Below, one piece after another: positions 1-64,000 of a stretch of DNA of 64,000 bases. Each line of letters begins with the position of its first letter. Within the stretch, counting starts at the first letter, position 1. The stretch is from Pseudobdellovibrionaceae bacterium (lineage in GTDB: Bacteria > Bdellovibrionota > Bdellovibrionia > Bdellovibrionales > Bdellovibrionaceae). The stretch lies in contig JAHBUV010000001.1 of the NCBI GenBank assembly GCA_019637915.1, positions 1,520,565-1,584,564 of the forward strand, given 5' to 3'. The position numbers and the translations under genes were made by a program. Under the pieces are notes generated by a model. That model had not been told where the DNA came from, searched no databases, and saw nothing but the letters and a program-made list of their open reading frames with translations.

Positions 1-1404
1 CAGGCTGCCGTTCTCATCCGCGAACACGCCCTTATGCTGGGAGAGCACCTTTTCGGCCTTGGCGGGTACGCCCTCGGCCTGCAAAACCCGGCGAAGCGCG
101 TGCGCGGTTTTGTCCCGCGCCGCCTTCGGCTTCGGAATGTAAAACGACTGATAACCGCGCTTGTAATCCCCCATGACCTGCTCCAGAAGGAGCAGGCGCG
201 GGTTCTTGTTGATCTTCGCCAAGGCACGCACATAGTTCGTCTCGTCGTGGATCGCCACGAACTGCACGATGCCGCCGCGCTGATCGTTCTTTGTGTTCGT
301 CCAGGTGTTGCCGTCGATCACAACGAACGGGCGACCTTTGAGCACGGTTTTGCCCTCGGCGTTCACCTCGGTCCGGATTTTGTGCTCGCGGCAGTAATCC
401 AGAATCTTCAGGTTCTTCGCCTTCTTCAGTTCCGAATACAGAGGACCGCCGCGCTCATCAAAAACAGCAGGCAGATCAGCGTCAGTGGAACGACGGTCGA
501 TCTTCGTAAATTTGCCGTAATCCTTTTTTCCATCTCCGCGATAGCTTCTTGATTCCAGTAGTAGATCGCTCGCAGTTCCCAGAGGATTTCCTTTTCCGTC
601 AAAGGCTGCTCGCACATCCCCGCGCAGTTGCTCCCGAAGTCCTGGCACTTTTGCGAATTTTGCATCGTTCTCCTCGAAGGCTTTCATCAGCCCGTCTTTG
701 TCGAAGTTTTTCCCGAGCGAGCGCCCACGGATCGCCTTCTTGTCGCCGTAACTGTAGCTGATGTTCTTCGGCTCCACGCGGCCGCGCACGCCCAGCTCAT
801 CCAAGATGCCGACGTATTCATCGAAGGTCGTGCTCGCCGCCCTTGCGAAATCGACCTTCTGAATCAGGTCGGCGTACCAGGAATTCTTTCCGCGCTTGAC
901 CATTTCACGCACTTGCTTGGGCATATTCACGTCGGGCTCTTTGACCCTCTTTCCCATCTCGGAAAGACCATTCTCCCGGCAGATCGCGTTGCTGATCTCG
1001 TGCAGCCGTTGAATGTTCTTTTTCTTCGTGTCGAGTATCTTTCCGGTCTCCGAGTTGACCGTGCAGATCACGATATGGTTGTGGATATGCCCCTTGTCCG
1101 TGTGAGTCGTCACCCAGGCCATGTGGCCGGGAGCCCACTTCTCGGCAAGCTCGCGCCCCATTTGGTTGTACTTCTCCGGCGCGTGAAGTTTGCTCTCGCT
1201 CGGCGACCACGATTGGATGATCGTGCGCGAAAGAACCTTCAAGTTCTTCCGCGGAAAACGGGCGTGTTCCGCCTCCATTTCCTTCAGCATCTCTTCGCTC
1301 GCGCCTTCCGGTTCATTTTCAACGGAGGGTGACGACCGCTCTTTCGAGATGTACTTCTTCAAGCCCTGCGGAGAGTTCACGCGCTCAATTCTTACGAACG
1401 CCAC
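1..1404 (-). CDS. MOBP-type relaxase (MobA-like), C-terminus beyond window edge
   Basis: This is the DNA-nicking relaxase that starts conjugative transfer at oriT. 468 codons are visible and the gene continues past position 1. The N-terminal relaxase domain carries the metal-binding three-histidine motif: H101-x-D103-K-G-H106-x-H108, followed by N and H110. A tyrosine near residue 18 (in KKYISKE) is a good candidate for the catalytic residue of motif I. I chose the GTG at 1404 because a GGGAG ribosome site lies six bases upstream, and the gene then overlaps the end of the MobC-like gene by 20 bases, as is usual for mob pairs. The region after about residue 200 has no motif I can name. It is the last visible gene of the leftward mobilisation block and probably works with the type IV secretion genes to its right. 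Confidence 0.85.
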   Translation of the reverse strand, partial: MAFVRIERVNSPQGLKKYISKERSSPSVENEPEGASEEMLKEMEAEHARFPRKNLKVLSRTIIQSWSPSESKLHAPEKYNQMGRELAEKWAPGHMAWVTTHTDKGHIHNHIVICTVNSETGKILDTKKKNIQRLHEISNAICRENGLSEMGKRVKEPDVNMPKQVREMVKRGKNSWYADLIQKVDFARAASTTFDEYVGILDELGVRGRVEPKNISYSYGDKKAIRGRSLGKNFDKDGLMKAFEENDAKFAKVPGLREQLRGDVRAAFDGKGNPLGTASDLLLESRSYRGDGKKDYGKFTKIDRRSTDADLPAVFDERGGPLYSELKKAKNLKILDYCREHKIRTEVNAEGKTVLKGRPFVVIDGNTWTNTKNDQRGGIVQFVAIHDETNYVRALAKINKNPRLLLLEQVMGDYKRGYQSFYIPKPKAARDKTAHALRRVLQAEGVPAKAEKVLSQHKGVFADENGSL

Positions 1405-1741
1405 GGTTCACTCCCATTTGATGCCGAAGGCTGACGATTTCCGCCAGGATTCCGTTGAAGGATTGGCTCCATCCGCTCATGAGGCCCGAGTTGATTTTGT
1501 GCGCGATCTGGTTCAGGTTGTTCCCGATCCGCTTCAACTCGGCGATGATGTGGTCGGCATCTTCCCTGGTGAAAAGGGGGTTCTCCAGGTCGAAGCGGTT
1601 GAACGTGTTCTGTTTCAGGATGTCGGGGATCGAAAGCCCCAGTGCCAGCTTCATTTTCTGAATCCGCTTGTACTCGCTTTCCGTGAAGCGAACGCACGAA
1701 GCGGGAAGCCGTTTGCTCTTATTTTCCACAGCGTTTTCCAC
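1385..1741 (-). CDS. MobC-like relaxosome accessory protein
   Basis: This 118-residue protein should bind oriT DNA and help the relaxase melt and nick it. It has the usual MobC layout: a basic ribbon-helix-helix-like N-terminus (RFTESEYKRIQKMK), then the family hallmark LKRIGNNLNQIAHKIN around residues 68-84. The start is a GTG at 1741 with GGAG eight bases upstream. It overlaps the relaxase start, so the two are probably translationally coupled. The 114 bases just upstream (1742-1855) are the likeliest place in the window for oriT, because MobC/relaxase genes often lie beside it. They contain a small perfect inverted repeat (CCGCA/TGCGG, 1819-1831), but nothing decisive. Confidence 0.75.
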   Translation of the reverse strand: MENAVENKSKRLPASCVRFTESEYKRIQKMKLALGLSIPDILKQNTFNRFDLENPLFTREDADHIIAELKRIGNNLNQIAHKINSGLMSGWSQSFNGILAEIVSLRHQMGVNRGVRKN

Positions 1742-1855
1742 CCTTGGTTCTCCTCTTTTGAGTGAGCTTTGGTGGCCGCGTTTTGTCGTAGGCCAAAATC
1801 TCTTTTTCTGCTTTCCCTCCGCAAAGTGCGGTCGGGCCGTTCCGTTGCGGGCGAC

Positions 1856-2035
1856 TTATTTGAAAGCGGCGAAGATCGCTTTGAAAATCGTGGTGAGCCA
1901 GCCCTTGACCTCTTCCTGATCCACTCCCGTTTCCGTCGCGGCTTTCGCCGCATCCTGAACGGTCGCGTGCAGCTCGCCTACGGCGTGCGCCACTTCCTCG
2001 CCCGCGTCCATCGTCGTTTCTTTAATCTTGCCCAT
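1856..2035 (-). CDS. Small 59-residue protein of unknown function
   Basis: This short gene has an excellent ribosome site (AGGAGG four to five bases before ATG 2035) and overlaps the stop of the upstream lipoprotein gene by 14 bases, so it is very likely real. The product is an acidic N-terminal helix (MDAGEEVAHAVGELHATVQ) followed by a short amphipathic or hydrophobic end (WLTTIFKAIFAAFK). It has no signal peptide and no family I recognise. Its place between a lipoprotein and MobC suggests an accessory role in mobilisation, but this is only positional. Confidence 0.6.
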   Translation of the reverse strand: MGKIKETTMDAGEEVAHAVGELHATVQDAAKAATETGVDQEEVKGWLTTIFKAIFAAFK

Positions 2036-2372
2036 TTCTGACCTCCTCTTTGTTCATCTTCAGAATCTTGGTTTTGATCGTCTCGTTGGCCTCTTTCAGC
2101 TCTTCGAGCGAAAGGGCCAAACTCGCCTCGGCCTTCGTCAAACTCACGTTTTCCGAAATGGCCTGCGCGATTTCAGGCTGCGCCCGTTGCGCTTGCAGCT
2201 TTTCAATCAGCGCGTTCTCTTTCTCCAGAATCGAATGAATGGATTCATCCTTGCGGTTGATGCTCGCGCAGGCGGTGAGCCAGCTTGGAGTCGTCAACAC
2301 GAGCAAGGTGAAAAGCAGAGGGAGTCGTTTCAAAAGTTCGTTTGTGCTGTTGTTCGTGGTCTTTTGCTTCAT
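2022..2372 (-). CDS. Small lipoprotein with coiled coil
   Basis: The product has 116 residues. It begins with a lipoprotein signal peptide: a basic start, a hydrophobic stretch LLFTLLVLTTPSW and lipobox LTAC, with the lipidated Cys about residue 35. The remainder (IHSILEKENALIEKLQAQ and onward) is a continuous, mostly helical coiled-coil segment. The chosen ATG at 2372 follows AAAGG at a proper distance; a longer frame to 2459 lacks a ribosome site and would bury the signal peptide. The protein would sit on an envelope membrane. In conjugative operons such small lipoproteins can be entry-exclusion or channel-associated proteins, but there is no sequence match to support a specific role. Confidence 0.6.
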   Translation of the reverse strand: MKQKTTNNSTNELLKRLPLLFTLLVLTTPSWLTACASINRKDESIHSILEKENALIEKLQAQRAQPEIAQAISENVSLTKAEASLALSLEELKEANETIKTKILKMNKEEVRNGQD

Positions 2373-2636
2373 TTTTTTCCTTTCGTTCGTTGTGCTTTTC
2401 GTTTGTTCATTTTTTGGGCATTTTGGGTCCGGGCAAGATAGGGCGTGGATATCCCACACCCCAAAAAAAGTGAAGGCTTTGCCCCCACACCCCCTCGGCC
2501 CGACCCCTGCGTGGTCGGGCTCCGGCCATGCCGGAGCTTCGCCGAGGAGCTGCCCTGAAGGGCTTTTTTGCTTGTTGAGGGCTTCGCCCCCAAGCCCCCG
2601 CGGACGGCCTTAGCCCGTCCTTCGGAATCCCCGAAA
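2373..2636. repeat. Intergenic cluster of G+C-rich hairpins
   Basis: No gene is supported here. Three perfect inverted repeats follow one another: an 8-bp stem GCCCGACC/GGTCGGGC (2498-2505 and 2513-2520), an 8-bp stem GCTCCGGC/GCCGGAGC (2519-2526 and 2530-2537), and a 5-bp stem GCCCT/AGGGC (2552-2563) followed by six T on the + strand. It lies after the stop of the TraG-like gene and before the lipoprotein gene, so it may end or attenuate the leftward transfer transcript or stabilise its 3' end. The T-run is on the strand opposite to the genes, so simple termination of the transfer operon is not obvious. Confidence 0.5.
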
Positions 2637-4172
2637 TCATAGAACCGCCTTCGCCGCGGAGGTCAGGCTCTTGGCCGATCCGAGCTCAACGCCCGTGCCT
2701 GCGACCCCTTGTGCCGTGCCCAGAAATTCAGGCGCGGACTCCTCGGTGCGTTCACCCAGAAGAGGCTTCAAGAACATGAAGACCGATCCCGTCGTCATCG
2801 TGGCGACGAGGATCTGAAGCCAGGAATAGATCGAGAACATGTAGTACATTCTGTGGCTCACGACGCTCGCCGAATACATGGAGATCCCATCGGACATCTC
2901 TCCGAAGGCGACCATCGTGTCCGAGGACATCGAGATCCCGAGCATGATGTGGTAGAGGAGAGTCCAAAGCGGCGTCCACAGCAGCACCGAAAAGTAAATC
3001 CAGAACCACACCATGAGAACGCGCCACTTGCCCGCCACCACGAAGAACATCAGCCAGGGGAAAATCGCCACCAGAAGCATTCGGATGAAACCCGCGACAT
3101 GGGGAGCACGAGCCAGGTGCTCGCTAAACTCCTGCGACCGTTTGGCCGACTCAGACGCTCCCTGGAGGTCTCTCATTCCGAGGATGCCGAGAATCCCGTC
3201 CCAGCTAAAAATCTGCCCGAGAACTTGAAAGCTGTAGCCGGTTTTGCCAAAGACTTCGGCCCCTCTGTGAATCCCGAGACGCCCTTCGGACTTGTCTGCG
3301 TAAAAGCTCGCAAGAGCCTGGGACGCGACGTAGTTTTTGAAGTAGCCGGGATCGAGCTTTCCGCCGTAGGCGTACACGACACTCGCCTCCCACGGCAGGC
3401 GGTCGGCGAGCCCCTTGGTTTGCACATAGGCGTAGTCGTTGAGCTTCTGGACGGTCGATTCTTTCACCTCCAGGCAGTTCGTGGTCTTGCCTTCACCGAG
3501 ATCAATCCCCACGTCCGCAAGCTCGCGGTCGATCTCATGTCTGGCCTGGAAGAGGCCATCCATCGCCGCACGGTTCTTGAGCTCGCCCAGGCTCGGGATC
3601 ACCTTCGTGAAACACTCATCCGTGTAAAAACGAAGCTGGTCACGCAAGCTCGGATCTTCGATGGTCGAAGTCCCCGCGTACATGATGGCTTTGTAGAACA
3701 TATTCGGAGCCGTAAGCTGCGAGGTGCCTTTAGCGAATATACCGTCGATCACGCGAGCGAGGAGACCCGTTAGCTCCTCGGCGGTTCGGCTCATCACGCT
3801 GAAAACCACGCTCACTCGGTACTGCGATTCCGTGGGGCCGCCGTTGGCTTTCACATACGAGTTGTCAGCCCAGTTCTTCCCTTGGAAGTCCAAGACCTCG
3901 GCGTTGGACCCCACGCGCAGGATCGCAAGCCCCAGGAACAGGCACGCCACCACTTTGATGAAGCGCGAGAGCGGGACCTGCTTCCGTTCGATGAGCGAGC
4001 CCGGCAGATAACGCGAAATGAACTTCAGGATCGTGAAGAAGAAGATGGTCCCGAAGATCATCAGGATCAGACCCTTGAAGAAGGTCTCGCCCGTGATCAG
4101 TTCGATGAACTTCGCGTGCAGGCTCAGTCCGATGAGCTGATAGAGGGCTTCATAAGCCGTATTTGAAAACAT
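2637..4172 (-). CDS. TraG-like mating-pair / inner-membrane conjugation protein
   Basis: The protein has 511 residues with a membrane-embedded N-terminal part (hydrophobic segments about residues 31-47 and 70-86), a long soluble domain, and a second hydrophobic cluster about residues 365-470. The pattern and the segment YRVSVVFSVMSRTAEE resemble the N-terminal domain of TraG proteins of F-type systems, which act in pilus assembly and mating-pair stabilisation. F TraG is about twice as long; the periplasmic C-terminal half involved in entry exclusion is absent. It follows the TraH-like gene by 12 bases, the same TraH-TraG order as in F. The family assignment comes from pattern and position, not from a diagnostic motif. 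Confidence 0.55.
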   Translation of the reverse strand: MFSNTAYEALYQLIGLSLHAKFIELITGETFFKGLILMIFGTIFFFTILKFISRYLPGSLIERKQVPLSRFIKVVACLFLGLAILRVGSNAEVLDFQGKNWADNSYVKANGGPTESQYRVSVVFSVMSRTAEELTGLLARVIDGIFAKGTSQLTAPNMFYKAIMYAGTSTIEDPSLRDQLRFYTDECFTKVIPSLGELKNRAAMDGLFQARHEIDRELADVGIDLGEGKTTNCLEVKESTVQKLNDYAYVQTKGLADRLPWEASVVYAYGGKLDPGYFKNYVASQALASFYADKSEGRLGIHRGAEVFGKTGYSFQVLGQIFSWDGILGILGMRDLQGASESAKRSQEFSEHLARAPHVAGFIRMLLVAIFPWLMFFVVAGKWRVLMVWFWIYFSVLLWTPLWTLLYHIMLGISMSSDTMVAFGEMSDGISMYSASVVSHRMYYMFSIYSWLQILVATMTTGSVFMFLKPLLGERTEESAPEFLGTAQGVAGTGVELGSAKSLTSAAKAVL

Positions 4173-4184
4173 CGTCCCTCCCCC

Positions 4185-5504
4185 TTAGTTCCCGTCGCAC
4201 ATCACGCCGTCGGCGCAGTCGAAGAACCTGCGGCGGGCGGATTGGGCGTCCAGTTCCGTTTGGTCACGCAGCAGGCGTTCCTTGGATAGCTCCAGGTGCA
4301 GCCCCTCGCCCTCTTGGTTGATCTGCGCCACCACCTCGTTGAGCGGAAGGTTCCGTTCCTTTTGCAGCTCCAGGGTGGTTTCGACTGTGTTCTTGAGCTG
4401 GTCGCGCTTATTCTCGATTTCCTTTTTGCGGCGCTCGGGCAGGTTCGGGTTCTGGCTGGCGAGCGCCAGAACGTCGAGCGATCGGTTCATGTCGTCCGAG
4501 AAACGAGCGACCGCGATGGAGCTTGCGAGGCGCTGGCAGTAGAGAGCGCGGGCCTTGTAGGGCATAACGGCGAGGTTTCGGAGCGTCTGACGATCCAGAA
4601 GCACCTGGTCCTTGATTCCGGTCACGTCTTCCAGGTCGGCACCGCGAATGACCGTATTGGCCCCTTGCGGGCCTGCGGCGTCGATCTTTTTGAGAAGCCC
4701 CTGGCAGAGCCTTTCTTGTACTTCGCGCTCGATCCCGGCCAAATGCGTGCGCGGAGTGATGCCGAAGGGTTTGTCGCCGTATTCCACCGACACGCGCCCA
4801 CGAGAAACCACCGTATCGCCGACGAGATTCTTGACAAGATTGATCGTGCTCGCGGCGGCCGGCGTGTCCAAGCCCGCCCAGCGAGCCGAACTCGAGATGA
4901 GCTTGTTCGAGCCGGATTTCTCGCCGTACTTCGACCCTGACCAGTTGGCGATGTCGGTGTCCCAAACGCGGGCTGAATTGCACGTCTGCATGGCGGTTTC
5001 GATGTTGCCGCCGTTGCGCTCGATCTCGCGGTGAACGCACGACTGCCGTTCTTCGTAGAACTCTTGCACGCGGGAGTCGGTGTACTTGTCCATGAGCGAG
5101 CACTGATCGAGCCGCATCTGCGACATGAAATTCGCGTTGACCTGCGAGTGTTTCAGGATCGAACACCAGGTCGGGCTGAAGTAACAGGCGAGCAGCATCG
5201 GGGAGCCCGCGATGATGTCCTTCCCCATATCGCCGAAGTAGCGGCTGTCGAGGATGTTCTTGAGACTCGCCTGGAGCGTGCTCTTGAAATCCACGCGGCC
5301 GCAATCCGATCCGATGCCGAGGTTCACGCCGACATCGACCGTGCGGTACTCGTCGAAAACGGGATCGCGCCTGAGCTCTTGGCGTTTGAACAGATAATCA
5401 CTGGCTTTGAACTCGCTGTGATTCCGGTAGCTGAAGTCGCTGTTATTGGCGAAGGCCGCGGCCGGCCATAACGCCAAACCGAGCACGAAAGAAATTCGCT
5501 TCAT
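4185..5504 (-). CDS. TraH-like exported conjugation protein
   Basis: The product has 439 residues starting with a signal peptide (MKRISFVLGLALWPAAAFA). It is cysteine-containing and mostly soluble, with a predicted coiled coil near the C-terminus (KKEIENKRDQLKNTVETT). Length, export signal, and the position between TraC and TraG match TraH of F-type systems, a periplasmic protein needed for pilus assembly. The segment CGRVDFKSTLQASLKNIL would fit the conserved N-terminal TraH region. The ATG at 5504 is chosen because it gives a clean signal peptide and has AAAGGAC upstream; an in-frame start at 5561 would overlap the TraC stop and hide the signal. An ICE protein of similar size from another T4SS class is the main alternative. 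Confidence 0.5.
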   Translation of the reverse strand: MKRISFVLGLALWPAAAFANNSDFSYRNHSEFKASDYLFKRQELRRDPVFDEYRTVDVGVNLGIGSDCGRVDFKSTLQASLKNILDSRYFGDMGKDIIAGSPMLLACYFSPTWCSILKHSQVNANFMSQMRLDQCSLMDKYTDSRVQEFYEERQSCVHREIERNGGNIETAMQTCNSARVWDTDIANWSGSKYGEKSGSNKLISSSARWAGLDTPAAASTINLVKNLVGDTVVSRGRVSVEYGDKPFGITPRTHLAGIEREVQERLCQGLLKKIDAAGPQGANTVIRGADLEDVTGIKDQVLLDRQTLRNLAVMPYKARALYCQRLASSIAVARFSDDMNRSLDVLALASQNPNLPERRKKEIENKRDQLKNTVETTLELQKERNLPLNEVVAQINQEGEGLHLELSKERLLRDQTELDAQSARRRFFDCADGVMCDGN

Positions 5505-5557
5505 CGCTTTACGTCCTTTCTGAAAATTAAAGTTGGAGACGGCGGAGGGAGTCGCGA

Positions 5558-8086
5558 TCATGCGGACGCCTCCGCTTCCAACGCGGCTTTGTCGCGCTCG
5601 CTGTTCACACTGGAGGCGCGGTCGAGGCGGGATTGGATGTAGCGGAACGCACCTTGGTGGGTGCCGGCCTTGTTCGTGTAATAGACCTCGGCGTACTCGT
5701 CCGGCTTCGTTTCGAGACTGCCGACAATCTCCAGAGCCGCCGGATTCAGAAGGGATGAATTCTCCTTGAGATAGCGCACGTTGTCCGGGCTCATCTTCAG
5801 GAAGAAGAAGTTGTCAGCGCCACCCCAGACGGCCTTTCCAGCTTCGGTCTCGAAATAGACGCGAGGGTTCGGCGCCACCCCGATCAGGAAGAAGCCCATC
5901 TTTCGCATACGTTCGGCGGCTTCGACGACGAAATCGCCGACGATGGGATTGTCGCGGCCCAGGCAACCCAGCTCTTCGATGTAGAGAACGCCGCCGCGCT
6001 TGAGGTTTTCCGGACGGCTCATCGTCGCCATGATCTCCTGGATCACGCACATGCTCATGAGTACCTTGAGCGTTTCGTCGGAATCCAGCCCCTCGAGGTC
6101 GTAGGCGTAGAGGAGCTTGGGTGCGGCTTTCTTTCTCTTGGCTTGTCCGCGGAAAAACGGCGCATAGATGCCGTCCCCGTAGAACGGCATCAAGCGAGTG
6201 ATCAGATCCTCGATCTGCTCTTTCAGGGGCTCGAACTCGTCCTCGGAAGTGAGGCCCGACATACTGGCGACAACGTCATCCATGGAAACCGAGACTTCGA
6301 CCTCGGAATCAATCTCCACAAGATCGCCGTCTCGAAAGCCGACGCCCTTCTCCCGCACTCGGCGCAGGTATGCTTCCTTGAGCGAGCGGGAGACAATCGC
6401 GAGGTGGTGACTCTCCATCTCGAAGGACGTGCTGGTGAGCTTGACGGCCGTCAGGATCAACTTCGTGAGGAACTGGATCTTGGCGTCGTCAAACACCCCG
6501 CGAAACGGCGAAAACGGCAGTTCCTTGTTGAGGGTGAAGACACTGAGATCTCCGTCGAACTCATGGCAAAGGGCCTCGCAACTGGCCCGTTTATCGACTG
6601 CAAAAACCAGCGGCTCGAGCGATTTCGGTCCCTTGAGCTTCACAGCCTGGACAAAATCGACCGCCAGCTTACTTTTCCCGGAGCCCGTATCTCCCAACAG
6701 AGCAGTGTGATTCGAGATGGGATTTGCCATCCACGAGAATCGAACGAGGTTGTTTTCCCGAGAGAGAAAGAGCTGGAGCGGGTTTTCCATCCCACGGTAC
6801 GAATCGAAAACCGGGAGGAGTTTCGCCGCGTCCTTGTTCATGATGCGGATAAAACGCTGACTCGAATGATCGGCGGCCGGCGTGTAGAACAGCGGAAGGC
6901 TGTTCATGCACAAGCCGAAACCGATCATCTCTTCCTTGATGACCTCGCACTCAAGATCGTTGTGGAAAACGCTCGTAATGGCGCGAGTGCGGTGATTCAG
7001 GATTTCGTCGGTTTCTCCCTCGACGATCACACAGAAGGTCATGAACAAGCACCGCTCGTCATGCGCCAGGCGTTCCTGAATTTCCTTCAGTTCCTGCTGC
7101 TGACGACGGGCGCGGGCGCTCGGGCTGTTCTGGAGAAAGAACTCCTTCGTGTCGAAGTAGCTCTTGATCTTCGCGGCTTTCGGAAAGCTGAAGTTGAGGG
7201 ACAGGCGGAACGGGAAGTTCAGGGTCAGGAAATTCGCCATGCCACCGGGAATCACGCGGCGAGGACTCGTTTTGAGCGTGATCGTGCGGGTCTTCAGCCC
7301 CTCACGCTGCAATCCTTCGAGGCTGCCGGTCGGCCCCGCATAGACGATCTGCTCGGAGATCGAGATATGCGGATTGAAGGGCGCAAAATCGCGCTCCAGA
7401 TATTCCTTCGGGTTGAAGAATCGGCGCAGAAAATCGACGAGATCCGCACCGCTCACGCGCTTCAGAGGAACCTTCGAGCTGTCGATGAACTGCGCGAGGA
7501 TCTGGGAAAACTCGGAGACCTCCATCGTCATCGCGTTCATCGTGTCGAACAGAAGCCCCTCACCGCGCTCCATGAGGCGAAGAATCGACTTCATGCTGTC
7601 GTGATCTGGAAAATAGCGGATGGAAAGAAGCGCCTTTCGGCGCATCGGAGAAAGACTGTGCTTTCCCTCGCAGAAACTTTTCAGCGTTTCGAGGCGAGCT
7701 CTGTAGATCGCTTCCGAGACCGGGTGCGCGTGTTTGAATCCGCTCGTCTCGAAGTTCCAGACGGGATCACGGGCGGGAATATGGGCCTGGTCGAAAAGGA
7801 TCTGAAGCGTGCATTTCTCCGGCAGGAAAAACCACGACTTCAAACCTTCGACGATGTCCACGATGCGTTCAGCTTCGATGGGCTCGTGTTCAATGAGACC
7901 CAGCTCGAAAACCGCGCCCAAGGAGCCGTCCTTGAGGACGAACATCCCGGCTTCGGTCAGGTATTCTTCATAGGGTAGGATTTTGGCGAAGGAATCCGGC
8001 CGCTCGAACAAAGCCCGCACGAATTTCGTGCGACTGGCGAGCGTGGATTCGATGATTTCATCGGTCGTTTTGTGCAAACCAAGCAT
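5558..8086 (-). CDS. traC: TraC/VirB4-type conjugation ATPase
   Basis: This 842-residue cytoplasmic ATPase energises pilus assembly and substrate transfer in type IV secretion. The Walker A motif GDTGSGKS is at about residues 465-472 and a Walker B segment (VLYIEELG) at about 695. A long N-terminal TraC_F-like domain precedes them. F TraC is 875 residues, so the protein is full length. The start ATG has AAGGAG nine bases upstream. That ribosome site lies in a small hairpin (GCTCC-AAAA-GGAGC), so translation could be modulated. It is the first gene of the TraC-TraH-TraG sub-block, separated from TraV by the Fic gene, whereas in F traV, traR and traC are adjacent. Confidence 0.9.
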   Translation of the reverse strand: MLGLHKTTDEIIESTLASRTKFVRALFERPDSFAKILPYEEYLTEAGMFVLKDGSLGAVFELGLIEHEPIEAERIVDIVEGLKSWFFLPEKCTLQILFDQAHIPARDPVWNFETSGFKHAHPVSEAIYRARLETLKSFCEGKHSLSPMRRKALLSIRYFPDHDSMKSILRLMERGEGLLFDTMNAMTMEVSEFSQILAQFIDSSKVPLKRVSGADLVDFLRRFFNPKEYLERDFAPFNPHISISEQIVYAGPTGSLEGLQREGLKTRTITLKTSPRRVIPGGMANFLTLNFPFRLSLNFSFPKAAKIKSYFDTKEFFLQNSPSARARRQQQELKEIQERLAHDERCLFMTFCVIVEGETDEILNHRTRAITSVFHNDLECEVIKEEMIGFGLCMNSLPLFYTPAADHSSQRFIRIMNKDAAKLLPVFDSYRGMENPLQLFLSRENNLVRFSWMANPISNHTALLGDTGSGKSKLAVDFVQAVKLKGPKSLEPLVFAVDKRASCEALCHEFDGDLSVFTLNKELPFSPFRGVFDDAKIQFLTKLILTAVKLTSTSFEMESHHLAIVSRSLKEAYLRRVREKGVGFRDGDLVEIDSEVEVSVSMDDVVASMSGLTSEDEFEPLKEQIEDLITRLMPFYGDGIYAPFFRGQAKRKKAAPKLLYAYDLEGLDSDETLKVLMSMCVIQEIMATMSRPENLKRGGVLYIEELGCLGRDNPIVGDFVVEAAERMRKMGFFLIGVAPNPRVYFETEAGKAVWGGADNFFFLKMSPDNVRYLKENSSLLNPAALEIVGSLETKPDEYAEVYYTNKAGTHQGAFRYIQSRLDRASSVNSERDKAALEAEASA

Positions 8087-8231
8087 GAGAGAGCTCCTTT
8101 TGGAGCCCGTCCCTCGCTTGAATGCAGTAGAGTGACAGGTGTGTTTTGAATTTCAGTGCGTCGGCGGCGCGATTTTCGTGGCCGCCAGTCGCGCTTGATC
8201 AATCTCTAAGTTCAGGTCCCGAAGAACATGG

Positions 8232-9623
8232 TCATTGCAAATTCTTCCACTCTTGGAATTCGGTCGGCCGGATTTTGAACCGAGCGATATTTCCGTCGTG
8301 AAGGCTGACGATTTCCGTTTCGATGAGCTTAAACAACTCCGCTGAGTCAGCCGCGGGAAGATTTTTAGCCTCCAGAAGAGTTTGAATGCGGTGAACCACT
8401 TGAGGTCCCGCCACCTTTTCCAGAATCACTGTACGAATGATGTCTTGAATGTCGGCGCGGTATTTCAATTTCAGCAGGTTCGGCTCCCCCATTGCCTGTT
8501 GAATCGCCGAATAACGTTGAGCCGATCTCGTGTAAGCCCACATATAGAGATCGCGGAAAAGACTCACGTCATTTTTCTCGTAAACGCCGAGAAGAGCTTT
8601 GACGTAAGCTTCATTCTCCACGTCTATGAATGAAAGCGGCCGCAAATTCTTTTTAATCAAAGGGATATTCGCCACGAGGCGCGCAGTTCGTTTGTTCACG
8701 TCTTCGAAGGCTTGCATATACGAGAGCTGCACCAGCGTGAAGAAAGACTGTTCAAAGGGATCTTCAATGAGATTGAGTTTCTCGATGAAGATTTGAAAGC
8801 ACTCGTTCAAGACGTGCGGATTCTCAAGCGGCAGGTAGGTCGTACCGCCGACACCGACTGCGATCTGACGAATGCGGCCCGAAGCACTTGGGTCTCCCAA
8901 CAGGTTTTCGGAGAGAAGCGCATGGATACTGAACACTTCATGAGACGTGATTTCGTCCTCAGTGGCCGATTCGATGATGTATTCAATGGCCCCCTTGTGG
9001 TTCAAAATCATCTGTGCTTCGGAGGCATCCTTGCCGGCCGCGCTCTCACCGAGTTCGATGAGACGTTTGGTTTCCAAGAGAGAATAGGTGTTCCCTTCAA
9101 GGCGGCTTGAGTTCCAAGACAGGTCGATTAGAAGGCGATTCAAAATATTGCGAGCGTAGGTTCCCGCGGGCCGAACCGCATTTTCGACGGTGCCCGTTTT
9201 CAACAGTTGCGCCCGTTGAGCACCCGTGAGGTAGAAGGATTGATTCGGTTCGTACTGACGCAAGAAATCCTGGTTATACCCAACCGGCGTGCGCGCCTGA
9301 AGAGATTGAGAGACATGTTTCAAAAGACGCTCGCTCTCTTGGGAGAGAGAAATATCTTTGAATGGTCTTGAGTCTTCCTGCGATTTCGGCGCTTCGGCAG
9401 CGGCGTTGGTCGTGGCGACATACACGCGCGCGCGCGCGGCTCCGCGCGCCTCCAGCACACCGCGCTCCACGAGAGCGGTGAGCACCCGACGAATCGCTTT
9501 TCGATCACCTTCATCCGACTTCGACATCCCAGCCGTTTGTGCGACGTCGGGCACGTTGATTTCCTTCTTTTCCTTCAGAAGCGCCAAAACAAGTGCCTCA
9601 AGATCAGCCTTTTTCCTTGTCAC
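8232..9623 (-). CDS. Fic-domain protein with N-terminal HTH; catalytic His replaced by Gln
   Basis: 463 residues. The N-terminal 70 residues look like a winged-helix DNA-binding domain (VTRKKADLEALVLALLKE, then DRKAIRRVLTALVERGVLE). The middle is a Fic fold. The inhibitory helix motif of class II Fic proteins is present (SSRLEGN, about residue 172), followed by the Fic loop QAFEDVNKRTAR at about residue 303. Canonical Fic enzymes have His as the first residue of that loop (HPFxxGNGR); here codon CAA gives Gln, so ordinary AMP transfer is doubtful. I chose GTG 9623 because GGAGG lies seven bases upstream; a longer frame would run into the operator array. It sits inside the transfer operon between TraV and TraC. 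With an HTH and seven palindromic half-sites just upstream, an autoregulator is the most natural reading. Confidence 0.85.
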   Translation of the reverse strand: MTRKKADLEALVLALLKEKKEINVPDVAQTAGMSKSDEGDRKAIRRVLTALVERGVLEARGAARARVYVATTNAAAEAPKSQEDSRPFKDISLSQESERLLKHVSQSLQARTPVGYNQDFLRQYEPNQSFYLTGAQRAQLLKTGTVENAVRPAGTYARNILNRLLIDLSWNSSRLEGNTYSLLETKRLIELGESAAGKDASEAQMILNHKGAIEYIIESATEDEITSHEVFSIHALLSENLLGDPSASGRIRQIAVGVGGTTYLPLENPHVLNECFQIFIEKLNLIEDPFEQSFFTLVQLSYMQAFEDVNKRTARLVANIPLIKKNLRPLSFIDVENEAYVKALLGVYEKNDVSLFRDLYMWAYTRSAQRYSAIQQAMGEPNLLKLKYRADIQDIIRTVILEKVAGPQVVHRIQTLLEAKNLPAADSAELFKLIETEIVSLHDGNIARFKIRPTEFQEWKNLQ

Positions 9624-9645
9624 TCTATTTCCTCCGACCTCGAAG

Positions 9646-9778
9646 TATTGGGACAAAATATGTCCCAATACCCGCTATTAGGCATTATAGCCTTGTCTTT
9701 GTCCCAATTTCAAGTATCGGGACAAAATATGTCCCGATTTCTCTATTTTTGTCCCAATCTACATATATTGGGACAAAA
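9646..9778. promoter_or_regulatory. Operator array of seven GGGACA/TGTCCC half-sites
   Basis: Three palindromes lie between the TraV-like gene and the Fic-HTH gene: a 10-bp perfect inverted repeat TATTGGGACA with 5-base spacer (9646-9670), a 9-bp repeat ATCGGGACA with the identical spacer AAATA (9716-9738), and a 12-bp repeat TTTTGTCCCAAT with 8-base spacer (9747-9778). A further half-site TTTGTCCCAAT stands at 9698-9708. The core hexamers start at 9650, 9661, 9700, 9719, 9730, 9750 and 9770, so many are about 10 or 20 bases apart, on one helix face. The array ends about 20 bases before the Fic gene's ribosome site. Most likely it is bound by the HTH domain of that protein. Confidence 0.8.
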
Positions 9779-9782
9779 GCAT

Positions 9783-10157
9783 TCACGGCTTCCTAGGGGC
9801 TTCTTTCGGAGCCTGGGGCCTGGGTTTGGCTGGTGTCCGGGGAGCTTTTCCTTTTGCCCCTTTGGGCGCCTCTACCTGTTTCATCTCCCAGGTCTCGGGC
9901 GCAACAACCACCGAAATCCAGGCCCCCCAAAAGTAGTCCTTCGAGGGCAATTCCTTCGCGTGGAGCCACGGGACGATCACCTGCTCCGGCACCCGCGTCG
10001 GCACGTATTTGACCGAGCCCGCGCCCGCAAGCTTCAGGCTCGGTGGTTTCACGTCATATCCGGCTCGTTCTTCGAGAAGGGATTTGGACGGCGTGATCGC
10101 GCAACCCAAAACGAGGCTACTCAAGCACGCGAGTAAAGTAAGAATAGACGCTTTCAT
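9783..10157 (-). CDS. TraV-like outer-membrane lipoprotein
   Basis: The product has 124 residues. It begins with a lipoprotein signal peptide (MKASILTLLACLSSLVLGC) with lipobox VLGC. The C-terminal third is rich in Pro, Lys and Ala. In F-type systems the small lipoprotein TraV links the TraK secretin ring and TraB in the outer-membrane core complex. Here the gene follows TraB directly, as traV does in F (after traP), and overlaps the TraB stop by 41 bases. The ATG at 10157 has AAGGAG eight bases upstream. The classical cysteine pair of TraV is not evident, so the call rests on position, size and lipid anchor. Confidence 0.55.
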   Translation of the reverse strand: MKASILTLLACLSSLVLGCAITPSKSLLEERAGYDVKPPSLKLAGAGSVKYVPTRVPEQVIVPWLHAKELPSKDYFWGAWISVVVAPETWEMKQVEAPKGAKGKAPRTPAKPRPQAPKEAPRKP

Positions 10158-11385
10158 TTCCACCACTCCTTTCCTTGCGGAAGAACTCTTCCGGCAGTTT
10201 CACTTTGTCTTTCATGACGATCCACACGTCGCGGCCCGATCCGACTTCGACCGTGGGTGCGAGGCTCTGCGCCTGCTGCAAGTACCACTGCGCCACCATC
10301 CCGGCCGCGTTCGAGGCTCCGCCGGCGGCGGCGTGTGTTGCGGCATCGCCGGTCAGAATGGACGTGCCGCCGCCAAAGGCGTTCGTGCTCTGCGTGGATT
10401 GCGCCGCTTGCACGGCCTTACCCACGCCTTCCACCACCCCTGACATGAACGCCATCGCCGCCACTCGGCCCTGCTTGGAATTCACCTTGCCCTTCATGGC
10501 GAAGGAGCCGTCCTTGTCGTCGGCGATAAAACCGTTCACTTCGCGCTCGAACATCTTGCCGTTCTTGGAAACGCAGCTCATCTTGGTCGCCTGCATCTGC
10601 ACGCGCTCCGTGGAAAGATCCCCTTCCGCTTTCGCGATCATGAAGCAACCCGATAGGTCGATCTTGTGATCGTTCGGCGCGACGTAAGAGAAATCGAGCA
10701 CCATCAAAACCGGATACGTCTTTCCTTCGGGCACATCGACCCCGGTCAGCACCTTGGCTTTGACGTAACTCCCGGCCGGAAGCATGACGCCTTCGCTGCT
10801 TTTGCCCTCGGCCTTCACCGGAAACGAGATGAGATCGGCCCCTTTTCGAGAAGTGCCGACACGAGAACGGGCTCGAGGCTGAGGAGGCGAAACCGCGCCG
10901 GCTTCGAGCCCCTGGGGCGGATCGTAGAGCTGGAGCGAAGTATCTGCCGCTCCCGGCATCTGAGCCGCGCCCCCGTCCTGTTGCGGTTGCGTGAGAGATG
11001 GTCCCGCATCCGACGCTCCCATGACGGCCGGGCGGCTCTGAGCCTCCTGGAGTTTCTTCTCCAACTCCGCGAGGCGGGCTTCAAGTCTCGTCTGTCCTTC
11101 GATCATCGACTGCGCTTTCTTCGAGAGCAGGCGTTCCTTGCCATAGTAGAAGGTGCTTTCGCGATCGTTGAGGATGCGGCCTTTCTGGAAGTCGATGGAA
11201 GCCCCGCGTTCCACAATACGGTTCTCGCTCTTTCCGCCGAGGCCGATCACATTCACGATGAGAAGAACACCCACGACGGTAAGTCCCACGAAGATCGGCT
11301 TTTTCTGTACGATCTCCTTGATTCTCGCTTCGTGTTTCTTCCAGTCGAAGGATTTGATCTGCGTGACGATTTCGCTCATCTGCAT
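10117..11385 (-). CDS. traB: TraB/VirB10-type channel protein
   Basis: This 422-residue protein spans the envelope and forms the VirB10-like scaffold of the conjugation channel. It has a short cytoplasmic N-terminus, one membrane helix (IFVGLTVVGVLLIVNVIGL, about residues 31-49), a coiled coil (RLEARLAELEKKLQ, about 100-115), a Pro/Gln-rich linker (about 135-175) and a C-terminal beta-rich domain from about 185 (SFPVKAEGKSSEGVMLPAGS). This is the TraB/TrbI domain order. The ATG at 11385 has GGAGG upstream. The ribosome site overlaps the end of traK, which indicates tight coupling. It sits in the conserved order traL-traE-traK-traB. Confidence 0.85.
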   Translation of the reverse strand: MQMSEIVTQIKSFDWKKHEARIKEIVQKKPIFVGLTVVGVLLIVNVIGLGGKSENRIVERGASIDFQKGRILNDRESTFYYGKERLLSKKAQSMIEGQTRLEARLAELEKKLQEAQSRPAVMGASDAGPSLTQPQQDGGAAQMPGAADTSLQLYDPPQGLEAGAVSPPQPRARSRVGTSRKGADLISFPVKAEGKSSEGVMLPAGSYVKAKVLTGVDVPEGKTYPVLMVLDFSYVAPNDHKIDLSGCFMIAKAEGDLSTERVQMQATKMSCVSKNGKMFEREVNGFIADDKDGSFAMKGKVNSKQGRVAAMAFMSGVVEGVGKAVQAAQSTQSTNAFGGGTSILTGDAATHAAAGGASNAAGMVAQWYLQQAQSLAPTVEVGSGRDVWIVMKDKVKLPEEFFRKERSGGNESVYSYFTRVLE

Positions 11386-11386
11386 A

Positions 11387-12265
11387 TCACTCTCCTCCCT
11401 TCGATTTGGTTACAGGCTCTTCGTCCTCCATCGCGAGGATCACATCGCGGCTCGAGGCCGTGTTTTTCGCGACCACGCGAACGAGGGTTTCGTTCACGCC
11501 TTTTCCCTTCGGAAAGAGCGTGGACTCATCGCTCTGGGAAAGAATGGCGAGGCTGGGATTTCCGACCGTGATATGGCGCACGTCGATCTCGAGGTTCTTC
11601 CTCCAACTCGTGTTCCGCACCTTGAAGACGTAACCATTGAAGGGCTTTCCTTGATAAATCCGAACGAGCTCCACTTGGGCGCTCCCGTTTTTCGATGGGA
11701 ACACCTGGGACACCCGTATCACCTTGTAGCCGGACACGCTGTCGTCCCGGTACATGGCCTTCAGAAGCTCGATCTCGGTCAGAGCCGGAGCGTTGCCGTC
11801 GATTCCGGCTTCCACTGAGTCCCGCGACTTGAAGTCGTAGAACGAGTCCGCGGCCGGATCTTTCGGGTTCACGAGGATCTTCACCCGAACCACAGACTTA
11901 TCCACGAGGAAGAAGGTCACGTCGTGGACCCCGTTCGTGAACCTCGGCGTGATGCTTAAAGACGAATAGTCGCCCTTGCTGGTCGGCTCCACCTGAAGGC
12001 GGCCCGCACCTGTCACGGTTTGGACCGCCTTCTCGAAGCGAAACACGGTGGGTGTGCCATAAATGATCCGCACCTGCTCGGCGGTGGAACCATAGACCAC
12101 CGTCTTTGCTTCGGCGCGGTTCACGACCAATCCCACCAGAAGGATAAAGAAGCAGATATAGATCCCGATGAGAAGGGCGAACACGACCTTGCGAAAGAGG
12201 TCTTTGAGATTTTCGCTCCCGAAAATCAGACCGCTGTTGATTCCGATGACATTCTTATCGACCAT
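11387..12265 (-). CDS. traK: TraK-like secretin-ring protein of the conjugation core
   Basis: The protein has 292 residues. After a charged leader there is a hydrophobic segment ending in a signal-peptidase-like site (about residues 25-54, ending NRAEA) and then a beta-rich exported domain. F TraK is about 242 residues and forms the outer-membrane-associated ring with TraV. The ATG at 12265 has GGAGG seven bases upstream and overlaps the traE stop by 11 bases; an ATG 15 bases earlier would include the ribosome site itself. The identification relies on position between TraE and TraB and on the export signal. The C-terminal part has the beta-strand alternation expected for TraK. Confidence 0.7.
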   Translation of the reverse strand: MVDKNVIGINSGLIFGSENLKDLFRKVVFALLIGIYICFFILLVGLVVNRAEAKTVVYGSTAEQVRIIYGTPTVFRFEKAVQTVTGAGRLQVEPTSKGDYSSLSITPRFTNGVHDVTFFLVDKSVVRVKILVNPKDPAADSFYDFKSRDSVEAGIDGNAPALTEIELLKAMYRDDSVSGYKVIRVSQVFPSKNGSAQVELVRIYQGKPFNGYVFKVRNTSWRKNLEIDVRHITVGNPSLAILSQSDESTLFPKGKGVNETLVRVVAKNTASSRDVILAMEDEEPVTKSKGGE

Positions 12266-12983
12266 TGGTTTTTCCTCCATTCGCGCTAGGTTTGAATCCG
12301 TCCGCTCGCCCGCGCTTCAAGCTCGTGATCTCCAAGAACCACTCCTTGCCCTTGACGGGCGGGACAAGGCGCATGGTCATTTCGATGACTTCGTCAACAT
12401 GGCCGAGGTTCTCGGCGTTGGAATAGCGTTCGCGTTGGGCAATGGCGGTGACTTTGTAGAAGCCCTCCGCGGCGGACACGATTTCACGGTCTGTCACGCG
12501 CAAGATCTCTGAGATGTTTTCCATCTTGACGGTCTCGCGCCACTCCCGCGCCTCTTCCTCGAACTGGATCGAAAGCTCCGGGCTCATGAACGAGGCCAGT
12601 CGCTTGTACTGCTCGTCGATGTTCGCGGCGTTGACGTTCCCGAGCATCCCGAGAAAGGTCATGGCCGCGTTCACCACATACGAGTCCGACACAGACTGAG
12701 GCGAAGCGGGGGTGAAATCCATCACTCCCGGCGCGAGGATGTATTCCTTCTCGCGCAACTTCGTCTGAAGACCGTGGATTTCGTAGCGTGAGAACGCGAA
12801 GTTCACAGCGAAGGCCGCGAGATGAATCACGAGGAGATACTGAAGCGTCATGTTGTGCTTCAGCATGGCTGCTTTGAAGGCGATGAACTTGGGAAGAATC
12901 CGAAGATCGACCCCCCGGTACACACCGACCGGGGGGCTCGCGATCTGCGCGGCTTCGATTCCCTTATCCATGGCTGTCAGCAT
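12255..12983 (-). CDS. traE: TraE/VirB5-VirB8-like conjugation protein
   Basis: The product has 242 residues: a cytoplasmic N-terminus of about 45 residues, one membrane helix (YLLVIHLAAFAVNFAFS), and a periplasmic domain. This is the topology of F TraE (188 residues), an inner-membrane component of pilus assembly. Conserved-looking segments include SDSYVVNAAMTFLGMLGNVNA, which resembles the TraE core. I chose ATG 12983 (AAAGG eight bases upstream); the frame stays open far upstream, but that part overlaps an independent small gene and reads like non-coding sequence. Order traL-(82-residue gene)-traE-traK matches F apart from the insertion. Confidence 0.7.
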   Translation of the reverse strand: MLTAMDKGIEAAQIASPPVGVYRGVDLRILPKFIAFKAAMLKHNMTLQYLLVIHLAAFAVNFAFSRYEIHGLQTKLREKEYILAPGVMDFTPASPQSVSDSYVVNAAMTFLGMLGNVNAANIDEQYKRLASFMSPELSIQFEEEAREWRETVKMENISEILRVTDREIVSAAEGFYKVTAIAQRERYSNAENLGHVDEVIEMTMRLVPPVKGKEWFLEITSLKRGRADGFKPSANGGKTNGR

Positions 12984-13212
12984 TTCGTTTGCCTTTCTTT
13001 TTAGGTTTCTCGTCCGCAGTTCCACTTGCGGCTCGATCTTTTTCCAGAGCGTGATTGCGGCTGATCGCAGAGAGATAATTAGCGGGCAAAATCCACGTCT
13101 CCACACGCTCGAGAATCCAGAAGCGACCATCGCGAGAGAGCTTCGCGCGAAGGTCGAAATTGGGTTTTCGCTCGTAGTGCTTGTTCTGTTTTTCGTTGGT
13201 TTGTTCGTCCAT
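12964..13212 (-). CDS. Small basic protein inserted between TraL and TraE
   Basis: 82 residues, hydrophilic and lysine-rich, with a short aromatic stretch (DGRFWILERVETWILPANYL) that could be a beta hairpin. It has no signal peptide and no membrane helix. A strong ribosome site (GGAGG, four to five bases before ATG 13212) and 20-base overlap with the traE start show that it is translated with the pilus genes. F-type systems have no gene in this place, so it may be specific to this ICE lineage. I do not recognise a family; a cytoplasmic regulator or assembly factor is possible. Confidence 0.6.
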   Translation of the reverse strand: MDEQTNEKQNKHYERKPNFDLRAKLSRDGRFWILERVETWILPANYLSAISRNHALEKDRAASGTADEKPKKKGKRNADSHG

Positions 13213-13254
13213 ACGTCCTCCATTTGGGTTGTTGTTTGCATTGCTTGTCCTTTC

Positions 13255-13569
13255 TTAGTCTGAAAATCGCCGCTCGTTCCCTCGCGGGTTGATAAGGCCG
13301 GGTAGGTCCATGCGAAGGCGCGCATACGGCCAGTGGAAGAAGATCCCCTTTGGATACTTCTTCTTGATGACTGGCCCCGCGCCCAGGCACAGAACCAGCA
13401 GCGTGAACATCGTTCCCCACGAATAGAAGAGCACCCCGAAGATCAGGATGATGAAGAGGGCGATGAACACATCCGACAGCTCCCAGAAGTCGAAAACCAT
13501 GATGGGAGCGTCGATGGTCTGACTCACGAGCGAGGAGTGTTTGGCTTTGAGAAGTTCCTGCTTACGCAC
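13255..13569 (-). CDS. traL: TraL-like pilus assembly protein
   Basis: 104 residues with two close membrane helices (about residues 32-46 and 50-65) followed by a basic cytoplasmic tail containing PYARLRMDLPG and ending near RRFSD. Size, topology and position directly after the pilin gene match TraL of the F pilus assembly complex (VirB3-like). The start is a GTG at 13569 with GAAGGAG seven bases upstream; it overlaps the pilin stop by eight bases. Confidence 0.75.
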   Translation of the reverse strand: MRKQELLKAKHSSLVSQTIDAPIMVFDFWELSDVFIALFIILIFGVLFYSWGTMFTLLVLCLGAGPVIKKKYPKGIFFHWPYARLRMDLPGLINPRGNERRFSD

Positions 13570-14005
13570 TCAGGAACTCCTTCGGGGAGGTGATGACGTG
13601 AGAGAACACGCCGCCACCGCCGCCGATGTCGAAGATGTTTTTGACCCAAGTGGGTGCCGTGCCGAGAACGATGGCGGACACGATGCAAAGAACGGCGATG
13701 CCAAACCGCTGTTCCTTCAGATGCCAGCCGGCCGACATCACACAAAGACCGGCGAAGATGCGGGCACCCCAGGAGAACAACACCGAATCGACGATCCTGA
13801 GCAGTGTTCCCGCCGCTTCAAGCTTGTCGCTGGCATCCGCTCCGGGAATCCTGGTCGCGCCGAACGCCTGGGCATGAAACACGAAGGCGACGAGCATCGT
13901 GACGAGGACGAAGATGAACCACGCTTCATGGTTCTTGGGGTTTGGACTTTTGATCGCCGAGCCGTGGCACAACGATCCGCACATTAAAAGGCGTGCTCCG
14001 AGCAT
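13562..14005 (-). CDS. traA: TraA-like conjugative pilin precursor
   Basis: 147 residues. A long leader ends in a hydrophobic segment and an AXA-type site (FHAQA/FGA, about residue 47-50), as in F pilin, whose leader is 51 residues. The mature part has two hydrophobic helices (GARIFAGLCVMSAGW and FGIAVLCIVSAIVLG) separated by a basic turn (HLKEQR), the pilin topology in the membrane before assembly. The ATG at 14005 has AAGGAG six to seven bases upstream. It is the first of the contiguous traA-L-E-K-B-V genes. The mature end is glycine-rich (IGGGGGVFSH). Confidence 0.75.
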   Translation of the reverse strand: MLGARLLMCGSLCHGSAIKSPNPKNHEAWFIFVLVTMLVAFVFHAQAFGATRIPGADASDKLEAAGTLLRIVDSVLFSWGARIFAGLCVMSAGWHLKEQRFGIAVLCIVSAIVLGTAPTWVKNIFDIGGGGGVFSHVITSPKEFLSA

Positions 14006-14115
14006 AGATTTCTCCTTCTTGCTCGAAGTCACTCGCCTTTAGATGGTGGAGAGACTTCTTTCGATTTTTTTAATCAGCCTCCTTGGTAGTGGTGGATGCC
14101 GGTTTCTACTTCATT

Positions 14116-14874
14116 TTACTGACCAGCGCTTTTCAGAAGGCCGATGACATCTTCATATCCGTGGTATCCCTGGATCGGCGGCAGCAACGCCTTGCGCTTG
14201 TCGTCCGCGATCAAGAGAAACGGAACTCCGCTGATCCCGTGCTTTTTGACCTCCTCCTGGGTCGCAAAGCCCAGCGGCACAACCTTTTCGTCCGCGGGCA
14301 CTGGCCCGCGGTCGATTTGCAGCGCATGGACTTCGATGCCGTCATCTTGGAGACGTTTCAGGACGCCAAACATCCGCTTGCAATGAGGGCAGGTGGACTC
14401 AAAGTACATTCTGACTTTGAATCTTGCGGCATCGAGCGCCCCCTGCGCCGGCATGGCGGGCCTCGCCGCTTTTGAGGGAACTGCGGGCCCCACATTCATC
14501 ACCGGCATCTGACCGTTCTTCGCCAAATACTCGCGCACGCGCTCATCAAGACGACGAGCGAGCTCGTTTTTCTTCTTCATGAACTCGAACCAATTTTTGA
14601 TGTTCTCGTCCGTCGGATTCCGTGCGATTTCCATGAACGGCTCGGGTGGCGTATAGTCGCCTTCTCTGAAGAACTCCTTGTTCTTCGGATCGAGGTAGGT
14701 CTTCCAAGGAAATTTACCGCCCCCGGAGGTTTCGTCAGGAAGGGGGGATTTCGGGGGAGGGCTGACGGCCGTCTTTTTGTCGCCCCAAAAGTCGATCTTG
14801 GAGTCGAAGTAAGACAGCTCACCCCCGAGGGTAGTAAACGGAAAAATCAGAATCAAAGCGCTAAAAACTTTCAC
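14116..14874 (-). CDS. traF: TraF-like thioredoxin-fold conjugation protein
   Basis: The product has 252 residues with a signal peptide (KVFSALILIFPFTTLGG). Residues about 55-125 contain the TraF-type segment FPWKTYLDPKNKEFF and EIARNPTDENIKNW. A thioredoxin-like domain follows, with active-site motif CPHC at about residues 160-163 (F TraF lacks the active cysteines, many relatives keep them) and cis-Pro segment GVPFLL. It would act in the periplasm on disulphides of cysteine-rich transfer proteins such as the TraU-like protein. The start is GTG 14874 with GGAGG six bases upstream, overlapping the ATPase stop by 14 bases. Confidence 0.8.
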   Translation of the reverse strand: MKVFSALILIFPFTTLGGELSYFDSKIDFWGDKKTAVSPPPKSPLPDETSGGGKFPWKTYLDPKNKEFFREGDYTPPEPFMEIARNPTDENIKNWFEFMKKKNELARRLDERVREYLAKNGQMPVMNVGPAVPSKAARPAMPAQGALDAARFKVRMYFESTCPHCKRMFGVLKRLQDDGIEVHALQIDRGPVPADEKVVPLGFATQEEVKKHGISGVPFLLIADDKRKALLPPIQGYHGYEDVIGLLKSAGQ

Positions 14875-16036
14875 GAATCACCTCCAGGCAGTCGATCTCG
14901 CCCAAACGGGTGCGATGTACTCTTGCCGCGTCCAAGCTCTGATGAATCTTGGGCACCCTGCGGCCTTCGTGGTTCTCGAAACTCGCCCACTCCAGGACAG
15001 GAACACGCCCCTTGATGCCTGCGGAGCACTCCGGGCAGCCGCCCGCGCTTTTGGTTTTCAGGAGGCGGATCCCCTCTGCTCCATGCTTCTTCCGAAAACG
15101 AATCTCGTCGGCGGGCGAAGCGGGCAACCCGCAAGCGAGACATACCTTCTGCTCCAGACGTTGCGCAATGGACAGGCGCAAATTGGACTCCAGCACCAGG
15201 CGTTCCACGCCCAGGCCGGATAGACGCTCGATCACCTCGATCGCGCCGTTGGCGTGAAGCGTGGTAAAAACCAAGTGTCCTGTCTCCGCGGCCTGAAAGC
15301 AGAGCTTCGCGGTTTCCGCGTCGCGCACTTCGCCGACCAGGATCACGTCGGGATCTTGACGAAGCACCGAGCGGAGGGCGTCGGCGAACGTCATCTTTTT
15401 TGAGACCGGAACCTGATTCAGCCCCTCGATCCGATATTCAATCGGATCTTCCAGGGTCACGATGTTGAACTTCGACGGGCCAATGGCCTTCAGGAGCGCA
15501 TAGAGCGTCCTTGTTTTCCCGCTGCCCGTAGGCCCCGAGATCACCACCACCCCATCCTCCAGGCCAATCGCGGCTTCGAGCACTGATCGCTCGGCGTCGG
15601 TGAAGCCGAGCTCGGCGAGCGCGAAGGTCGCGTCGAGATTCAGAAGCCGCATGACGATTTTTTCGCCAAAGTGGGTCGGTAGCAAGCTCACGCGTAGATC
15701 CAGGCGCAACGCGGGCAACGCCGCCCGACCGTCTTGCGGCCGCCCGCTGATACCGATGGCAAGACCGAAGATTCTCTTCACCTCCAGGATCAGACTTTCC
15801 CGATGCTGGGGGCGGACCTGCTTGAACAGGGACAGGTTCCCGTCCACCCGCAGCCTCAAGGCCACGCCCTGTTCGTTCGGCTCGATATGAATGTCGCTGG
15901 CTCCGCGCATTTTTGCCGCCGACACGAGGTCGTGCAGCAGGCGTGCATAAGGCCCTTCATCGTGAAGAAGCTGCTCCGCCGTCCGGCGTTTGGCGACCGT
16001 GATGCCATGTTCATGTTGAACTCCGAGGGAACTCAC
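14861..16036 (-). CDS. GspE/PilB-type secretion ATPase in the conjugation operon
   Basis: 391 residues. It has the GspE/PilB core: N2-like domain (RGASDIHIEPNEQGVALR), Walker A GPTGSGKT at about residue 166, Asp box (TLEDPIEYRIEGLNQV), Walker B (PDVILVGEVRD) at about 228, His box (GHLVFTTLHANGA), and the zinc-binding tetracysteine arrangement CLAC (about 297) and CPEC (about 334). Such hexameric ATPases drive type II secretion and type IV pili. GTG 16036 is the start: GGAGG lies six bases upstream and it overlaps the upstream stop by four bases. F-type systems normally have no VirB11/GspE ATPase, so its presence in the middle of the tra operon is unusual. It lacks the N1 domain of true GspE. 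Confidence 0.85.
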   Translation of the reverse strand: MSSLGVQHEHGITVAKRRTAEQLLHDEGPYARLLHDLVSAAKMRGASDIHIEPNEQGVALRLRVDGNLSLFKQVRPQHRESLILEVKRIFGLAIGISGRPQDGRAALPALRLDLRVSLLPTHFGEKIVMRLLNLDATFALAELGFTDAERSVLEAAIGLEDGVVVISGPTGSGKTRTLYALLKAIGPSKFNIVTLEDPIEYRIEGLNQVPVSKKMTFADALRSVLRQDPDVILVGEVRDAETAKLCFQAAETGHLVFTTLHANGAIEVIERLSGLGVERLVLESNLRLSIAQRLEQKVCLACGLPASPADEIRFRKKHGAEGIRLLKTKSAGGCPECSAGIKGRVPVLEWASFENHEGRRVPKIHQSLDAARVHRTRLGEIDCLEVIRESF

Positions 16037-17052
16037 TTCATACCTCCACAGGCGGCGGGGATGGCGAGGGCCGCGGCCTTTGCCTGAAGAGCCGCCGGAA
16101 AATCCCGGCACGTCTGCGTCTTCTTCCAGATCACGAACAGGTAGCCTTTGAGCTTTCCGTTCGTCAGCCGCATGGTCTCCCGTGCATTCTTGATCGTCTC
16201 GAGAACACCGACGTTCTGCCCCTCGCGGAAGCAAGAACTCGACTGCGGGTAAATCATTTGCCACTTCTCATCGGGGCTCGCCGGCATGGTCTTCAAAACC
16301 TCGACCGACAGGCTCTTGATTCTTGAGGCGATCATCAAAGCCCCTGTCATGGACGCGGGTCCCGTGTATGTCCCATAGCGCGGGAAGAAGACGCCCCAGC
16401 CGTTGCAAACCGGATGACTGCTCGGCGGGAAAATATCGAGCTTTGGCACCGGAAAGCTGCACATGGCGGAATCGGCGGCGAAATCGCTCCCACCGCCGCT
16501 GACGGACGTAGCGGCTCCCTTCAGGAGACACGCTTTCGGAGCCGCACTCCAGGCCAGGAAAGCCGGCTGAAGAAGATCGGCCTTTCCGGTGTCCCAATGA
16601 CTGCCGAAGTGCTCGCTCATGCCGTCAAAGCACATTTTTTCCATGCGCGTGCCGCCCGCGGGCATCGCCCGAAAGACGAGGCCCGCAAGGGGGACGGCAA
16701 TCGCACGGGCTTGATAACTTTGCGTATCGTCGTCACCTTCCGCTCCGTAAGGGCGCGGAAGAAGCTTCATGAGTTGCAGGCCCGCTCCGGGGATCGCGCT
16801 GAAATAGCTGGTTCGTGGCTCGGGCCAAACCTCGATAAACGATTGGGGAACGTAGTAGGAAATCGAGGCACACGGACGCGGCGGCCAGCCACAGGTGCAA
16901 CCGCCGATGTTGAGCTCAAGGCAAGACGGGAATGCGGGCGAACTTGCCACAGTGCAAACGTTCGGGATCATCGCTCCATGCACAGGCCCCGCCAAGAGCA
17001 GAGAGGCCGCAACCGCCCGCAGGTTCTTCATGATGATTTTGATTTTTTCCAC
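16033..17052 (-). CDS. TraU-like protein, probable independent internal start within the coupling-protein frame
   Basis: An alternative translation unit inside the preceding frame. AAGGAGG (17057-17063) stands four bases before GTG 17052, and seven codons later comes the signal peptide beginning at Met 17031. A cleaved, periplasmic TraU-like protein of about 330 residues would result. TraU proteins of F-type and ICE systems are exported, disulphide-rich and needed for DNA transfer rather than pilus formation; the TraF-like thioredoxin encoded just downstream is a fitting partner. The ribosome site is strong evidence that the C-terminal part is made separately even though the upstream frame is open. 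Whether the fused form is also made cannot be told from sequence. Confidence 0.55.
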   Translation of the reverse strand: MEKIKIIMKNLRAVAASLLLAGPVHGAMIPNVCTVASSPAFPSCLELNIGGCTCGWPPRPCASISYYVPQSFIEVWPEPRTSYFSAIPGAGLQLMKLLPRPYGAEGDDDTQSYQARAIAVPLAGLVFRAMPAGGTRMEKMCFDGMSEHFGSHWDTGKADLLQPAFLAWSAAPKACLLKGAATSVSGGGSDFAADSAMCSFPVPKLDIFPPSSHPVCNGWGVFFPRYGTYTGPASMTGALMIASRIKSLSVEVLKTMPASPDEKWQMIYPQSSSCFREGQNVGVLETIKNARETMRLTNGKLKGYLFVIWKKTQTCRDFPAALQAKAAALAIPAACGGMK

Positions 17053-19083
17053 AAGGCCTCCTTTGACCGAGACTCGAAGGATCTCCAGAACGGTCTCGTG
17101 CTTCGTGTTGATGGCCTTCAAAAAATGCGGCTTGAGATAGAGTTTCAAGAATCGAGTCTCGATCCCGTCGAAGACTTGAGCGAAAGCCTCGAACGTGCGG
17201 AGGCGGGAGAATTCTTTCCCCGTCACCAGGTCCTCGCGGCGAGGACTGCGGCTCACGGATTCGTTGATGCTCGCGTTCTCCGAATCGAAACCGCCGGCCA
17301 GAAGGTTGAGTTTTGCGGACTGCGCCGTTTCGGACAGAGAGCGCGTCTGCTTCTCAACGTCTTCTTTCCCCGCAAGTTCCTGGAAGACCTTGATCGTTTC
17401 GAGGTCCGAGGAATGGCAGGCGATCCGCGTGCGGAAGTTCTGCACCAGCTCCAAAGCAGGGCGCTGACTTCCCACGGAATTCATCAGGGAGCTCAGAGAT
17501 TGCGTTGCGACGATCACGGCGGGCTTCGATTCACGAGCCTTTGCCAGAAAGCTTTCGTCGCCGATGGTTCCGCCGCCTCCGCAGGTCACAACGTCCTGAA
17601 ACTCGTCGATGAATAGGGCCGTCGTATAAGGCGCCTTTCTCTCTTTCAGCTCCGGGAGCAGGTTCAAAACCGCTTGTTCGTAGTGAAGTTTCACGAAGGT
17701 TCCCATCGAACGAGCGAGACCCGGCTGGCTCACATCGAACAGCAGGATCTTCCGCTCGCGGATCAGGTCTTCCATCGAAGTGATCGTCAAGTGTTCTTCC
17801 TTCGGGCAAAACACGCGGCTGGCCGCGAACTCCTGGAACTGGTTGATGAAGGCTGTACTGGTCGCCACGATCCCGGTTCGCACGCGGTCTTCAAGCTGGG
17901 AATACTCGTTCTCGAAATACTCCAACGCTCGCCCGATGTTGAAGCATTCCTCATCGGTAAAGGTCCCACGTTCGATGCACTCCTTCAGATCGGCGGCCAG
18001 ATTCTCCTTCGAGGCGCGGACAATGGTTTGGTACAGATCCAGCAGCGTGAAATACCCGTGCTTTGCCGCACAGTAGATCAGTGTGTTGCGAACCAAGTGC
18101 GCCGAGGAGATATCCCAGAACGGAGAATCCGAGCTCTTACCCATGAAGTTCACCGCCGCCGAGCGGACCATGTCGGCGAGCTCTACGAAACGGGAATCGC
18201 GCAGCGGGTTTTTCATGTAAACGGGATTGAAGCTTTGCATTCCCTTGAGGGAAATCTTCATGATCCTGTCTCCAAGACCCGCACGCTTGATGATCTGTTC
18301 CGCTTCCTGAAGGAAGGTCCGTTTCGGATCGACCGCGAGAATAGCCGGAGCGATTTCCGGCGACTGAACGATCTGGCTCAAGTACCGCAAGATCGTGCCC
18401 TGCGTTTTTCCTGAGCCAACGGAACCCGAAATAAAGACGCCGCCGTTAAGCCCTCGGCTTGGGATCTTGACCCAGCTTTCGCTCTCGCTTTGGTTTTCGT
18501 GGCTGATCTCGCCAGGGGTGGTGCCAAGCACCAACTCGCCGCGTTCAACCTCCGGCGCATCGAGCTTGTAGCGATCTGAAAAGGAAAATTTGAGACTGCC
18601 TGCGATCCCGAGTACGAGATAGAAGGCGAACCCGCAGAAAACTGCGAGATTTCCGCTGACCCCATGCACGAGCAAGGAGAGCATCCTCTCTTGCACGAAC
18701 GGGATCGTCCCCGGCAGCAAGGCCTCTTTTGCCAACGCGAGCGCACAGATGTACGCGCCGCCACCCACCATCAATGACAGGAAGCCGCCTCGCCCGAAAC
18801 GAAACTCACGCTTTCGCCCCTCGAGCATTGCGAGGCGGCTTCCCTGTCGTTCCAGCCCGATGCTCCGCTTGAGCAGAATGGCAAGGACCGTCAGGTTCAC
18901 CGTCAAAGCACAGAGGGAGAGCCACAGGCCGCCCGCGTGTTGCTCCGCCAGCCGTAAAAGGATTTCAAGCTCCCGCGGATAGAACCGCAGATGCCTGAAA
19001 TACACATAAACCGCGACGGCCACGATGAGCGTCGCCAGGGCGAGCGGCAGCGGAATGTCGTTTCGCTTCTGTGCGGCGGTCAT
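16033..19083 (-). CDS. TraD-like coupling protein fused in frame to a TraU-like exported protein
   Basis: One uninterrupted frame of 1016 codons. Residues 1-680 are a VirD4/TraD coupling protein: N-terminal membrane helices (about 11-28, 54-72, 103-117, 141-161), Walker A GSVGSGKT (220-227), Walker B LFIDEFQD (about 485) and the AAD-containing nucleotide domain. It would bring the relaxase-DNA complex to the channel. From Met685 the frame becomes an exported cysteine-rich protein: a perfect signal peptide (MKNLRAVAASLLLAGPVHGA), then many cysteines (CGWPPRPC, IGGCTC) and the TraU-like segment SYYVPQSFIEVWPEP. No stop codon separates the parts. Its start ATG 19083 overlaps the upstream stop as TGATG. 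The C-terminal half may also be made on its own (see next entry). The TraU label is by pattern and position. Confidence 0.8.
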   Translation of the reverse strand: MTAAQKRNDIPLPLALATLIVAVAVYVYFRHLRFYPRELEILLRLAEQHAGGLWLSLCALTVNLTVLAILLKRSIGLERQGSRLAMLEGRKREFRFGRGGFLSLMVGGGAYICALALAKEALLPGTIPFVQERMLSLLVHGVSGNLAVFCGFAFYLVLGIAGSLKFSFSDRYKLDAPEVERGELVLGTTPGEISHENQSESESWVKIPSRGLNGGVFISGSVGSGKTQGTILRYLSQIVQSPEIAPAILAVDPKRTFLQEAEQIIKRAGLGDRIMKISLKGMQSFNPVYMKNPLRDSRFVELADMVRSAAVNFMGKSSDSPFWDISSAHLVRNTLIYCAAKHGYFTLLDLYQTIVRASKENLAADLKECIERGTFTDEECFNIGRALEYFENEYSQLEDRVRTGIVATSTAFINQFQEFAASRVFCPKEEHLTITSMEDLIRERKILLFDVSQPGLARSMGTFVKLHYEQAVLNLLPELKERKAPYTTALFIDEFQDVVTCGGGGTIGDESFLAKARESKPAVIVATQSLSSLMNSVGSQRPALELVQNFRTRIACHSSDLETIKVFQELAGKEDVEKQTRSLSETAQSAKLNLLAGGFDSENASINESVSRSPRREDLVTGKEFSRLRTFEAFAQVFDGIETRFLKLYLKPHFLKAINTKHETVLEILRVSVKGGLVEKIKIIMKNLRAVAASLLLAGPVHGAMIPNVCTVASSPAFPSCLELNIGGCTCGWPPRPCASISYYVPQSFIEVWPEPRTSYFSAIPGAGLQLMKLLPRPYGAEGDDDTQSYQARAIAVPLAGLVFRAMPAGGTRMEKMCFDGMSEHFGSHWDTGKADLLQPAFLAWSAAPKACLLKGAATSVSGGGSDFAADSAMCSFPVPKLDIFPPSSHPVCNGWGVFFPRYGTYTGPASMTGALMIASRIKSLSVEVLKTMPASPDEKWQMIYPQSSSCFREGQNVGVLETIKNARETMRLTNGKLKGYLFVIWKKTQTCRDFPAALQAKAAALAIPAACGGMK

Positions 19084-19238
19084 CAGGCTCCCTTCTTGTT
19101 CTTCGTACTGGCTTTCAGGTACTCAATCGCCACAAGCACCTTCATCGTCTGTCGAGCCAATGCGCGGTTTTTGCCCTTCTCCTGCGCCGAAACCTGACTC
19201 AGGATCTCTTTGAACTTGCGTTCGATTTCTTTGCTCAT
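19083..19238 (-). CDS. Small 51-residue helical protein
   Basis: A short basic, helical protein (MSKEIERKFKEILSQV... ending NKKGA). AGGAG lies before ATG 19238 and the stop overlaps the coupling-protein start as TGATG, which indicates translational coupling. No signal peptide and no recognised family. It could be a small regulator or a partner of the coupling protein. Confidence 0.6.
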   Translation of the reverse strand: MSKEIERKFKEILSQVSAQEKGKNRALARQTMKVLVAIEYLKASTKNKKGA

Positions 19239-19247
19239 GGGCTTCTC

Positions 19248-19472
19248 CTATTCCTTGTTTCCGGCCACGCGCTTCGGACTCAGGTAACGCCGGCTGCGCG
19301 GCCAGTCTTCGACGGCTTGGAAACGGCCATCGTGAAATACGAAGTGGAACGATCCGAACCGAAACTCCACGCCGTGTTCGCTCAGGTACTGGCGCTTCAG
19401 ACGCTCGGCGGCCTCTTCCAGAATTTCGGCGTCACTGACTTGGGAGAGATCTTTCTTCGAGGAGGCTTCCAT
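19248..19472 (-). CDS. Small 74-residue protein of unknown function
   Basis: The protein has an acidic helical N-terminus (DLSQVSDAEILEEAAERL) and an aromatic beta-rich middle (FRFGSFHFVFHDGRF). There is no membrane segment. GGAGG is ten bases before ATG 19472; an adjacent in-frame GTG at 19475 is an alternative start. The ATG overlaps the previous stop as TGATG. It belongs to the chain of tightly spaced small genes that head the transfer operon. No family recognised. Confidence 0.6.
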   Translation of the reverse strand: MEASSKKDLSQVSDAEILEEAAERLKRQYLSEHGVEFRFGSFHFVFHDGRFQAVEDWPRSRRYLSPKRVAGNKE

Positions 19473-19648
19473 CACGACACCACCTCCTGTTTCGAGAGCA
19501 TCCGCTCGAAGGCCTCGATCTCGACGACCAAAGCCCGGTTGCTGATGATCTCTTTCACCGAAAGAGTGCCGTACCATTTGCGAAGGGCGTCTTTGATTCG
19601 ATCCAGAAGATCCTTCGTCGAGTTCTTTTCTTCGATAGACAACTTCAT
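19472..19648 (-). CDS. Small 58-residue protein of unknown function
   Basis: The product is a charged helical protein (MKLSIEEKNSTKDLLDRI; later AFERMLSKQEVVS). AAGGAGG stands seven bases before ATG 19648 and the stop overlaps the next start (TGATG). This pattern of coupled small genes strongly suggests real coding despite the length. No family recognised. Confidence 0.6.
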   Translation of the reverse strand: MKLSIEEKNSTKDLLDRIKDALRKWYGTLSVKEIISNRALVVEIEAFERMLSKQEVVS

Positions 19649-19661
19649 CTGTCCCTCCTTC

Positions 19662-19868
19662 TTAGTAGCTGCGAGCCATCAGTTCGCGAACGCGGGCGCG
19701 CCCCTCTTCGATTTGCTGATCCGCTTTGCTCGGAACGAACATCGCGGTCACGACTCCTCCCGAGATCCACTTGCTCCATTTCCAGGTGTTCCACAGGACG
19801 TTTTTCAGGACCTTCACGCTCTTGCGGGTTTGCAAAGGCTGCATTCGAAAAATCATTGCTTGTTCCAT
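19662..19868 (-). CDS. Small membrane-associated protein, 68 residues
   Basis: It begins with a basic segment (RMQPLQTRKSVKVLKN) followed by a Trp-rich, weakly hydrophobic stretch (WNTWKWSKWISGGVVTAMFV) that may insert into or lie on the membrane, and an acidic-basic helical tail. GGGGAG is nine bases before ATG 19868. Second gene of the leftward transfer operon. No family recognised. Confidence 0.5.
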   Translation of the reverse strand: MEQAMIFRMQPLQTRKSVKVLKNVLWNTWKWSKWISGGVVTAMFVPSKADQQIEEGRARVRELMARSY

Positions 19869-19882
19869 TTCTAAATCTCCCC

Positions 19883-20122
19883 TCAAAGCGAGAGCGCCAA
19901 GGCGAGCACGGGACCGCTCTGGCATTTCCGCTTTTTTCGTTTCTTTTTTTCGGTTCGGCTGATGAAAGAGAGAACCCAATCGGGAATGGAGACCATCTCC
20001 TCCGAATCAGGAATGTCGGCATAGTTGCAACTCGCACAGTAGGCGTGACTGTTGAACCTTTCGAGTCCGGATCCACACCGGGGACATTCACACGTTCGTG
20101 CTGCTCTGCTTGCGTTCGACAC
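19883..20122 (-). CDS. Zinc-ribbon protein at the head of the transfer operon
   Basis: 79 residues. The N-terminal half contains two CxxC knuckles (CPRCG and CASC, about 17 residues apart), typical of a small zinc ribbon. The rest is a short hydrophobic-basic stretch (ISRTEKKKRKKRK). The start is taken as GTG 20122 because GGAGG lies six bases upstream; a TTG two codons earlier sits too close to it. It is the first gene after the sigma-54-type promoter, with a leader of about 45 bases. It could be a regulator or a relaxosome accessory, but the sequence does not say which. Confidence 0.6.
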   Translation of the reverse strand: MSNASRAARTCECPRCGSGLERFNSHAYCASCNYADIPDSEEMVSIPDWVLSFISRTEKKKRKKRKCQSGPVLALALSL

Positions 20123-20178
20123 CGACAACCTCCTTCATTGGTGGGCGAAGAATTTTTCGCCTCTCCCAAATTTATAAT

Positions 20179-20194
20179 TGCGAGGTCAGTGCCA
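20179..20194 (-). promoter_or_regulatory. Sigma-54-type (-24/-12) promoter for the transfer operon
   Basis: Read on the minus strand the element is TGGCAC-TGACC-TCGCA. The GG of the -24 box and the GC of the -12 box are separated by exactly ten bases, the strict RpoN spacing. Five of six bases of the consensus TGGCAC/TTGCA core fit in each half or better. Transcription would start near 20168, about 45 bases before the first small gene. The activator gene encoded divergently at 21016 is exactly the NtrC-type protein such a promoter needs. Confidence 0.7.
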
Positions 20195-20583
20195 GTTTTC
20201 AGATCGCGCTGGCGAATCGGTGTAAGGTACTGAAATACAAAACTAAATGGATGTTGTGGCTTTCTCCGAAATGAAGAGCATTTTTGAGAACAACTAAAGA
20301 AGTTTTCAGCGAGACGAATCGTCGATCTGGTATTTCAACGACTTACAAACCAAAAATGTTTTTACCCTGCTGAAGAGATTTTTAGCGGAGGTTTTCCGGT
20401 TCGACAGAAAGTCTGATCCTACGCAACCACGCATGACGGTCGCATCAGGATCGTGTCGCGGATGTTCTATTTGTTGAGCGCGGGAAATCGGCCTCTCAGT
20501 TGCTCCGGATTATCCATCGAGCACGTCACCGTTTTGTAATCCCGTTCAAATCTGAAGATGGTTTCTCGCTTGAGAGTGGGTGC

Positions 20584-20608
20584 AAACTGTCACCACTCAC
20601 GACAGTTT
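20584..20608. promoter_or_regulatory. Palindrome AAACTGTC-N9-GACAGTTT, candidate activator site
   Basis: A perfect 8-bp inverted repeat in the middle of the divergent control region. Fis-type HTH domains of NtrC-family activators bind such dyads as dimers upstream of sigma-54 promoters. I see only one good copy, so its role is a guess; it could instead serve the divergent regulatory operon. Confidence 0.35.
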
Positions 20609-21015
20609 CGGTAAATCTTACATTGTCCTTCTGGTCTGAAAATTTCTTGAGGACAGCGATTTTCCAGAAAAATAGTCCTGAGTTCGAATATTTGGACGGC
20701 TCTCTACCGCAGCGGCACCGTCGGTCTGCAAAAAGTATTTAGAAATACTCAATAAACGAAAAACATCTTTCAATTTAGCGACTTACTTCTTTGCGTGAAT
20801 GCTCTTGACCCCGGAAAGCTGAAAATTTCTTTAGCGCCGGCCCACTTTCTACCGCTCTATTCGCCCGCGGAAGCACGATCCAGCACACGCTTTGCCTCTT
20901 AAGTCTTCTTAATGACTCCTCAAATAAACAAGAACAGGAGAGTTGGCCCTCAACTTGCTCTAAGGCCAACACGGGATCGCTTGAATCCAACCCATCAGCC
21001 AAAAAGGAGGACCAG

Positions 21016-22455
21016 ATGAGTTCATACGTGCTTGCTGTTGATAATGACCCCATGGTGCTCGGCGGACTTCTTCGTTTGGCTGAGGACACGCCTATCGAAG
21101 TGGAAACGGCCACCAGCGGAATCCAAGGCATTGACCTAGTCACCCGGTCGCCGGACAGGTACCGGGCCGTTCTCCTCGACTACGAAATGCCGGGAATGAA
21201 CGGCGATGAAGTTGCCCGTCGCATGAGAGAGATCAACCCGAATCTCAAGATCATCATGCTTTCGGGCACCGAGGATGAAGAGGTCGTGAAGTCGTGTTAT
21301 GCCGCCGGCGCGGAACGTTTCGTTCTGAAGGCCCAGGACAGCAGCAAGATTCGCGACATTCTCCTTTCTGTAGTTAGCGATGATGAAGCTAGTGAGATCG
21401 ACCCAGACAGCGAAAAAGAAACCGCCCTACAGAATGCCATTCTCATCGACAGCACCTTGAAGATGAAAGGCCATTCAAGGGCGATGGCAAATGTCGCCAG
21501 AGTCGTTAAGAAGGTCAGCGCCAGTAATGAAAATGTTCTGATCCAAGGTGAGAGTGGCGTCGGGAAAGAACTCGTCGCACGAGGAATTCATGCAAACTCA
21601 CCAAGAGCGGGCGGGCCATTTATCGCAATCAACTGCGGCGCGATTCCCAAGGAGCTTCTGGAAAGCGAGCTGTTCGGACACGAAAAAGGCGCGTTTACGA
21701 GTGCCGTTCAGTCTAAAAAAGGAAAATTCCTTCTCGCGAACAACGGCACGTTGTTCCTGGATGAGATCGGCGATCTCGAACTCCCGCTTCAAGTCAAACT
21801 ACTCCGGGCTTTGCAGGAAAGAACTATCGAACCCGTCGGCAGCCAAATGTCCATCAAGGTGAACATCAGAATCGTGGCGGCGACCCATCGAAACCTCGCG
21901 GACCTGGTTGCGAAAGGACTCTTCCGGGAGGACCTGTACTACCGCCTGAAGGTCTTTCCCGTCACGATCGCGCCGCTCAGGGAACGCCCAGAGGACATCG
22001 AACCCATCGTCCATCACATCATCAGCTTGAAAGAGGAGGAAACCGGGACAAAAAGAAAGATTTCGGATGCGGCCATGCGCGCCTTCAAAAGCCTGCCTTG
22101 GCCGGGAAATGTTCGTCAGCTCGAGGCCGCCGTTAAATACGCTTTTCTCAACTCCACTCGTGTGATTCAGGTGGACTCGATAGATCCCGAACTTCTATCC
22201 GCCAAGCAGCGGTTCGACCAGCTCGCGAAACAACGGGGACTGATGAGCCACGAAGAGTTCACCAAGATCGTCTTGGAGATGGAGAAATCGCTTCTCGAAG
22301 ATGCCATGAAGATGGCTGGAAATGTTAAAAGCCGAGCCGCGGAGCTCTTGGGAATCAGCCACCAGGCGATGAACTATCGCCGGCGCAAGCTCGGCTTAGA
22401 TGCCGAACCCGAAACGGAAAAAAGTGAAACGAAAAACAAACCATTGGAGGTATAA
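21016..22455 (+). CDS. NtrC-family sigma-54-dependent response regulator
   Basis: 479 residues in the classical three-domain order. The receiver domain (1-120) has the phospho-acceptor Asp55 (LLDYEMPG) and Lys105. The AAA+ domain has Walker A GESGVGKE (178-185), Walker B FLDEIGD (247-253), and the sigma-54 contact loop at 225-230, which reads GAFTSA instead of GAFTGA. A Fis-type HTH (SRAAELLGISHQAMNYRRRK) is near the C-terminus. It should activate RpoN promoters when phosphorylated. The obvious kinase partner is encoded four genes downstream in the same operon, and the obvious target is the sigma-54-type promoter of the divergent transfer operon. ATG 21016 has AAGGAGG. The next gene starts directly after its stop. 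Confidence 0.92.
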   Translation: MSSYVLAVDNDPMVLGGLLRLAEDTPIEVETATSGIQGIDLVTRSPDRYRAVLLDYEMPGMNGDEVARRMREINPNLKIIMLSGTEDEEVVKSCYAAGAERFVLKAQDSSKIRDILLSVVSDDEASEIDPDSEKETALQNAILIDSTLKMKGHSRAMANVARVVKKVSASNENVLIQGESGVGKELVARGIHANSPRAGGPFIAINCGAIPKELLESELFGHEKGAFTSAVQSKKGKFLLANNGTLFLDEIGDLELPLQVKLLRALQERTIEPVGSQMSIKVNIRIVAATHRNLADLVAKGLFREDLYYRLKVFPVTIAPLRERPEDIEPIVHHIISLKEEETGTKRKISDAAMRAFKSLPWPGNVRQLEAAVKYAFLNSTRVIQVDSIDPELLSAKQRFDQLAKQRGLMSHEEFTKIVLEMEKSLLEDAMKMAGNVKSRAAELLGISHQAMNYRRRKLGLDAEPETEKSETKNKPLEV

Positions 22456-22743
22456 ATGAAGAAAATCGTAATCCTTATCGCGGCTCTTGCGCTCAAGAGC
22501 ACGGCCTTTGCTCAGACCATGAGCCAAGAAACTCCCTATCTGGAAGATGGGGCCTACTACGCCCTGTCCCCTGAGCTGGCAGCTCGCCTCAACATCGACT
22601 ACAACTCCCTGATCCAGGCTCTTCGCCTTCGCGAAAATCAAGGCATCGTCGTGAAGAAAGAAGTCGGGCAGGAAAACGTGGATATTTCCATCTTCGATTC
22701 GCACCAGTTCGCGCAAGCCCGCATGGACTTTGTCCGTCAGTAG
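22456..22743 (+). CDS. Small secreted protein, candidate signal or peptide precursor
   Basis: 95 residues starting with a clean Sec signal peptide (MKKIVILIAALALKSTAFA, cut after about residue 19). The mature part of about 76 residues has no cysteine and no membrane segment, and ends with an Asp/His/Gln-rich tail (VDISIFDSHQFAQARMDF). It begins at the base after the activator's stop codon with GGAGG upstream, and is followed five bases later by the HExxH gene, so it is co-expressed with them. I do not recognise a family. Its size, export and neighbours (putative peptide hydroxylase, peptide-binding protein, kinase) make a processed signalling peptide an attractive but unproven idea; a periplasmic modulator of the kinase is the alternative. 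Confidence 0.75.
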   Translation: MKKIVILIAALALKSTAFAQTMSQETPYLEDGAYYALSPELAARLNIDYNSLIQALRLRENQGIVVKKEVGQENVDISIFDSHQFAQARMDFVRQ

Positions 22744-22748
22744 GTCAC

Positions 22749-23594
22749 ATGAGCTTGAAAGAGAACTGTCTTGCGGCATTGAAAGAGGGATCTTGGACGT
22801 TCGACGTCCTGGGGCCGATCTTTCGTTCCGCTCTCACCAAGAGGGTTCAAGGACAGGACCCCTCTCTTTCTCTTCAAGATCGCCCCATGGTGGAGCTGAC
22901 GCTTCTCGCTTACCGACGGACGCTGTCCGGCACGGAGCCCATTCAATCCGCGGATATGGTGATTAACCCCGCCCTTCAGTCCGAAGCGGCGCGGGCCGCG
23001 CTTCAGGATCTCGCTGAGTCCACTGTTGATGGCGGTTTCATCTCCACCTTCACGGCCGATGAGCGGGCTCACATCCGTGCCGCCATCGAAGAGATCAACC
23101 GGCACGCACCAGAAACGGCCCAGGAGTTTCGTCGCTGGATCACCCATTTTCTGAAGCTAGACGGCGTTCCCTTTCGGTCGGCATCCCACCCCCATGCCTT
23201 CGGCTGCATTTTCTTGAGCTCTCGAATCGCCTCGATGAGTCCCGCAGAGCTCGCGACTTCAATGGTCCATGAAATGGGCCATCAGGATCTTTTTCTTCTC
23301 AATATCATCGACCGACTGATCCGGGAGGAAGCCGACTACAAGATGGCCCATGCTCCCTTTCAAGGCGTGCTTCGCCCTCCCATCGGTCGTCTGCATTCCT
23401 ATTTCGCCCTTTTTCGGATGATCCAGTTTGAACGGCTGGCTGGCCTGGAAACGCGGAAACACAGCCGCCTTTTTTACGAAACCAAGGAGTCCTTCACTCA
23501 AGATGAACTGACGGAATATGGCTTCCAGATCGTCGAAGCCGCCGCTGCTTTCATCGAAGGGCAATCGCCGCAGATGGAGCAACGAACTCTATGA
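22749..23594 (+). CDS. HExxH protein resembling 2-oxoglutarate-dependent peptide beta-hydroxylases
   Basis: 281 residues, no signal peptide. The core reads GCIFLSS at about 152, then VHEMGHQDLFLL with the metal motif H174-E-M-G-H178, and after about 30 residues VLRPPIGRLHSYFALF with His216. This layout (GxxxLS, HExxH followed by L, an RPxxGxLH segment supplying a third His) matches the HExxH family found with peptide-modification loci and described as 2-oxoglutarate-dependent peptide beta-hydroxylases, more than it matches ordinary zinc proteases, which have no RPxxGxLH element. The expected substrate would be Asp, Asn or His in a small peptide; the preceding 95-residue product is the natural candidate. 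A membrane-independent metalloprotease acting on that protein is the main alternative. Confidence 0.6.
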   Translation: MSLKENCLAALKEGSWTFDVLGPIFRSALTKRVQGQDPSLSLQDRPMVELTLLAYRRTLSGTEPIQSADMVINPALQSEAARAALQDLAESTVDGGFISTFTADERAHIRAAIEEINRHAPETAQEFRRWITHFLKLDGVPFRSASHPHAFGCIFLSSRIASMSPAELATSMVHEMGHQDLFLLNIIDRLIREEADYKMAHAPFQGVLRPPIGRLHSYFALFRMIQFERLAGLETRKHSRLFYETKESFTQDELTEYGFQIVEAAAAFIEGQSPQMEQRTL

Positions 23595-25072
23595 CAAGCA
23601 TCGTCTTCAAAAAATCCATGCTTAAAACTATTATTTTCCTGGGAGCATTTATCATGACCAATACCAGCACCGCCGCCTCAGAGGCACCGCTAAAACTCGG
23701 CTACGTTCCGACGAGCTTTCCACGCGACATGATCGAAGTGAATCAGTTTGCCGAACACGCGATTCTCGGTCAGGTCCTCGAACCTCTGGTGGATGCGGAC
23801 CGCTTCGGCAACATGACGCCGGGATTGGCGAAAAGCTGGACCGTCTCATCGGACGGTCGCACTCTAACTTTCGATCTTTTTACAGATCGCGTTTTCTCAA
23901 CCGGCAGGCCGATCACCTCAAAGGACGTGGTTTATTCTCTGACACGGCATCTGGACGGCGGTTCTCAGTCGCGCAATTTTCTCACCTCCATCGAAAGCAT
24001 TTCCGCCGAAGGGCCGCAGGGGATCATCATCAAGTTGAAAGAACCGAACGTCGCCATTCTGAAGGCTCTCACGCGCGACCACCTCGGTATTGTCCCCAGC
24101 GACTGGAAATTCGATTCGAAATCCGATGAACCGATCATCGGCTCCGGTGCGTACCGACTCGTTCGCAAAAGCGGCAAGTGGCTGCTCATCACCAACGAGA
24201 AATTCCTGCATAAGGAAAAAATCTCCATCCCGCAGTGGGAGCTGGTTTTCTTCTCTCCCGAAGGATCTGGAGTTCTGGAATCTCCTCTTCCAGATTACGC
24301 CCCTCTGATCACTCAGCAGGGACGAGACGATCTCGAATCCGAATTCAAGAAAAATGGAATTCCTGTCGAAATCAAGGAGCAACTGAGCTTCGTTCAGACA
24401 TCACTTTGGTGGTATCCGCACGGCGAGCGTTATCGCTCCACCGAAGATAAGTCCCGGATCATGAGCTTTCTCAGCGACTTGGTCGAAACTCGCTGCAAAC
24501 AGACGAAATGCCAGCGTGCCACGGGAATCGTCCCTGTAGGCATCGCCGGATTCTTGCCTGAGCCGCTGAAAGTCGCGACCGCTCCCAGGCGCGCCGACAA
24601 GAAGATCAAAGTGCGTTTGGCGACGATGGGAGTTCTGTTCGACTTCCTTTTCGAGGGGAAAACGGCCGCAGAAGTGGCGGCGAAGCACAACGTCGAGTTT
24701 GAATTTTTCACCTTCTCGCCGGCGACCCTGAAAGAGCTGACCGTCAAGAAACCGGATGTCGTCATGGGAAGCTGGGCCGGCGGGTTCAACGACCCCGAAG
24801 GATTCCTACCGCTCCTCAATCAGCTTCTTGCGACCGACTTCGTGAAGTTCCTGGAGGATCTGGCTCCGCTTTACCAAAAGGCCCGCACTGAGCAGAACTG
24901 GACCAAGCGTGCGGACCTATTTCGCGAATTTAACGAACGTCTCGTAAAAGAACAGCGGATGGTTCCGGGCTGGAAGATCCCAATGTACTCGGTTCGACGC
25001 CCCAATCTCAAGGAAGAGGAGATTGGCTTCCGCTACACACCACGACTCATCAACGTGAAGAAAGGCAAGTAA
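23591..25072 (+). CDS. Periplasmic oligopeptide-binding protein (SBP family 5), no transporter partner
   Basis: 493 residues with a Sec signal peptide (hydrophobic stretch TIIFLGAFIMTNTSTAA, no lipobox Cys). The mature protein follows the OppA/DppA pattern: LGQVLEPLVDADRFGNMTPGLAKSW, then LTFDLFTDRVFSTGRPITSKDVVYS, and a late GFNDPEGFL. It should bind a peptide in the periplasm. No permease or ATPase gene is nearby, which argues for a sensory rather than a transport role. It overlaps the HExxH gene as ATGA and is followed three bases later by the kinase gene, so ligand-bound protein could present a peptide to the kinase's periplasmic domain. Solitary binding proteins that feed sensor kinases are known in other systems. 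Confidence 0.85.
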   Translation: MTSIVFKKSMLKTIIFLGAFIMTNTSTAASEAPLKLGYVPTSFPRDMIEVNQFAEHAILGQVLEPLVDADRFGNMTPGLAKSWTVSSDGRTLTFDLFTDRVFSTGRPITSKDVVYSLTRHLDGGSQSRNFLTSIESISAEGPQGIIIKLKEPNVAILKALTRDHLGIVPSDWKFDSKSDEPIIGSGAYRLVRKSGKWLLITNEKFLHKEKISIPQWELVFFSPEGSGVLESPLPDYAPLITQQGRDDLESEFKKNGIPVEIKEQLSFVQTSLWWYPHGERYRSTEDKSRIMSFLSDLVETRCKQTKCQRATGIVPVGIAGFLPEPLKVATAPRRADKKIKVRLATMGVLFDFLFEGKTAAEVAAKHNVEFEFFTFSPATLKELTVKKPDVVMGSWAGGFNDPEGFLPLLNQLLATDFVKFLEDLAPLYQKARTEQNWTKRADLFREFNERLVKEQRMVPGWKIPMYSVRRPNLKEEEIGFRYTPRLINVKKGK

Positions 25073-25075
25073 GCC

Positions 25076-26821
25076 GTGCCGACCCGCAACGACCTGTTCA
25101 GAAAGATGAGCCTGAGGAGATTCTTCGTCCTCATCATCTGTACGGGGGTTATCGTCTGCTCCGCGGTCTATACCCTGGCTCAGACGTGGCGGGACTTTGA
25201 CCGTGAAAAGGAATCTCACACCACATTCCAGCGGAAGATTTCGGCAATGATGGCGAACTCATTGCGGGAGCCGCTGGTGCAGGGCGCTTCGATTGAGGCC
25301 AGCCTTCGCATTCAGTCCTTTCTCAAGCAGGACCCCAGCGTGATTTGCATGACCATTGAAGGCCGCGATATTCCCGGAGCGAGCTGCGAGGGGAAAGACC
25401 TGAAATCGAGATCCATTTTTCAGACGCACGACGATCTTTTCTACGACGCCAACCAAGCGCATTTGCTCGCCAAGGTAAATATCTTCTACGACAATTCCAG
25501 TCTCTATGGTTCTTGGAAGAGAAAACTGCGCGATTCCCTGATTATCAACCTACTGATTTCCCTTCTCATCTTTTCGTTCATCGGCACCTTGGCCGCACGA
25601 CTTCTCCGCAACGACATCAAGACGGTTCTCGATGAATGCAATCCCGAGACTCAGGGACAACAGACTTCGGAAGGTATCCGCATCAAGGAGTTCTCTCATC
25701 TTTTCCATAAGCTCAAAGGTTACATCGCGGAGGCCAAGCTCAATGCCGAAGCCAGAGCCGCCGCAGAGATCGCAAAACAGGTTGCTCATGACATCCGATC
25801 CCCCCTCGCAGCTCTCCGCATGACAATTGAATCCCTGCATTCCCTCAACGAGGACACGCGTCGAACCATCCAGTCCGCCTTTGAGCGGATCAACGATATT
25901 GCCAATGACCTGATGAACAGGTGGCCTGCCGTCAGTCTTAGTGTCGCCGCCGAAGAGTCCTCCGAGCGGAAGGTGGAGCTCCTCAATGATCTCGTGGAAA
26001 GCATCATTTCAGAAAAAAGAATCCAGTACCGCGAGCTCTCCGGGATCGCCCTCGAGCTGAGAACCGACCGTAAAGCTCATGCCCTTTTCGCCAGTATTTC
26101 CGGGCATAGGCTCAAACGCGCCCTGTCCAATATCATCGACAATTCATACGAGGCGATCTGTCAGCAAGGGAAAATTGCTGTTTCAATCACGCTGGAAGGA
26201 GGCCATGCGCGGATCTCGGTGAAAGACAACGGCAAAGGCATCCCGACGGACATCCTTCCCAAGCTGATGCAGAAAGGGAGCACTTTCGGGAAGGAAGAGG
26301 GAAATGGTCTCGGTCTCTACGATGCGAGAAAGACCATCGAGGCGTGGGGAGGCTCGATTTCCCTGGAATCCAAAGTGAACCAGGGCACAGAGGTCGTCGT
26401 ATGTCTTCCTCTCGCGAAAGAGCCGGAATGGTTTGCCCGCAAGATCATCTTCGACTCCTCGACGACCATCGTATCCATTGACGATGACGTCAGCATTCAC
26501 GAGATCTGGCGCTCTCGATTCAATTCCGTGATGGAAAGTTTCGAGGGTATTCGCTTCCTAACATTCTCCTCTGTCACTGAGTTCATGGAGTGGCGCTCGC
26601 TCAATACGGAAGGCAACTACCTTTTCCTGATCGACCACGAATTTCTTCACCAGAAGATGACCGGTCTTGATGTCGTCGAACGACTCCGTATCGAGCAGAA
26701 TTCCATTTTGGTCACGAGCCGATATGCCGAAACTTCGGTTTCCCAAAAGGCAAAAAAACTGGGAGTTTCGATCCTTCCCAAAAACTTGGCCGGCTTCATT
26801 CCCTTCGAGATAGCGGCCTGA
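25076..26821 (+). CDS. Sensor histidine kinase with C-terminal receiver-like domain
   Basis: 581 residues. Membrane helices at about 16-36 and 154-175 enclose a periplasmic sensor of some 115 residues with two cysteines (91 and 104). A dimerisation/phosphorylation domain follows with the H box AKQVAHDIRSPLAALR (His238). The ATPase domain has the N box (SNIIDNSYEAI), G1 DNGKGIP and G2 GNGLGLY. The last 125 residues look like a receiver (VSIDDDVSIHEIWR, then LIDHE, SRYAE and LPKN), but several conserved positions differ, so its phosphotransfer role is unsure. Start is GTG 25076 with AAAGG upstream. It is the last gene of the regulatory operon and the likely kinase for the NtrC-type protein at its head. 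Confidence 0.9.
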   Translation: MPTRNDLFRKMSLRRFFVLIICTGVIVCSAVYTLAQTWRDFDREKESHTTFQRKISAMMANSLREPLVQGASIEASLRIQSFLKQDPSVICMTIEGRDIPGASCEGKDLKSRSIFQTHDDLFYDANQAHLLAKVNIFYDNSSLYGSWKRKLRDSLIINLLISLLIFSFIGTLAARLLRNDIKTVLDECNPETQGQQTSEGIRIKEFSHLFHKLKGYIAEAKLNAEARAAAEIAKQVAHDIRSPLAALRMTIESLHSLNEDTRRTIQSAFERINDIANDLMNRWPAVSLSVAAEESSERKVELLNDLVESIISEKRIQYRELSGIALELRTDRKAHALFASISGHRLKRALSNIIDNSYEAICQQGKIAVSITLEGGHARISVKDNGKGIPTDILPKLMQKGSTFGKEEGNGLGLYDARKTIEAWGGSISLESKVNQGTEVVVCLPLAKEPEWFARKIIFDSSTTIVSIDDDVSIHEIWRSRFNSVMESFEGIRFLTFSSVTEFMEWRSLNTEGNYLFLIDHEFLHQKMTGLDVVERLRIEQNSILVTSRYAETSVSQKAKKLGVSILPKNLAGFIPFEIAA

Positions 26822-26841
26822 GATTCCGTCTGATCCGCAGT

Positions 26842-27423
26842 TTAACGGCGTGCCGCTTTTTTCTTGGCAGCGATTTTTTTTCGCTTTGCTTTGGTTTTCG
26901 ACTTCGCTTTTCGTTTTGTCTTCTTTTTCACTTCCGGAAGATCGTCCGTCAAATCGTCAAGATCGTCGTCAAACTCCAGTGGCATGGGAGAGAGAGAAAA
27001 GTCGTCATCCGGCACAAATCTTTTGTCCGGCAAGACAAAATCCACCGCGTTCAGCGCGATCTTTCGCAGTGTCAGCTCCCGAAATGAAAATTTCGGAAGT
27101 TTCGGCCGAGGCAAGGGTGGTCCGAATTGAATGGCTTGCACGATACCAAACAGAAGTCCTTGTATGTCGATGGCCTGAGGCTCTTTTCTCGCTTCCGAAA
27201 GAACTTGACCCACAAATTTTCCGATCCGAGTTTGCCTCTCTCTGATGTCGCGACTCATATCGCACATGGGTTCACGGCACGCCCGAAGAGAATCAAGGGC
27301 TAAAAGACGATCCACAGCTTCCTTCGAAAGCTGGGATTCGATTTGCTTGATGTATGCTGAGGGTCGTCTTCGGCGCGTATCCATCTCCGCAGCCGCTTTT
27401 GCCCGCTCGAGTGTTCTTAACAT
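26842..27423 (-). CDS. Unknown protein with histone-like lysine-rich tail
   Basis: 193 residues. The N-terminal 120 residues are helical and mixed charge, the middle is acidic (LEFDDDLDDLTDDL), and the last 30 residues are almost only Lys, Arg, Ala and Thr (KKKTKRKAKSKTKAKRKK), like the tails of histone H1-like or AlgP proteins that bind DNA non-specifically. It overlaps the stop of the receiver-like gene by seven bases and is translated after it. It converges with the histidine-kinase gene. I do not recognise the N-terminal domain; a DNA- or RNA-binding role is only suggested by the tail. Confidence 0.65.
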   Translation of the reverse strand: MLRTLERAKAAAEMDTRRRRPSAYIKQIESQLSKEAVDRLLALDSLRACREPMCDMSRDIRERQTRIGKFVGQVLSEARKEPQAIDIQGLLFGIVQAIQFGPPLPRPKLPKFSFRELTLRKIALNAVDFVLPDKRFVPDDDFSLSPMPLEFDDDLDDLTDDLPEVKKKTKRKAKSKTKAKRKKIAAKKKAARR

Positions 27424-27959
27424 TTCAAACCTCCTTCAAGACCAGGAGCGACCACTGGTAAATTTCTGAGTTTCCTAGGTCCCAGAATCCCAGACTTTTC
27501 GATTTCCCGATCCAACGAACTAAAATCAAACTTCAAGACCATTCCCCGCAGCACGGAATCAAGACCCTGCGGAATGTTCCGAAGCATTCGATCCGGCGAG
27601 ACGAACAGGACGAGACCTGTTGTCGGATAGTGATTGAGGAGCCAGCGATGAAGCCAGAATCCCTCTTCCTCTGAGTCCTCGACATCACTGATGACCAAAG
27701 AAAACTCCGATTCTTCGAGAGCTGTCATGGCCTCACGCTGAGGGAGAGCAACGGTTTCGGTCTGGAATTGCATTCCGATCCTGGCAGCCAAGATCGTCTG
27801 AATATCTTCGTCGTTATCAAGGATCAAAACCCGTTTCATCTCATCGACGTTGTATTCCTTGAGATGATCTTCCGAAAATGTGGCGTTATCCACATCATTT
27901 ACTGTGAGTATGCGCCTACCGAGCCTGGCCTTTCTCTGCGGGTGGTTGAAAATCTGCAT
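27417..27959 (-). CDS. Receiver-domain protein (orphan response-regulator-like)
   Basis: 180 residues from the ATG at 27959, chosen because AGGAG stands seven to eight bases upstream; an in-frame ATG at 28067 would give 216 residues but has a poorer site and would leave no promoter space for the divergent repressor. After about 40 residues the receiver fold begins: KRVLILDNDED (acidic pair), ISDVEDSEEEGFW with the candidate phospho-Asp, a LFVSPD strand and a late LKFDF where the conserved Lys would be. There is no output domain. Such stand-alone receivers shuttle or sequester phosphoryl groups; cross-talk with the neighbouring kinase is possible. Confidence 0.65.
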   Translation of the reverse strand: MQIFNHPQRKARLGRRILTVNDVDNATFSEDHLKEYNVDEMKRVLILDNDEDIQTILAARIGMQFQTETVALPQREAMTALEESEFSLVISDVEDSEEEGFWLHRWLLNHYPTTGLVLFVSPDRMLRNIPQGLDSVLRGMVLKFDFSSLDREIEKSGILGPRKLRNLPVVAPGLEGGLKC

Positions 27960-28065
27960 CTTTTCTCTCCTAGCTTTGCCGGCTTCGCCTTCACCGCGAA
28001 GCCATTTCAAAAATTCAGTAGTAACGTCGTTTCCGATAATCGGAATTTCCGATTTTGGGAAATTC

Positions 28066-28344
28066 ATGGGCGTCCCTTTACGCTTTAGCAAAGCCCTGGG
28101 GGTCGCTACGAAAAAAACACAACACACAAAGGATTACAGAAGGCTCCTCCAGGAGTTGCGAACAGCTAGAGTTGTTGCCGGCTACACCCAAAAAGAGGCT
28201 GCGAAATCTCTTGGCAAGCATCCGCCGTTCATTTCCAAAATCGAAAGCGGAGAAAGGCGAGTAGATGTTATTGAGCTTATCGCTCTATGCACCCTCTATA
28301 AGGTGAAGATCATGGCGCTCCTCCGGAAAGCTGGGCTCGACTAA
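28066..28344 (+). CDS. XRE-family HTH regulator
   Basis: 92 residues with a Cro/CI-type HTH: LLQELRTARVVAGYTQKEAA, recognition helix around HPPFISKIESGERRVD, ending LLRKAGLD. The ATG at 28066 leaves about 106 bases to the divergent receiver gene, enough for back-to-back promoters. It has no other domain. It is likely a local repressor, perhaps of its own and the divergent promoter. Confidence 0.8.
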   Translation: MGVPLRFSKALGVATKKTQHTKDYRRLLQELRTARVVAGYTQKEAAKSLGKHPPFISKIESGERRVDVIELIALCTLYKVKIMALLRKAGLD

Positions 28345-28446
28345 CATCCAGCGCAGCCCGAGACACATTCGCACGACCGAGAAGCTCCCAATTTTCACCA
28401 TTTTTCGCCGCAGCCACAATAAACCAATTTTGATTCGCCCACAACT

Positions 28447-28743
28447 GTGGACGCTCGATTTTTTCCTAACTCGTACACTGACGTGGACGAGGAAAATTTG
28501 GGGAAAAAGAAAAAATCGAAGAATACTGAAGATTTGAAGCGCTTTGGCAAACATCTCGAAAAGATGATCCTTCAAAAGGGTTATTCGTCGCCTTATGACT
28601 TTTGGATTCAAAAAGCTGGGGAAGATATGGCGAGAGCGGGACTCAACTATCTTATCGCAGGCAAAAGAGAGCCAAAGCTGCTGACGTTACTCTTGTTGGC
28701 CGATCTTTTAGAAGTGGCACCCGCTGAACTTTTAGACTTTTAG
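28447..28743 (+). CDS. Second small XRE-like HTH regulator
   Basis: Up to 98 residues. The C-terminal 70 form a compact helical domain (LKRFGKHLEKMILQKGYSSP, DMARAGLNYLIAGKREPKLL, LADLLEVAPAELLDF) that reads as a Cro/CI-like HTH with a modified first turn. The start is uncertain: GTG 28447, GTG 28483 and TTG 28498 (with GAGG just upstream) are possible. It follows the first XRE gene by about 100 bases in the same direction. Confidence 0.6.
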   Translation: MDARFFPNSYTDVDEENLGKKKKSKNTEDLKRFGKHLEKMILQKGYSSPYDFWIQKAGEDMARAGLNYLIAGKREPKLLTLLLLADLLEVAPAELLDF

Positions 28744-28872
28744 GCTCCTAAAAATTCAAAGTCACTTTATCCCAATCTGCATCTTTCATTGCGCGAATTT
28801 CTGAGGATAATGGAGCTATGCGGCAAGTTCGAGCTTGATATCACTGGGAGGCAAAATCTTTGATCCCACTAA

Positions 28873-28897
28873 CAAAAATCCCCACCACGGATTTTTG
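28873..28897 (+). terminator. Hairpin with T-rich 3' arm after the XRE genes
   Basis: A 9-bp perfect inverted repeat (CAAAAATCC, 28873-28881, and GGATTTTTG, 28889-28897) with seven-base loop, the 3' arm containing five T. It lies 130 bases beyond the HTH gene and before the metal-resistance genes, so it may insulate the two. The stem is weak in G+C. Confidence 0.4.
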
Positions 28898-28983
28898 GTG
28901 AAATTCTCTTTTTGAGGCGTGAGCTCTCCAGGTATCCGGATTTGCTTGCCAATTCTTCCTGCCCAGACTAACGTAGGACTACG

Positions 28984-29358
28984 GTGAGAAATTTTAGATT
29001 TTTTATTTCTGTAATGCTTCTTTTGACGTTCGCATTCGCGCTCGGAGAAGAAACATTTGGAAACTCGAAGCACCTCCTCGCTTGCCAAGGAGGGTTTTCA
29101 ATTTCTTCCGAATCCGGCCATGATGATTTTGCTTATCAACAGAGCTGCGGCGAACAAAGCCAGGAAAGACAATCGCAAAAGTGCAGTGATCCTTGTCATG
29201 TTGGACAAAGCCATTTTGGTCATTGCTCATTTTTAGCGGCCAATTCCGTGTTGACCTATCCTGCATTTAATCTTTCCACCTCGAAAAGCTTCCTTTCCCA
29301 AATCATGGTGGAAGGTCCGACTCTTGAGGGGCCTCGACGCCCCCCGCGCCACGCCTAA
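28984..29358 (+). CDS. Secreted Cys/His-rich protein leading the metal-resistance operon
   Basis: 124 residues with a signal peptide (RNFRFFISVMLLLTFAFALG). The mature region has metal-ligand-rich elements: SCGEQSQ, then CSDPCHVGQSHFGHCSFL. Short secreted proteins with this CxxxCHxGxxHFGHC element commonly precede czc-type efflux operons. The start is GTG 28984 with a weak AGGA site. It is placed 118 bases before the CzcC gene. It may bind metal in the periplasm; no enzymatic function is implied. Confidence 0.65.
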   Translation: MRNFRFFISVMLLLTFAFALGEETFGNSKHLLACQGGFSISSESGHDDFAYQQSCGEQSQERQSQKCSDPCHVGQSHFGHCSFLAANSVLTYPAFNLSTSKSFLSQIMVEGPTLEGPRRPPRHA

Positions 29359-29476
29359 ATTTTAGTTTCCATTCGCGCGCTGAATTTCTAAGGACGCCAT
29401 CGGCTCCATTGCGTCTAAAACTCACTGCGTAGCGAATTATCATCCCATTCACTCATTAACTGTTCTGAGGTTTTGC

Positions 29477-30709
29477 ATGAAACGACCGTTGTTCGTAGTG
29501 TTATTTTTGTGTCTGGCAGGCTCCAGGGCGTTCGCTGAACCGAAATGCACGGCTCCCGCCACCTATCGTGATCTCGTGACCTGCGCTGAATCCCTGTCGC
29601 CGGAGGTTCAAAGCGCTCAGCTCGAAGTGGATCGCTCCAAAGCTCTAATTGATGCTGCCGGCCAGTGGCGCAACCCTGAGCTTTCCGCTGAAACTTTTCA
29701 AGGAAAAGTAGGAGGTCAAAATCAAGGCGAGACCGACATCTCTTTAGGTGTGCCGATCGAGCTTGGCGGAAAGATTTCGGCGCGCAAGGACGTAGCCCGA
29801 GGCGGATTGAGCTTTGCCGAAGCAAAGCTTTATGAAGCGCGTGCAAAAGTTCGCTCTCAAATTCTCTTAAAGCTCCATCGACTGAGGCAGGTAGTCCATG
29901 AGCAGGAAATCGCCGACGAGGCTATCCGCACATTCACGAAGTTGATTGGGCAGTATGCAAAACGGCCCGGCCTGTCTCCGGAGCAGCAAATTTCATATTC
30001 CGTCTACCAGCTCTCAAAGAGCGAATACGAACTCAAGAAATCCAGCACCGCCGAAGAAATCGTGGGGCTTGATTCTTTCTTTAGACTTAACCTCGGCCTG
30101 GGGACTGACCAAGTACGATCTTTGCTTCCTTCGAGTCCGAAGACGTGGCCCAAGATAGGCCCTTCGGAAAATCCACGTCCTTCTCCTAAGCTACAACTGC
30201 TTCAAGCCGAACTTGATACCGCCAAAGCAGAACTTTCGCTCGCACAAAGCGAAGCGTGGCCAACCCTCATCGTAGGGCCTTCTATGAAGATGCAAACGGA
30301 AGCTGGTCAGTCCAACAATCTGATGGGCGTCAATGTGAGCCTTCCTTTGCCGCTTTTCAATGTCAACGGAGGGGCGCGCGCCGCTGCTGCCGCCGGCGTC
30401 AAACTCAACGAAACTCGTCGCGAGATCGGCTTGCGAGAGCAGACTCTTCGCAGAGAAGAACTTCGCAAAGTCTACGACCAATCTGTTCAGTCGATGGCGG
30501 GAAGCCTTTCGCACGACGAAATCGAGAAGCGACACCGTGATGCCGAAAGACTTTTCACGAAAGGCGTCGTTCCCAGTGCGCTCGTCATCGAAGCGCATCG
30601 CACTTCATTTGAACTGGAAAAGACGAGACATGAGCGCGAGTTGCGCGCGCTCGAAGCCCTTCTCGATCTCTACGCAATCGACGGAAACATCTTGGAGGTG
30701 AACCTATGA
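29477..30709 (+). CDS. CzcC-like outer-membrane efflux protein (TolC superfamily)
   Basis: 410 residues with a signal peptide (MKRPLFVVLFLCLAGSRAFA). The body is a long coiled-coil helical protein with the repeated OEP-type half (SPEVQSAQLEVDRSKALIDA, later AELDTAKAELSLAQSEAWP). It forms the outer-membrane exit duct for the RND pump encoded downstream. It overlaps the next gene by four bases (ATGA). Length is normal for CzcC. Confidence 0.85.
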   Translation: MKRPLFVVLFLCLAGSRAFAEPKCTAPATYRDLVTCAESLSPEVQSAQLEVDRSKALIDAAGQWRNPELSAETFQGKVGGQNQGETDISLGVPIELGGKISARKDVARGGLSFAEAKLYEARAKVRSQILLKLHRLRQVVHEQEIADEAIRTFTKLIGQYAKRPGLSPEQQISYSVYQLSKSEYELKKSSTAEEIVGLDSFFRLNLGLGTDQVRSLLPSSPKTWPKIGPSENPRPSPKLQLLQAELDTAKAELSLAQSEAWPTLIVGPSMKMQTEAGQSNNLMGVNVSLPLPLFNVNGGARAAAAAGVKLNETRREIGLREQTLRREELRKVYDQSVQSMAGSLSHDEIEKRHRDAERLFTKGVVPSALVIEAHRTSFELEKTRHERELRALEALLDLYAIDGNILEVNL

Positions 30710-31224
30710 GCCGCATTCATACACTTTTGATCGTCCTGGCCCTTCTCGGTTACGGCGTGACTCATGCTTCTGAAGGTCACGGGGCTGGCGAAAAAAATCA
30801 CAAAGAAGAAGGCCACGCCGAGGGCGACGGCCACAACCATGAGGAAGGCGAAGAAGAGGGAGGCGGCGGGAGTGTCGGCCCGGATAAAGGCATCACGGAG
30901 TTTAGCGAACGGAGCGGTTTTAAGCTCTCGCCCGAAGCCCTGAAGAATTTCGATCTGAAATATATAAAGCTGAATGGTGACGGCCCTTGGGCACTTCCGA
31001 AATCCTCCATTGTTCATTCAGGCGAGGAAACGAATCTATTTCGCAGAAGAAATGGATTTTTCAAACGCATTGATTTTCAGACCATTAAAACTTCAGGTAA
31101 TCAAATCACAGCAGACTCGGACGATCTGAGGGAAGGCGATGAGGTCGTCGTCTTGGGCCTTGGATTTTTACGAATCGCCGAACTCGCCTCCACTGGAGGC
31201 GTTGCCCACGGGCATTCGCACTAA
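30706..31224 (+). CDS. Very short CzcB-like periplasmic adaptor
   Basis: 172 residues, while CzcB-type membrane-fusion proteins have about 380-520. There is a signal peptide, then a His/Glu-rich, probably metal-binding segment (HGAGEKNHKEEGHAEGDGH), and then a beta-rich part (LKYIKLNGDGPWALPKSSIV ... DDLREGDEVVVLGLGFL) that fits the C-terminal membrane-proximal region of adaptors, ending in HGHSH. The alpha-hairpin and lipoyl domains that normally contact TolC are missing. The gene is intact and sits with proper spacing between CzcC and CzcA, so it seems a genuine short form rather than a frameshift. Confidence 0.7.
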   Translation: MSRIHTLLIVLALLGYGVTHASEGHGAGEKNHKEEGHAEGDGHNHEEGEEEGGGGSVGPDKGITEFSERSGFKLSPEALKNFDLKYIKLNGDGPWALPKSSIVHSGEETNLFRRRNGFFKRIDFQTIKTSGNQITADSDDLREGDEVVVLGLGFLRIAELASTGGVAHGHSH

Positions 31225-31233
31225 GGAAAAAAT

Positions 31234-34200
31234 ATGATTAACAAAATTATTCACTTTTCAGTCTACAACCGGGGAATCGTTCTCCTGCTGACGCTTGCGA
31301 TGGCAATTGCGGGATTCATTTCATTTCAAAATCTTCCCATTGATGCTGTTCCGGACATCACCAACAACCAAGTTCAGGTGAATACGGTCATCGACGGGCT
31401 TGCACCCGAAGAGATCGAGCGCACGATCACCTTTCCTGTCGAAAGTTCCATGCGTGGGATCGCCGGGGTGCTTCAGGTCCGCTCGATCACTCGCTTCGGC
31501 CTTTCACAGGTCACTGTCGTCTTCAAGGACGGCATCGACATTTATCGCGCCCGGCAAATGGTTTCCGAACGCCTTCAAGGGGTTCTCCCGGAGCTTCCCA
31601 AGGGAGCAGAAGCTCGTTTAGGGCCGATCTCCACGGGGCTTGGGGAAATCTATCAATATACGCTCGACGTGAAGAACCCTTCCCAAGATCCAGGTGAACG
31701 CCTCAAGCAGCTCATGGATGTCAAAGCCATGCAGGACTGGTTCATAAAGCCACGACTGATGACCGTCGAAGGGGTCGCGGAAATCAACACCACGGGCGGA
31801 TACGAACGCCAGTACCATGTTCAGCCCGACATCAAAAAAATGGCTTCTTACGGCATCCATTTCGAGGAAATCACCACCGCTTTGGAGAACGCCAATAAGA
31901 ACGTAGGGGGCGGATATATCTCTCAGACCGCCGAACAGTTCTTGGTACAGGGAGTGGGACTCTTCAAGTCTCCCGCGGATATTGAAAAAGTCCCGGTGAA
32001 ACAGCTCGATTCATTCCGGGTACTCAAACTCGGAGAGATCGCCAAAGTGGGTCTCGGGAAAGAGCTCCGAACGGGAGCTGCGACCGTGAACGGTTACGAA
32101 ACCGTTCTTGGTACCGTGATGATGCTGCTCGGGGAAAATAGTCGAACGGTTTCCTTGCGGGTCAAGGAGCGTATGGAAGAGATCACCAAGACCCTTCCCG
32201 AAGGCTACGTCCTCACAACGGTCTACAACAGGTCCGACCTCGTAAACGCGACTCTTGGCACGGTCGAACACAACCTCGCGATGGGCGCGACTCTCGTTAT
32301 CGTGATTCTCTTCCTTCTCATCGGAAATGTCAGGGCCGCCCTTATTACCGCAGTGACCATTCCGCTCTCGCTACTTGCGACGTTTCTCATCATGAAGCCC
32401 TTGGGAATTTCGGGAAACCTGATGAGCCTGGGCGCCTTGGACTTCGGGATCATCGTGGATGGAACGGTCATTCTCATCGACAACTGCGTTCGGTATGTCC
32501 ACGACCTCACTCAAAAGTATGGTCGGAAGCTCTCGCGGGAAGAGTTGCAGAAGGCCGTCTATGAAGCCTCGGTTGAGGTTCGTGTTGCGGCGGGATTCGG
32601 CGAGCTGATTGTTGTCGTCGTCTTCTTGCCAATCTTCGGTCTCGTAGGGATTGAAGGTAAGATGTTTACGCCTATGGCGGCGACTTTCGCCATCGCGGTC
32701 GCATCTGCGCTGGTTCTCTCTTTCACGACTGCGCCGGCCCTTGCATCGCTGGTCCTCTCGGCAAATGCGAAGGATTCTGAGCCGAAACTTATGGCTTGGG
32801 TCCGCCGTATCTACCAGCCCATTTTAGAGCGAACCTTCCAGATGAAAACGGCAACGATTGGCGTTGCTGTTGTCGCGGTGGGTATTGGTGTCGCCCTTTT
32901 CATGTCGCGAGGCGCGGAATTTCTTCCTCAACTTAGTGAGGGCTCGTTCGCATTTCACATGATCCGCCCGGTCAACATCAGCCTCGATCAATCCATCGAG
33001 TTTCAGCTAAAGGCCGACAAAATCATCCGTGAATTTCCCGAGGTAGAGAACGTCTTCTCACGAATCGGAACTTCAGAGGTCGCGACCGATCCTATGGGCG
33101 TCAACATCTCCGACACCTACATCATGCTCAAGACCCGCGATCAATGGCCTAAGCACGAAAATGGTCGCCACACCTACGAATCGTTGGTCAACAGCCTCGT
33201 GGCTCGCTTGGAAAAAGAGCTACCTGGGCAGAACTATCTTGCTTCGCAGCCGATCCAGATGCGGTTCAACGAACTTCTGGAAGGGACTCGAGCCGACGTT
33301 TCCGTGAAAATTTTCGGTCCTGATCTCCAGACGAACATGGATCTCGCCAAGCAAATTCAAGGAGTCGTCTCGAAAGTTCCAGGGGCTGGTGACGTTGAGG
33401 TTGATCTCGCCGGCACAAGCCCGGTGCTGCGGATCGAACCAAGGAAGGATGAGCTGTCCAAGTACGGAGCCTCCACGGCCGATGTGCTCGGCACGGTCGC
33501 GACCGCTCTCGGCGGTGAAGAAGCTGGCTATCTTTACGAAGGGAATCGAAAGTTTCCAATCGTCGTGCGACTCGGAGAAGAGGACCGCTCCGACCTGACA
33601 ATGATTAAGGCTTTGCCTGTCGGCGTTGGTGCCAACACGACGGCGCCGCTCGCGAATCTCGCAAAGACTGAGTTCTCCGAGACTTTCGGCTCTATCAACC
33701 GCGAAGACTCGAATCGCAGATCGGCCGTTCTCATCAACCTGCGTGGTCGTGATACGGAAAGCTTTGTCGAGGAAGCCCAAGCCGCGGTTGAAAAGTCCGT
33801 CAAAATTCCACAGGACTACTACGTTCAGTGGGGCGGAAACTTCAAAAACTTGCAAGAGGCTCGCGCAAGGCTTTTAGTTCTGACCCCGGTCGCTTTGATC
33901 GTGGTGCTGTTGATGATCTACGCGGCCTTTGGGAGCGTTGGACAAACGATCCTAATTTTCCTCTGCGTTCCGTTTGCGCTCGTGGGCGGCGTGGTGAGCC
34001 TCGTCTTGAATGGGCTTCCGTTTAGTATCTCGGCGGGCGTCGGGTTCATCGCCCTTTCAGGGATTGCAGTTTTGAATGGTGTGGTCCTCGTGAACTACTT
34101 CAACCAGCTCAAGCTCGAAGGAAAAACCGGGAAGGATCTCGTCGTTAGCGGCACGCTCATTCGTCTTCGCCCTGTGCTGATGACGGCGCTCGTGGCGATC

Positions 34201-34371
34201 TTTGGATTCTTGCCGATGATGCTTTCGACCAGCGTCGGCGCGGAAGTTCAAAGGCCACTGGCATCGGTCGTGATCGGAGGAATCATCTCTTCGACCCTGC
34301 TGACTTTGATTGTGTTGCCGATTCTTTATTCCATCTTTGAAAACAAATTTCAGGGAAGGGTTGCTCATTAA
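31234..34371 (+). CDS. CzcA-like heavy-metal RND efflux pump
   Basis: 1045 residues, full length for CzcA/CusA. It has the two repeats of six membrane helices separated by large periplasmic loops. The heavy-metal-efflux signature in membrane helix 4 is seen at about residues 403-417 (DFGIIVDGTVILIDN), which is the form of divalent-cation pumps (Zn, Co, Cd, Ni). It exports metal ions from periplasm or cytoplasm using the proton gradient, with CzcC and the short CzcB-like protein. The gene ends 16 bases before the lipoprotein gene, which shares the operon. Confidence 0.93.
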   Translation: MINKIIHFSVYNRGIVLLLTLAMAIAGFISFQNLPIDAVPDITNNQVQVNTVIDGLAPEEIERTITFPVESSMRGIAGVLQVRSITRFGLSQVTVVFKDGIDIYRARQMVSERLQGVLPELPKGAEARLGPISTGLGEIYQYTLDVKNPSQDPGERLKQLMDVKAMQDWFIKPRLMTVEGVAEINTTGGYERQYHVQPDIKKMASYGIHFEEITTALENANKNVGGGYISQTAEQFLVQGVGLFKSPADIEKVPVKQLDSFRVLKLGEIAKVGLGKELRTGAATVNGYETVLGTVMMLLGENSRTVSLRVKERMEEITKTLPEGYVLTTVYNRSDLVNATLGTVEHNLAMGATLVIVILFLLIGNVRAALITAVTIPLSLLATFLIMKPLGISGNLMSLGALDFGIIVDGTVILIDNCVRYVHDLTQKYGRKLSREELQKAVYEASVEVRVAAGFGELIVVVVFLPIFGLVGIEGKMFTPMAATFAIAVASALVLSFTTAPALASLVLSANAKDSEPKLMAWVRRIYQPILERTFQMKTATIGVAVVAVGIGVALFMSRGAEFLPQLSEGSFAFHMIRPVNISLDQSIEFQLKADKIIREFPEVENVFSRIGTSEVATDPMGVNISDTYIMLKTRDQWPKHENGRHTYESLVNSLVARLEKELPGQNYLASQPIQMRFNELLEGTRADVSVKIFGPDLQTNMDLAKQIQGVVSKVPGAGDVEVDLAGTSPVLRIEPRKDELSKYGASTADVLGTVATALGGEEAGYLYEGNRKFPIVVRLGEEDRSDLTMIKALPVGVGANTTAPLANLAKTEFSETFGSINREDSNRRSAVLINLRGRDTESFVEEAQAAVEKSVKIPQDYYVQWGGNFKNLQEARARLLVLTPVALIVVLLMIYAAFGSVGQTILIFLCVPFALVGGVVSLVLNGLPFSISAGVGFIALSGIAVLNGVVLVNYFNQLKLEGKTGKDLVVSGTLIRLRPVLMTALVAIFGFLPMMLSTSVGAEVQRPLASVVIGGIISSTLLTLIVLPILYSIFENKFQGRVAH

Positions 34372-34386
34372 CTATTGGAGGTGCGG

Positions 34387-34746
34387 ATGAAAAGCGCGTT
34401 TTACGTTCTAAGTGCATTGGTTCTTTTAGGAAGTCTCGGTTGTGTCCATTCGGCTCATAAGGTCGATGGGCCGCAAGAAAAAGCAGAAATTCCTGCTGGC
34501 GTTCGCGTCGGCATTGGAGGCAAGGAGGTCAAGGAAGGAGATACGGTTTCTGTCTTCACGACGTCTTGTCACACGACGACGATGGGCGAAGATCGTCCTC
34601 GTCGCAAAAAGGAATGCCACGACAAACAAGTTGGATCAGCACTGGTTTTGAAGATTTTGGATCACGATTCTGCCATCGTTTCGCCACAAAATGGATTGGT
34701 TATGGACACTTCGATGAAAGTCGAAAAACAAAAAGGAGAACAGTAA
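34387..34746 (+). CDS. Small lipoprotein in the metal-resistance operon
   Basis: 119 residues. Lipoprotein signal with lipobox GSLGC at residues about 17-21 (MKSAFYVLSALVLLGSLGC). The mature part has charged Lys-rich segments and a CHTTT element, with cysteines spaced in SCHTTTMGED and ECHDKQ, which could bind metal. The start ATG 34387 has GGAGG upstream. The next gene starts at the base after its stop. No family recognised. Confidence 0.7.
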   Translation: MKSAFYVLSALVLLGSLGCVHSAHKVDGPQEKAEIPAGVRVGIGGKEVKEGDTVSVFTTSCHTTTMGEDRPRRKKECHDKQVGSALVLKILDHDSAIVSPQNGLVMDTSMKVEKQKGEQ

Positions 34747-34998
34747 ATGAAACATCTGAACATTATCTTCGCGTTGGGCCTCATGGCTCCAGCCTTCGCT
34801 CTCGCTTCGGAGGATCACGGAATGCTCGAATCATGCAAGGCTGAGTGTCCGAGTGCTAAGACGGAGGACGAAGCCCATAAGTGCATGGAAGGCGTCGTCA
34901 AAAAGAAACAGAACGACAAGAAGTTTCGCAAATCGGATTGTTTCGAAGCCTTCAAGGAACACGAAAAGCACGAGAAAGAAGACGGACACAAGCACTAG
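34747..34998 (+). CDS. Small secreted Cys/His-rich protein
   Basis: 83 residues with a signal peptide (MKHLNIIFALGLMAPAFALA). The mature protein has four cysteines (ESCKAECPS, HKCMEG, SDCFEAF) and a His/Lys-rich end (KEHEKHEKEDGHKH). The arrangement suggests a periplasmic metal-binding or disulphide-stabilised helical hairpin protein. It begins immediately after the lipoprotein's stop. No family recognised. Confidence 0.7.
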   Translation: MKHLNIIFALGLMAPAFALASEDHGMLESCKAECPSAKTEDEAHKCMEGVVKKKQNDKKFRKSDCFEAFKEHEKHEKEDGHKH

Positions 34999-35062
34999 AG
35001 AATTTCTAGCCGCGAGCTACGACGGATGAGAGTCCGGTCGTGGCATCGCCTTTACGGAGTCG

Positions 35063-37276
35063 ATGATGAGCGAAAATCATACGGAGCACGCTTGTGGCAC
35101 CTGCAACGATAAGCCGCAAGAAAAAGTACTCGGACCAAAGACAACCAATCAAAAGGAATCTCTCTTCCGGATTTCGGGAGCGGATTGCTCGGATGAAGTG
35201 AACGCCATCAAAAAGGCGCTCGCGGGCATCGGCGTTGAAACTGTCTCTGTGAATCTGGTCGCGGCAACCGCTACCGTCCATCATTCTCCAGAAATTGCTC
35301 CCGAACGAATCCGGGCGGCCATTGAAAGCACGGGGGTTAAGGTTGTTGACCAGGAGGAAGTCAGCTTCATCGCGGCCAACAAAGTTCGAGTCGCGCTCGT
35401 GGCCTCTTCAGGCGCCCTTCTCGGGATCGGACTTCTGCTCGAATGGACTGAAGCCACTCAAGAAATGGTGCTTCTTGCGGTTTTTGGCTTAGCAACCATC
35501 TTAAGTGGGCTCTTGGTATTTCCGAAAGCTTACCGCGCGATTCTCCAGAAATCCCTCGATATGAATGTTTTAATGTCCATCGCGGTCATTGGAGCGTTTG
35601 CGATCCGCGAGTATTCGGAAGCCGCCACGGTCGTCTTTCTTTTCTCACTTGCTGAACTTCTTGAATCCTTCAGCGTGTCCAGAGCTCGTAACGCAATCAA
35701 AGCCATCTTGAAGTTAACCCCGCAGATTGCGCAGGTCGTAAAAGGCGATAGAATTCTCAGCGTCCCGGTGTTGGAAGTGGGCCTTGACGAGCTGATCGTC
35801 GTTCGACCCGGCGATAGTTTCCCTTTGGACGGAACGGTCACTGAAGGCACCTCCTCAGTCAATCAGGCGCCCTTAACAGGCGAATCGGTTCCCGTAGATA
35901 AAAAGCCGGGAGATCCAGTTTTTGCGGGAACGATCAACGAAAACGGTGCCCTCACGGTGAAAGTCACGAAGGGATTTCGAGACACAAAAATTTCTCGGGT
36001 GCTGAAACTTATCGAAGAGGCCCAGCAACAGAAGGCCCCCTCCGAGGCGTTCGTGGATCGTTTCGCCAAAATCTATACCCCCATCGTCTTCCTGCTCGCT
36101 GTCGCAATCGCGGCTGTTCCGCCACTGTTTTTTAGCGGATCCGCAGACGTCTGGTTTTATCGCGCACTGGTTCTGCTCGTGATCGCATGCCCCTGCGCGC
36201 TGGTTCTTGCCACACCCATCTCGGTAGTTTCGGGACTCGCCTCGCTCGCACGTCGCGGAGTTCTTGTGAAAGGCGGAAAGTATCTTGAGGCTTTGGGCAA
36301 GCTCAAGGCCATCGCGATGGACAAGACTGGAACGCTAACGGAAGGAAAATTCAAAGTTCAGACCTTCAAGGCATTCGGCGGAGCCGACGAGAATGAAATC
36401 CTTAAAGTCGCGATTTCCCTTGAGCGCCTGTCCTCCCATCCACTCGCCAAGGCGGTTCTCGAATACGGCAAGTCCTACACAGGGACTGTGCCGGAAGCGA
36501 AAAACTTTGCCGCGATCCCCGGACGCGGCACCGAGGGCTGGGTTGATTCTTGCCTTTACTTCGCGGGCAACCACAAGCTCGCCCACGAGCTGGGGGTTTG
36601 CGGCGAGGAAATTGAAGCTTACCTTTCAGAACTTGAGCAGCGGGCTCTTTCGGTCATCATTATCGGCCATAGGCCCCATGACTCCCACCAGGGAAGTGTC
36701 ATGGGAATTTTTGGCCTCGGCGACACGTTGAAGGTCAATGCGCGTGAAGCAATTCAGGAGCTCCACCGCGTTGGAATTTCAAAAGTCATTGTTTTGAGCG
36801 GAGACAACCAGAAGACAGTCGATGCGCTTTGTAAGCTCGCCGGAGTTGACGAAGGGAAAGGCGACCTCCTTCCTGAAGATAAGGTCGCCGAGATCAAAAA
36901 GCTCTCTGAGCGTTTTACGAACGTTGCGATGGTTGGAGACGGCGTGAACGATGCCCCAGCTCTTGCCAACGCAACTATTGGGGTTTCGATGGGAGCGGCC
37001 GGAACGGATTCCGCCATTGAAACCTCGGATGTCAGCCTTATGCAGGATGATCTCTCGCAGCTTCCAAAGGCCGTTGCACATGGGCGTCGGGTTCTTCGGG
37101 TGATTCAGTTCAACATCGCTTTCGCGATCCTTACAAAGCTGGTGTTCCTCATCCTTGCCGTCATTGGATACTCGAATCTTTGGCTCGCGGTCGCAGCCGA
37201 CATGGGAGCTTCGATTTTGGTCACATTGAACGCCCTCAGATTGCTTAAAAGCCAGCCGATTCAGGTGAAAGGATAG
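35063..37276 (+). CDS. ZntA-type heavy-metal P1B-ATPase
   Basis: 737 residues. An N-terminal metal-binding segment contains ACGTC (about 10-14) and an HMA fold in which the usual GMDCxxC loop reads GADCSDE, leaving one cysteine. Then come the membrane helices with the CPC ion-binding motif (IACPCAL, about residue 374), phosphorylation motif DKTGTLTEG (about 419) and hinge GDGVNDAPA (about 625). The final helices contain ADMGAS, the acidic residue of Zn/Cd/Pb pumps (P1B-2). It exports such ions from the cytoplasm, complementing the RND pump. ATG 35063 or the next codon (35066) is the start. Downstream HXXEE and DUF3703 genes are co-directional. Confidence 0.92.
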   Translation: MMSENHTEHACGTCNDKPQEKVLGPKTTNQKESLFRISGADCSDEVNAIKKALAGIGVETVSVNLVAATATVHHSPEIAPERIRAAIESTGVKVVDQEEVSFIAANKVRVALVASSGALLGIGLLLEWTEATQEMVLLAVFGLATILSGLLVFPKAYRAILQKSLDMNVLMSIAVIGAFAIREYSEAATVVFLFSLAELLESFSVSRARNAIKAILKLTPQIAQVVKGDRILSVPVLEVGLDELIVVRPGDSFPLDGTVTEGTSSVNQAPLTGESVPVDKKPGDPVFAGTINENGALTVKVTKGFRDTKISRVLKLIEEAQQQKAPSEAFVDRFAKIYTPIVFLLAVAIAAVPPLFFSGSADVWFYRALVLLVIACPCALVLATPISVVSGLASLARRGVLVKGGKYLEALGKLKAIAMDKTGTLTEGKFKVQTFKAFGGADENEILKVAISLERLSSHPLAKAVLEYGKSYTGTVPEAKNFAAIPGRGTEGWVDSCLYFAGNHKLAHELGVCGEEIEAYLSELEQRALSVIIIGHRPHDSHQGSVMGIFGLGDTLKVNAREAIQELHRVGISKVIVLSGDNQKTVDALCKLAGVDEGKGDLLPEDKVAEIKKLSERFTNVAMVGDGVNDAPALANATIGVSMGAAGTDSAIETSDVSLMQDDLSQLPKAVAHGRRVLRVIQFNIAFAILTKLVFLILAVIGYSNLWLAVAADMGASILVTLNALRLLKSQPIQVKG

Positions 37277-37280
37277 CGGC

Positions 37281-37880
37281 ATGATGCGAAGTCAAGAAAG
37301 CCTACTGAATGCTCGCGGCCGCAGCGCGGGGCTGATTGTTACGGCCTTTTCGTTTACCGTAGCGACCCTATTTCTAGGCTATCTTGCCTTCGGATTCTTG
37401 ACGTCACTTATTTTTTCGTCTGGATTTCTCAGCGGCTTCATCCTCTGGTATTTCATTCCGACGGCAACACCTTACGAAAAATTGAAGATCCCTTACTTCG
37501 CGTGTCTTGCGCTTTTCTTTCTTCATCGAGTGGAAGAAAAGTATATGGGATTCTTCGCATTTCTCTCCGAAGTGACTGGCGTGTCGACGCCTGAGATTCT
37601 GTCTAAGGAGGTGGTTGGCCTCGTCGCCATTTCCGTCGGCTCGTGGCTATCTATTCCGTTTCTCCTGCGAAGAGGATATGATTTAGGATATTATTTCGCC
37701 TGGACATTTTTCACCGCAATGGGCGTGACCGAGCTTGCGCACTGGGTGGTGTTTCCCTTCCTACTCGAAAATCCAATTCAGTACATTCCTGGAATGATGA
37801 GCGTTGTTCTGCTTGCGCCCGTGGCCTGGATCGCAATGCGAAGACTCACTTCGGGCAAGATTAAAAGGAGTCTTTTATGA
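37281..37880 (+). CDS. HXXEE-domain membrane protein
   Basis: 199 residues with about six membrane helices. It holds the HXXEE signature in FFLHRVEEKYMGF (about residues 73-85) and a second conserved region MGVTELAHWVVFPF with a later YIPGM, all typical for the family. The function of the family is unknown. It begins four bases after the metal ATPase gene and overlaps the DUF3703 gene by four bases, so it belongs to the resistance operon. Confidence 0.75.
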   Translation: MMRSQESLLNARGRSAGLIVTAFSFTVATLFLGYLAFGFLTSLIFSSGFLSGFILWYFIPTATPYEKLKIPYFACLALFFLHRVEEKYMGFFAFLSEVTGVSTPEILSKEVVGLVAISVGSWLSIPFLLRRGYDLGYYFAWTFFTAMGVTELAHWVVFPFLLENPIQYIPGMMSVVLLAPVAWIAMRRLTSGKIKRSLL

Positions 37881-38299
37881 ACTTGATGCGAACTCAGTTT
37901 GCGGATCGAGCCGTCATCCGTGCAAAGTCCGAGATCGAAAGCGGAAACCATGAACTCGCCTGGAAGTATCTGGAAGAGGCCCACATTTTCTCACAACCCG
38001 ATGCGGGAATGCACCTCTATGTTCACTGGGAAATGCTTCGGCTCGCCAAACAGCAAGGAAACAAATCGGAACTTTTCGGCCAGATTCTGCGACTCCTCCT
38101 GGCAGTCCCATCTTCCGTTTTTCGGATGTATCCCGCAGGAAACAACGGTCGAAGCAATGTCGGACTTTTTTCTCCAATGCCCCTTTCCAAACGACACGAA
38201 AAGAAGCTGAACGAGCTGGAGAAGCTGGAGAAACAGCGGATTGAATCCGGCGGAACGCTCCAGAAGTATCAGCGACAACATCCTCTCACTCGCCGGTAG
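37877..38299 (+). CDS. DUF3703-family protein
   Basis: 140 residues, soluble. The family pattern is clear: ESGNHELAWKYLEEAHIFSQ, VHWEMLRLAKQQGN, VFRMYPAGNNGRSN and FSPMPLSK. DUF3703 genes often accompany heavy-metal efflux operons, but no biochemical role is established. It may have a TPR-like helical fold. It closes the resistance operon. Confidence 0.8.
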   Translation: MNLMRTQFADRAVIRAKSEIESGNHELAWKYLEEAHIFSQPDAGMHLYVHWEMLRLAKQQGNKSELFGQILRLLLAVPSSVFRMYPAGNNGRSNVGLFSPMPLSKRHEKKLNELEKLEKQRIESGGTLQKYQRQHPLTRR

Positions 38300-38427
38300 A
38301 AACCCAGGAGTAGCGATAGATTGATGACTTTTTTGGTTAGCCAGTCGTCGAGAAGTTTAACGAGGTGTCTCGATTTGAGGCAAACTAGCGCACCCTCACG
38401 CGCTTTTGACGGAGGCATGATCAGTGC

Positions 38428-39330
38428 ATGACAAAACGCATGGGAAATCAATGGGCTACCCTCATTTCATATTTGCTGGTCTTTGCCCTGGTATATCTCT
38501 ACGCTCCCGTGGTCAGTGCCCAAGCCTCCACCGTTAAGACGAACCATTCCGACGTGAACTTATGGTCAGGAGCCGGGCGGCCTTCTCATCAGACAGTTGG
38601 CCGCATCAAACGCTTCGAAGAAATTCAAGTCCTTGGAACCAAGCGGCTAAAAAGTGGCGAAGTTTGGTATCGTGTTCAACTCCGTCGTTTCCCAGGATGG
38701 AGAAAACAAGAGCAAACCGGCTGGGTTGATGCCAAATTCTTCACTTCTATCGAAAATCCTGTCGTGGACGACCAGCCCTCAGAAAGCGTGACCGAAGCAC
38801 AGGCAGCTTGTGTCAACTGTGCCACGGGTGGAAAATCTACCGCACCAATTCCGAAGCAGCAGACCGATGACATTGCAGCCGTTGGAAAGGCTATTCGCAA
38901 TAAGGTTGGCTTTGCTTGGCCCGTGGGAGGCTACGTTCGGAGCGGCTTCGGTTACAGGCGACATCCGATCAAAGGAGTCGTTAAGCTTCACAAGGGCACC
39001 GACATTTCTGGTAATGCCGGCGCAAAGGTCAAAGCAGCCAAAGGCGGCGTCGTCGAGATTTCCGCCGGTGGATGTAAGACCGGCCGGAAATCCTGTAACG
39101 GTGGTGCGGGCAACATGGTCACGATCAACCACGGAGACGGCACGAAGACAAGATACCTCCACATGGCTCCCGGTTGCCGCATGCCAAAGCGAGGGACAAG
39201 AGTCTCGCAAGGTGATATGCTTGGTTGCGTCGGTGCTACGGGTGCCGTGACGGGGCCGCATCTGCATTTCGAGGTCATCAAAAACGGAAAGTGGATCAAC
39301 CCGCTCACGGTCTTACCGAAGAGGAGATAG
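38428..39330 (+). CDS. Secreted M23-family peptidoglycan endopeptidase with SH3-like domain
   Basis: 300 residues. A signal-anchor or signal peptide (residues about 8-33) is followed by an SH3b-like domain (DVNLWSGAGR through QTGWVDAKFF, about 40-112), a linker with a CVNC motif, and a LytM/M23 domain. The zinc ligands of M23 are present: HKGTD, YLHMA and HLHFE. It should cleave peptide cross-links in peptidoglycan in the periplasm. In an ICE such an enzyme could locally open the wall for the transfer channel, but it lies far from the tra operon among cargo and could be an unrelated wall hydrolase. It is followed two bases later by a small secreted protein gene. Confidence 0.88.
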   Translation: MTKRMGNQWATLISYLLVFALVYLYAPVVSAQASTVKTNHSDVNLWSGAGRPSHQTVGRIKRFEEIQVLGTKRLKSGEVWYRVQLRRFPGWRKQEQTGWVDAKFFTSIENPVVDDQPSESVTEAQAACVNCATGGKSTAPIPKQQTDDIAAVGKAIRNKVGFAWPVGGYVRSGFGYRRHPIKGVVKLHKGTDISGNAGAKVKAAKGGVVEISAGGCKTGRKSCNGGAGNMVTINHGDGTKTRYLHMAPGCRMPKRGTRVSQGDMLGCVGATGAVTGPHLHFEVIKNGKWINPLTVLPKRR

Positions 39331-39332
39331 TT

Positions 39333-39707
39333 ATGAAGCTAAAATTACAATTTCTAGTTGCGGGATTATTCCTAACTTCGGTAAATGCTTTCGCCGCGGA
39401 GATTGACAGGTCCTATGCATCGCGAATCATCGTCGCTTGCGTGAAATCCGTTGAGCAAGTTGGAAGAAAAATCCCGAATTACAAAGTTGTGTGTCAGTGT
39501 ATCGGTGAAACTCACTACAATTCCGCGGTCGGAGAAGGCATAAAGAGCGAAGCGGAAGACCACATTCGATGGACCACCGAGTTTTACGAGACGACCAACA
39601 TGAAGAAGCTCCAGCGCATGGTAGACCGAAATCCGAAATGGAGTTCGTTCGACGACCAAGTGGTAGATGATTGTATGATGTCCTCTAATCAGGGCTCAAA
39701 AAAATAG
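39333..39707 (+). CDS. Small secreted protein downstream of the M23 peptidase
   Basis: 124 residues with a signal peptide (KLKLQFLVAGLFLTSVNAFA). The mature helical protein has four cysteines (VACVKS, VVCQCIGE, VDDCMMS), spaced like small periplasmic proteins held by two disulphides. GAGGAG before ATG 39333 and the two-base gap to the peptidase gene suggest co-expression; it could modulate or inhibit that peptidase. No family recognised. Confidence 0.7.
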   Translation: MKLKLQFLVAGLFLTSVNAFAAEIDRSYASRIIVACVKSVEQVGRKIPNYKVVCQCIGETHYNSAVGEGIKSEAEDHIRWTTEFYETTNMKKLQRMVDRNPKWSSFDDQVVDDCMMSSNQGSKK

Positions 39708-39744
39708 GCCGAGTCAGTTCCGCGGCTCCTAAGAAACCAATGCG

Positions 39745-41037
39745 CTATTTGTTGAATGCTTTTCTTGAGCGGCTTAACAGATAGCCCAAAGAAGCCACCA
39801 TCACACCGACCGCGAACCAAACGTAAATCATCCCGTCATAGCGAGTTGCCAGAGCGAGGGAAGTGAGAACTCCCAGCGCCGGAAGGATCGGAACTCCGGC
39901 GATCGCGCCTCTAATGCGAAACGGCCTCTTAAGGTCTGGTTTCAGGAATCTCAAGAAGATCACAGCGAAGTTGATGGCCGTAAATACGAGAAGCGCTCCA
40001 AGTGACGACAGACTGGCGACTTGTTTGATTTCACCGAGCAAAACAAAAGCTCCCGTCGCTAATATTACCACGATGATCGCGAGCCAAGGACTTCCTTTAG
40101 GTGTGACTTTTTCAAAAAGAGGCTTTGGCAAATCTCCAGCCCGCGAAACTCCGAAAAGTAGACGACTCACGGAAATGGACCCACTGAGAGTCGCATTGGC
40201 CGTCGCCAAGAGTGCTGCAATCGCAATCAGGTGACCGAGAATCGGCGCTCTCGCGGTTCCGGCAACTGCTAGGGCACGGCTGCTTTGTTTCACCACGTCT
40301 GGCTCAATGAGAGTTAGCACAGCGAAGACGATCATCAAATACACGAAGGTTGTTAGGAAAAGCGCGATCAAAAAAGCTTTCCATAGATCCTTTTCTGGAT
40401 TCTTCGCTTCCTCTGATAAAGACGCTAGGTGTTCGTAGCCGGTGTAGATGAAAAAAATGATGCCCGTGGCCTTTATCGCACCACCCCAGTCAACTGGAGC
40501 GGACACGACCTGCGTTAAACGCTCCGTTATTCCCGCAGTCGTAAAGGCCGCAACAGCCAAAATAAGAAGCCCAGAGACCTGCGCGATGGTAAATCCCACG
40601 TTGACCCAAGCGGCGCGTTTTAGGCCAGCAATGTTGACGACCGAAAGCACGACGATCAAAACGAGGGCGATTAGCACTTCGTTTGCCTGCACGATCTCCT
40701 TCAAGTAGCTCGCGAATGTCAACGCGACCGTCGCGATCGTGGCCGCTCCATGAATGGCGATGAACATACCTACGAGAAAAGCAATGGCTGGAAATTTCGG
40801 GAATGCATTTCGCAGAAAATTGTGTTCGGCACCCGCATTAGGAAGAGCCGTTGCGAGCTCGGCGTAGGAGAATGCCGAAAATGAAGCAACCACGGCAGCC
40901 AAAATAAAGCTGAGCCAAATGCTTTGGCCGGCATCCTGTGCCGCAGGACCGAGAACCGAATAAATTCCCGAACCGATAATCGTGCCGACCCCGTAGACGG
41001 TAAGTTGGAAGAGGCTCAACGACTTTTTAAGCTGCAT
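39745..41037 (-). CDS. APC-superfamily amino-acid permease
   Basis: 430 residues, about 12 membrane helices. The N-terminal helix-1 signature QLTVYGVGTIIGSGIYSVLG (about 12-31) is typical of amino acid-polyamine-organocation transporters. Later the characteristic ATGIIFFIYTGYEHLASLSEE is seen around residue 190. It is an inner-membrane uptake or exchange carrier; the substrate cannot be inferred. The ATG at 41037 is preceded by AAGGAGG; an upstream in-frame start at 41145 lacks one. It stands alone, divergent from a broken gene. Confidence 0.88.
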   Translation of the reverse strand: MQLKKSLSLFQLTVYGVGTIIGSGIYSVLGPAAQDAGQSIWLSFILAAVVASFSAFSYAELATALPNAGAEHNFLRNAFPKFPAIAFLVGMFIAIHGAATIATVALTFASYLKEIVQANEVLIALVLIVVLSVVNIAGLKRAAWVNVGFTIAQVSGLLILAVAAFTTAGITERLTQVVSAPVDWGGAIKATGIIFFIYTGYEHLASLSEEAKNPEKDLWKAFLIALFLTTFVYLMIVFAVLTLIEPDVVKQSSRALAVAGTARAPILGHLIAIAALLATANATLSGSISVSRLLFGVSRAGDLPKPLFEKVTPKGSPWLAIIVVILATGAFVLLGEIKQVASLSSLGALLVFTAINFAVIFLRFLKPDLKRPFRIRGAIAGVPILPALGVLTSLALATRYDGMIYVWFAVGVMVASLGYLLSRSRKAFNK

Positions 41038-41065
41038 AGGACACCTCCTTTTTACACCGTCATGA

Positions 41066-41497
41066 AACTTAGCGCAACCGCAGGCCAATTGCCAGCCGCG
41101 GTCCGACCAGTATCTCTTCTTTATGACCGATATGAACAAGGGCAACGTCGAAAAATACCGAATTACACATGGGCGCGGCTCGGATCAGAACCGTGATGCC
41201 TATGCGGAACGCTTTCTCGATGTGGTAAATTCTGGAGCCAGCTCGCTGGGATTCATTCGCACCTAAGAAGTCTACTGGGGCAATCTCAAGCGCGCGGTTC
41301 GCCTCGATGGGTTATCATCAACAAATTCCAAGGTTCGCGAGCGTGCGATTGTTCATGGGTGGGACAACACGCACGTGCGGTATGTGATTCAGGGTCTTAG
41401 CTGGGGATGCCCCGCACTTGACTGGAGTGTGAAAGATCCGGTGATCGACAAAGTACGAGATGGCAGCTTGATGGACATTGGTGTCTCCAAAATTTAG
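41066..41497 (+). pseudogene. Truncated, interrupted L,D-transpeptidase (YkuD_2 family)
   Basis: Read in one frame from 41066 the translation gives a recognisable murein L,D-transpeptidase catalytic-domain protein: YLFFMTDMNKGNVEKYRITH, GRGSDQNRDAY, SSLGFIRT, then a TAA stop at 41264-41266, and after it EVYWGNLKRAVRLDGLS, RERAIVHGWD, SWGCPALDWS and GSLMDIGVSKI. The catalytic SWGCPAL cysteine segment survives past the stop. The 5' end is cut: a TGA at 41063 and the permease promoter precede it, and no signal peptide is found. It is a relic of a wall cross-linking enzyme, not a working gene. Confidence 0.8.
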
Positions 41498-41504
41498 CCA
41501 TTAA

Positions 41505-41537
41505 AATAGAGGGGCGCTCTATGAGCGCCCCTCTATT
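41505..41537 (-). terminator. Terminator overlapping the stop codon of the 51-residue gene
   Basis: A 15-bp perfect inverted repeat (AATAGAGGGGCGCTC and its complement, loop TAT). On the minus strand the stem ends in TTTTAAT. It overlaps the last codons of the small membrane protein, a compact arrangement. Confidence 0.75.
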
Positions 41538-41674
41538 AGCCAAGTTATGAGCTGAATACCGCCGACAACTATCGCCACAATCCAAGCGCGTTTCATTCCA
41601 AGGACCAAACGATAGTCCTTCATTTGCAGCCTCAGATTGACCTCTAGTGTGATGTAGTTGAAATCTTGTTCCAT
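41519..41674 (-). CDS. Small membrane protein, 51 residues
   Basis: A short protein with an acidic-polar N-terminus (MEQDFNYITLEVNLRLQ) and one membrane helix (AWIVAIVVGGIQLITWLI). AAGGAG lies before ATG 41674 and a strong terminator overlaps its end, both supporting a real gene. No family recognised; single-pass proteins of this size can be toxins or regulators of membrane proteins. Confidence 0.6.
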   Translation of the reverse strand: MEQDFNYITLEVNLRLQMKDYRLVLGMKRAWIVAIVVGGIQLITWLIEGRS

Positions 41675-41796
41675 AACGGTCTCCTTTCGCCCAACGCCGA
41701 CAGGCTGGAGAAGGAGACGTTTATGGGACTTCAAAGACGAAAGAACCACTTATTTCAAGGAAGCTGCAAAGGCCATCGTTTGCACGGGATAAAAAA

Positions 41797-41822
41797 AGAG
41801 CCGGCATTTCCGTTCGGCTCTT
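41797..41822 (-). terminator. Terminator after the small secreted protein gene
   Basis: An 8-bp stem AAGAGCCG/CGGCTCTT with 11-base loop, followed on the minus strand by a run of seven T. It lies about 55 bases beyond the stop of the leftward gene at 41876-42319 and separates it from the 51-residue gene. Confidence 0.75.
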
Positions 41823-41875
41823 CGTAGGTTTTACATAAATCTGTGGGAAGCGTTTCTCTAGCGTTTCAAAAAAAT

Positions 41876-42319
41876 TTATTTTCTCTCTCCATTGATCGCG
41901 TAAATCCTACCACCGCGGACTTGTGCTTCTCCCTTATATCTATCGCTCTCAATTCTCGCGATGTAATTCGCATTCAGCTTCAATCCCTCAAAACCAACAA
42001 TCCCCATCGTCCCTGTGTGAGCCTTTGCGATTTGCTTTCCGCCCAAATCGTGAAGAACGATCTCAACTCCACGACAACTCGTGAATTCATTGAGCGAACA
42101 GCGAATTGCCGTCACGTCTCCAGCGATATCCTTTTCAGACATTAGTTTTTCGAGCTGGTCTTGCTCCAAGGCTTCAGGCTGATGAGGAGAATGTCGAACT
42201 TGAGCGACCTCGGGCTTCTTTGGCTTTTTCGGTTCTCCGCCGCCACCGCCATGAGCCCAAGCGAAAGAACAACACAGCGTCAACAGAACGAAGCTGGTTC
42301 GATTCACGACTGTTTTCAC
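41876..42319 (-). CDS. Secreted protein of unknown function
   Basis: 147 residues. A signal peptide (SFVLLTLCCSFAWA) is followed by a Gly-rich start (HGGGGGEP) and a beta-rich domain with two cysteines (IRCSLNEFTSCRG), then IVGFEGLKLNANYIARIESD. It might be a small immunoglobulin-like or carboxypeptidase-regulatory-like fold. Start GTG 42319. No recognised family. Confidence 0.65.
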   Translation of the reverse strand: MKTVVNRTSFVLLTLCCSFAWAHGGGGGEPKKPKKPEVAQVRHSPHQPEALEQDQLEKLMSEKDIAGDVTAIRCSLNEFTSCRGVEIVLHDLGGKQIAKAHTGTMGIVGFEGLKLNANYIARIESDRYKGEAQVRGGRIYAINGERK

Positions 42320-42760
42320 CTTTTGCCACCTCTCGTTCGATTTAATTAGGATGCTAACTAAAGCGCAGATCGCCTGTCAAATCCAAGACAATCCCTAGCT
42401 CGTTCGGACATCTTGCTTCGGGCGTTTTCAAGGGCTCCTGCGGAGGCGGCGGGAATCACCTCGCTAGTTTTTTTGGCAGTTTGGTTCGCTTTTCTAAGAG
42501 TCTCCTTTGAGGTCAGATTTTTTGCTATGGGCGGTCGCTCCGGCGGCCTCCTTTTCCCTCCCTTTGCAGGGAACCGCGCCATTCACTTCGTTCGGTGTCA
42601 CGGTCCCTGCCGCTACCACGTCTCTCGGACGTTCTCGCGTGACGGTCGGGGGAGTCCTTCTCCTCTCCCTACACACCATCTTCAGGACCTTCACGAGTTT
42701 GTGAAAGGCCCCTCGATGTTGATGGGTCAAAACGCAAAACAGCTTTCAAAGGAGAAAGTC
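42320..42760. other. Long leader region upstream of the 128-residue gene
   Basis: 441 bases without a supported gene. The sequence is C+T-rich on the + strand. I see an inverted pair GTCACG/CGTGAC (about 42597-42602 and 42638-42643) and a ribosome site AAAGGAG at the end. Frames on both strands here lack ribosome sites and have skewed composition. It may hold a long 5' leader or an RNA, but I cannot show one. Confidence 0.4.
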
Positions 42761-43147
42761 ATGAACAACCAAAACGAAACTCAAAAAGCTCAGGCGCAAC
42801 AAGCACAAGGCTTCTTCACTAACCCGCAAGTTTACCTGAACACCGAGCGCGGCGTGCTCACTCACCGCATCGGCAACGATCTTCGGATTGATATGCCGAT
42901 CAATCTCTACAAGAGCATTCTCGGTTTCCCTTTCGAGAAAAAGACTCAAACCGATTCCTCTGAAGAGAAAGCTCCGTCCCGCCCGGTCTTCGGCCTGGTG
43001 GCTCGCCCCGCGATCTACCTCAGCAAAGACGGAAACTATCTCATCCACCGTGTTCTCGACACTCGTATCTCGAAACACGTCAACTACTACAAGCGCATTT
43101 TCCAGAACGCCGAGACTTCGGCTTCCGCCGAGGCGCTTCCCGCCTAA
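42761..43147 (+). CDS. Unknown ICE protein with two related halves
   Basis: 128 residues. After a Gln/Ala-rich start (QKAQAQQAQGFFTNP) two similar segments follow: PQVYLNTERGVLTHRIGNDL with YKSILGFPF, and RPAIYLSKDGNYLIHRVLDT with YYKRIFQN. Each has the pattern aromatic-Leu, x-GxYLxHR, so the protein seems to be an internal duplication of about 45 residues. AAAGGAG is six bases before ATG. It precedes DUF6878 and DUF6915 genes. No family recognised. Confidence 0.7.
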   Translation: MNNQNETQKAQAQQAQGFFTNPQVYLNTERGVLTHRIGNDLRIDMPINLYKSILGFPFEKKTQTDSSEEKAPSRPVFGLVARPAIYLSKDGNYLIHRVLDTRISKHVNYYKRIFQNAETSASAEALPA

Positions 43148-43184
43148 TCGAGCCAGGCCCCTCTTCGGAGGGGCCGCTTAAATC

Positions 43185-43661
43185 ATGTCAGACAAATCCG
43201 TTTACGATAAATTTTTTGAAGAGTACCAGAAAAGGAAGGACAAGTGCCGTTCGCGTCTCCTACAGAACCGCGACCGCATTCTCCAGGCCCTGAAAAACCT
43301 CGAGATCACAAGCGTCGTCGTCAGCTATAGCGGATCCGGTGACGACGGACAGATCAACGATGTCGAGTTCTTCCGCGGAAAGCAGCTTGTCGAAATCGAA
43401 GCTGAGGTTTCCGTCATCATCGGCAAAAGCAAATGGGACCCAGAGAAATCCACCTGGATCAACTACGAAGAGGAGGACCTTTGCCCGTTCTCGGAAGCGA
43501 TTCGCGACTTCGTCTATGACTGGATCGAATCCGAATACACGGGCTGGGAAAACAACGATGGTGCGTCCGGTGAGTGCATGATCGAAGTCGCCACCGCAGA
43601 ATTCTCTCTTGAGCACATCACCTACTACACGGAAAGCGAAACGACGAGGCATACTCTATGA
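43185..43661 (+). CDS. DUF6878-family protein
   Basis: 158 residues. The recognisable pattern is SVVVSYSGSGDDGQINDVEF, SEAIRDFVYDWIESEYTGWE, NNDGASGECMIEV and a final TRHTL, as in DUF6878 proteins from plasmids and ICEs. Function unknown. It overlaps the DUF6915 gene as ATGA, a pairing that suggests joint function. Confidence 0.75.
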   Translation: MSDKSVYDKFFEEYQKRKDKCRSRLLQNRDRILQALKNLEITSVVVSYSGSGDDGQINDVEFFRGKQLVEIEAEVSVIIGKSKWDPEKSTWINYEEEDLCPFSEAIRDFVYDWIESEYTGWENNDGASGECMIEVATAEFSLEHITYYTESETTRHTL

Positions 43662-44023
43662 GCCACACTTATCATCACTCCGAAAGCTCCGTCAGAATCT
43701 GGGGCGGCAAGCCCGAAGATTACCTGAAGATCCATGATTGGCTCGATGCCACCAAGGAGACCTTCGCCGACTTCCGGCACAGGGCCTTGAGGCATCACAC
43801 GCAGGGTATCTTCGAAGCCGAACGCGTTTTCGGTCACGTCATCGAAAACTCCGACGGCAAGAAGGTTCCCGTGCGCTACATCTGCGAACAGCACATCAAG
43901 GAAGACTGCGGTGGGTTCATCCCCACCGTGGCCGACTGGCTCCGCAACATCAAACGCGAGTCGTGGATGTCCCGCGGATACTTGATCGAGACATCCGCTC
44001 CTCCGGAACCGCCCTTGCGTTAG
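43658..44023 (+). CDS. DUF6915-family protein
   Basis: 121 residues, soluble. The pattern HHSESSVRIWGGKPEDYLKI, HDWLDATKETFADFRHRALR and HHTQGIFEAERVFG, with GYIPT-like DCGGFIPTVADWL, identifies the family, which is common on plasmids and conjugative elements. Histidines at conserved spacing suggest a metal-dependent or structural site. Function unknown. Confidence 0.75.
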   Translation: MSHTYHHSESSVRIWGGKPEDYLKIHDWLDATKETFADFRHRALRHHTQGIFEAERVFGHVIENSDGKKVPVRYICEQHIKEDCGGFIPTVADWLRNIKRESWMSRGYLIETSAPPEPPLR

Positions 44024-44357
44024 CAAGAGCGGGATCACTTTTCCTTTGAGAGCCGGATGAGGACTTCCGGCCTTGCTATCTCAAATACAGGAAACCAACA
44101 GCGACAAGTTCGCTTCGCGATCTTGATTTCATCCTGGGTCGCACTTTTCACACCTTGCAACTCGGTTTCTCTTCGCCACCGATTCCCGCCAGCCCCCTTC
44201 GGGGATCTGTCATGAATCGTGGTCGGCCCCAAGGGGGCCTCTAACGAGAAACCGAGCAAGTCGCGCCAACCGCTCTCTATTTTTTCCCCCGCCAAGCAAG
44301 CTTGGGGCGTCCCTGGCGGGCGAAAAAATGTTTTTTGAAAACCATAGGAGGTCAGAA
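44024..44357. other. Intergenic leader with strong hairpins upstream of the DUF3560 gene
   Basis: 334 bases with no supported gene. It contains GGCCCC-AAG-GGGGCC near 44225-44239 and the large hairpin listed separately. The remainder shows no clear promoter. Confidence 0.45.
44280..44328. terminator. Bidirectional terminator-like hairpin
   Basis: Two 15-base arms (44280-44294, starting with six T; 44314-44328, ending with six A) pair with one mismatch around a 19-base loop that itself contains the palindrome CAAGCTTG. The outer A/T runs and inner G+C stem have the shape of a terminator in both directions. It lies 29 bases before the ribosome site of the next gene, so it could also act as an attenuator. 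Confidence 0.55.
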
Positions 44358-45314
44358 ATGCAGAGCAACCAAACAACCAACGAAAGAGGTCAAACCATGC
44401 AACAAGAAGCCATCGAAAACAACGCAGTTCAAACCACTGAGACACCCACGCTTGCAACTTTCGGCGTGCAAGTCGTGGAGACCATGACGACCCCCTCGCG
44501 TCCAGGGAAGAAGCCACGCCCGGTCTGGGTCGCCAGGGGCAACGTCTTCGGGCTTGAGGAGTTTTTCCGAGGCATCAAGGGCCGCAAGTTCCGCGGGGCC
44601 TGGTCTTTCTTTGAAGACCCCAGCGCCGCGATTCTCGACCAGCTCCAGAATCACGGACGCCAGTCCTATGCGGAGCAAGTCGAGAGCAAAGTCGAGCGCG
44701 ATCTGGCTAAGGCCGAACGCTACCAGACCTATGCGGCCAACGCCGAGGCCCGCGCCGAAAGCCGTTACAACACGGCGAGGGCCATCGGCTCCGCGATTCC
44801 GCTCGGCCAGCCGATTCTCGTCGGCCACCACAGCGAACGCCGCCACCGCCGGGACATCGAGCGGATCGACCAGAACATGCGCAAATCCGTCGAGGAGAGC
44901 GACAAAGCCGCATACCTCAAAGGGCGCGCCTTCGATCTGTCGCACTCGCAAGAGCGTCTCGAAAACCGGCGATTCGTCGGAAACCGGATCAGCGACATCG
45001 AAAAGGAAATCCGGCAGCTTTCTAAGTGGGCCAACGAGACAAACCCGCGCCTTGTTCAGGCACGGGAAAAGCTCGCATTCTGGCAAGGCCAACTCACCGA
45101 GATCGAGGCGAAACGAAAGGAAGAGGGCGGCAATGTGGCTTCACCCGAAACGATCAAGGTCGGCGACCTCGTTTATTACATCGGCAGTTGGATGCCGGTT
45201 GTCCGAGTAAATCGGAAAACCGTCACCGTTTCGCACGGGCTGGACATCCCGCACTTTCACTACAAGATCGCATACACGCGGATTGAAAAGTTCCAATCCA
45301 AGCCGTCGGCCTAA
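44358..45314 (+). CDS. DUF3560-family protein
   Basis: 318 residues. The N-terminal 55 residues are polar and probably flexible. The family core follows: ESKVERDLAKAERYQTYAAN, AESRYNTARAIGSAIPLGQP, ILVGHHSERRHRRDIERI and MRKSVEESDKAAYLKGRA, then a coiled coil (DIEKEIRQLSKWANETN) and a C-terminal beta domain (IKVGDLVYYIGSWMPVVRVN). DUF3560 proteins are widespread on plasmids and ICEs, with no known activity. ATG 44358 has AGGAGG upstream. Confidence 0.8.
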   Translation: MQSNQTTNERGQTMQQEAIENNAVQTTETPTLATFGVQVVETMTTPSRPGKKPRPVWVARGNVFGLEEFFRGIKGRKFRGAWSFFEDPSAAILDQLQNHGRQSYAEQVESKVERDLAKAERYQTYAANAEARAESRYNTARAIGSAIPLGQPILVGHHSERRHRRDIERIDQNMRKSVEESDKAAYLKGRAFDLSHSQERLENRRFVGNRISDIEKEIRQLSKWANETNPRLVQAREKLAFWQGQLTEIEAKRKEEGGNVASPETIKVGDLVYYIGSWMPVVRVNRKTVTVSHGLDIPHFHYKIAYTRIEKFQSKPSA

Positions 45315-45369
45315 CAACTATCAACCCCGTGGGGTGGTACGCTTCACGGGGATTTTTGAGGATCATCGA

Positions 45370-45810
45370 ATGAAAAACTTCATCCAGAATCTTCTCCGTC
45401 GCAAAGAAATCGCCGCGCCATTCTGGCGCGACTCTTCCGCCCGGATCGTGCTCCGCCCTCCCGTGCCCAAGTGCCTTGTGATCGCCCGCCAGGGCGACAC
45501 GATCACCGTCACGGAAACGCACGTCTCGCTTTTCGGATGGCTGACTTCGCCCTCTCCCGATGACGTGGAAATGCAGTTCCATATTGACGATTCCGGCGGC
45601 TGGACTCCGCGCTACCTGAAGCACGGAACAGAGCCCGCTCGCCGGTTCTACGATAACGAGGACGGCGCGGGATCGTGGAACCATAGCGGATGTCTTTTCC
45701 GAACATGGACGCTGCGGAAAGGTAGTTTCCCTCGGGGTATTTGCCGAGGGGAACTGCTGTCATTTGCGACGAAATTTCTTATAGAACTTTCGCCAGTTGA
45801 TGGCTTTTAG
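45370..45810 (+). CDS. Unknown ICE protein with uncertain 3' end
   Basis: 146 residues. The first 120 look like a real globular protein (IVLRPPVPKCLVIARQGDTI, HVSLFGWLTSPSPDDVEMQF, FYDNEDGAGSWNHSG). The last 25 residues are read through a G+C hairpin (about 45726-45753) and overlap the small gene on the other strand by 51 bases, so the original end may have been lost and the frame extended. It follows the DUF3560 gene by 55 bases. No family recognised. Confidence 0.55.
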   Translation: MKNFIQNLLRRKEIAAPFWRDSSARIVLRPPVPKCLVIARQGDTITVTETHVSLFGWLTSPSPDDVEMQFHIDDSGGWTPRYLKHGTEPARRFYDNEDGAGSWNHSGCLFRTWTLRKGSFPRGICRGELLSFATKFLIELSPVDGF

Positions 45811-45945
45811 TGCAGCAAAAAGAAATCCCGAAATGACCGCTATGAGAATTTGATTTGCAAGGGGAAGGTCGTTTTTCCACACCAAAAAGTGCATGGATAA
45901 ACCCCAGATTAGACTCCAACAAATGAACGCACTGAAAAAATACAT
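45760..45945 (-). CDS. Small two-helix membrane protein
   Basis: 61 residues: helix 1 FFSAFICWSLIWGLSMHFLV, helix 2 LANQILIAVISGFLFAAL, and a basic end (WRKFYKKFRRK). AGGAG is four to five bases before ATG 45945. The topology resembles small membrane toxins, holins or immunity proteins, but nothing more can be said. Confidence 0.55.
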   Translation of the reverse strand: MYFFSAFICWSLIWGLSMHFLVWKNDLPLANQILIAVISGFLFAALKAINWRKFYKKFRRK

Positions 45946-46055
45946 ATAGCTCCTGTTTTCGTATCGTCGCGTACCTTCTCAGGCGCGCGTCTGTTTCATT
46001 TCGCCAAAAAATTGTGCCGGACGCCCTACCTTGAATGGCAGGGCGTCCGGCTTCT

Positions 46056-46415
46056 TTATGCAACAGCCACAAGGTGGCCGTGTTCTTTCAGAAACTCGGC
46101 GTATGCCAAGGTCAAAGTGAAGTTGATATAATCCTCTTCTGAAGTAGGTCCGTGCAGCTCCACATATTTCTGGCGCAAAATCTCCTGACGATCTGAGGGA
46201 GATCGGCTGCGGTCGCGGAGCATTTGCACATCCTCTGTCGTCAACTTTCCCAGGGCCACGGTGAGCATTTCGTCCATCCTGATTTTGCGTCCCGTGTCCT
46301 TGTCGTTGATGGCATCGAGCTTTGCGGTCGCTGCTTCTTTGAAGTCCGAACAGACTCGGATCGTTTCCCAATTTGTTGCACTTTGCTTCTTCGATTTGTT
46401 CACTTTCTGACTCAT
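46056..46415 (-). CDS. Unknown protein, possibly DNA-binding
   Basis: 119 residues, hydrophilic and helical. The N-terminal part is basic (MSQKVNKSKKQ) and followed by TIRVCSDFKEAATAKLDAIN and RKIRMDEMLTVALGKLT, which resembles the beta-strand plus two helices of ribbon-helix-helix regulators. The C-terminal part may be a small oligomerisation domain. A weak AGGAG site precedes the ATG. It lies between the XRE repressor and the small membrane gene near the element's end. Confidence 0.55.
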   Translation of the reverse strand: MSQKVNKSKKQSATNWETIRVCSDFKEAATAKLDAINDKDTGRKIRMDEMLTVALGKLTTEDVQMLRDRSRSPSDRQEILRQKYVELHGPTSEEDYINFTLTLAYAEFLKEHGHLVAVA

Positions 46416-46442
46416 GGTTTGTACTCCTTTTGATTTGAAAAA

Positions 46443-46841
46443 TTATGCAGTCATGACAACGGCTTGATCCTCTTCGGAGGCACGAGCCGCGACGGTTTGA
46501 GTTTGAGGCTGACGCAAAAGCTGGGAGAGGATCGAGCGCACAGCGGCCAGTTGATCGTCGTCAAGGCGGTCGATCAGCGTGTGACAATCGTCCTTGTAGC
46601 TGATGACGCTTTTGTGGCCCAAAATCTTCTCGAATTGGTCCATCGTGTAGCCGTAGGCTTTGACGAGTTCTTCGATCCGCAGGCTCGAAAACTCGCGCTT
46701 GCCGTTTTCATATTGGCTGATCGTCGTGTGCGTGACGCCGATGATCCCGGCGGCTTGACGGGTGGTGAGGTTTGCTTTTTCGCGCAAACGCTTCATCACG
46801 TTTGCGACACTTTCTTGTCGTTTTTGGCTGGTAAGGGCCAT
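46443..46841 (-). CDS. XRE-family repressor near the ICE end
   Basis: 132 residues. A Cro/CI HTH occupies residues about 10-65: VANVMKRLREKANLTTRQAA, GIIGVTHTTISQYENGKREF, followed by a dimerisation tail (DRLDDDQLAAVRSILSQLL). The ATG at 46841 has AAGGAG; an upstream start at 46877 is less likely. A 7-bp palindrome lies 77 bases upstream and may be its operator. Repressors next to an attachment site often control excision genes, but none is seen here. Confidence 0.8.
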   Translation of the reverse strand: MALTSQKRQESVANVMKRLREKANLTTRQAAGIIGVTHTTISQYENGKREFSSLRIEELVKAYGYTMDQFEKILGHKSVISYKDDCHTLIDRLDDDQLAAVRSILSQLLRQPQTQTVAARASEEDQAVVMTA

Positions 46842-47166
46842 GTGTTTCGTCTCCTTCGGTTGGGACGTTCCAGACATCCAACTTGGAAACTACGAAACAC
46901 TTTGCTTTCGCGGAGTTACCTGGAGGTTTCCAGGTTTCCAAAACTTCGATCCGCGCCATTTTCCGTAGCACAAACGTAGCAAGGAAATAGCAAACTTCAG
47001 AAAATTTCGCGCATTCTCGCGTGACGATGGAGAAAATCGAGCGGGATCGCCCCTTGCACTTTTCTCGTTGTTATTACTGCATTTTTCTTTTGATTTCGCG
47101 GACTTGAAAGAGTGGATTTTTCGTCAGGTCTCGGATCGCAAATTCCCCGATTTCGTGCGGGGAAAA
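46842..47166. other. Segment between XRE repressor and tRNA-Ser
   Basis: 325 bases with no supported gene, holding the repressor's promoter and the presumed right end of the element. The last part is A+T-rich (TTTCTCGTTGTTATTACTGC about 47060-47080) and leads into the tRNA's encoded CCA. No integrase, excisionase or second tRNA fragment is visible. Confidence 0.5.
46918..46935. promoter_or_regulatory. Palindrome ACCTGGA-GGTT-TCCAGGT, candidate XRE operator
   Basis: A perfect 7-bp inverted repeat with four-base spacer, 77 bases upstream of the XRE repressor start. A related outer pair TTGGAAAC (46883-46890) and GTTTCCAA (46934-46941) flanks it. Autorepression is the simplest role. Confidence 0.45.
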
Positions 47167-47256
47167 TGGCGGAGAGAGTGAGATTCGAACTCACGTTACC
47201 GGTTAGGGTAAACACGCTTTCCAAGCGTGCGCCTTCAGCCACTCGGCCACCTCTCC
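47167..47256 (-). tRNA. tRNA-Ser(GGA)
   Basis: A complete class II tRNA on the minus strand: acceptor stem GGAGAGG paired with the 3' end, D arm GTGGCCGAGTGGCTGAAGG, anticodon loop TTGGAAA with anticodon GGA between CACGC and GCGTG stems, a long variable arm, TPsiC arm with GTTCGAATC, and encoded CCA (47167-47169). tRNA-Ser genes are frequent integration sites for ICEs, and this one marks the change from element to chromosome. Confidence 0.95.
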
Positions 47257-47639
47257 GCAACGCCAGAGACAAAATGAACTCGAGTAGATAGCACTGTCTT
47301 GCCAGCCATGTCTAGGCAAAAAAGCGGGGTTTTAACGACGGTGGGAAAGATAATGATCGAATCATTCCAAGGCTTTAACGATTTCCGGATGGCTCTTCAG
47401 GGGCTTTGCCACTCTCCCCTTTTTGGCGTTCTGATCAAGGGATGGAGCTCACCTCGGTCGCCCCTCCCCCGAGAATCCAAGCTTCCCTTCAACGCTGATC
47501 CAAATGATCGCGAATGATGCCAATCCTGGCCAAAAGGCCCGGAACGGCCCTCCCATCGCATGCGTGACGAAGTTTCGTTGATGAAAAAGCCATATCGCCG
47601 CAAGTGCTTTTCCACCCCCGCCGGCTTAATCTTGAGATC
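47257..47639. other. Segment upstream of the nitrilase-like gene
   Basis: 383 bases, presumably holding the tRNA promoter on the minus strand and the promoter of the next rightward gene. A frame at 47299-47517 has no clear ribosome site and no recognisable product. I see no other feature. Confidence 0.4.
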
Positions 47640-48488
47640 ATGAATGCTCTGCGCGTCGCCGCCACGCAGTTCGATCTCAAAGCCCTCCATCGACCCGAGG
47701 ATTTTTGGGATCGTTGTGAAGTCCTGGCGGCGCAGGCCGCGCGCGACAACGCCAAGATGATCGTCTTTCCCGAGTACTTCACCCTGTCCTGGCTGATCGC
47801 CCATGAGGGTCCCGTCTTCGAAAAAGCCCTCGAGGGTTTCGCCGCCCATGAGGACGAGTTCCATCGCGAACTCAAAGCCCTGTCGAACGGTTTGCACATG
47901 GGCATCACCGCCGGCACGGCGCCGGTGCGGGTGGGCGACCACATCGTGAACCGCTGCCACGTGTTCCTGCCGGACGGACGCCTGTTCACGCAAGACAAGC
48001 AGCGCATGACGGCGGTGGAACTCAACGAGTGGTCCATCGCGCCCGGCGACGGGCAAACGGCGATCTTTGATTTCGAAGGCGCGCGCTGGGGCCTGGCGAT
48101 CGGCGAAGACGTGGAGTTCCCCTCGCTGACCGCCCCCCTGCTGGACCACGACGTGGATTTCATCCTCGTTCCGAGCCGCGCCGAAGACCTGCATTCCTAC
48201 TGGCGGGTCCGTCACTGCTCGCAAGCCCGCGCCGTGGAAGGCCAGTGCGGCGTCGTCATGAGCAGCATCGTCGGCGGCGACAAACGTCATCCGGAAATCC
48301 TGAAACACCACGGCCGCGCCGGATTTTTCACCCCCTGCGATCAGAACATGCCCCAGGAAGGCGTGCTCGGGCTCGGGGAGCTCAACAAAGAAAACATCCA
48401 CGTCGCCCAGTACGACCTGCTGGCCATTCATCAGATCCGCGCCGTCGGCGCCACCGCCGCCCGGCAGGAAAATCTGATGGATCTTTGA
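47640..48488 (+). CDS. Nitrilase-superfamily protein lacking the catalytic Cys
   Basis: 282 residues with the alpha-beta-beta-alpha nitrilase fold. The glutamate (IVFPEYFTL, about residue 44) and lysine (FTQDKQRMTAVE) of the Glu-Lys-Cys triad are present. The strand that carries the cysteine, normally xxICYDxxFP, reads GLAIGEDVEFP here, so the Cys is Gly. The change is a GGC codon. It should therefore not hydrolyse amides in the usual way. The remaining family segments (CGVVMSSIVGGD, a late GVLGLGELN) are intact. ATG 47640 lacks an obvious ribosome site; an earlier in-frame start at 47604 is possible. Confidence 0.8.
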   Translation: MNALRVAATQFDLKALHRPEDFWDRCEVLAAQAARDNAKMIVFPEYFTLSWLIAHEGPVFEKALEGFAAHEDEFHRELKALSNGLHMGITAGTAPVRVGDHIVNRCHVFLPDGRLFTQDKQRMTAVELNEWSIAPGDGQTAIFDFEGARWGLAIGEDVEFPSLTAPLLDHDVDFILVPSRAEDLHSYWRVRHCSQARAVEGQCGVVMSSIVGGDKRHPEILKHHGRAGFFTPCDQNMPQEGVLGLGELNKENIHVAQYDLLAIHQIRAVGATAARQENLMDL

Positions 48489-48578
48489 CCTAAGTCCTAG
48501 GACCTCTCTCCAGAATTCCGCGCGAAACCGCGCCAGGCGCCCTTTTCGGCATTAAAATGAAGTTTTCGGAGGAACTTC

Positions 48579-49643
48579 ATGCTCGCGCGCTTTGCCCCGC
48601 TCTGCCTGGCGGCCGTCTTGTTTTCGGCCTGCAGCCACGCCCCCACGCGTTCGCCCGGATCATTCCGCCCCTCTTACAATCCCCGTTACGTGCAACTGCT
48701 GAAAGCGGCCGCCGACGAGGGCGTGTTCTTCCAGATCAGCGACAGCGTGATCCGCGACCTCCCTTTGCGCAGCAGCGGGGAAACCTGCCGCAGCACCGGC
48801 GATGGCCCCTGGATCGAGGAGCTTTACGATGTCCTCGAGATTTTCCAGAAAGACCCCTCCCTGGCCCGCAAAGTCCACATCGTCGAATTCAAGCGCGGCG
48901 ACAAACCGAGCGTTGAAACCTCGAAAGACCTCGACGGTGCCGTCACCTTGCTGCTGCTGTACTCAAAAAGCGAAAGCCGCGAAAAGATCGACAGCCTTTC
49001 CGACATCCCTTGCGCCAGCGGCGACATGGATCTCGTCGGCAAGGACATGAGCGTCACGCGGTTCACCTGGCCCTCCACGCAAGCCATCGAAGCCCTGCTG
49101 CAGGAACAGCCGGAGCGCGCGGAGGTCGAACGCCTGAACGTGGACCGCCACTTCATGCAATGGCTGGCGGAGCGGCAGACCCTGTTCCGCCTGACCCCGG
49201 AGCTCGCTTTCGAAAAATCGCCGAACGGTCAGCCCTTGCTGCCCGCGGCCCTGGCCCGCTTCAGCGCGACTCTCGCCCAAGGAAATGAATTGCCCGCCCT
49301 GGATTACTGGATGTCGGAACTGGGGAAGAAATCGAAACTCGGCGGCGCCGTGAAATTCTTCAGCCTGAAGAAGGACAACCAGATGGCGCGCGGCCTGCAG
49401 GTCGATTCCGTCGGCCAGTTCGCGCGCAAGATGAACGGCTTCGCCGATCCGACCTACCCGTACGTGTCCTATCGGCTGAAGAACGGCACCTTCAATGTCG
49501 GCGATCTGCCCGATCTCGACCGTTGCCTGCGTGACCTGAACTCAAGTTATCGCAGCCCGATTTCGCTGATGAACAACTACGAGATGGACCCGGGGAGTTT
49601 CCTCTATCCGGGTTATCATTGCTCCGACAACGGTTCCGACTGA
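48579..49643 (+). CDS. Large lipoprotein of unknown function
   Basis: 354 residues. Lipobox FSAC at about residues 15-18 after a hydrophobic signal. The rest is mixed alpha/beta without internal repeats (segments ISDSVIRDLPLRSSGETCRS, and VDRHFMQWLAERQTLFRLTP). It converges with, and overlaps by 28 bases, the leftward MFS gene. GGAGG lies before ATG 48579. No family recognised. Confidence 0.7.
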   Translation: MLARFAPLCLAAVLFSACSHAPTRSPGSFRPSYNPRYVQLLKAAADEGVFFQISDSVIRDLPLRSSGETCRSTGDGPWIEELYDVLEIFQKDPSLARKVHIVEFKRGDKPSVETSKDLDGAVTLLLLYSKSESREKIDSLSDIPCASGDMDLVGKDMSVTRFTWPSTQAIEALLQEQPERAEVERLNVDRHFMQWLAERQTLFRLTPELAFEKSPNGQPLLPAALARFSATLAQGNELPALDYWMSELGKKSKLGGAVKFFSLKKDNQMARGLQVDSVGQFARKMNGFADPTYPYVSYRLKNGTFNVGDLPDLDRCLRDLNSSYRSPISLMNNYEMDPGSFLYPGYHCSDNGSD

Positions 49644-50866
49644 TAACGGCGCATCAGGAAGAGCATCAGCAGGCCCGGCAAGGCGATCAGACCGCAGACG
49701 AAAAAGAAATTCGCCCAGTCCAGGACCTTCACCATGTCCCCGCTGAAACCGCTGAAAAAATTCCGGCCCAGGGTCGCGATGCTCGAAAGGATCGCGAACT
49801 GCGTCGCCGTGTAACGGCGGTTGCAGATCGACGCGATGAAGGCGACGAAGGCCGCATTGCCCATGCCGGCGCTGATGTCCTCGAAGACGACCGTGCACGC
49901 CAAAGCCCACTTTTCCGGGCCCGTGAAGGTGATCAGGGCGAAGCCCGCCGTCGACAGCGCCTGCAAAACGCCGAAGATCCACAAAGAGCGGTAAATCCCC
50001 AGCTTGATGATGATGATCCCGCCCAGCAAAAGCCCCAACAGCGATGAGCTGAGACCCACCGTCTTCGCGATGAATCCGATGTCGACGTTCGAATACCCCA
50101 TCTGCACGTAGAAGGGGTTCAGCATGGCGCCGCCCAAAGCGTCCCCGAGCTTGAACAGGAAAACGAAGAGCAAAACGACGAGCGCCCCGTCCCGGCGCAG
50201 GAATTCCTGGAAGGGACCCACCACGGCCGCCATCAGGGTTTTCGGCTGATGATCCGGATTGACGTCCGGCTCCGGCGCCAGCAAGGCCGTCAGGAAACCC
50301 AAGCCCATCAAGGCCGCCATCAACCAATAGAGCTGGCCCCAGGTGAGGTTCCAGCCTTCAACGCCGACCAAACTCACGCCGATCCCGCCCGACACGAGCA
50401 TGGCGATGCGGTAACCGTACATCCCCATCGTCGTGCCCAGGCCCAGTTCGGAGTCCTCCAGCAGTTCGCGGCGATAAGCATCGATGGCGATGTCCTGGGT
50501 GGCGCTGAAAAAAGCCACGCCGATGCAAACGAAGGCGATCAGGCTCAAGTTCTGTTGCGGGCTCAGGAAGCCCAGGAAAACCAGGCCCAGCACCAGCATC
50601 AACTGCGAGAGCATCATCCAAGAACGGCGGCGGCCCAAGCCCAGCAGGTTGAAGCGGTCCAGCAAAGGCGCCCAGAGGAACTTCAGGGAATAGGACATCC
50701 CCACCCAGCCGAAATGCCCGATGGTGGAAAGGTCCACGTTCTCCCGCGCCAGCCACAATTTCAGGGTTCCGCCGGTCAGCAGGAAAGGCAGACCGCTCGA
50801 AAAACCGAGCACGAAGAGAACGAGCATTTTTTTGCTGAAGATTTCACGGACGATGCTGTTGTTCAT
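49616..50866 (-). CDS. AmpG-like MFS transporter (muropeptide permease family)
   Basis: 416 residues, 12 membrane helices. The N-terminal pattern MLVLFVLGFSSGLPFLLTGG followed by LKLWLARENVDLSTIGHFGW and the A-motif-like LKFLWAPLLDRFNLLGLGRR are typical of AmpG, which brings anhydro-muropeptides into the cytoplasm for recycling. C-terminal segments such as DISAGMGNAAFVAFIASIC fit. It overlaps the end of the deaminase gene by 23 bases and is probably translated after it. Confidence 0.85.
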   Translation of the reverse strand: MNNSIVREIFSKKMLVLFVLGFSSGLPFLLTGGTLKLWLARENVDLSTIGHFGWVGMSYSLKFLWAPLLDRFNLLGLGRRRSWMMLSQLMLVLGLVFLGFLSPQQNLSLIAFVCIGVAFFSATQDIAIDAYRRELLEDSELGLGTTMGMYGYRIAMLVSGGIGVSLVGVEGWNLTWGQLYWLMAALMGLGFLTALLAPEPDVNPDHQPKTLMAAVVGPFQEFLRRDGALVVLLFVFLFKLGDALGGAMLNPFYVQMGYSNVDIGFIAKTVGLSSSLLGLLLGGIIIIKLGIYRSLWIFGVLQALSTAGFALITFTGPEKWALACTVVFEDISAGMGNAAFVAFIASICNRRYTATQFAILSSIATLGRNFFSGFSGDMVKVLDWANFFFVCGLIALPGLLMLFLMRRYQSEPLSEQ

Positions 50867-52490
50867 TCATGATCCTTTTACGCATGCGCCACAGAAGATG
50901 GCTGATGAACGGACGGCGGCTCTCGCCCGTCGTCACCATCAGCAATTTGGTGATCTTGAGGTTCTCGGGGTCGGTGTAAAGCAGGATCACCATCTCCTGC
51001 ACGAAACTGGTGCCCAAGGTCACGTAATTGTCGGTGCCCACGCCCAACTGCACGCCTTTTTTCTCCCACCACGAGAACGGATGGTCCTTGTAGTCGTCGA
51101 ACTTGCCCGTGAGCTTGTTGTTGGAGGAAGGCAGCGACACCAGGGTCACGTCCTTCTGGATCAAGCGGTTCAAAACGTCATGCTGGTACTGCTCCACCTC
51201 GCGCGCCGTGTGGAATTTCGCCTTGATGAACAGCAGGTGCTGCGCATCGCTGATCGGCGTCCCGGCCAGGAGCTTCTCCAGCACGGGCTTCGAAGCGCCC
51301 CAATCCATCTCCGTGAGCTCGACGTACTCCTTGTCCTTCGGGGTCACGGGCTGGCCGAGGCGGTTCTTCTTCATCACTTCCTGGTAGATGCGATGAAAGT
51401 AGACGTTGGGATTGATGCCCAATGAAATGCCGTGCTCCAAAGTGTCGATGTGCCACATGTTCATGGCGTTATCGACGGCTTGGATGCCTTTTTTGAGGGT
51501 GTGCCAGGTTTCACCGTGGTGGGAGCGGATGCGGAAACCGCGATACTGCAGCTTGCGGAAGCCGATCTGCATCTCGCTGAAATGGGATTTGCGGTACAGC
51601 TCGCGCTCGTCCCCGACGGTGTCCACCTCGCACAGGTTCTGCGACAGGAAGGGATACTTGTCGAGCAGGGCCACGATCTCGTTGATCTGCGCCATGAAGT
51701 GGTCGCGGCGCGAGGGGTAGCGGGAGGAATCGAAGAAGTTCGCCTCTTTGCGGAAGGACGGCGACAGAATGAAGTCGAAATCCGGTTGGGATTCCTGGAA
51801 TTTCCGGAAACCCTCGTACAAACCCAGGACCACGTCCTCGGAACTGACGTCGTCGCTGCCGGGAATCTGCTCCGTGGAATTCGACGTCGAGCGGTTCAAG
51901 GAGAATTTCAGGCGCACTTTGCCGACGTTGTGCTTCCGGTAAAGTTCTTCCGCCATGTGATAGGCGGCTTCGGCGTGGGCCTCTTTGGAAATCAGGATCA
52001 GCTTGGGCAGGTACAAAATCCGCAGGTAGGTGCTGAAAGCCTCGCCGTCTTTCAGGGTGATCAGGTTCTCGACGTCGGCGACGGATTTGATCGGCACCGA
52101 GTCCGGGCCGTAGACCTCGCGGATCTTCTGTTCGTAGACGGCCTTGTGCGGGCCCGCCAACAGCTTCTCCAGGCGCGGGAAAATGAACTCCGCCGTCAGG
52201 GCGCCGGTCAAATGGATGTGCTCTTCATTGTATTTGAGGGGGAAATTGCGGAAAAACTCCGCCAAAGCCTCCGACACCGGGTGCTCGAGGAGGACGCCGA
52301 TGTTCACCTTGTTGGTGCGGAAAAGGTCGAGCAGCTCCTTGAATTCGCGCACCTGCTTGTCGGCCTCGGGGTTTTCCGCGGCGAGGTCCGAGGTCAGAAG
52401 CAGGTCGAGCGTGTCTTCGAGGGCGAGGCCGTTGGTCTCGCTGATGATGGTCGTCAGGCGGTGGTACAGATTTTTTGTCAGAGGATTCAT
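50844..52490 (-). CDS. Adenosine/AMP deaminase-family metalloenzyme
   Basis: 548 residues; ordinary adenosine deaminases have about 350, so there is an N-terminal extension. Motifs of the TIM-barrel amidohydrolase family appear in order: zinc-binding HIHLTGAL (about residue 95), the helical RSHHGETW (catalytic Glu, His), DTLEHGISLG, and SLPSSNNKLTG, then GTDNYVTLGTS near the end with the metal-binding Asp. It would deaminate adenosine or a related nucleoside in the cytoplasm. For a predator this could serve salvage of prey nucleosides (inference). It heads the operon with the AmpG-like gene. Confidence 0.85.
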   Translation of the reverse strand: MNPLTKNLYHRLTTIISETNGLALEDTLDLLLTSDLAAENPEADKQVREFKELLDLFRTNKVNIGVLLEHPVSEALAEFFRNFPLKYNEEHIHLTGALTAEFIFPRLEKLLAGPHKAVYEQKIREVYGPDSVPIKSVADVENLITLKDGEAFSTYLRILYLPKLILISKEAHAEAAYHMAEELYRKHNVGKVRLKFSLNRSTSNSTEQIPGSDDVSSEDVVLGLYEGFRKFQESQPDFDFILSPSFRKEANFFDSSRYPSRRDHFMAQINEIVALLDKYPFLSQNLCEVDTVGDERELYRKSHFSEMQIGFRKLQYRGFRIRSHHGETWHTLKKGIQAVDNAMNMWHIDTLEHGISLGINPNVYFHRIYQEVMKKNRLGQPVTPKDKEYVELTEMDWGASKPVLEKLLAGTPISDAQHLLFIKAKFHTAREVEQYQHDVLNRLIQKDVTLVSLPSSNNKLTGKFDDYKDHPFSWWEKKGVQLGVGTDNYVTLGTSFVQEMVILLYTDPENLKITKLLMVTTGESRRPFISHLLWRMRKRIMNEQQHRP

Positions 52491-52503
52491 CTTCCCCCGA
52501 ATT

Positions 52504-52959
52504 TTATCGGGGATTCAAATGCTTGTACATGACTTTATGGGGACCGATCCTCGGCATTTCGAAGAGGTCGCCGTGATAAACGAAGCCCATGCTTTCATAG
52601 AAGGGAAAAGCCTTGATGCGCGCCTTGAACCACAGCAGATCGCAGCGTTTCGCGCGCAGGACCTCGACCCCGTGGCGCAAGAGGAGCCCGCCGAAACCGC
52701 GACCCCGGTATTTTTCGTCGGTCGCCATTCCCCGCAAGCGAAACGGGAAACCCGCGGGCAATTCGGGATGGGACTGGGTGTGGAAACTCCCGACGCAGGC
52801 CAAACGGCCAGCGTGAAAAACGCCGAGGTGAAAACCCAGAGGATCTGCGTCCTCCGGATTCTGGCAATCCGCCGGCACGGCGAAGGGCCGCAGGACTTTT
52901 TGCCGCAGAGACAAAGTCTCCGACACCGTCAGGGAACGGACTTCCGTGCGCGCGCTCAT
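52504..52959 (-). CDS. GNAT-family N-acetyltransferase
   Basis: 151 residues. The acetyl-CoA-binding motif A is seen as MATDEKYRGRGFGGLLLRHG (R-x-x-G-x-G), followed by motif B with FYESMGFVYHG. The substrate cannot be predicted. It overlaps the HNH gene as ATGA. Confidence 0.85.
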   Translation of the reverse strand: MSARTEVRSLTVSETLSLRQKVLRPFAVPADCQNPEDADPLGFHLGVFHAGRLACVGSFHTQSHPELPAGFPFRLRGMATDEKYRGRGFGGLLLRHGVEVLRAKRCDLLWFKARIKAFPFYESMGFVYHGDLFEMPRIGPHKVMYKHLNPR

Positions 52960-53486
52960 CCCGCCCTCGTGAGGTATTGCAACCAGGCGACGGGAACCTG
53001 ACCCGGACGCAACTCCCCCTGCACCACCGGCAACCAGCCCGGCGCGCGCGGCGTGCTCAACAACGGCATCGCGGCCTCATCGGGCGTGCGGTCGGCTTTG
53101 CGCTGATTGCAGTCGCGGCACGCGGTCACCACGTTCGTCCACGTCTTGCGGCCCTTCATGGAGGCCGGCACGACGTGATCGAGCGTCAGCTGCTTCAGGG
53201 CGAACTGTTCGCCGCAATACTGACAGGTGTAGTCGTCGCGGATGTAAACGTTTTCGCGGCAAAAACGGATGGCGCCCCGGGGGCGGGGACGCACGTAGCT
53301 TTTCAGGCGGATCACGCTGGGGATGGGGAAGCTGGAACTGACCGAGCGCGCGAACACCGGATGGGCTTCGACGATTTCAACTTTTCCCTGGAACCAGAGA
53401 ACCAAAGCCTTTTGCCAGCTCACGATCCGCATCGGCTCGTAGCCGGAATTCAGCAAAAGCGCCCTCATCGAGGCGATGTTCGACAT
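52956..53486 (-). CDS. HNH endonuclease-domain protein
   Basis: 176 residues. The N-terminal half matches the family that starts MRALLLNSGYEPMRIVSWQK and includes RPRPRGAIRFCRENVYIRDD. The HNH/zinc-finger nuclease part follows with CQYCGEQF, LDHVVPASMKG and CRDCNQR. Such proteins are chromosomal and common in many bacteria; their role is not established. The ATG at 53486 has GGGGGG upstream and gives the conserved N-terminus. Confidence 0.88.
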   Translation of the reverse strand: MSNIASMRALLLNSGYEPMRIVSWQKALVLWFQGKVEIVEAHPVFARSVSSSFPIPSVIRLKSYVRPRPRGAIRFCRENVYIRDDYTCQYCGEQFALKQLTLDHVVPASMKGRKTWTNVVTACRDCNQRKADRTPDEAAMPLLSTPRAPGWLPVVQGELRPGQVPVAWLQYLTRAG

Positions 53487-53571
53487 CAACCCCCCCTTGT
53501 TTTGATGATAAGAACCTCTACGCACGATTTCAAGGGCTTGATTCCCCTGGGAAAACAAGGCATGAGAGGGC

Positions 53572-54057
53572 ATGCCGTCATTCGATATTATCTCTGAAAT
53601 CAATCTTCAGGAAGCCGACAACGCCGTCAACCAGGCCCGCAAGGAGATCGAAGGCCGCTTCGACTTCAAAGGATCCCAGTCGGAGATCCAGTGGGACAAG
53701 AAGGAGATCATCCTGGTCGGGGACGACGACTACAAAATGGAAGCCATGAAGGGCATCCTGCAGACCAAACTGCACCGCCGCGGCATCGATATCAAAGCCC
53801 TGGACTACGGGAAAATCGAGCCCGCCGGCGGCAAGATGCAGCGCCAAAAAATCACCCTGAAGCAGGGGATCGACCGGGAGGTCGCCAAGGACGTCATGAA
53901 ATCCATCAAGGATTCCAAGCTCAAAGTCCAGGCCCAGATCATGGACGAAAAAATCCGCGTCACTTCCAAGAGTATCGATGAGTTGCAATCCACCATGCAG
54001 CTCATCCGGGGCGGGCAGTTTTCCATCCCCCTCCAATTCGACAACATGCGTTCTTAA
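53572..54057 (+). CDS. yajQ: YajQ-family cyclic-di-GMP/nucleotide-binding protein
   Basis: 161 residues, full length. Diagnostic segments: MPSFDIISEINLQEADNAVN at the start, IEGRFDFKGSQSEI, and QGIDREVAKDVMKSIKDSKL and KVQAQIMDEKIRVTSKSID, ending QFDNMRS. YajQ proteins bind cyclic di-GMP and other nucleotides, and some act in gene regulation. It stands alone, divergent from the HNH gene. Confidence 0.95.
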   Translation: MPSFDIISEINLQEADNAVNQARKEIEGRFDFKGSQSEIQWDKKEIILVGDDDYKMEAMKGILQTKLHRRGIDIKALDYGKIEPAGGKMQRQKITLKQGIDREVAKDVMKSIKDSKLKVQAQIMDEKIRVTSKSIDELQSTMQLIRGGQFSIPLQFDNMRS

Positions 54058-54274
54058 GGGCTCATCCAGACTGGTTGAGCTGGCCTCGGGAAGGGTGTGA
54101 CGGTTTCTTCGTCGTCCCGCGATTTCCCTTGCTCCGCCTGATTCTCCCCACTATGCTGGAGTCAAGTTTTTAGTTCCAAGACCGCGTGTTTTGAGAGTGA
54201 TTCGAGATGGTTGTTTTAGACATGTACCGATCCCTGACTCCCGCGGCTCAACCCGACCGTAGGAGGTCTTAAAA

Positions 54275-54619
54275 ATGGCAAAAAAACTTTACGTCGGCAA
54301 TTTGTCGTACTCGGTGGATGATGCCGCCCTTCACTCCGAATTCTCGAAATTCGGCGCTGTCGATTCCGCTCGCGTGATCATGGATCGCGAATCCGGCCGC
54401 AGCAAAGGTTTCGGTTTCGTCGAAATGGGTTCCGATGAGGAAGCCGAGCGCGCGATCTCCGAAATGAACGGTCGCGAATTCCTGGGCCGCATGATCAACG
54501 TGTCGGAAGCCCGTCCGCAAGCCCCCCGCGAAGGCGGCGGTGGTCGTGGCGGCGGCGGCGGACGCGGTGGTTTCGGTGGTGGCCGCGGAGGCGGCGGTGG
54601 TGGCGGCGGCTGGCGCTGA
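54275..54619 (+). CDS. RRM-type RNA-binding protein with glycine-rich tail
   Basis: 114 residues. The RRM fold (1-80) has both RNP motifs: LYVGNL (RNP2) and KGFGFVEM (RNP1). The tail (about 87-114) consists of Gly and Arg (GGGGRGG repeats). Such proteins are RNA chaperones, often cold-induced. AGGAGG precedes ATG 54275. A long leader of about 200 bases without a gene lies upstream, consistent with post-transcriptional control. A strong terminator follows. Confidence 0.93.
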   Translation: MAKKLYVGNLSYSVDDAALHSEFSKFGAVDSARVIMDRESGRSKGFGFVEMGSDEEAERAISEMNGREFLGRMINVSEARPQAPREGGGGRGGGGGRGGFGGGRGGGGGGGGWR

Positions 54620-54652
54620 GCTGCAACCCATTTGAAATTCTGAACAAGAATC

Positions 54653-54686
54653 ACGAAAGAAGCCTCCTCACGGAGGCTTCTTTCGT
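54653..54686 (+). terminator. Rho-independent terminator after the RRM gene
   Basis: A 15-bp perfect stem (ACGAAAGAAGCCTCC and complement) with four-base loop TCAC, 34 bases beyond the stop codon; only a short TTTAA follows, but the arm itself is T-rich. Confidence 0.85.
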
Positions 54687-54699
54687 TTAAGGTTTCCGG

Positions 54700-55302
54700 A
54701 TGAGATTGATCATCCTGTCCCTTCTCCTCGGTTTCTCCCTGGCTCACGCGGACGCTCCCGGCAAGAAAATGGTCATTCTGGGCGACTCTTTGACCGAAGG
54801 TTACGGCGTCGCCAAAGAGGCCGCTTTTCCCGCCGTGCTCGAGAAAAAGATCAAAGACGCCGGCAAGAAATGGACCGTGGTCAACGCCGGCGTCAGCGGC
54901 TCCACCACCGCTTCGGCCGTGTCGCGCATGAAATGGGTTTTCAAATCAAAGCCCGATCTGTTGATCCTTTGCCTGGGCGCCAACGACGGCCTGCGCGGCC
55001 TGAAAGTCGCCGACAGCAAAAAACACCTCGCCGCCGCGATCGAGTACGCGCAATCGCGGAAGGTCAAAGTCATCCTGGGCGGGCTGTACATGCCGCCGAA
55101 CTACGGCAAGGACTACAGCCGCGATTTCCGCGCCATGTACGAAGACCTGGCGCGGACCTATAAGCTGAGCTTCGTGCCCTTCCTCCTGGAGGGAGTGGGC
55201 GGCAAGCCGGAATACAACCTGGCCGACGGCATTCATCCCAACGAAAAAGGCCATGCCCTGATCGCCGACAACGTCTACAAAAACATCAAGGACCTGCTGT
55301 GA
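54700..55302 (+). CDS. tesA: TesA-like SGNH lipase/arylesterase
   Basis: 200 residues with signal peptide (MRLIILSLLLGFSLAHADA). SGNH hydrolase blocks are clear: GDSLTEGYG with the nucleophile Ser, VNAGVSGSTT, LCLGANDGLRG, and the final DGIHPNEKGH with Asp and His. It hydrolyses acyl esters or thioesters in the periplasm. As in many Gram-negatives it is coupled with a YbbA-YbbP ABC system: the stop overlaps the next GTG start by four bases. Confidence 0.92.
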   Translation: MRLIILSLLLGFSLAHADAPGKKMVILGDSLTEGYGVAKEAAFPAVLEKKIKDAGKKWTVVNAGVSGSTTASAVSRMKWVFKSKPDLLILCLGANDGLRGLKVADSKKHLAAAIEYAQSRKVKVILGGLYMPPNYGKDYSRDFRAMYEDLARTYKLSFVPFLLEGVGGKPEYNLADGIHPNEKGHALIADNVYKNIKDLL

Positions 55303-55964
55303 GCCTGATCATCAAGAACCTGAAAAAGTCCTACCACCAAGGCGACGAGAACATCGAGATCCTGCGCGGCCTGAACGCCGAGATCGGCCAGGGTCGCATC
55401 GTCGCCATCGTCGGCCGCTCCGGCAGCGGCAAGTCGACTTTGCTGTCGCTGCTGGCGGGCCTCGAAGGCGCCGACAGCGGGCGGATCGAGATCGACGGCA
55501 CGGACATCACGGGGTTGAGCGAAAAAGAGCTCACCGACTTCCGCGCCCGCCGCATCAGCATCGTGTTCCAGCAGTATCATCTGGTGTCCCATCTGACCGC
55601 TTTGGAAAACGTCATGCTCCCCTTGGAAATCCTCGGCCGCGATCAGGCGCGGGAAAAGGCCACGGCACTGTTGAAGCGCATGGGGCTCGAGCACCGCCTG
55701 CATCATGTGCCGGGCAAGATGTCCGGCGGCGAATGCCAACGCGTCGCCATCGCCCGGGCCCTCGTGGTGGAACCGAAGATCCTTCTCGCCGACGAACCGA
55801 GCGGCAACCTCGACACCGACACCGGCGACAAGGTCATGGACCTGTTTTTTGAAATGGCGCGCTCCACCGGCATCACCACCATCCTCGTCACCCACTCCGA
55901 GTCCCTGGCGGCGCGCTGCCAGCAGATCCTCCGCCTGTCGCACGGACAGTTCGAGGTGGTTTGA
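55299..55964 (+). CDS. ybbA: YbbA-like ABC-transporter ATPase
   Basis: 221 residues with all nucleotide-binding motifs: Walker A GRSGSGKST, Q loop VFQQYHLV, signature MSGGECQR and Walker B ILLADEPSGN, His switch THS. It belongs to the LolD/MacB group that works mechanically with FtsX-like permeases, here the next gene. Start GTG 55299. Confidence 0.93.
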   Translation: MSLIIKNLKKSYHQGDENIEILRGLNAEIGQGRIVAIVGRSGSGKSTLLSLLAGLEGADSGRIEIDGTDITGLSEKELTDFRARRISIVFQQYHLVSHLTALENVMLPLEILGRDQAREKATALLKRMGLEHRLHHVPGKMSGGECQRVAIARALVVEPKILLADEPSGNLDTDTGDKVMDLFFEMARSTGITTILVTHSESLAARCQQILRLSHGQFEVV

Positions 55965-58483
55965 TGAAGCTTTTCCGCTGGGCCCTTCGCGAACTCCGGC
56001 GCAGCTGGAGGATGTCGCTCTTTTTCGTCCTCAACCTCTCCTTGGGCCTCACCGGCTTCATCGCGCTCGAGGCCTACAAGACGGCCCTGGAAAACCACCT
56101 GCGCTCGAACCGCCAGCAAATTCTGGGGGCGGACCTGGCCCTGTCCGCCCGTCGCGAACTGACGGACGAGGAGCTCTCCGCCCTTCGCGACGTCACCGGC
56201 GACGCCCCGGGGAGCGTCGTTTACGACTTCTTCGCCATGGTCGCCTCCCCGCAAGGCTCGAGGCTGGTTCTGGTGAAAGCGATCGATGATCGCTATCCCC
56301 TCTACGGGGAACTGACGCTCTCGGACGGGAAAAAGCTCGTCCCCGAGCCCGACGGCATCTGGGTTTACCCCGAATTGCTCGAGCAGCTCGGGGTGAAGAC
56401 CGGCGATCGACTCAAACTCGGCGATCTCCAGCTCACGCTGCGCGAGGTGATCACCCAGGACAGCACGCAGACGTTCCGCTCCGCCGGCATCGCCCCGCGG
56501 GTTTTCATCGACCGCGCCGCCCTGCCGAAGTCGGGGCTTTTGCAATTCGGCAGCACCTTCACCAAAAGCCATCTCTTCCGCGCCCCCCGGGAAGAAGACG
56601 CCGATCTCTGGCAGAAGCGGCTTTTCGAACGCATCAAAGACAGCGCCGTGCAGGTGGAGACCTCCCGCGAATCCGGGGAGGACTCCAACCGCCAGCTGAA
56701 TTTCCTCTCCGACTTCCTGGGTCTCGTGGCCCTGGTGGCCTTGTTCCTGGCCGCCCTGGGCGCGGCCTACATCTGGCGCTTGTTCCTGCAACAACGCACG
56801 AAGGACGTGGCGATCCTGCGCAGCCTCGGACTGGACGGGACGGATGCCGTGCTTTTGTACGTGATCGAGGCTCTGATCCTGGGCACGGTGGCTTTGCTGC
56901 CGGCCATCCTCGCCGCGCAGATCCTGTTCCCCATTCTCAATCAAGCGCTGTCGACGCTCACGCCTTTCGCCCTCACCCCTTTGCTCACCGGCTCTTCCGT
57001 GCTGATGGGGCTCGGTTTGTCCCTGGGGGTGAGCCTGCTCGTCGCGCTGCCCTTTTTGCTGCGCCTGCGCGACATCCATCCGGCTCAGCTCTTCAGCGAA
57101 GAGAAATTCAATCCGGAACTGGACCTGAAAAGACCATGGGCCTTCCTTCCCGCCCTGATTCTTTTGTGGGCCTTGGCGGTGTTGCAGGCGAAGTCCTTCT
57201 TCGTGGGGAGCCTCTTCACGGGCGCTTTGCTGGGCGTGCTTTTCATCCTGAGCGCCGGCGGCTGGGTGCTCCTGAGGGTGCTCGCCGACATCCGCTCCGG
57301 TCCCTGGGAAATCCGCCAGGGCCTGCGCAGCGCCGGACGCCGTCGCATCGCCAGCCTCGCGGTTTTCATCGCCCTGGGTCTCGGCAGCCTGCTGATGAAC
57401 ATCCTGCCGCAGGTGAAGGCCAGCCTGCAGGATGAACTGCGCATCGAAGGCCCCTCCAAAGTCCCTTCCCTCTTTTTGTTCGACATCCAGGACGAGCAGG
57501 TCGGGCCCGTTCAGGACTTCCTGAAAGAGCGCCAGGTCGATCTCGCCCACCTCTCGCCCCTGATCCGTTCGCGCATCCTCAAGGTGAACGGCCAGGATTT
57601 CGAGCGGCAGCTGAACGACAGCGCCTTCCGCACCCGCGAGGAGGACCGGGAGGCGCGCATGCGCAACCGCGGCGTCAATCTCAGTTTCCGCCCGGCGCTC
57701 GCCGATTCGGAGACCGTCACCGAGGGGCGCCCCATGGAAGGCGCCTGGAACGCCGAAAGCGGCCGACGGCCGCAGCTGTCCGTGGAGGAGCGCTACGCCG
57801 GCCGCATGGGCCTGAAGATCGGCGATGTCCTGTTGTTCGATGTCCAGGGCGTCGAGCTCGAAGGCGAAATCGTCAATCTGCGCAAAGTCCGCTGGACGAG
57901 TTTTCAACCGAATTTTTTCGTGCTGATCCAAGAAGGCGTCCTTGATGACGCCCCGAAAACCTGGATCGCGGGCGTGCCCCGCCTGTCGACGGAACAAAAA
58001 AACGGCCTGCAAAGCGAACTCACCCGCCGCTTCACCAACGTGTCCGTGGTGGACGTCGCCCGCACCGTCAATGACCTGATGAAGGTCGCCGATCAGATGA
58101 GCTGGAGCCTCGAGCTCATGGCCGCCTTGTCGGTGCTCACCGGTGCGGTCGTTCTTTACTCGATCGCCCGCAGCCAGGTTCGCCACCGCCGTTGGGAATT
58201 GAACCTGATCAAGATCCTCGGCGCCTCGCCGGCGAAGGTCCGCTTGTACCTGCTGTCCGAATTCGCCGTCCTGGCCTTCCTGTCCTCCCTGCTGGGATCC
58301 TGCTTGAGCGTGATCGTCAGCTCCACTTTGCTGTGGCAGATGTTCGACGGCGGCTTCACCGTCGACCCGGCGTGGATTCTCGGGACGACCCTCTTCGTGA
58401 CCGTCCTGGGCGTGGTCGTGAGTGAACGGGCCGCCGCCAAGGTGGTGCGTGAACGCCCCCTCAACCTGTTGCGTGGCGAATGA
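55961..58483 (+). CDS. ybbP: YbbP-like FtsX-family ABC permease
   Basis: 840 residues (E. coli YbbP has 804). An N-terminal helix (MSLFFVLNLSLGLTGFIALE) and a large periplasmic domain precede the first FtsX domain (VALVALFLAALGAAYIWRL), and a second similar half ends in LSVLTGAVVLYSIARSQV and ATLFVTVLGVVVSERAAAKV. It forms the membrane part of a lipid- or lipase-associated ABC machine with YbbA and TesA. Four-base overlaps on both sides show one operon. Confidence 0.9.
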   Translation: MMKLFRWALRELRRSWRMSLFFVLNLSLGLTGFIALEAYKTALENHLRSNRQQILGADLALSARRELTDEELSALRDVTGDAPGSVVYDFFAMVASPQGSRLVLVKAIDDRYPLYGELTLSDGKKLVPEPDGIWVYPELLEQLGVKTGDRLKLGDLQLTLREVITQDSTQTFRSAGIAPRVFIDRAALPKSGLLQFGSTFTKSHLFRAPREEDADLWQKRLFERIKDSAVQVETSRESGEDSNRQLNFLSDFLGLVALVALFLAALGAAYIWRLFLQQRTKDVAILRSLGLDGTDAVLLYVIEALILGTVALLPAILAAQILFPILNQALSTLTPFALTPLLTGSSVLMGLGLSLGVSLLVALPFLLRLRDIHPAQLFSEEKFNPELDLKRPWAFLPALILLWALAVLQAKSFFVGSLFTGALLGVLFILSAGGWVLLRVLADIRSGPWEIRQGLRSAGRRRIASLAVFIALGLGSLLMNILPQVKASLQDELRIEGPSKVPSLFLFDIQDEQVGPVQDFLKERQVDLAHLSPLIRSRILKVNGQDFERQLNDSAFRTREEDREARMRNRGVNLSFRPALADSETVTEGRPMEGAWNAESGRRPQLSVEERYAGRMGLKIGDVLLFDVQGVELEGEIVNLRKVRWTSFQPNFFVLIQEGVLDDAPKTWIAGVPRLSTEQKNGLQSELTRRFTNVSVVDVARTVNDLMKVADQMSWSLELMAALSVLTGAVVLYSIARSQVRHRRWELNLIKILGASPAKVRLYLLSEFAVLAFLSSLLGSCLSVIVSSTLLWQMFDGGFTVDPAWILGTTLFVTVLGVVVSERAAAKVVRERPLNLLRGE

Positions 58484-58770
58484 AAAGACACCTGGCTCAT
58501 ATTCTCGTCGAGCACCGGTACGAGGCGGAGGATCTGCTGCGACAGTTGCGGGGATTGAAAGAGCCCTCCGAGTTCGGCCCGGTGTTCGAAAAGCTCGCCC
58601 GCCGGCACTCGCGTTGCCCCTCGGCCGCGCAAGGGGGCGATCTTGGACTCATCGACCTGCGCCGCCTGGATCCCGTCTTCAGCGAGGAAGCCGAGGGCCT
58701 GGCCGTGAACGCGCTCTCCCCGATCGTGCGGACCCGGTTCGGCCATCATCTGATCTGGCGTAAAGCGTAA
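58480..58770 (+). CDS. Parvulin-type peptidyl-prolyl isomerase, single domain
   Basis: 96 residues, only the catalytic domain: HILVEHRYEAEDLL, FGPVFEKLARRHSRCPSAAQ, GGDLGLIDL, then LSPIVRTRFGHHLIW. It assists protein folding by Pro isomerisation, in the cytoplasm since there is no signal peptide. It overlaps YbbP by four bases. Confidence 0.9.
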   Translation: MKRHLAHILVEHRYEAEDLLRQLRGLKEPSEFGPVFEKLARRHSRCPSAAQGGDLGLIDLRRLDPVFSEEAEGLAVNALSPIVRTRFGHHLIWRKA

Positions 58771-58790
58771 AGCTGAGTTAGCATCGTTTC

Positions 58791-59801
58791 ATGACTCCGG
58801 CCGATCTCAAAAAAGCTTTGGATTTGTTGGCGCACGACGGGGTCGTGGGCATGCCGACGGAAACGGTTTACGGCCTCGCCGCCCGCATCGACCGGCCCGA
58901 GGGATTGCGCCGGATTTTCACCACCAAAGAGCGGCCCTTTTTCGATCCCCTCATCGTTCATGTCGCCAATGTCAGCCAGGCCCGCGCCTTGGCGAAAGAA
59001 TGGCCCAAAGCCGCCGAGATCCTGACCCGCGCTTTCTGGCCGGGCCCTTTGACCCTGATCCTGAATAAAGCCGACTCGGTGAATCCCCTGATCACTTCAG
59101 GGCTTGAAACGGTGGGCATCCGCCAGCCCGATCATCCCATCGCTTTGGAATTGATCCGCCAGGCGAGCGTGCCGCTGGCCGCCCCCAGCGCCAACCGCTT
59201 CGGGCACACCAGCCCCACCACCGCCAGCCACGTGCAGGAGGAGTTCCGCGGCCAGGTCCATGTGATCGACGGCGGTCCCTGCCAGGTGGGCATCGAGTCC
59301 ACGGTTCTGCGCGTGTGCGAAGAGCGCGGCACCACCGTTCTCACCCTGTTGCGCAAAGGGGCGATCACTCTCGAGCACATCCGCAAGCTGCTCACGAGCT
59401 ACAACATCACCCTGCGTTTTGAGGAGCCGACCGACCGCAAGCAGGCTCCGGGCCAGCTGAAGCACCACTACATGCCCGACATCCCTTTGATCTTCGTCGA
59501 GGACTTCAAGGGCGACAATGACGGGGTGACGGCGGAGGCCAATCGCCGCCTGCACGAACTCCCCGATGACATCGAGGGCGTGAAGATCCGCAAACCCACC
59601 CGGCCCCTGGCGAAGGCGGCCTTCCTGAATTTCCAAAAAGACCCCATCATGGCGGCGCGCGAACTCTATTCCCAGCTGCGGGACCTGTCGGCGACCGGGG
59701 CCGATCACATCATCTATCGCCACGATCCCGTCCTCTGCCAGGGCGAAGCCTGGGAAGGACTGCTGGACCGCCTTCACAAAGCCTCGAGCCTGCGGCTTTA
59801 A
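58791..59801 (+). CDS. Threonylcarbamoyl-AMP synthase, Sua5 type
   Basis: 336 residues. The YrdC domain (1-200) shows GVVGMPTETVYGLAARIDRP, KERPFFDPLIVH, FWPGPLTLIL and PSANRFGHTSPTTA. The C-terminal Sua5 domain follows after APGQLKHHYMP. It makes the threonylcarbamoyl adenylate used for t6A37 of tRNAs reading ANN codons. It converges with the hydrolase gene, the ends overlapping by four bases. Confidence 0.95.
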   Translation: MTPADLKKALDLLAHDGVVGMPTETVYGLAARIDRPEGLRRIFTTKERPFFDPLIVHVANVSQARALAKEWPKAAEILTRAFWPGPLTLILNKADSVNPLITSGLETVGIRQPDHPIALELIRQASVPLAAPSANRFGHTSPTTASHVQEEFRGQVHVIDGGPCQVGIESTVLRVCEERGTTVLTLLRKGAITLEHIRKLLTSYNITLRFEEPTDRKQAPGQLKHHYMPDIPLIFVEDFKGDNDGVTAEANRRLHELPDDIEGVKIRKPTRPLAKAAFLNFQKDPIMAARELYSQLRDLSATGADHIIYRHDPVLCQGEAWEGLLDRLHKASSLRL

Positions 59802-60748
59802 AAAACGGCCTGCTGTTTCAGGAAGGCCTCGATGTCGCGCAGAACGCTTTCGGTGAATTGCGGTCCTTTGATCTCCCCCGCCAGAACATGATCCGCGCCG
59901 GGAAGGTTCACCAGTTTTTTCGGGCCTCCGTACTTTTGGAAATTCTCCTTGATCAGCTCCACGGACACCACCTTGTCCTGCTCCGAATAGAACACCAGCA
60001 AGGGGATCCTCATCCCGGACGTGGGGATGCGGTTCGTCCAGGACACGAGATTCATCAGCTCGTGAACGGCGGTCATCGGATAGGTCGTGGTCCAGAACTG
60101 CTCTTCCCGCGCCGATCGCGCGACCCAATGATGGTCGGGAATCACATGGCGCGCCAGCCAGCCGCCGACGGGCCCTTTCAGGAGCAAGGAAAAAGGATCG
60201 GCGGGCCGGTGAATCGGCGAGAGAAAAACCATCGCCGCGATCCCCTCGGGGTGGCGCTTCGCCAGCGACAAAGCCAGGGCCGCCCCCGTCGAGGTGCCGA
60301 GCAAAACGACCTTGTCGCCCAAGCGCCGGCCCACGCCAAAAGCCTCTTCCGCGTCCTGCAAAAGATTTTCCGCTTTGACGCCGCCCATGCCCTCGGAGCC
60401 AAGGCCGTGGCCGCTCAAACGGGTCATGAACAGGTTGGCGTTCATGGCGGCGGCAAGCCTTTCCCCCAGCGGGGAGATCTCGCGGCGTGAGGCGGAAAAG
60501 CCGTGGATTTGCACGAGGCTCAAAGGGGTGCGGCGGTGATCGGGATACCTCCAGACCACCGTTTTGCCGGTTTCCGCCCGCAAGGGGAGGGCCGCTTCCT
60601 CGCGCGCCATCACGGACTCGAAATCAGGACCGGGATCCACCGTCACGGGATGATAATCGGCGACGAAAAAGACGCTTCCCCGCAGCAGCGCCGCCAGACA
60701 AAGGGCGAACGCGCCCAAGGCGAAGGTCAGGAGGCGTTTTCCCCTCAT
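59798..60748 (-). CDS. Secreted or anchored alpha/beta hydrolase
   Basis: 316 residues. N-terminal membrane segment (LLTFALGAFALCLAALLRGS) acts as signal or anchor. The alpha/beta-hydrolase triad is seen: GTSTG with Ser (about residue 152), Asp in LVFYSEQDKVV, and His in LPGADHVL. The oxyanion region is in VQIHGFSASRRE. Substrate unknown, perhaps a monoacylglycerol lipase-like enzyme. Its start codon lies in the first copy of an 11-bp direct repeat. Confidence 0.88.
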   Translation of the reverse strand: MRGKRLLTFALGAFALCLAALLRGSVFFVADYHPVTVDPGPDFESVMAREEAALPLRAETGKTVVWRYPDHRRTPLSLVQIHGFSASRREISPLGERLAAAMNANLFMTRLSGHGLGSEGMGGVKAENLLQDAEEAFGVGRRLGDKVVLLGTSTGAALALSLAKRHPEGIAAMVFLSPIHRPADPFSLLLKGPVGGWLARHVIPDHHWVARSAREEQFWTTTYPMTAVHELMNLVSWTNRIPTSGMRIPLLVFYSEQDKVVSVELIKENFQKYGGPKKLVNLPGADHVLAGEIKGPQFTESVLRDIEAFLKQQAVF

Positions 60749-60780
60749 GACAGAACCTGATGAGACTTCTGACAGAACCT
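60748..60780. repeat. Direct repeat TGACAGAACCT, two copies 22 bases apart
   Basis: Identical 11-base copies at 60748-60758 and 60770-60780, exactly two helical turns between starts, in the 100-base region between the divergent hydrolase and acyltransferase genes. A regulator binding one helix face is plausible; the second copy runs into TTGACA, a good -35 box, though I see no good -10. Confidence 0.5.
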
Positions 60781-60848
60781 TGACATGAATTCTTCTATCC
60801 TCAAACCAAGGTTAGCACGAACGATCTCGATGAAAAAAGGGGGATTCG

Positions 60849-61736
60849 ATGATCAACACTCTGGCGCTGAACAGCCTGTCACGTGTGTCTTCCACGATTC
60901 AATCAATTTACCAGCTGCGGCTCAACAAGATCCACAAGTTCAAACCCAAGATCGAAATCCACTGCGAGGTCGGCCCCTACATCCTGAAAACGGTTTCCAC
61001 CGTCGATGAAATGAAAGCCGCCTTGCAGCTGCGCTACGAGGTTTTCCATCTCGAGATGATCGGCAAAAAACAACGCGGCATCGGCGTGGACGTCGATGAG
61101 TTCGACTTCCTGTGCGACCACCTGATCATCGTGAACAAGAAAACCAACTCCATCATCGGCACCTACCGCCTCAACACCACCGTGTTTTCCGAAACCTTCT
61201 ACTCCTCCCGCGAGTTCAACCTGAAACGCATCCTGCACCAACCGGGCGCCAAGATGGAATTGGGCCGGGCCTGCATCCACAAGGATTTCCGCAACGGTTT
61301 CACCATCTCGCTCCTGTGGAAAGGCATCGCCGAGTACATGACGGCCTCGAACTCGCAGATCCTGTTCGGTTGCGCCAGCATCAAGACGAAAAATCCCCGG
61401 GAAGCCGCCCTGCTCTATCGCTATTTCTTCGAGGAAGGCCGCATGACGCCGGAGTATTTCGCCCCTCCCACCCCCGCCTTCGCCATGCCGGATCTCGATC
61501 TGTGGATCCGCTACGTCAAGGGCCCGCTCACGGAAGATGAGAAAAAAGAGGTGAAAGCTCTGATTCCGCCCCTGTTCCGCGCTTATTTGAAGATCGGCGC
61601 CTATGTGGGCGGCGAGCCCGCTTGGGACGATGAGTTCCAATGCATCGATTTCTTGACCATCCTGCATCGCGAGGACATTAATAGAACCCTGTGGAAACGC
61701 TACAAGCTGGACTCCGGAGCCTCGTTCGAATCCTGA
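60849..61736 (+). CDS. GNAT-type N-acyl amino-acid synthase / OlsB-like protein
   Basis: 295 residues. The core follows the OlsB/FeeM pattern: VDEMKAALQLRYEVFHLEMI, VDEFDFLCDHLIIVNKKT, IGTYRLNTTVF, FNLKRILHQPGAKMELGRAC, IHKDFRNG and ILFGCASIKTKNP. Such enzymes transfer an acyl group from acyl-ACP to an amino acid, the first step to ornithine-type lipids. The adjacent, overlapping PlsC-like gene would then add the second chain, which supports the idea. Confidence 0.82.
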   Translation: MINTLALNSLSRVSSTIQSIYQLRLNKIHKFKPKIEIHCEVGPYILKTVSTVDEMKAALQLRYEVFHLEMIGKKQRGIGVDVDEFDFLCDHLIIVNKKTNSIIGTYRLNTTVFSETFYSSREFNLKRILHQPGAKMELGRACIHKDFRNGFTISLLWKGIAEYMTASNSQILFGCASIKTKNPREAALLYRYFFEEGRMTPEYFAPPTPAFAMPDLDLWIRYVKGPLTEDEKKEVKALIPPLFRAYLKIGAYVGGEPAWDDEFQCIDFLTILHREDINRTLWKRYKLDSGASFES

Positions 61737-62512
61737 TTTTTCTCTGCTACCTGCTGGGATTTTTGCTCTGCGCTTTCGCCATTCATCTGGTCACTCAGGA
61801 CCCGGATCAACGAAAGCGCCGCTTTTCGGCCCATGCCACCTGGTGGGCCCGGCTGGCCTGCCGCACTTTCAGCATCCGCGTGATCGTCACCAACCCGCCG
61901 CCCCAGGACCTGGCGGGCTTGGTCATCGGCAATCACTTGGGGTTCATCGACATTCTCGCCTGCTCGTCGGTCCACCCGAATCTCTTCGTCACCTCGAAGG
62001 AAATGCGCGAAACCCCCGTGCTCGGCCTGATCACGGAAATGGGCGGCTGCATCTACGTCGAGCGCCGCAGCCGTTTGAACATCGTCAATGAACTCGGTCA
62101 GATCACGGAGCACCTGAAAAAAGGTTTCCGCGTCGTCCTTTATCCCGAAGCCACCTCCACCAACGGCGAGACCGTGCTGCCCTTCAAGCGCACCCTGCTC
62201 ACGGCGGCGGCGCAGGCCGGGGTGCCCGTCATCCCCTATGTCTTCAATTTCCGCGAAGTGAACGGCGAGCCCGGCTTCCCGCTGAAGTACCGCGACTCGG
62301 TTTGCTGGTACGGCGACATCAGCTTTCACCAATCGATCTGGCGCGCCTTCGGGCTGAAGAGCCTGGTCTGCGAACTGGAATTCCTCTCTCCGGTTTACAC
62401 CCGGACGGAGGACGACCGCGCGGTCGTGGCCGATGCCTTGCGCGAGATGATTCTCGGGAAATACACGCCGCCGCAAACTTCGCCCGCCGGGGAGGTCGCA
62501 TGGTCCAGATGA
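61691..62512 (+). CDS. PlsC/OlsA-like acyltransferase
   Basis: 273 residues. A membrane segment at the N-terminus (ILIFLCYLLGFLLCAFAIHL) precedes the acyltransferase domain with the H-x4-D box in NHLGFIDIL, the IYVERRSRL block and FPEGT-like YPEATSTNGE. It acylates a lysolipid at the membrane. Start GTG 61691 is uncertain, with a 46-base overlap with the OlsB-like gene. Together with that gene it probably makes an N-acyl amino-acid lipid or membrane phospholipid. Confidence 0.85.
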   Translation: METLQAGLRSLVRILIFLCYLLGFLLCAFAIHLVTQDPDQRKRRFSAHATWWARLACRTFSIRVIVTNPPPQDLAGLVIGNHLGFIDILACSSVHPNLFVTSKEMRETPVLGLITEMGGCIYVERRSRLNIVNELGQITEHLKKGFRVVLYPEATSTNGETVLPFKRTLLTAAAQAGVPVIPYVFNFREVNGEPGFPLKYRDSVCWYGDISFHQSIWRAFGLKSLVCELEFLSPVYTRTEDDRAVVADALREMILGKYTPPQTSPAGEVAWSR

Positions 62513-62907
62513 ACATCGTTTACCAGGGCGACAAGCACTGCGAGCTGACCCATGGCCCTTCGGGGGCGCGCATTGAAACCGACGCGCCGAAAGACAACAA
62601 CGGCCGCGGCGAAGCCTTTTCCCCGACGGATCTGTGTGCGGTTTCCCTGGCCTCCTGCAAGCTCACCGTCATGGCCATCGCCGCCGAAAAAGAAGGCGTC
62701 GATCTGAAAGGCTCCAGGGCCGTCGTCAGCAAGGAAATGGCGGCGAACCCCCGGCGCATCGGCCGCCTGGGCGTTGAACTGCACCTGCCGGCCCGTCTCA
62801 CGCCGGAGTGGCGCAAAAAACTTGAGGAAGTCGCGCGCCATTGCCCGGTGCGCTTGAGCCTGCACCCGGACGTGAAAGTCGACGCGGTTTTTCACTACGA
62901 TCTGTAG
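62500..62907 (+). CDS. OsmC-family protein
   Basis: 135 residues. It has the OsmC pattern: IVYQGDKHCELTHGPSGARI, FSPTDLCAVSLASCKLTVM with the first peroxidatic-type Cys, and a second Cys in EVARHCPVRLSL. OsmC/Ohr proteins reduce organic hydroperoxides using this pair. ATG 62500 has GGGGAGG and overlaps the preceding gene by 13 bases. Confidence 0.9.
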   Translation: MVQMNIVYQGDKHCELTHGPSGARIETDAPKDNNGRGEAFSPTDLCAVSLASCKLTVMAIAAEKEGVDLKGSRAVVSKEMAANPRRIGRLGVELHLPARLTPEWRKKLEEVARHCPVRLSLHPDVKVDAVFHYDL

Positions 62908-62910
62908 TGT

Positions 62911-63807
62911 TCACTTGAACAGCAAGGGAACGGTCACTCTCGAGGCGGATTTCGCCCGCGGGAATTTCACCGACTGAAACAGTTTTTTCATCCCCGCCAA
63001 AGCCTGGCGGCGCTGCCGCGCGGAGTCCTCCAAGCCCATCAAGGTGTCGGTGAGCCAACGGAATTCGCGCACCTCTCCACCCGGGGAAATCTCCAGACGG
63101 AAACTCACCGTGCCGTGCATCGCACCCCACTCGGGCAAAAGCAGGCCCAGCGCTCCCAAAGCTTCCTCCATGGCCTGTCCCACTTGCCGGGTGCTGAGCG
63201 GCCCCACGACGTAAGGACGCGGCTCCACGAACCAGCCGTGCACGACCAGACGGGCCTCCAGGGGATCTTCCACCCCGCGCACTTCCGTGACGCCGTGGGG
63301 AAAGCGCGGATCGAACACCGTCAAGCGATTGAAGGGTGATTTCACGCGGTCCACGAAGCTCGAGTGCTCGCGGTCACCGGCATCGGAAAAGCCCGGCCAG
63401 TAGTTCAAGACCTCGGGCTTCAGGATCAGGGTCTCGCCGCCGTGGAATTTGATTTTTTTCGGCGTCAGGGAATACACGAAGGCCCAGGGGCCATGGGGAA
63501 CGTCGGCATGCAACTCCTGCCGGCAGCCATCCACGTAGTAGGACAACCAAGGCGGCGAGATATCATGACAACCCAGGTTCTCGCGTCCCCACTGCACGAG
63601 GGACGAATGGAAAGCTTGGTACATGCGGGCCGGGAAATAGTGGTAAGCCGGAGTGCGCACCAGTCGGTACTGATCCGGCACGAACCAGAAATCCCAGACG
63701 AAACGATCGGACGCGCCGGCACGCGGGTCGCGAAAGCGCGACTCGAAAACCTCGCGCATCTCCGCGGCCTTCCCGTAAAAGGAATCCACGGTCAGGACGT
63801 GCTTCAT
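62911..63807 (-). CDS. 2-oxoglutarate/Fe(II) dioxygenase fused to TonB/AgmX-like C-terminal domain
   Basis: 298 residues. Residues about 60-200 match a prolyl-4-hydroxylase-like dioxygenase: HxD motif H100-x-D102 (LHADVPHGPW), a jelly-roll strand FHGGETLIL, distal His171 in FDPRFPHGV, and Arg186 (ARLVVHGWF) for 2-oxoglutarate. The last 95 residues (GTVSFRLEISPGGEVREFRW, then VKFPRAKSASRVTVPLLF) resemble the TonB/AgmX C-terminal fold, beta-alpha-beta with an F-P pair. This fusion is unusual. No signal peptide is seen, which is surprising for a TonB-like fold. The substrate is unknown. Confidence 0.75.
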   Translation of the reverse strand: MKHVLTVDSFYGKAAEMREVFESRFRDPRAGASDRFVWDFWFVPDQYRLVRTPAYHYFPARMYQAFHSSLVQWGRENLGCHDISPPWLSYYVDGCRQELHADVPHGPWAFVYSLTPKKIKFHGGETLILKPEVLNYWPGFSDAGDREHSSFVDRVKSPFNRLTVFDPRFPHGVTEVRGVEDPLEARLVVHGWFVEPRPYVVGPLSTRQVGQAMEEALGALGLLLPEWGAMHGTVSFRLEISPGGEVREFRWLTDTLMGLEDSARQRRQALAGMKKLFQSVKFPRAKSASRVTVPLLFK

Positions 63808-64000
63808 CGGCGGACCGCGCGAACGCGCTGGAAGATGCGGCCGAAAAGGTCCTCACCCCGTTCGTTCTTCATCGAGATCTCGATGGTGTCGCCATCCTTC
63901 ATGTAGGGCGTTTTCGCCTCACCGCTTTCGATCTGCTCGATGGTGCGCTTTTCAACCAGGCAGCTCGAGCCCACGCTGGGGTCTTCGTTGGACACCGTGC
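63804..64000 (-). CDS. Fumarylacetoacetate hydrolase-family protein, C-terminal part only
   Basis: The last 65 codons of a gene that continues past 64000. The end GTVSNEDPSVGSSCLVEKRT, then TPYMKDGDTIEISM and GEDLFGRIFQRV matches the C-terminal strands of FAH-family enzymes (GTVS near the metal site, TPxxKxGDxIxI). It overlaps the dioxygenase start by four bases. The specific reaction cannot be told from this fragment. Confidence 0.7.
   Translation of the reverse strand, partial: TVSNEDPSVGSSCLVEKRTIEQIESGEAKTPYMKDGDTIEISMKNERGEDLFGRIFQRVRAVRR

Follow-up and report, generated by a model that had tools for sequence, protein, structure and literature searches.

A five-gene operon encoding an aKG-HExxH hydroxylase-family enzyme as a candidate system for modified-peptide signalling on an integrative conjugative element in Bdellovibrionota

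The window analysed here is a 64,000-nucleotide stretch of a Pseudobdellovibrionaceae genome (GCA_019637915.1, contig JAHBUV010000001.1), from a bacterium related to the predator Bdellovibrio. Five same-strand genes form an operon (21016-26821) in the order regulator, 95-aa protein, HExxH enzyme, binding protein and kinase, with gaps or overlaps between genes of 0-5 bp. The first gene (21016..22455, +) encodes an NtrC-type response regulator with receiver, sigma-54 activator and Fis HTH domains (PF00072, PF00158, PF02954), whose sigma-54 contact loop reads GAFTSA in the window and GAFTGA in the orthologue from G001, a genome of the same genus. This is followed by the 95-aa protein with a Sec-type N-terminus (22456..22743, +), the 281-aa HExxH protein with no signal peptide (22749..23594, +), an SBP_bac_5 periplasmic binding protein of the OppA/NikA type (23591..25072, +; PF00496, E=1.7e-25) and a membrane histidine kinase with a periplasmic loop (25076..26821, +; HisKA, PF00512; HATPase_c, PF02518). 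The sensor kinase, binding protein and small secreted protein that the first-pass annotation had named as neighbours of the enzyme were all found in this operon. The nearest solved relatives of the binding protein were AapF, AgaA, NikA and OppA; its family also includes nickel and heme binders and is only compatible with peptide binding, so that the protein is put forward here as a proposed peptide receptor. Comparison with same-genus orthologues gave dN/dS ratios of 0.046 for the regulator, 0.073 for the 95-aa protein, 0.141 for the enzyme, 0.051 for the binding protein and 0.081 for the kinase, indicating strong purifying selection on all five genes.

Genes for F-type conjugative transfer occupy the minus strand to the left of the operon. 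They encode a TraD/VirD4-type coupling protein (16033..19083; PF10412, E=1.1e-12; PF12696; PF06834), which appears to be joined to a TraU-like C-terminal stretch, a TraF-like protein (14116..14874; PF13728, E=9.3e-8), TraB/TrbI-, TraK- and TraE-like proteins (10117..13325; PF03743, E=5.2e-25; PF23536, E=2.3e-5, and PF05309, E=3.6e-5, both under the gathering cut-off), a TraC (VirB4-type) ATPase (5558..8086; PF11130, E=4e-27), a TraG N-terminal-like protein (2637..4172; PF07916, E=1.8e-6, under the gathering cut-off) and a MobC/NikA-like mobilisation protein (1385..1741; PF21983, PF05713). About 1.3-2.5 kb beyond the left end of the window is a tyrosine integrase gene (PF00589). Judged by its gene content, the region is an integrative conjugative element: type IV secretion, coupling, mobilisation and integrase genes are present, and neither a relaxase nor att sites were found. 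The transfer region also carries a gene for a Fic-domain protein with a penicillinase-repressor-like N-terminus (8235-9668, -). On the other side, heavy-metal efflux-type genes adjoin the operon (29477-37276, +; an outer-membrane-factor-like protein, an RND pump and a P-type ATPase) and are probably cargo of the element.

The first-pass annotation had assigned the product of 22749-23594 to the 2-oxoglutarate HExxH beta-hydroxylase family and not to the zinc proteases, and had proposed an HMM search and a structure comparison as checks. The ORF and the motifs on which it had relied were all in place: the HEMGH codons (H174-E-M-G-H178) lie at 23268-23282, the GCIFLSS lead-in is present in the translation, and RPPIGRLH forms residues 209-216 (R209 codon, 23373-23375; H216 codon, 23394-23396). 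Both checks bore out the assignment. The protein matched the NCBIfam model TIGR04267, 'aKG-HExxH-type peptide beta-hydroxylase', with 57.8 bits (E=1.3e-15), above the curated cut-off of 40 bits, and no protease family was among its HMM matches; a Pfam search returned no family for either the enzyme or the 95-aa protein. Residues S146, H174, E175, H178, R209, P210 and H216 were unchanged across 26 relatives with identity down to 17 %. Taken with the TIGR04267 score and the dN/dS of 0.14 against the G001 orthologue, this invariance rules out a chance occurrence of HExxH in the ORF. The solved relatives detectable by sequence were ChlH (8s5f, E=3.9e-6) and, weakly, 22nu, with no others; the HExxH motif and the following RP...H segment align to ChlH, RPP.G.LH is common to ChlB-HExxH, and the position equivalent to H216 is Gln in 22nu. 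An AlphaFold model built from the 26-relative alignment (pLDDT 92.5, pTM 0.91) gave ChlB-HExxH (8s5f, E=4.9e-10) and SjiH (22ob, E=5.9e-7) as first and second Foldseek matches, and the first protease in the list, from the Zn peptidases, had an E-value of 0.047. Membership of the aKG-HExxH peptide beta-hydroxylase family is near certain. R209 is plausibly the aKG anchor and H216 plausibly the third ligand.

The N-terminus of the 95-aa protein (MKKIVILIAALALKSTAFA, followed by Q) is of the classic Sec type, ending in AFA ahead of the Q. Its C-terminus carries a conserved core, SIFDSHQFAQ-ARMD-FVRQ (22687..22740, +; ARMD at 22717-22728), which is the proposed site of oxidation. In the stretch encoding the 22 C-terminal residues, the window and G001 sequences differ by nine nucleotide changes and no amino acid change. 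The core resembles the tail of a characterised substrate, PosA of Pseudomonas, which reads IGVAAIFDTQQQQ-ARMD (PMC12636437). When the 17-residue PosA tail printed in that paper was compared with the stop-to-stop frames of the window and related loci, 15,334 in all, the 95-aa protein ranked first, and the precursor of a second module in the same genome ranked third. The protein is a likely substrate of the adjoining HExxH enzyme, and the locus has what is looked for in a RiPP precursor, an adjacent gene and a conserved core like that of a characterised substrate. For the leader, neither an HMM nor a fold match was obtained: the structure model was weak (pLDDT 65, with a folded-looking middle of pLDDT about 80), and a fold search with this low-confidence model matched no solved structure. 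PDB and NCBIfam matches of the precursor alignment were discarded as short or repeat-driven chance matches.

Several characterised enzymes provide a guide to the chemistry. PosC and PflC, aKG-HEXXH enzymes of Pseudomonas, beta-hydroxylate Gln residues and cut the peptide backbone ahead of ARMD, so that an amide is left (PMC12636437). As in the window, these are stand-alone enzymes encoded beside a small precursor (PosA or PflA) with a tail of the form IFD-x-Q..-ARMD. The two systems differ in that ARMD is C-terminal in PosA and PflA but internal (ARMDFVRQ) in the window precursor, and in that the PosA/PflA leader is nitrile-hydratase-like, without a described Sec signal, whereas the window precursor is of the Sec type. 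The Pseudomonas clusters also add GNAT, MNIO-nitroreductase and transporter genes, and a binding protein, kinase and regulator are not reported there. ChlB-HExxH and SjiH are the closest solved folds and share the HExxH motif and RP segment with the window enzyme; both work alongside a radical SAM domain, ChlB acting on a cyclophane peptide, while the window enzyme has no radical SAM partner. A third comparison is with PesO of nitrilobacillin biosynthesis, an aKG-HExxH enzyme that hydroxylates the Pro directly ahead of R(V/T)DN (PMC13060819). The PesO target thus precedes a tail akin to the [AS]R[VMI]D of the window family, although PesO differs in its proline target, its Gram-positive cluster and the sensing genes, which are not reported for it. 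Our own generalisation from these sequences is that a residue with R[VMT][DN] after it seems to serve as a common recognition element; against it, PosC mutants show that Ala is the sole critical ARMD residue for that enzyme.

Among the relatives, a single protein may hold up to about six copies of the [AS]R[VMI][DE] core. In the position directly ahead of HExxH genes, the core takes the form ARMDFVRQ at L017 and L018, ARADIVQQ at L019-L021 and ESRVDERQR at L025, and it is degenerate at L022-L024 (LASDIV, LAADIV, MAMDIV). A 70-aa precursor with two cores is encoded at L075. Two further loci (L073:9729-10616, -; L074:9769-10557, -) encode Sec-type proteins in which a SESRVEIL-like core occurs about six times; these adjoin the HExxH enzyme, binding protein and kinase and are apparent multi-core precursors. 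At L070 and L071, the core is found in peptides of 24 residues (METTTINLDIFNETIFAEARVDEH and MSTTLINLDIFNDTVFSEARIDRD, respectively) upstream of the HExxH gene; the Sec signal is missing from these peptides, which suggests that their export route differs. The more distant enzymes of L077-L083 are found with longer Sec-type small proteins that have the conserved tails SRHSFIR, KASFISGN and DHSFA.

The same module of enzyme, precursor, SBP_bac_5 protein, histidine kinase and sigma-54 regulator is found repeatedly across Bdellovibrionota. In a profile search, 30 of the 369 genomes of the phylum contained relatives. The binding protein and kinase accompany the enzyme at nearly every locus on a long enough contig, the gene order varies, and the NtrC-type regulator is often present; the exception is L075, where enzyme and precursor occur with neither binding protein nor kinase. 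Distance matrices of enzyme, binding protein and kinase over 18 loci were strongly correlated (pairwise r=0.89-0.94, with r=0.93-0.94 for the enzyme against each of the other two), a level reached in 0 of 2000 permutations. This shows co-inheritance of the three genes, from which interaction does not follow. A scan of 85,000 species by alignment and conserved patterns yielded 11 loci, all on Bdellovibrio-like contigs except one, L035 (CALQIT020000123.1), a contig titled Streptomyces griseus with a Bdellovibrio-type module that is apparently a mislabelled bin. A single-sequence scan of genome contigs gave no match, and no relative is encoded in any plasmid record. Several loci come from metagenome bins: contigs C191 of G001 and C9 of G019 are near identical and may reflect mis-binning, and about 15 kb is nearly identical between L019 and L021 in these different-genus bins, through either mis-binning or very recent transfer.

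A second module (L017) is present in the window's own genome (G000), with an enzyme that is 42 % identical to the window enzyme and also exceeds the TIGR04267 cut-off. Both modules sit on the same 3.26-Mb contig of an assembly that is 99.8 % complete in 14 contigs. The second module adjoins a different TraC gene, with a serine recombinase gene within about 20 kb, and its binding-protein gene (L017:10135-11820; contig C1 of G000, about 2633134-2634819) has one mid-gene in-frame stop that may represent decay, readthrough or a sequencing error. Homologues of the window transfer-region proteins were found at 12 of 27 other loci within the fetched 4-20 kb; the weaker of these are L028 (TraC, 2e-6), L023 (a small gene neighbouring TraD) and L077 (a TraD fragment at a contig end). 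Conjugation genes are absent nearby at L070, L071, L073 and L074, and control of transfer is therefore not a general property of the module.

Candidate sigma-54 sites link the operon to the transfer genes by position. A -24/-12-like site, TGGCCCTCAACTTGCT (20944..20959, +), lies 72 bp ahead of the regulator gene, and a second, TGGCACTGACCTCGCA (20179..20194, -), faces the divergent tra operon; the latter is identical in G001, which also keeps the former with a changed spacer. RpoN is encoded in the genome. The window as a whole holds no excess of such sites (114 against about 105 in shuffled sequence), so the evidence lies in where they are: the divergent spacer holds two of the five best sites in the window, each facing its own operon. 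Within 250 bp upstream of the module, 14 of the 28 loci have a site that scores at least 12.5, where the site densities of the individual loci would predict 0.67 (binomial P about 6e-16); this count comes from an ad hoc consensus matrix and from loci that are related and not independent. Loci L017, L020 and L021 have a site at -55 that falls slightly under this threshold. Sites ahead of tra genes were present in the window and at L018, L080, L081 and L083.

The favoured reading, which we hold with moderate confidence, is that the operon at 21016-26821 is a self-contained signalling system of the element, based on a modified peptide, in which an oxidised peptide pheromone would autoinduce the operon and conjugation. 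The first-pass annotation had argued that a modification enzyme set among a sensor kinase, a binding protein and a small secreted protein points to a modified signal; the conserved linkage with binding protein, kinase and regulator strengthens that argument, and the signalling role itself is putative. We infer the exact chemistry, export, receptor binding and direction of control as follows. The 95-aa precursor would be synthesised in the cytoplasm, where the aKG/Fe(II) enzyme would oxidise its C-terminal core by beta-hydroxylation near QFAQ and/or by PosC-like oxidative cleavage before ARMD. Such cleavage would yield a protein ending in SIFDSHQFAQ-NH2 and a ketone-ended ARMDFVRQ fragment (pyruvoyl-RMDFVRQ), either of which might be the signal. 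After export through Sec and proteolytic processing, the resulting peptide would be captured in the periplasm by the SBP_bac_5 protein, which would use the histidine kinase to pass the signal to the sigma-54-dependent regulator. The regulator would then switch on its own operon, giving positive feedback, and activate the tra operon from the divergent site, tying conjugation to the level of peptide. In the window and its relatives, the kinds of gene expected for signal, receptor, kinase and regulator are found together in one locus, with the roles of their products putative. The family membership of the enzyme holds, and a quorum-sensing function of the operon is putative.

Two-component autoinduction of bacteriocin production is well established, and effector products are typical of most RiPP clusters. 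A secreted modified peptide with another job, such as a bacteriocin or an agent of interference against cells or elements, could thus be made by an operon whose binding protein, kinase and regulator only sense the peptide or the environment for its production, and L075, with enzyme and two-core precursor apart from any sensor genes, fits such an arrangement. We nevertheless consider this unlikely: neither an immunity gene nor a dedicated exporter gene lies within the module, dN/dS points to tighter conservation of the binding protein and kinase than of the enzyme, and sigma-54-like sites stand at both the module and the tra genes of the window. Less probable again is a nutrient- or metal-sensing operon, in which the binding protein would detect a small molecule while the enzyme and small protein served a stress function such as metal handling, in the manner of Sec-exported bufferins. 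The nickel binders of SBP_bac_5 and the RND pump and P-type metal ATPase on the element speak for it, as does the copper chelation by MNIO-modified bufferins (PMC12452194). However, bufferin enzymes are MNIOs and not HExxH proteins, and the module is kept in relatives with no metal genes in the fetched region; the idea of a metal-chelating bufferin, which the metal cargo had raised, was dropped, as Cys is absent from the precursor. It is likewise improbable that the HExxH protein is a site-specific protease trimming the C-terminus of a 95-aa periplasmic co-regulator of the binding protein or kinase, since, although HExxH is known as a protease motif, PflC hydrolyses before ARMD if the leader is missing (PMC12636437) and the precursor middle looks folded, both HMM and fold place the enzyme in the aKG oxygenase branch, with proteases only at E-values of at least 0.047, and ChlB-HExxH has the same RPP.G.LH segment.

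Conjugation under the control of peptide pheromones is known from Gram-positive bacteria. As in the signalling circuit proposed here, a peptide decides when a mobile element conjugates in pCF10 and ICEBs1, and pCF10 brings a peptide-binding protein of its own, PrgZ, to place conjugation under pheromone control (PMC6540685). In the Gram-positive systems the peptides are unmodified and are taken up to reach an RRNPP receptor in the cytoplasm, whereas in the window operon, from a Gram-negative bacterium, the peptide would be modified and would act through a sensor kinase and a sigma-54 regulator. Our literature search found no control of conjugation by peptide, binding protein and kinase in Gram-negative bacteria and no counterpart based on a modified ribosomal peptide. 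More broadly, conjugative elements of Bdellovibrionota may communicate through an oxidised ribosomal peptide, exported by Sec and sensed by an OppA-like binding protein with its kinase, which would amount to a pheromone system for conjugation in Gram-negative bacteria; this generalisation is offered tentatively, at slightly short of even weight. Under it, different cores would confer different specificities, and one genome would have two such systems. If the proposal is true, it would provide the first physiological role in cell-cell signalling for aKG-HExxH hydroxylases and would carry the [ASP]R[VMT]D element beyond two papers on biosynthesis to an entire phylum. It would also place gene transfer in predators and related bacteria under the control of a compact circuit of precursor, enzyme, receptor, kinase, regulator and two promoters.
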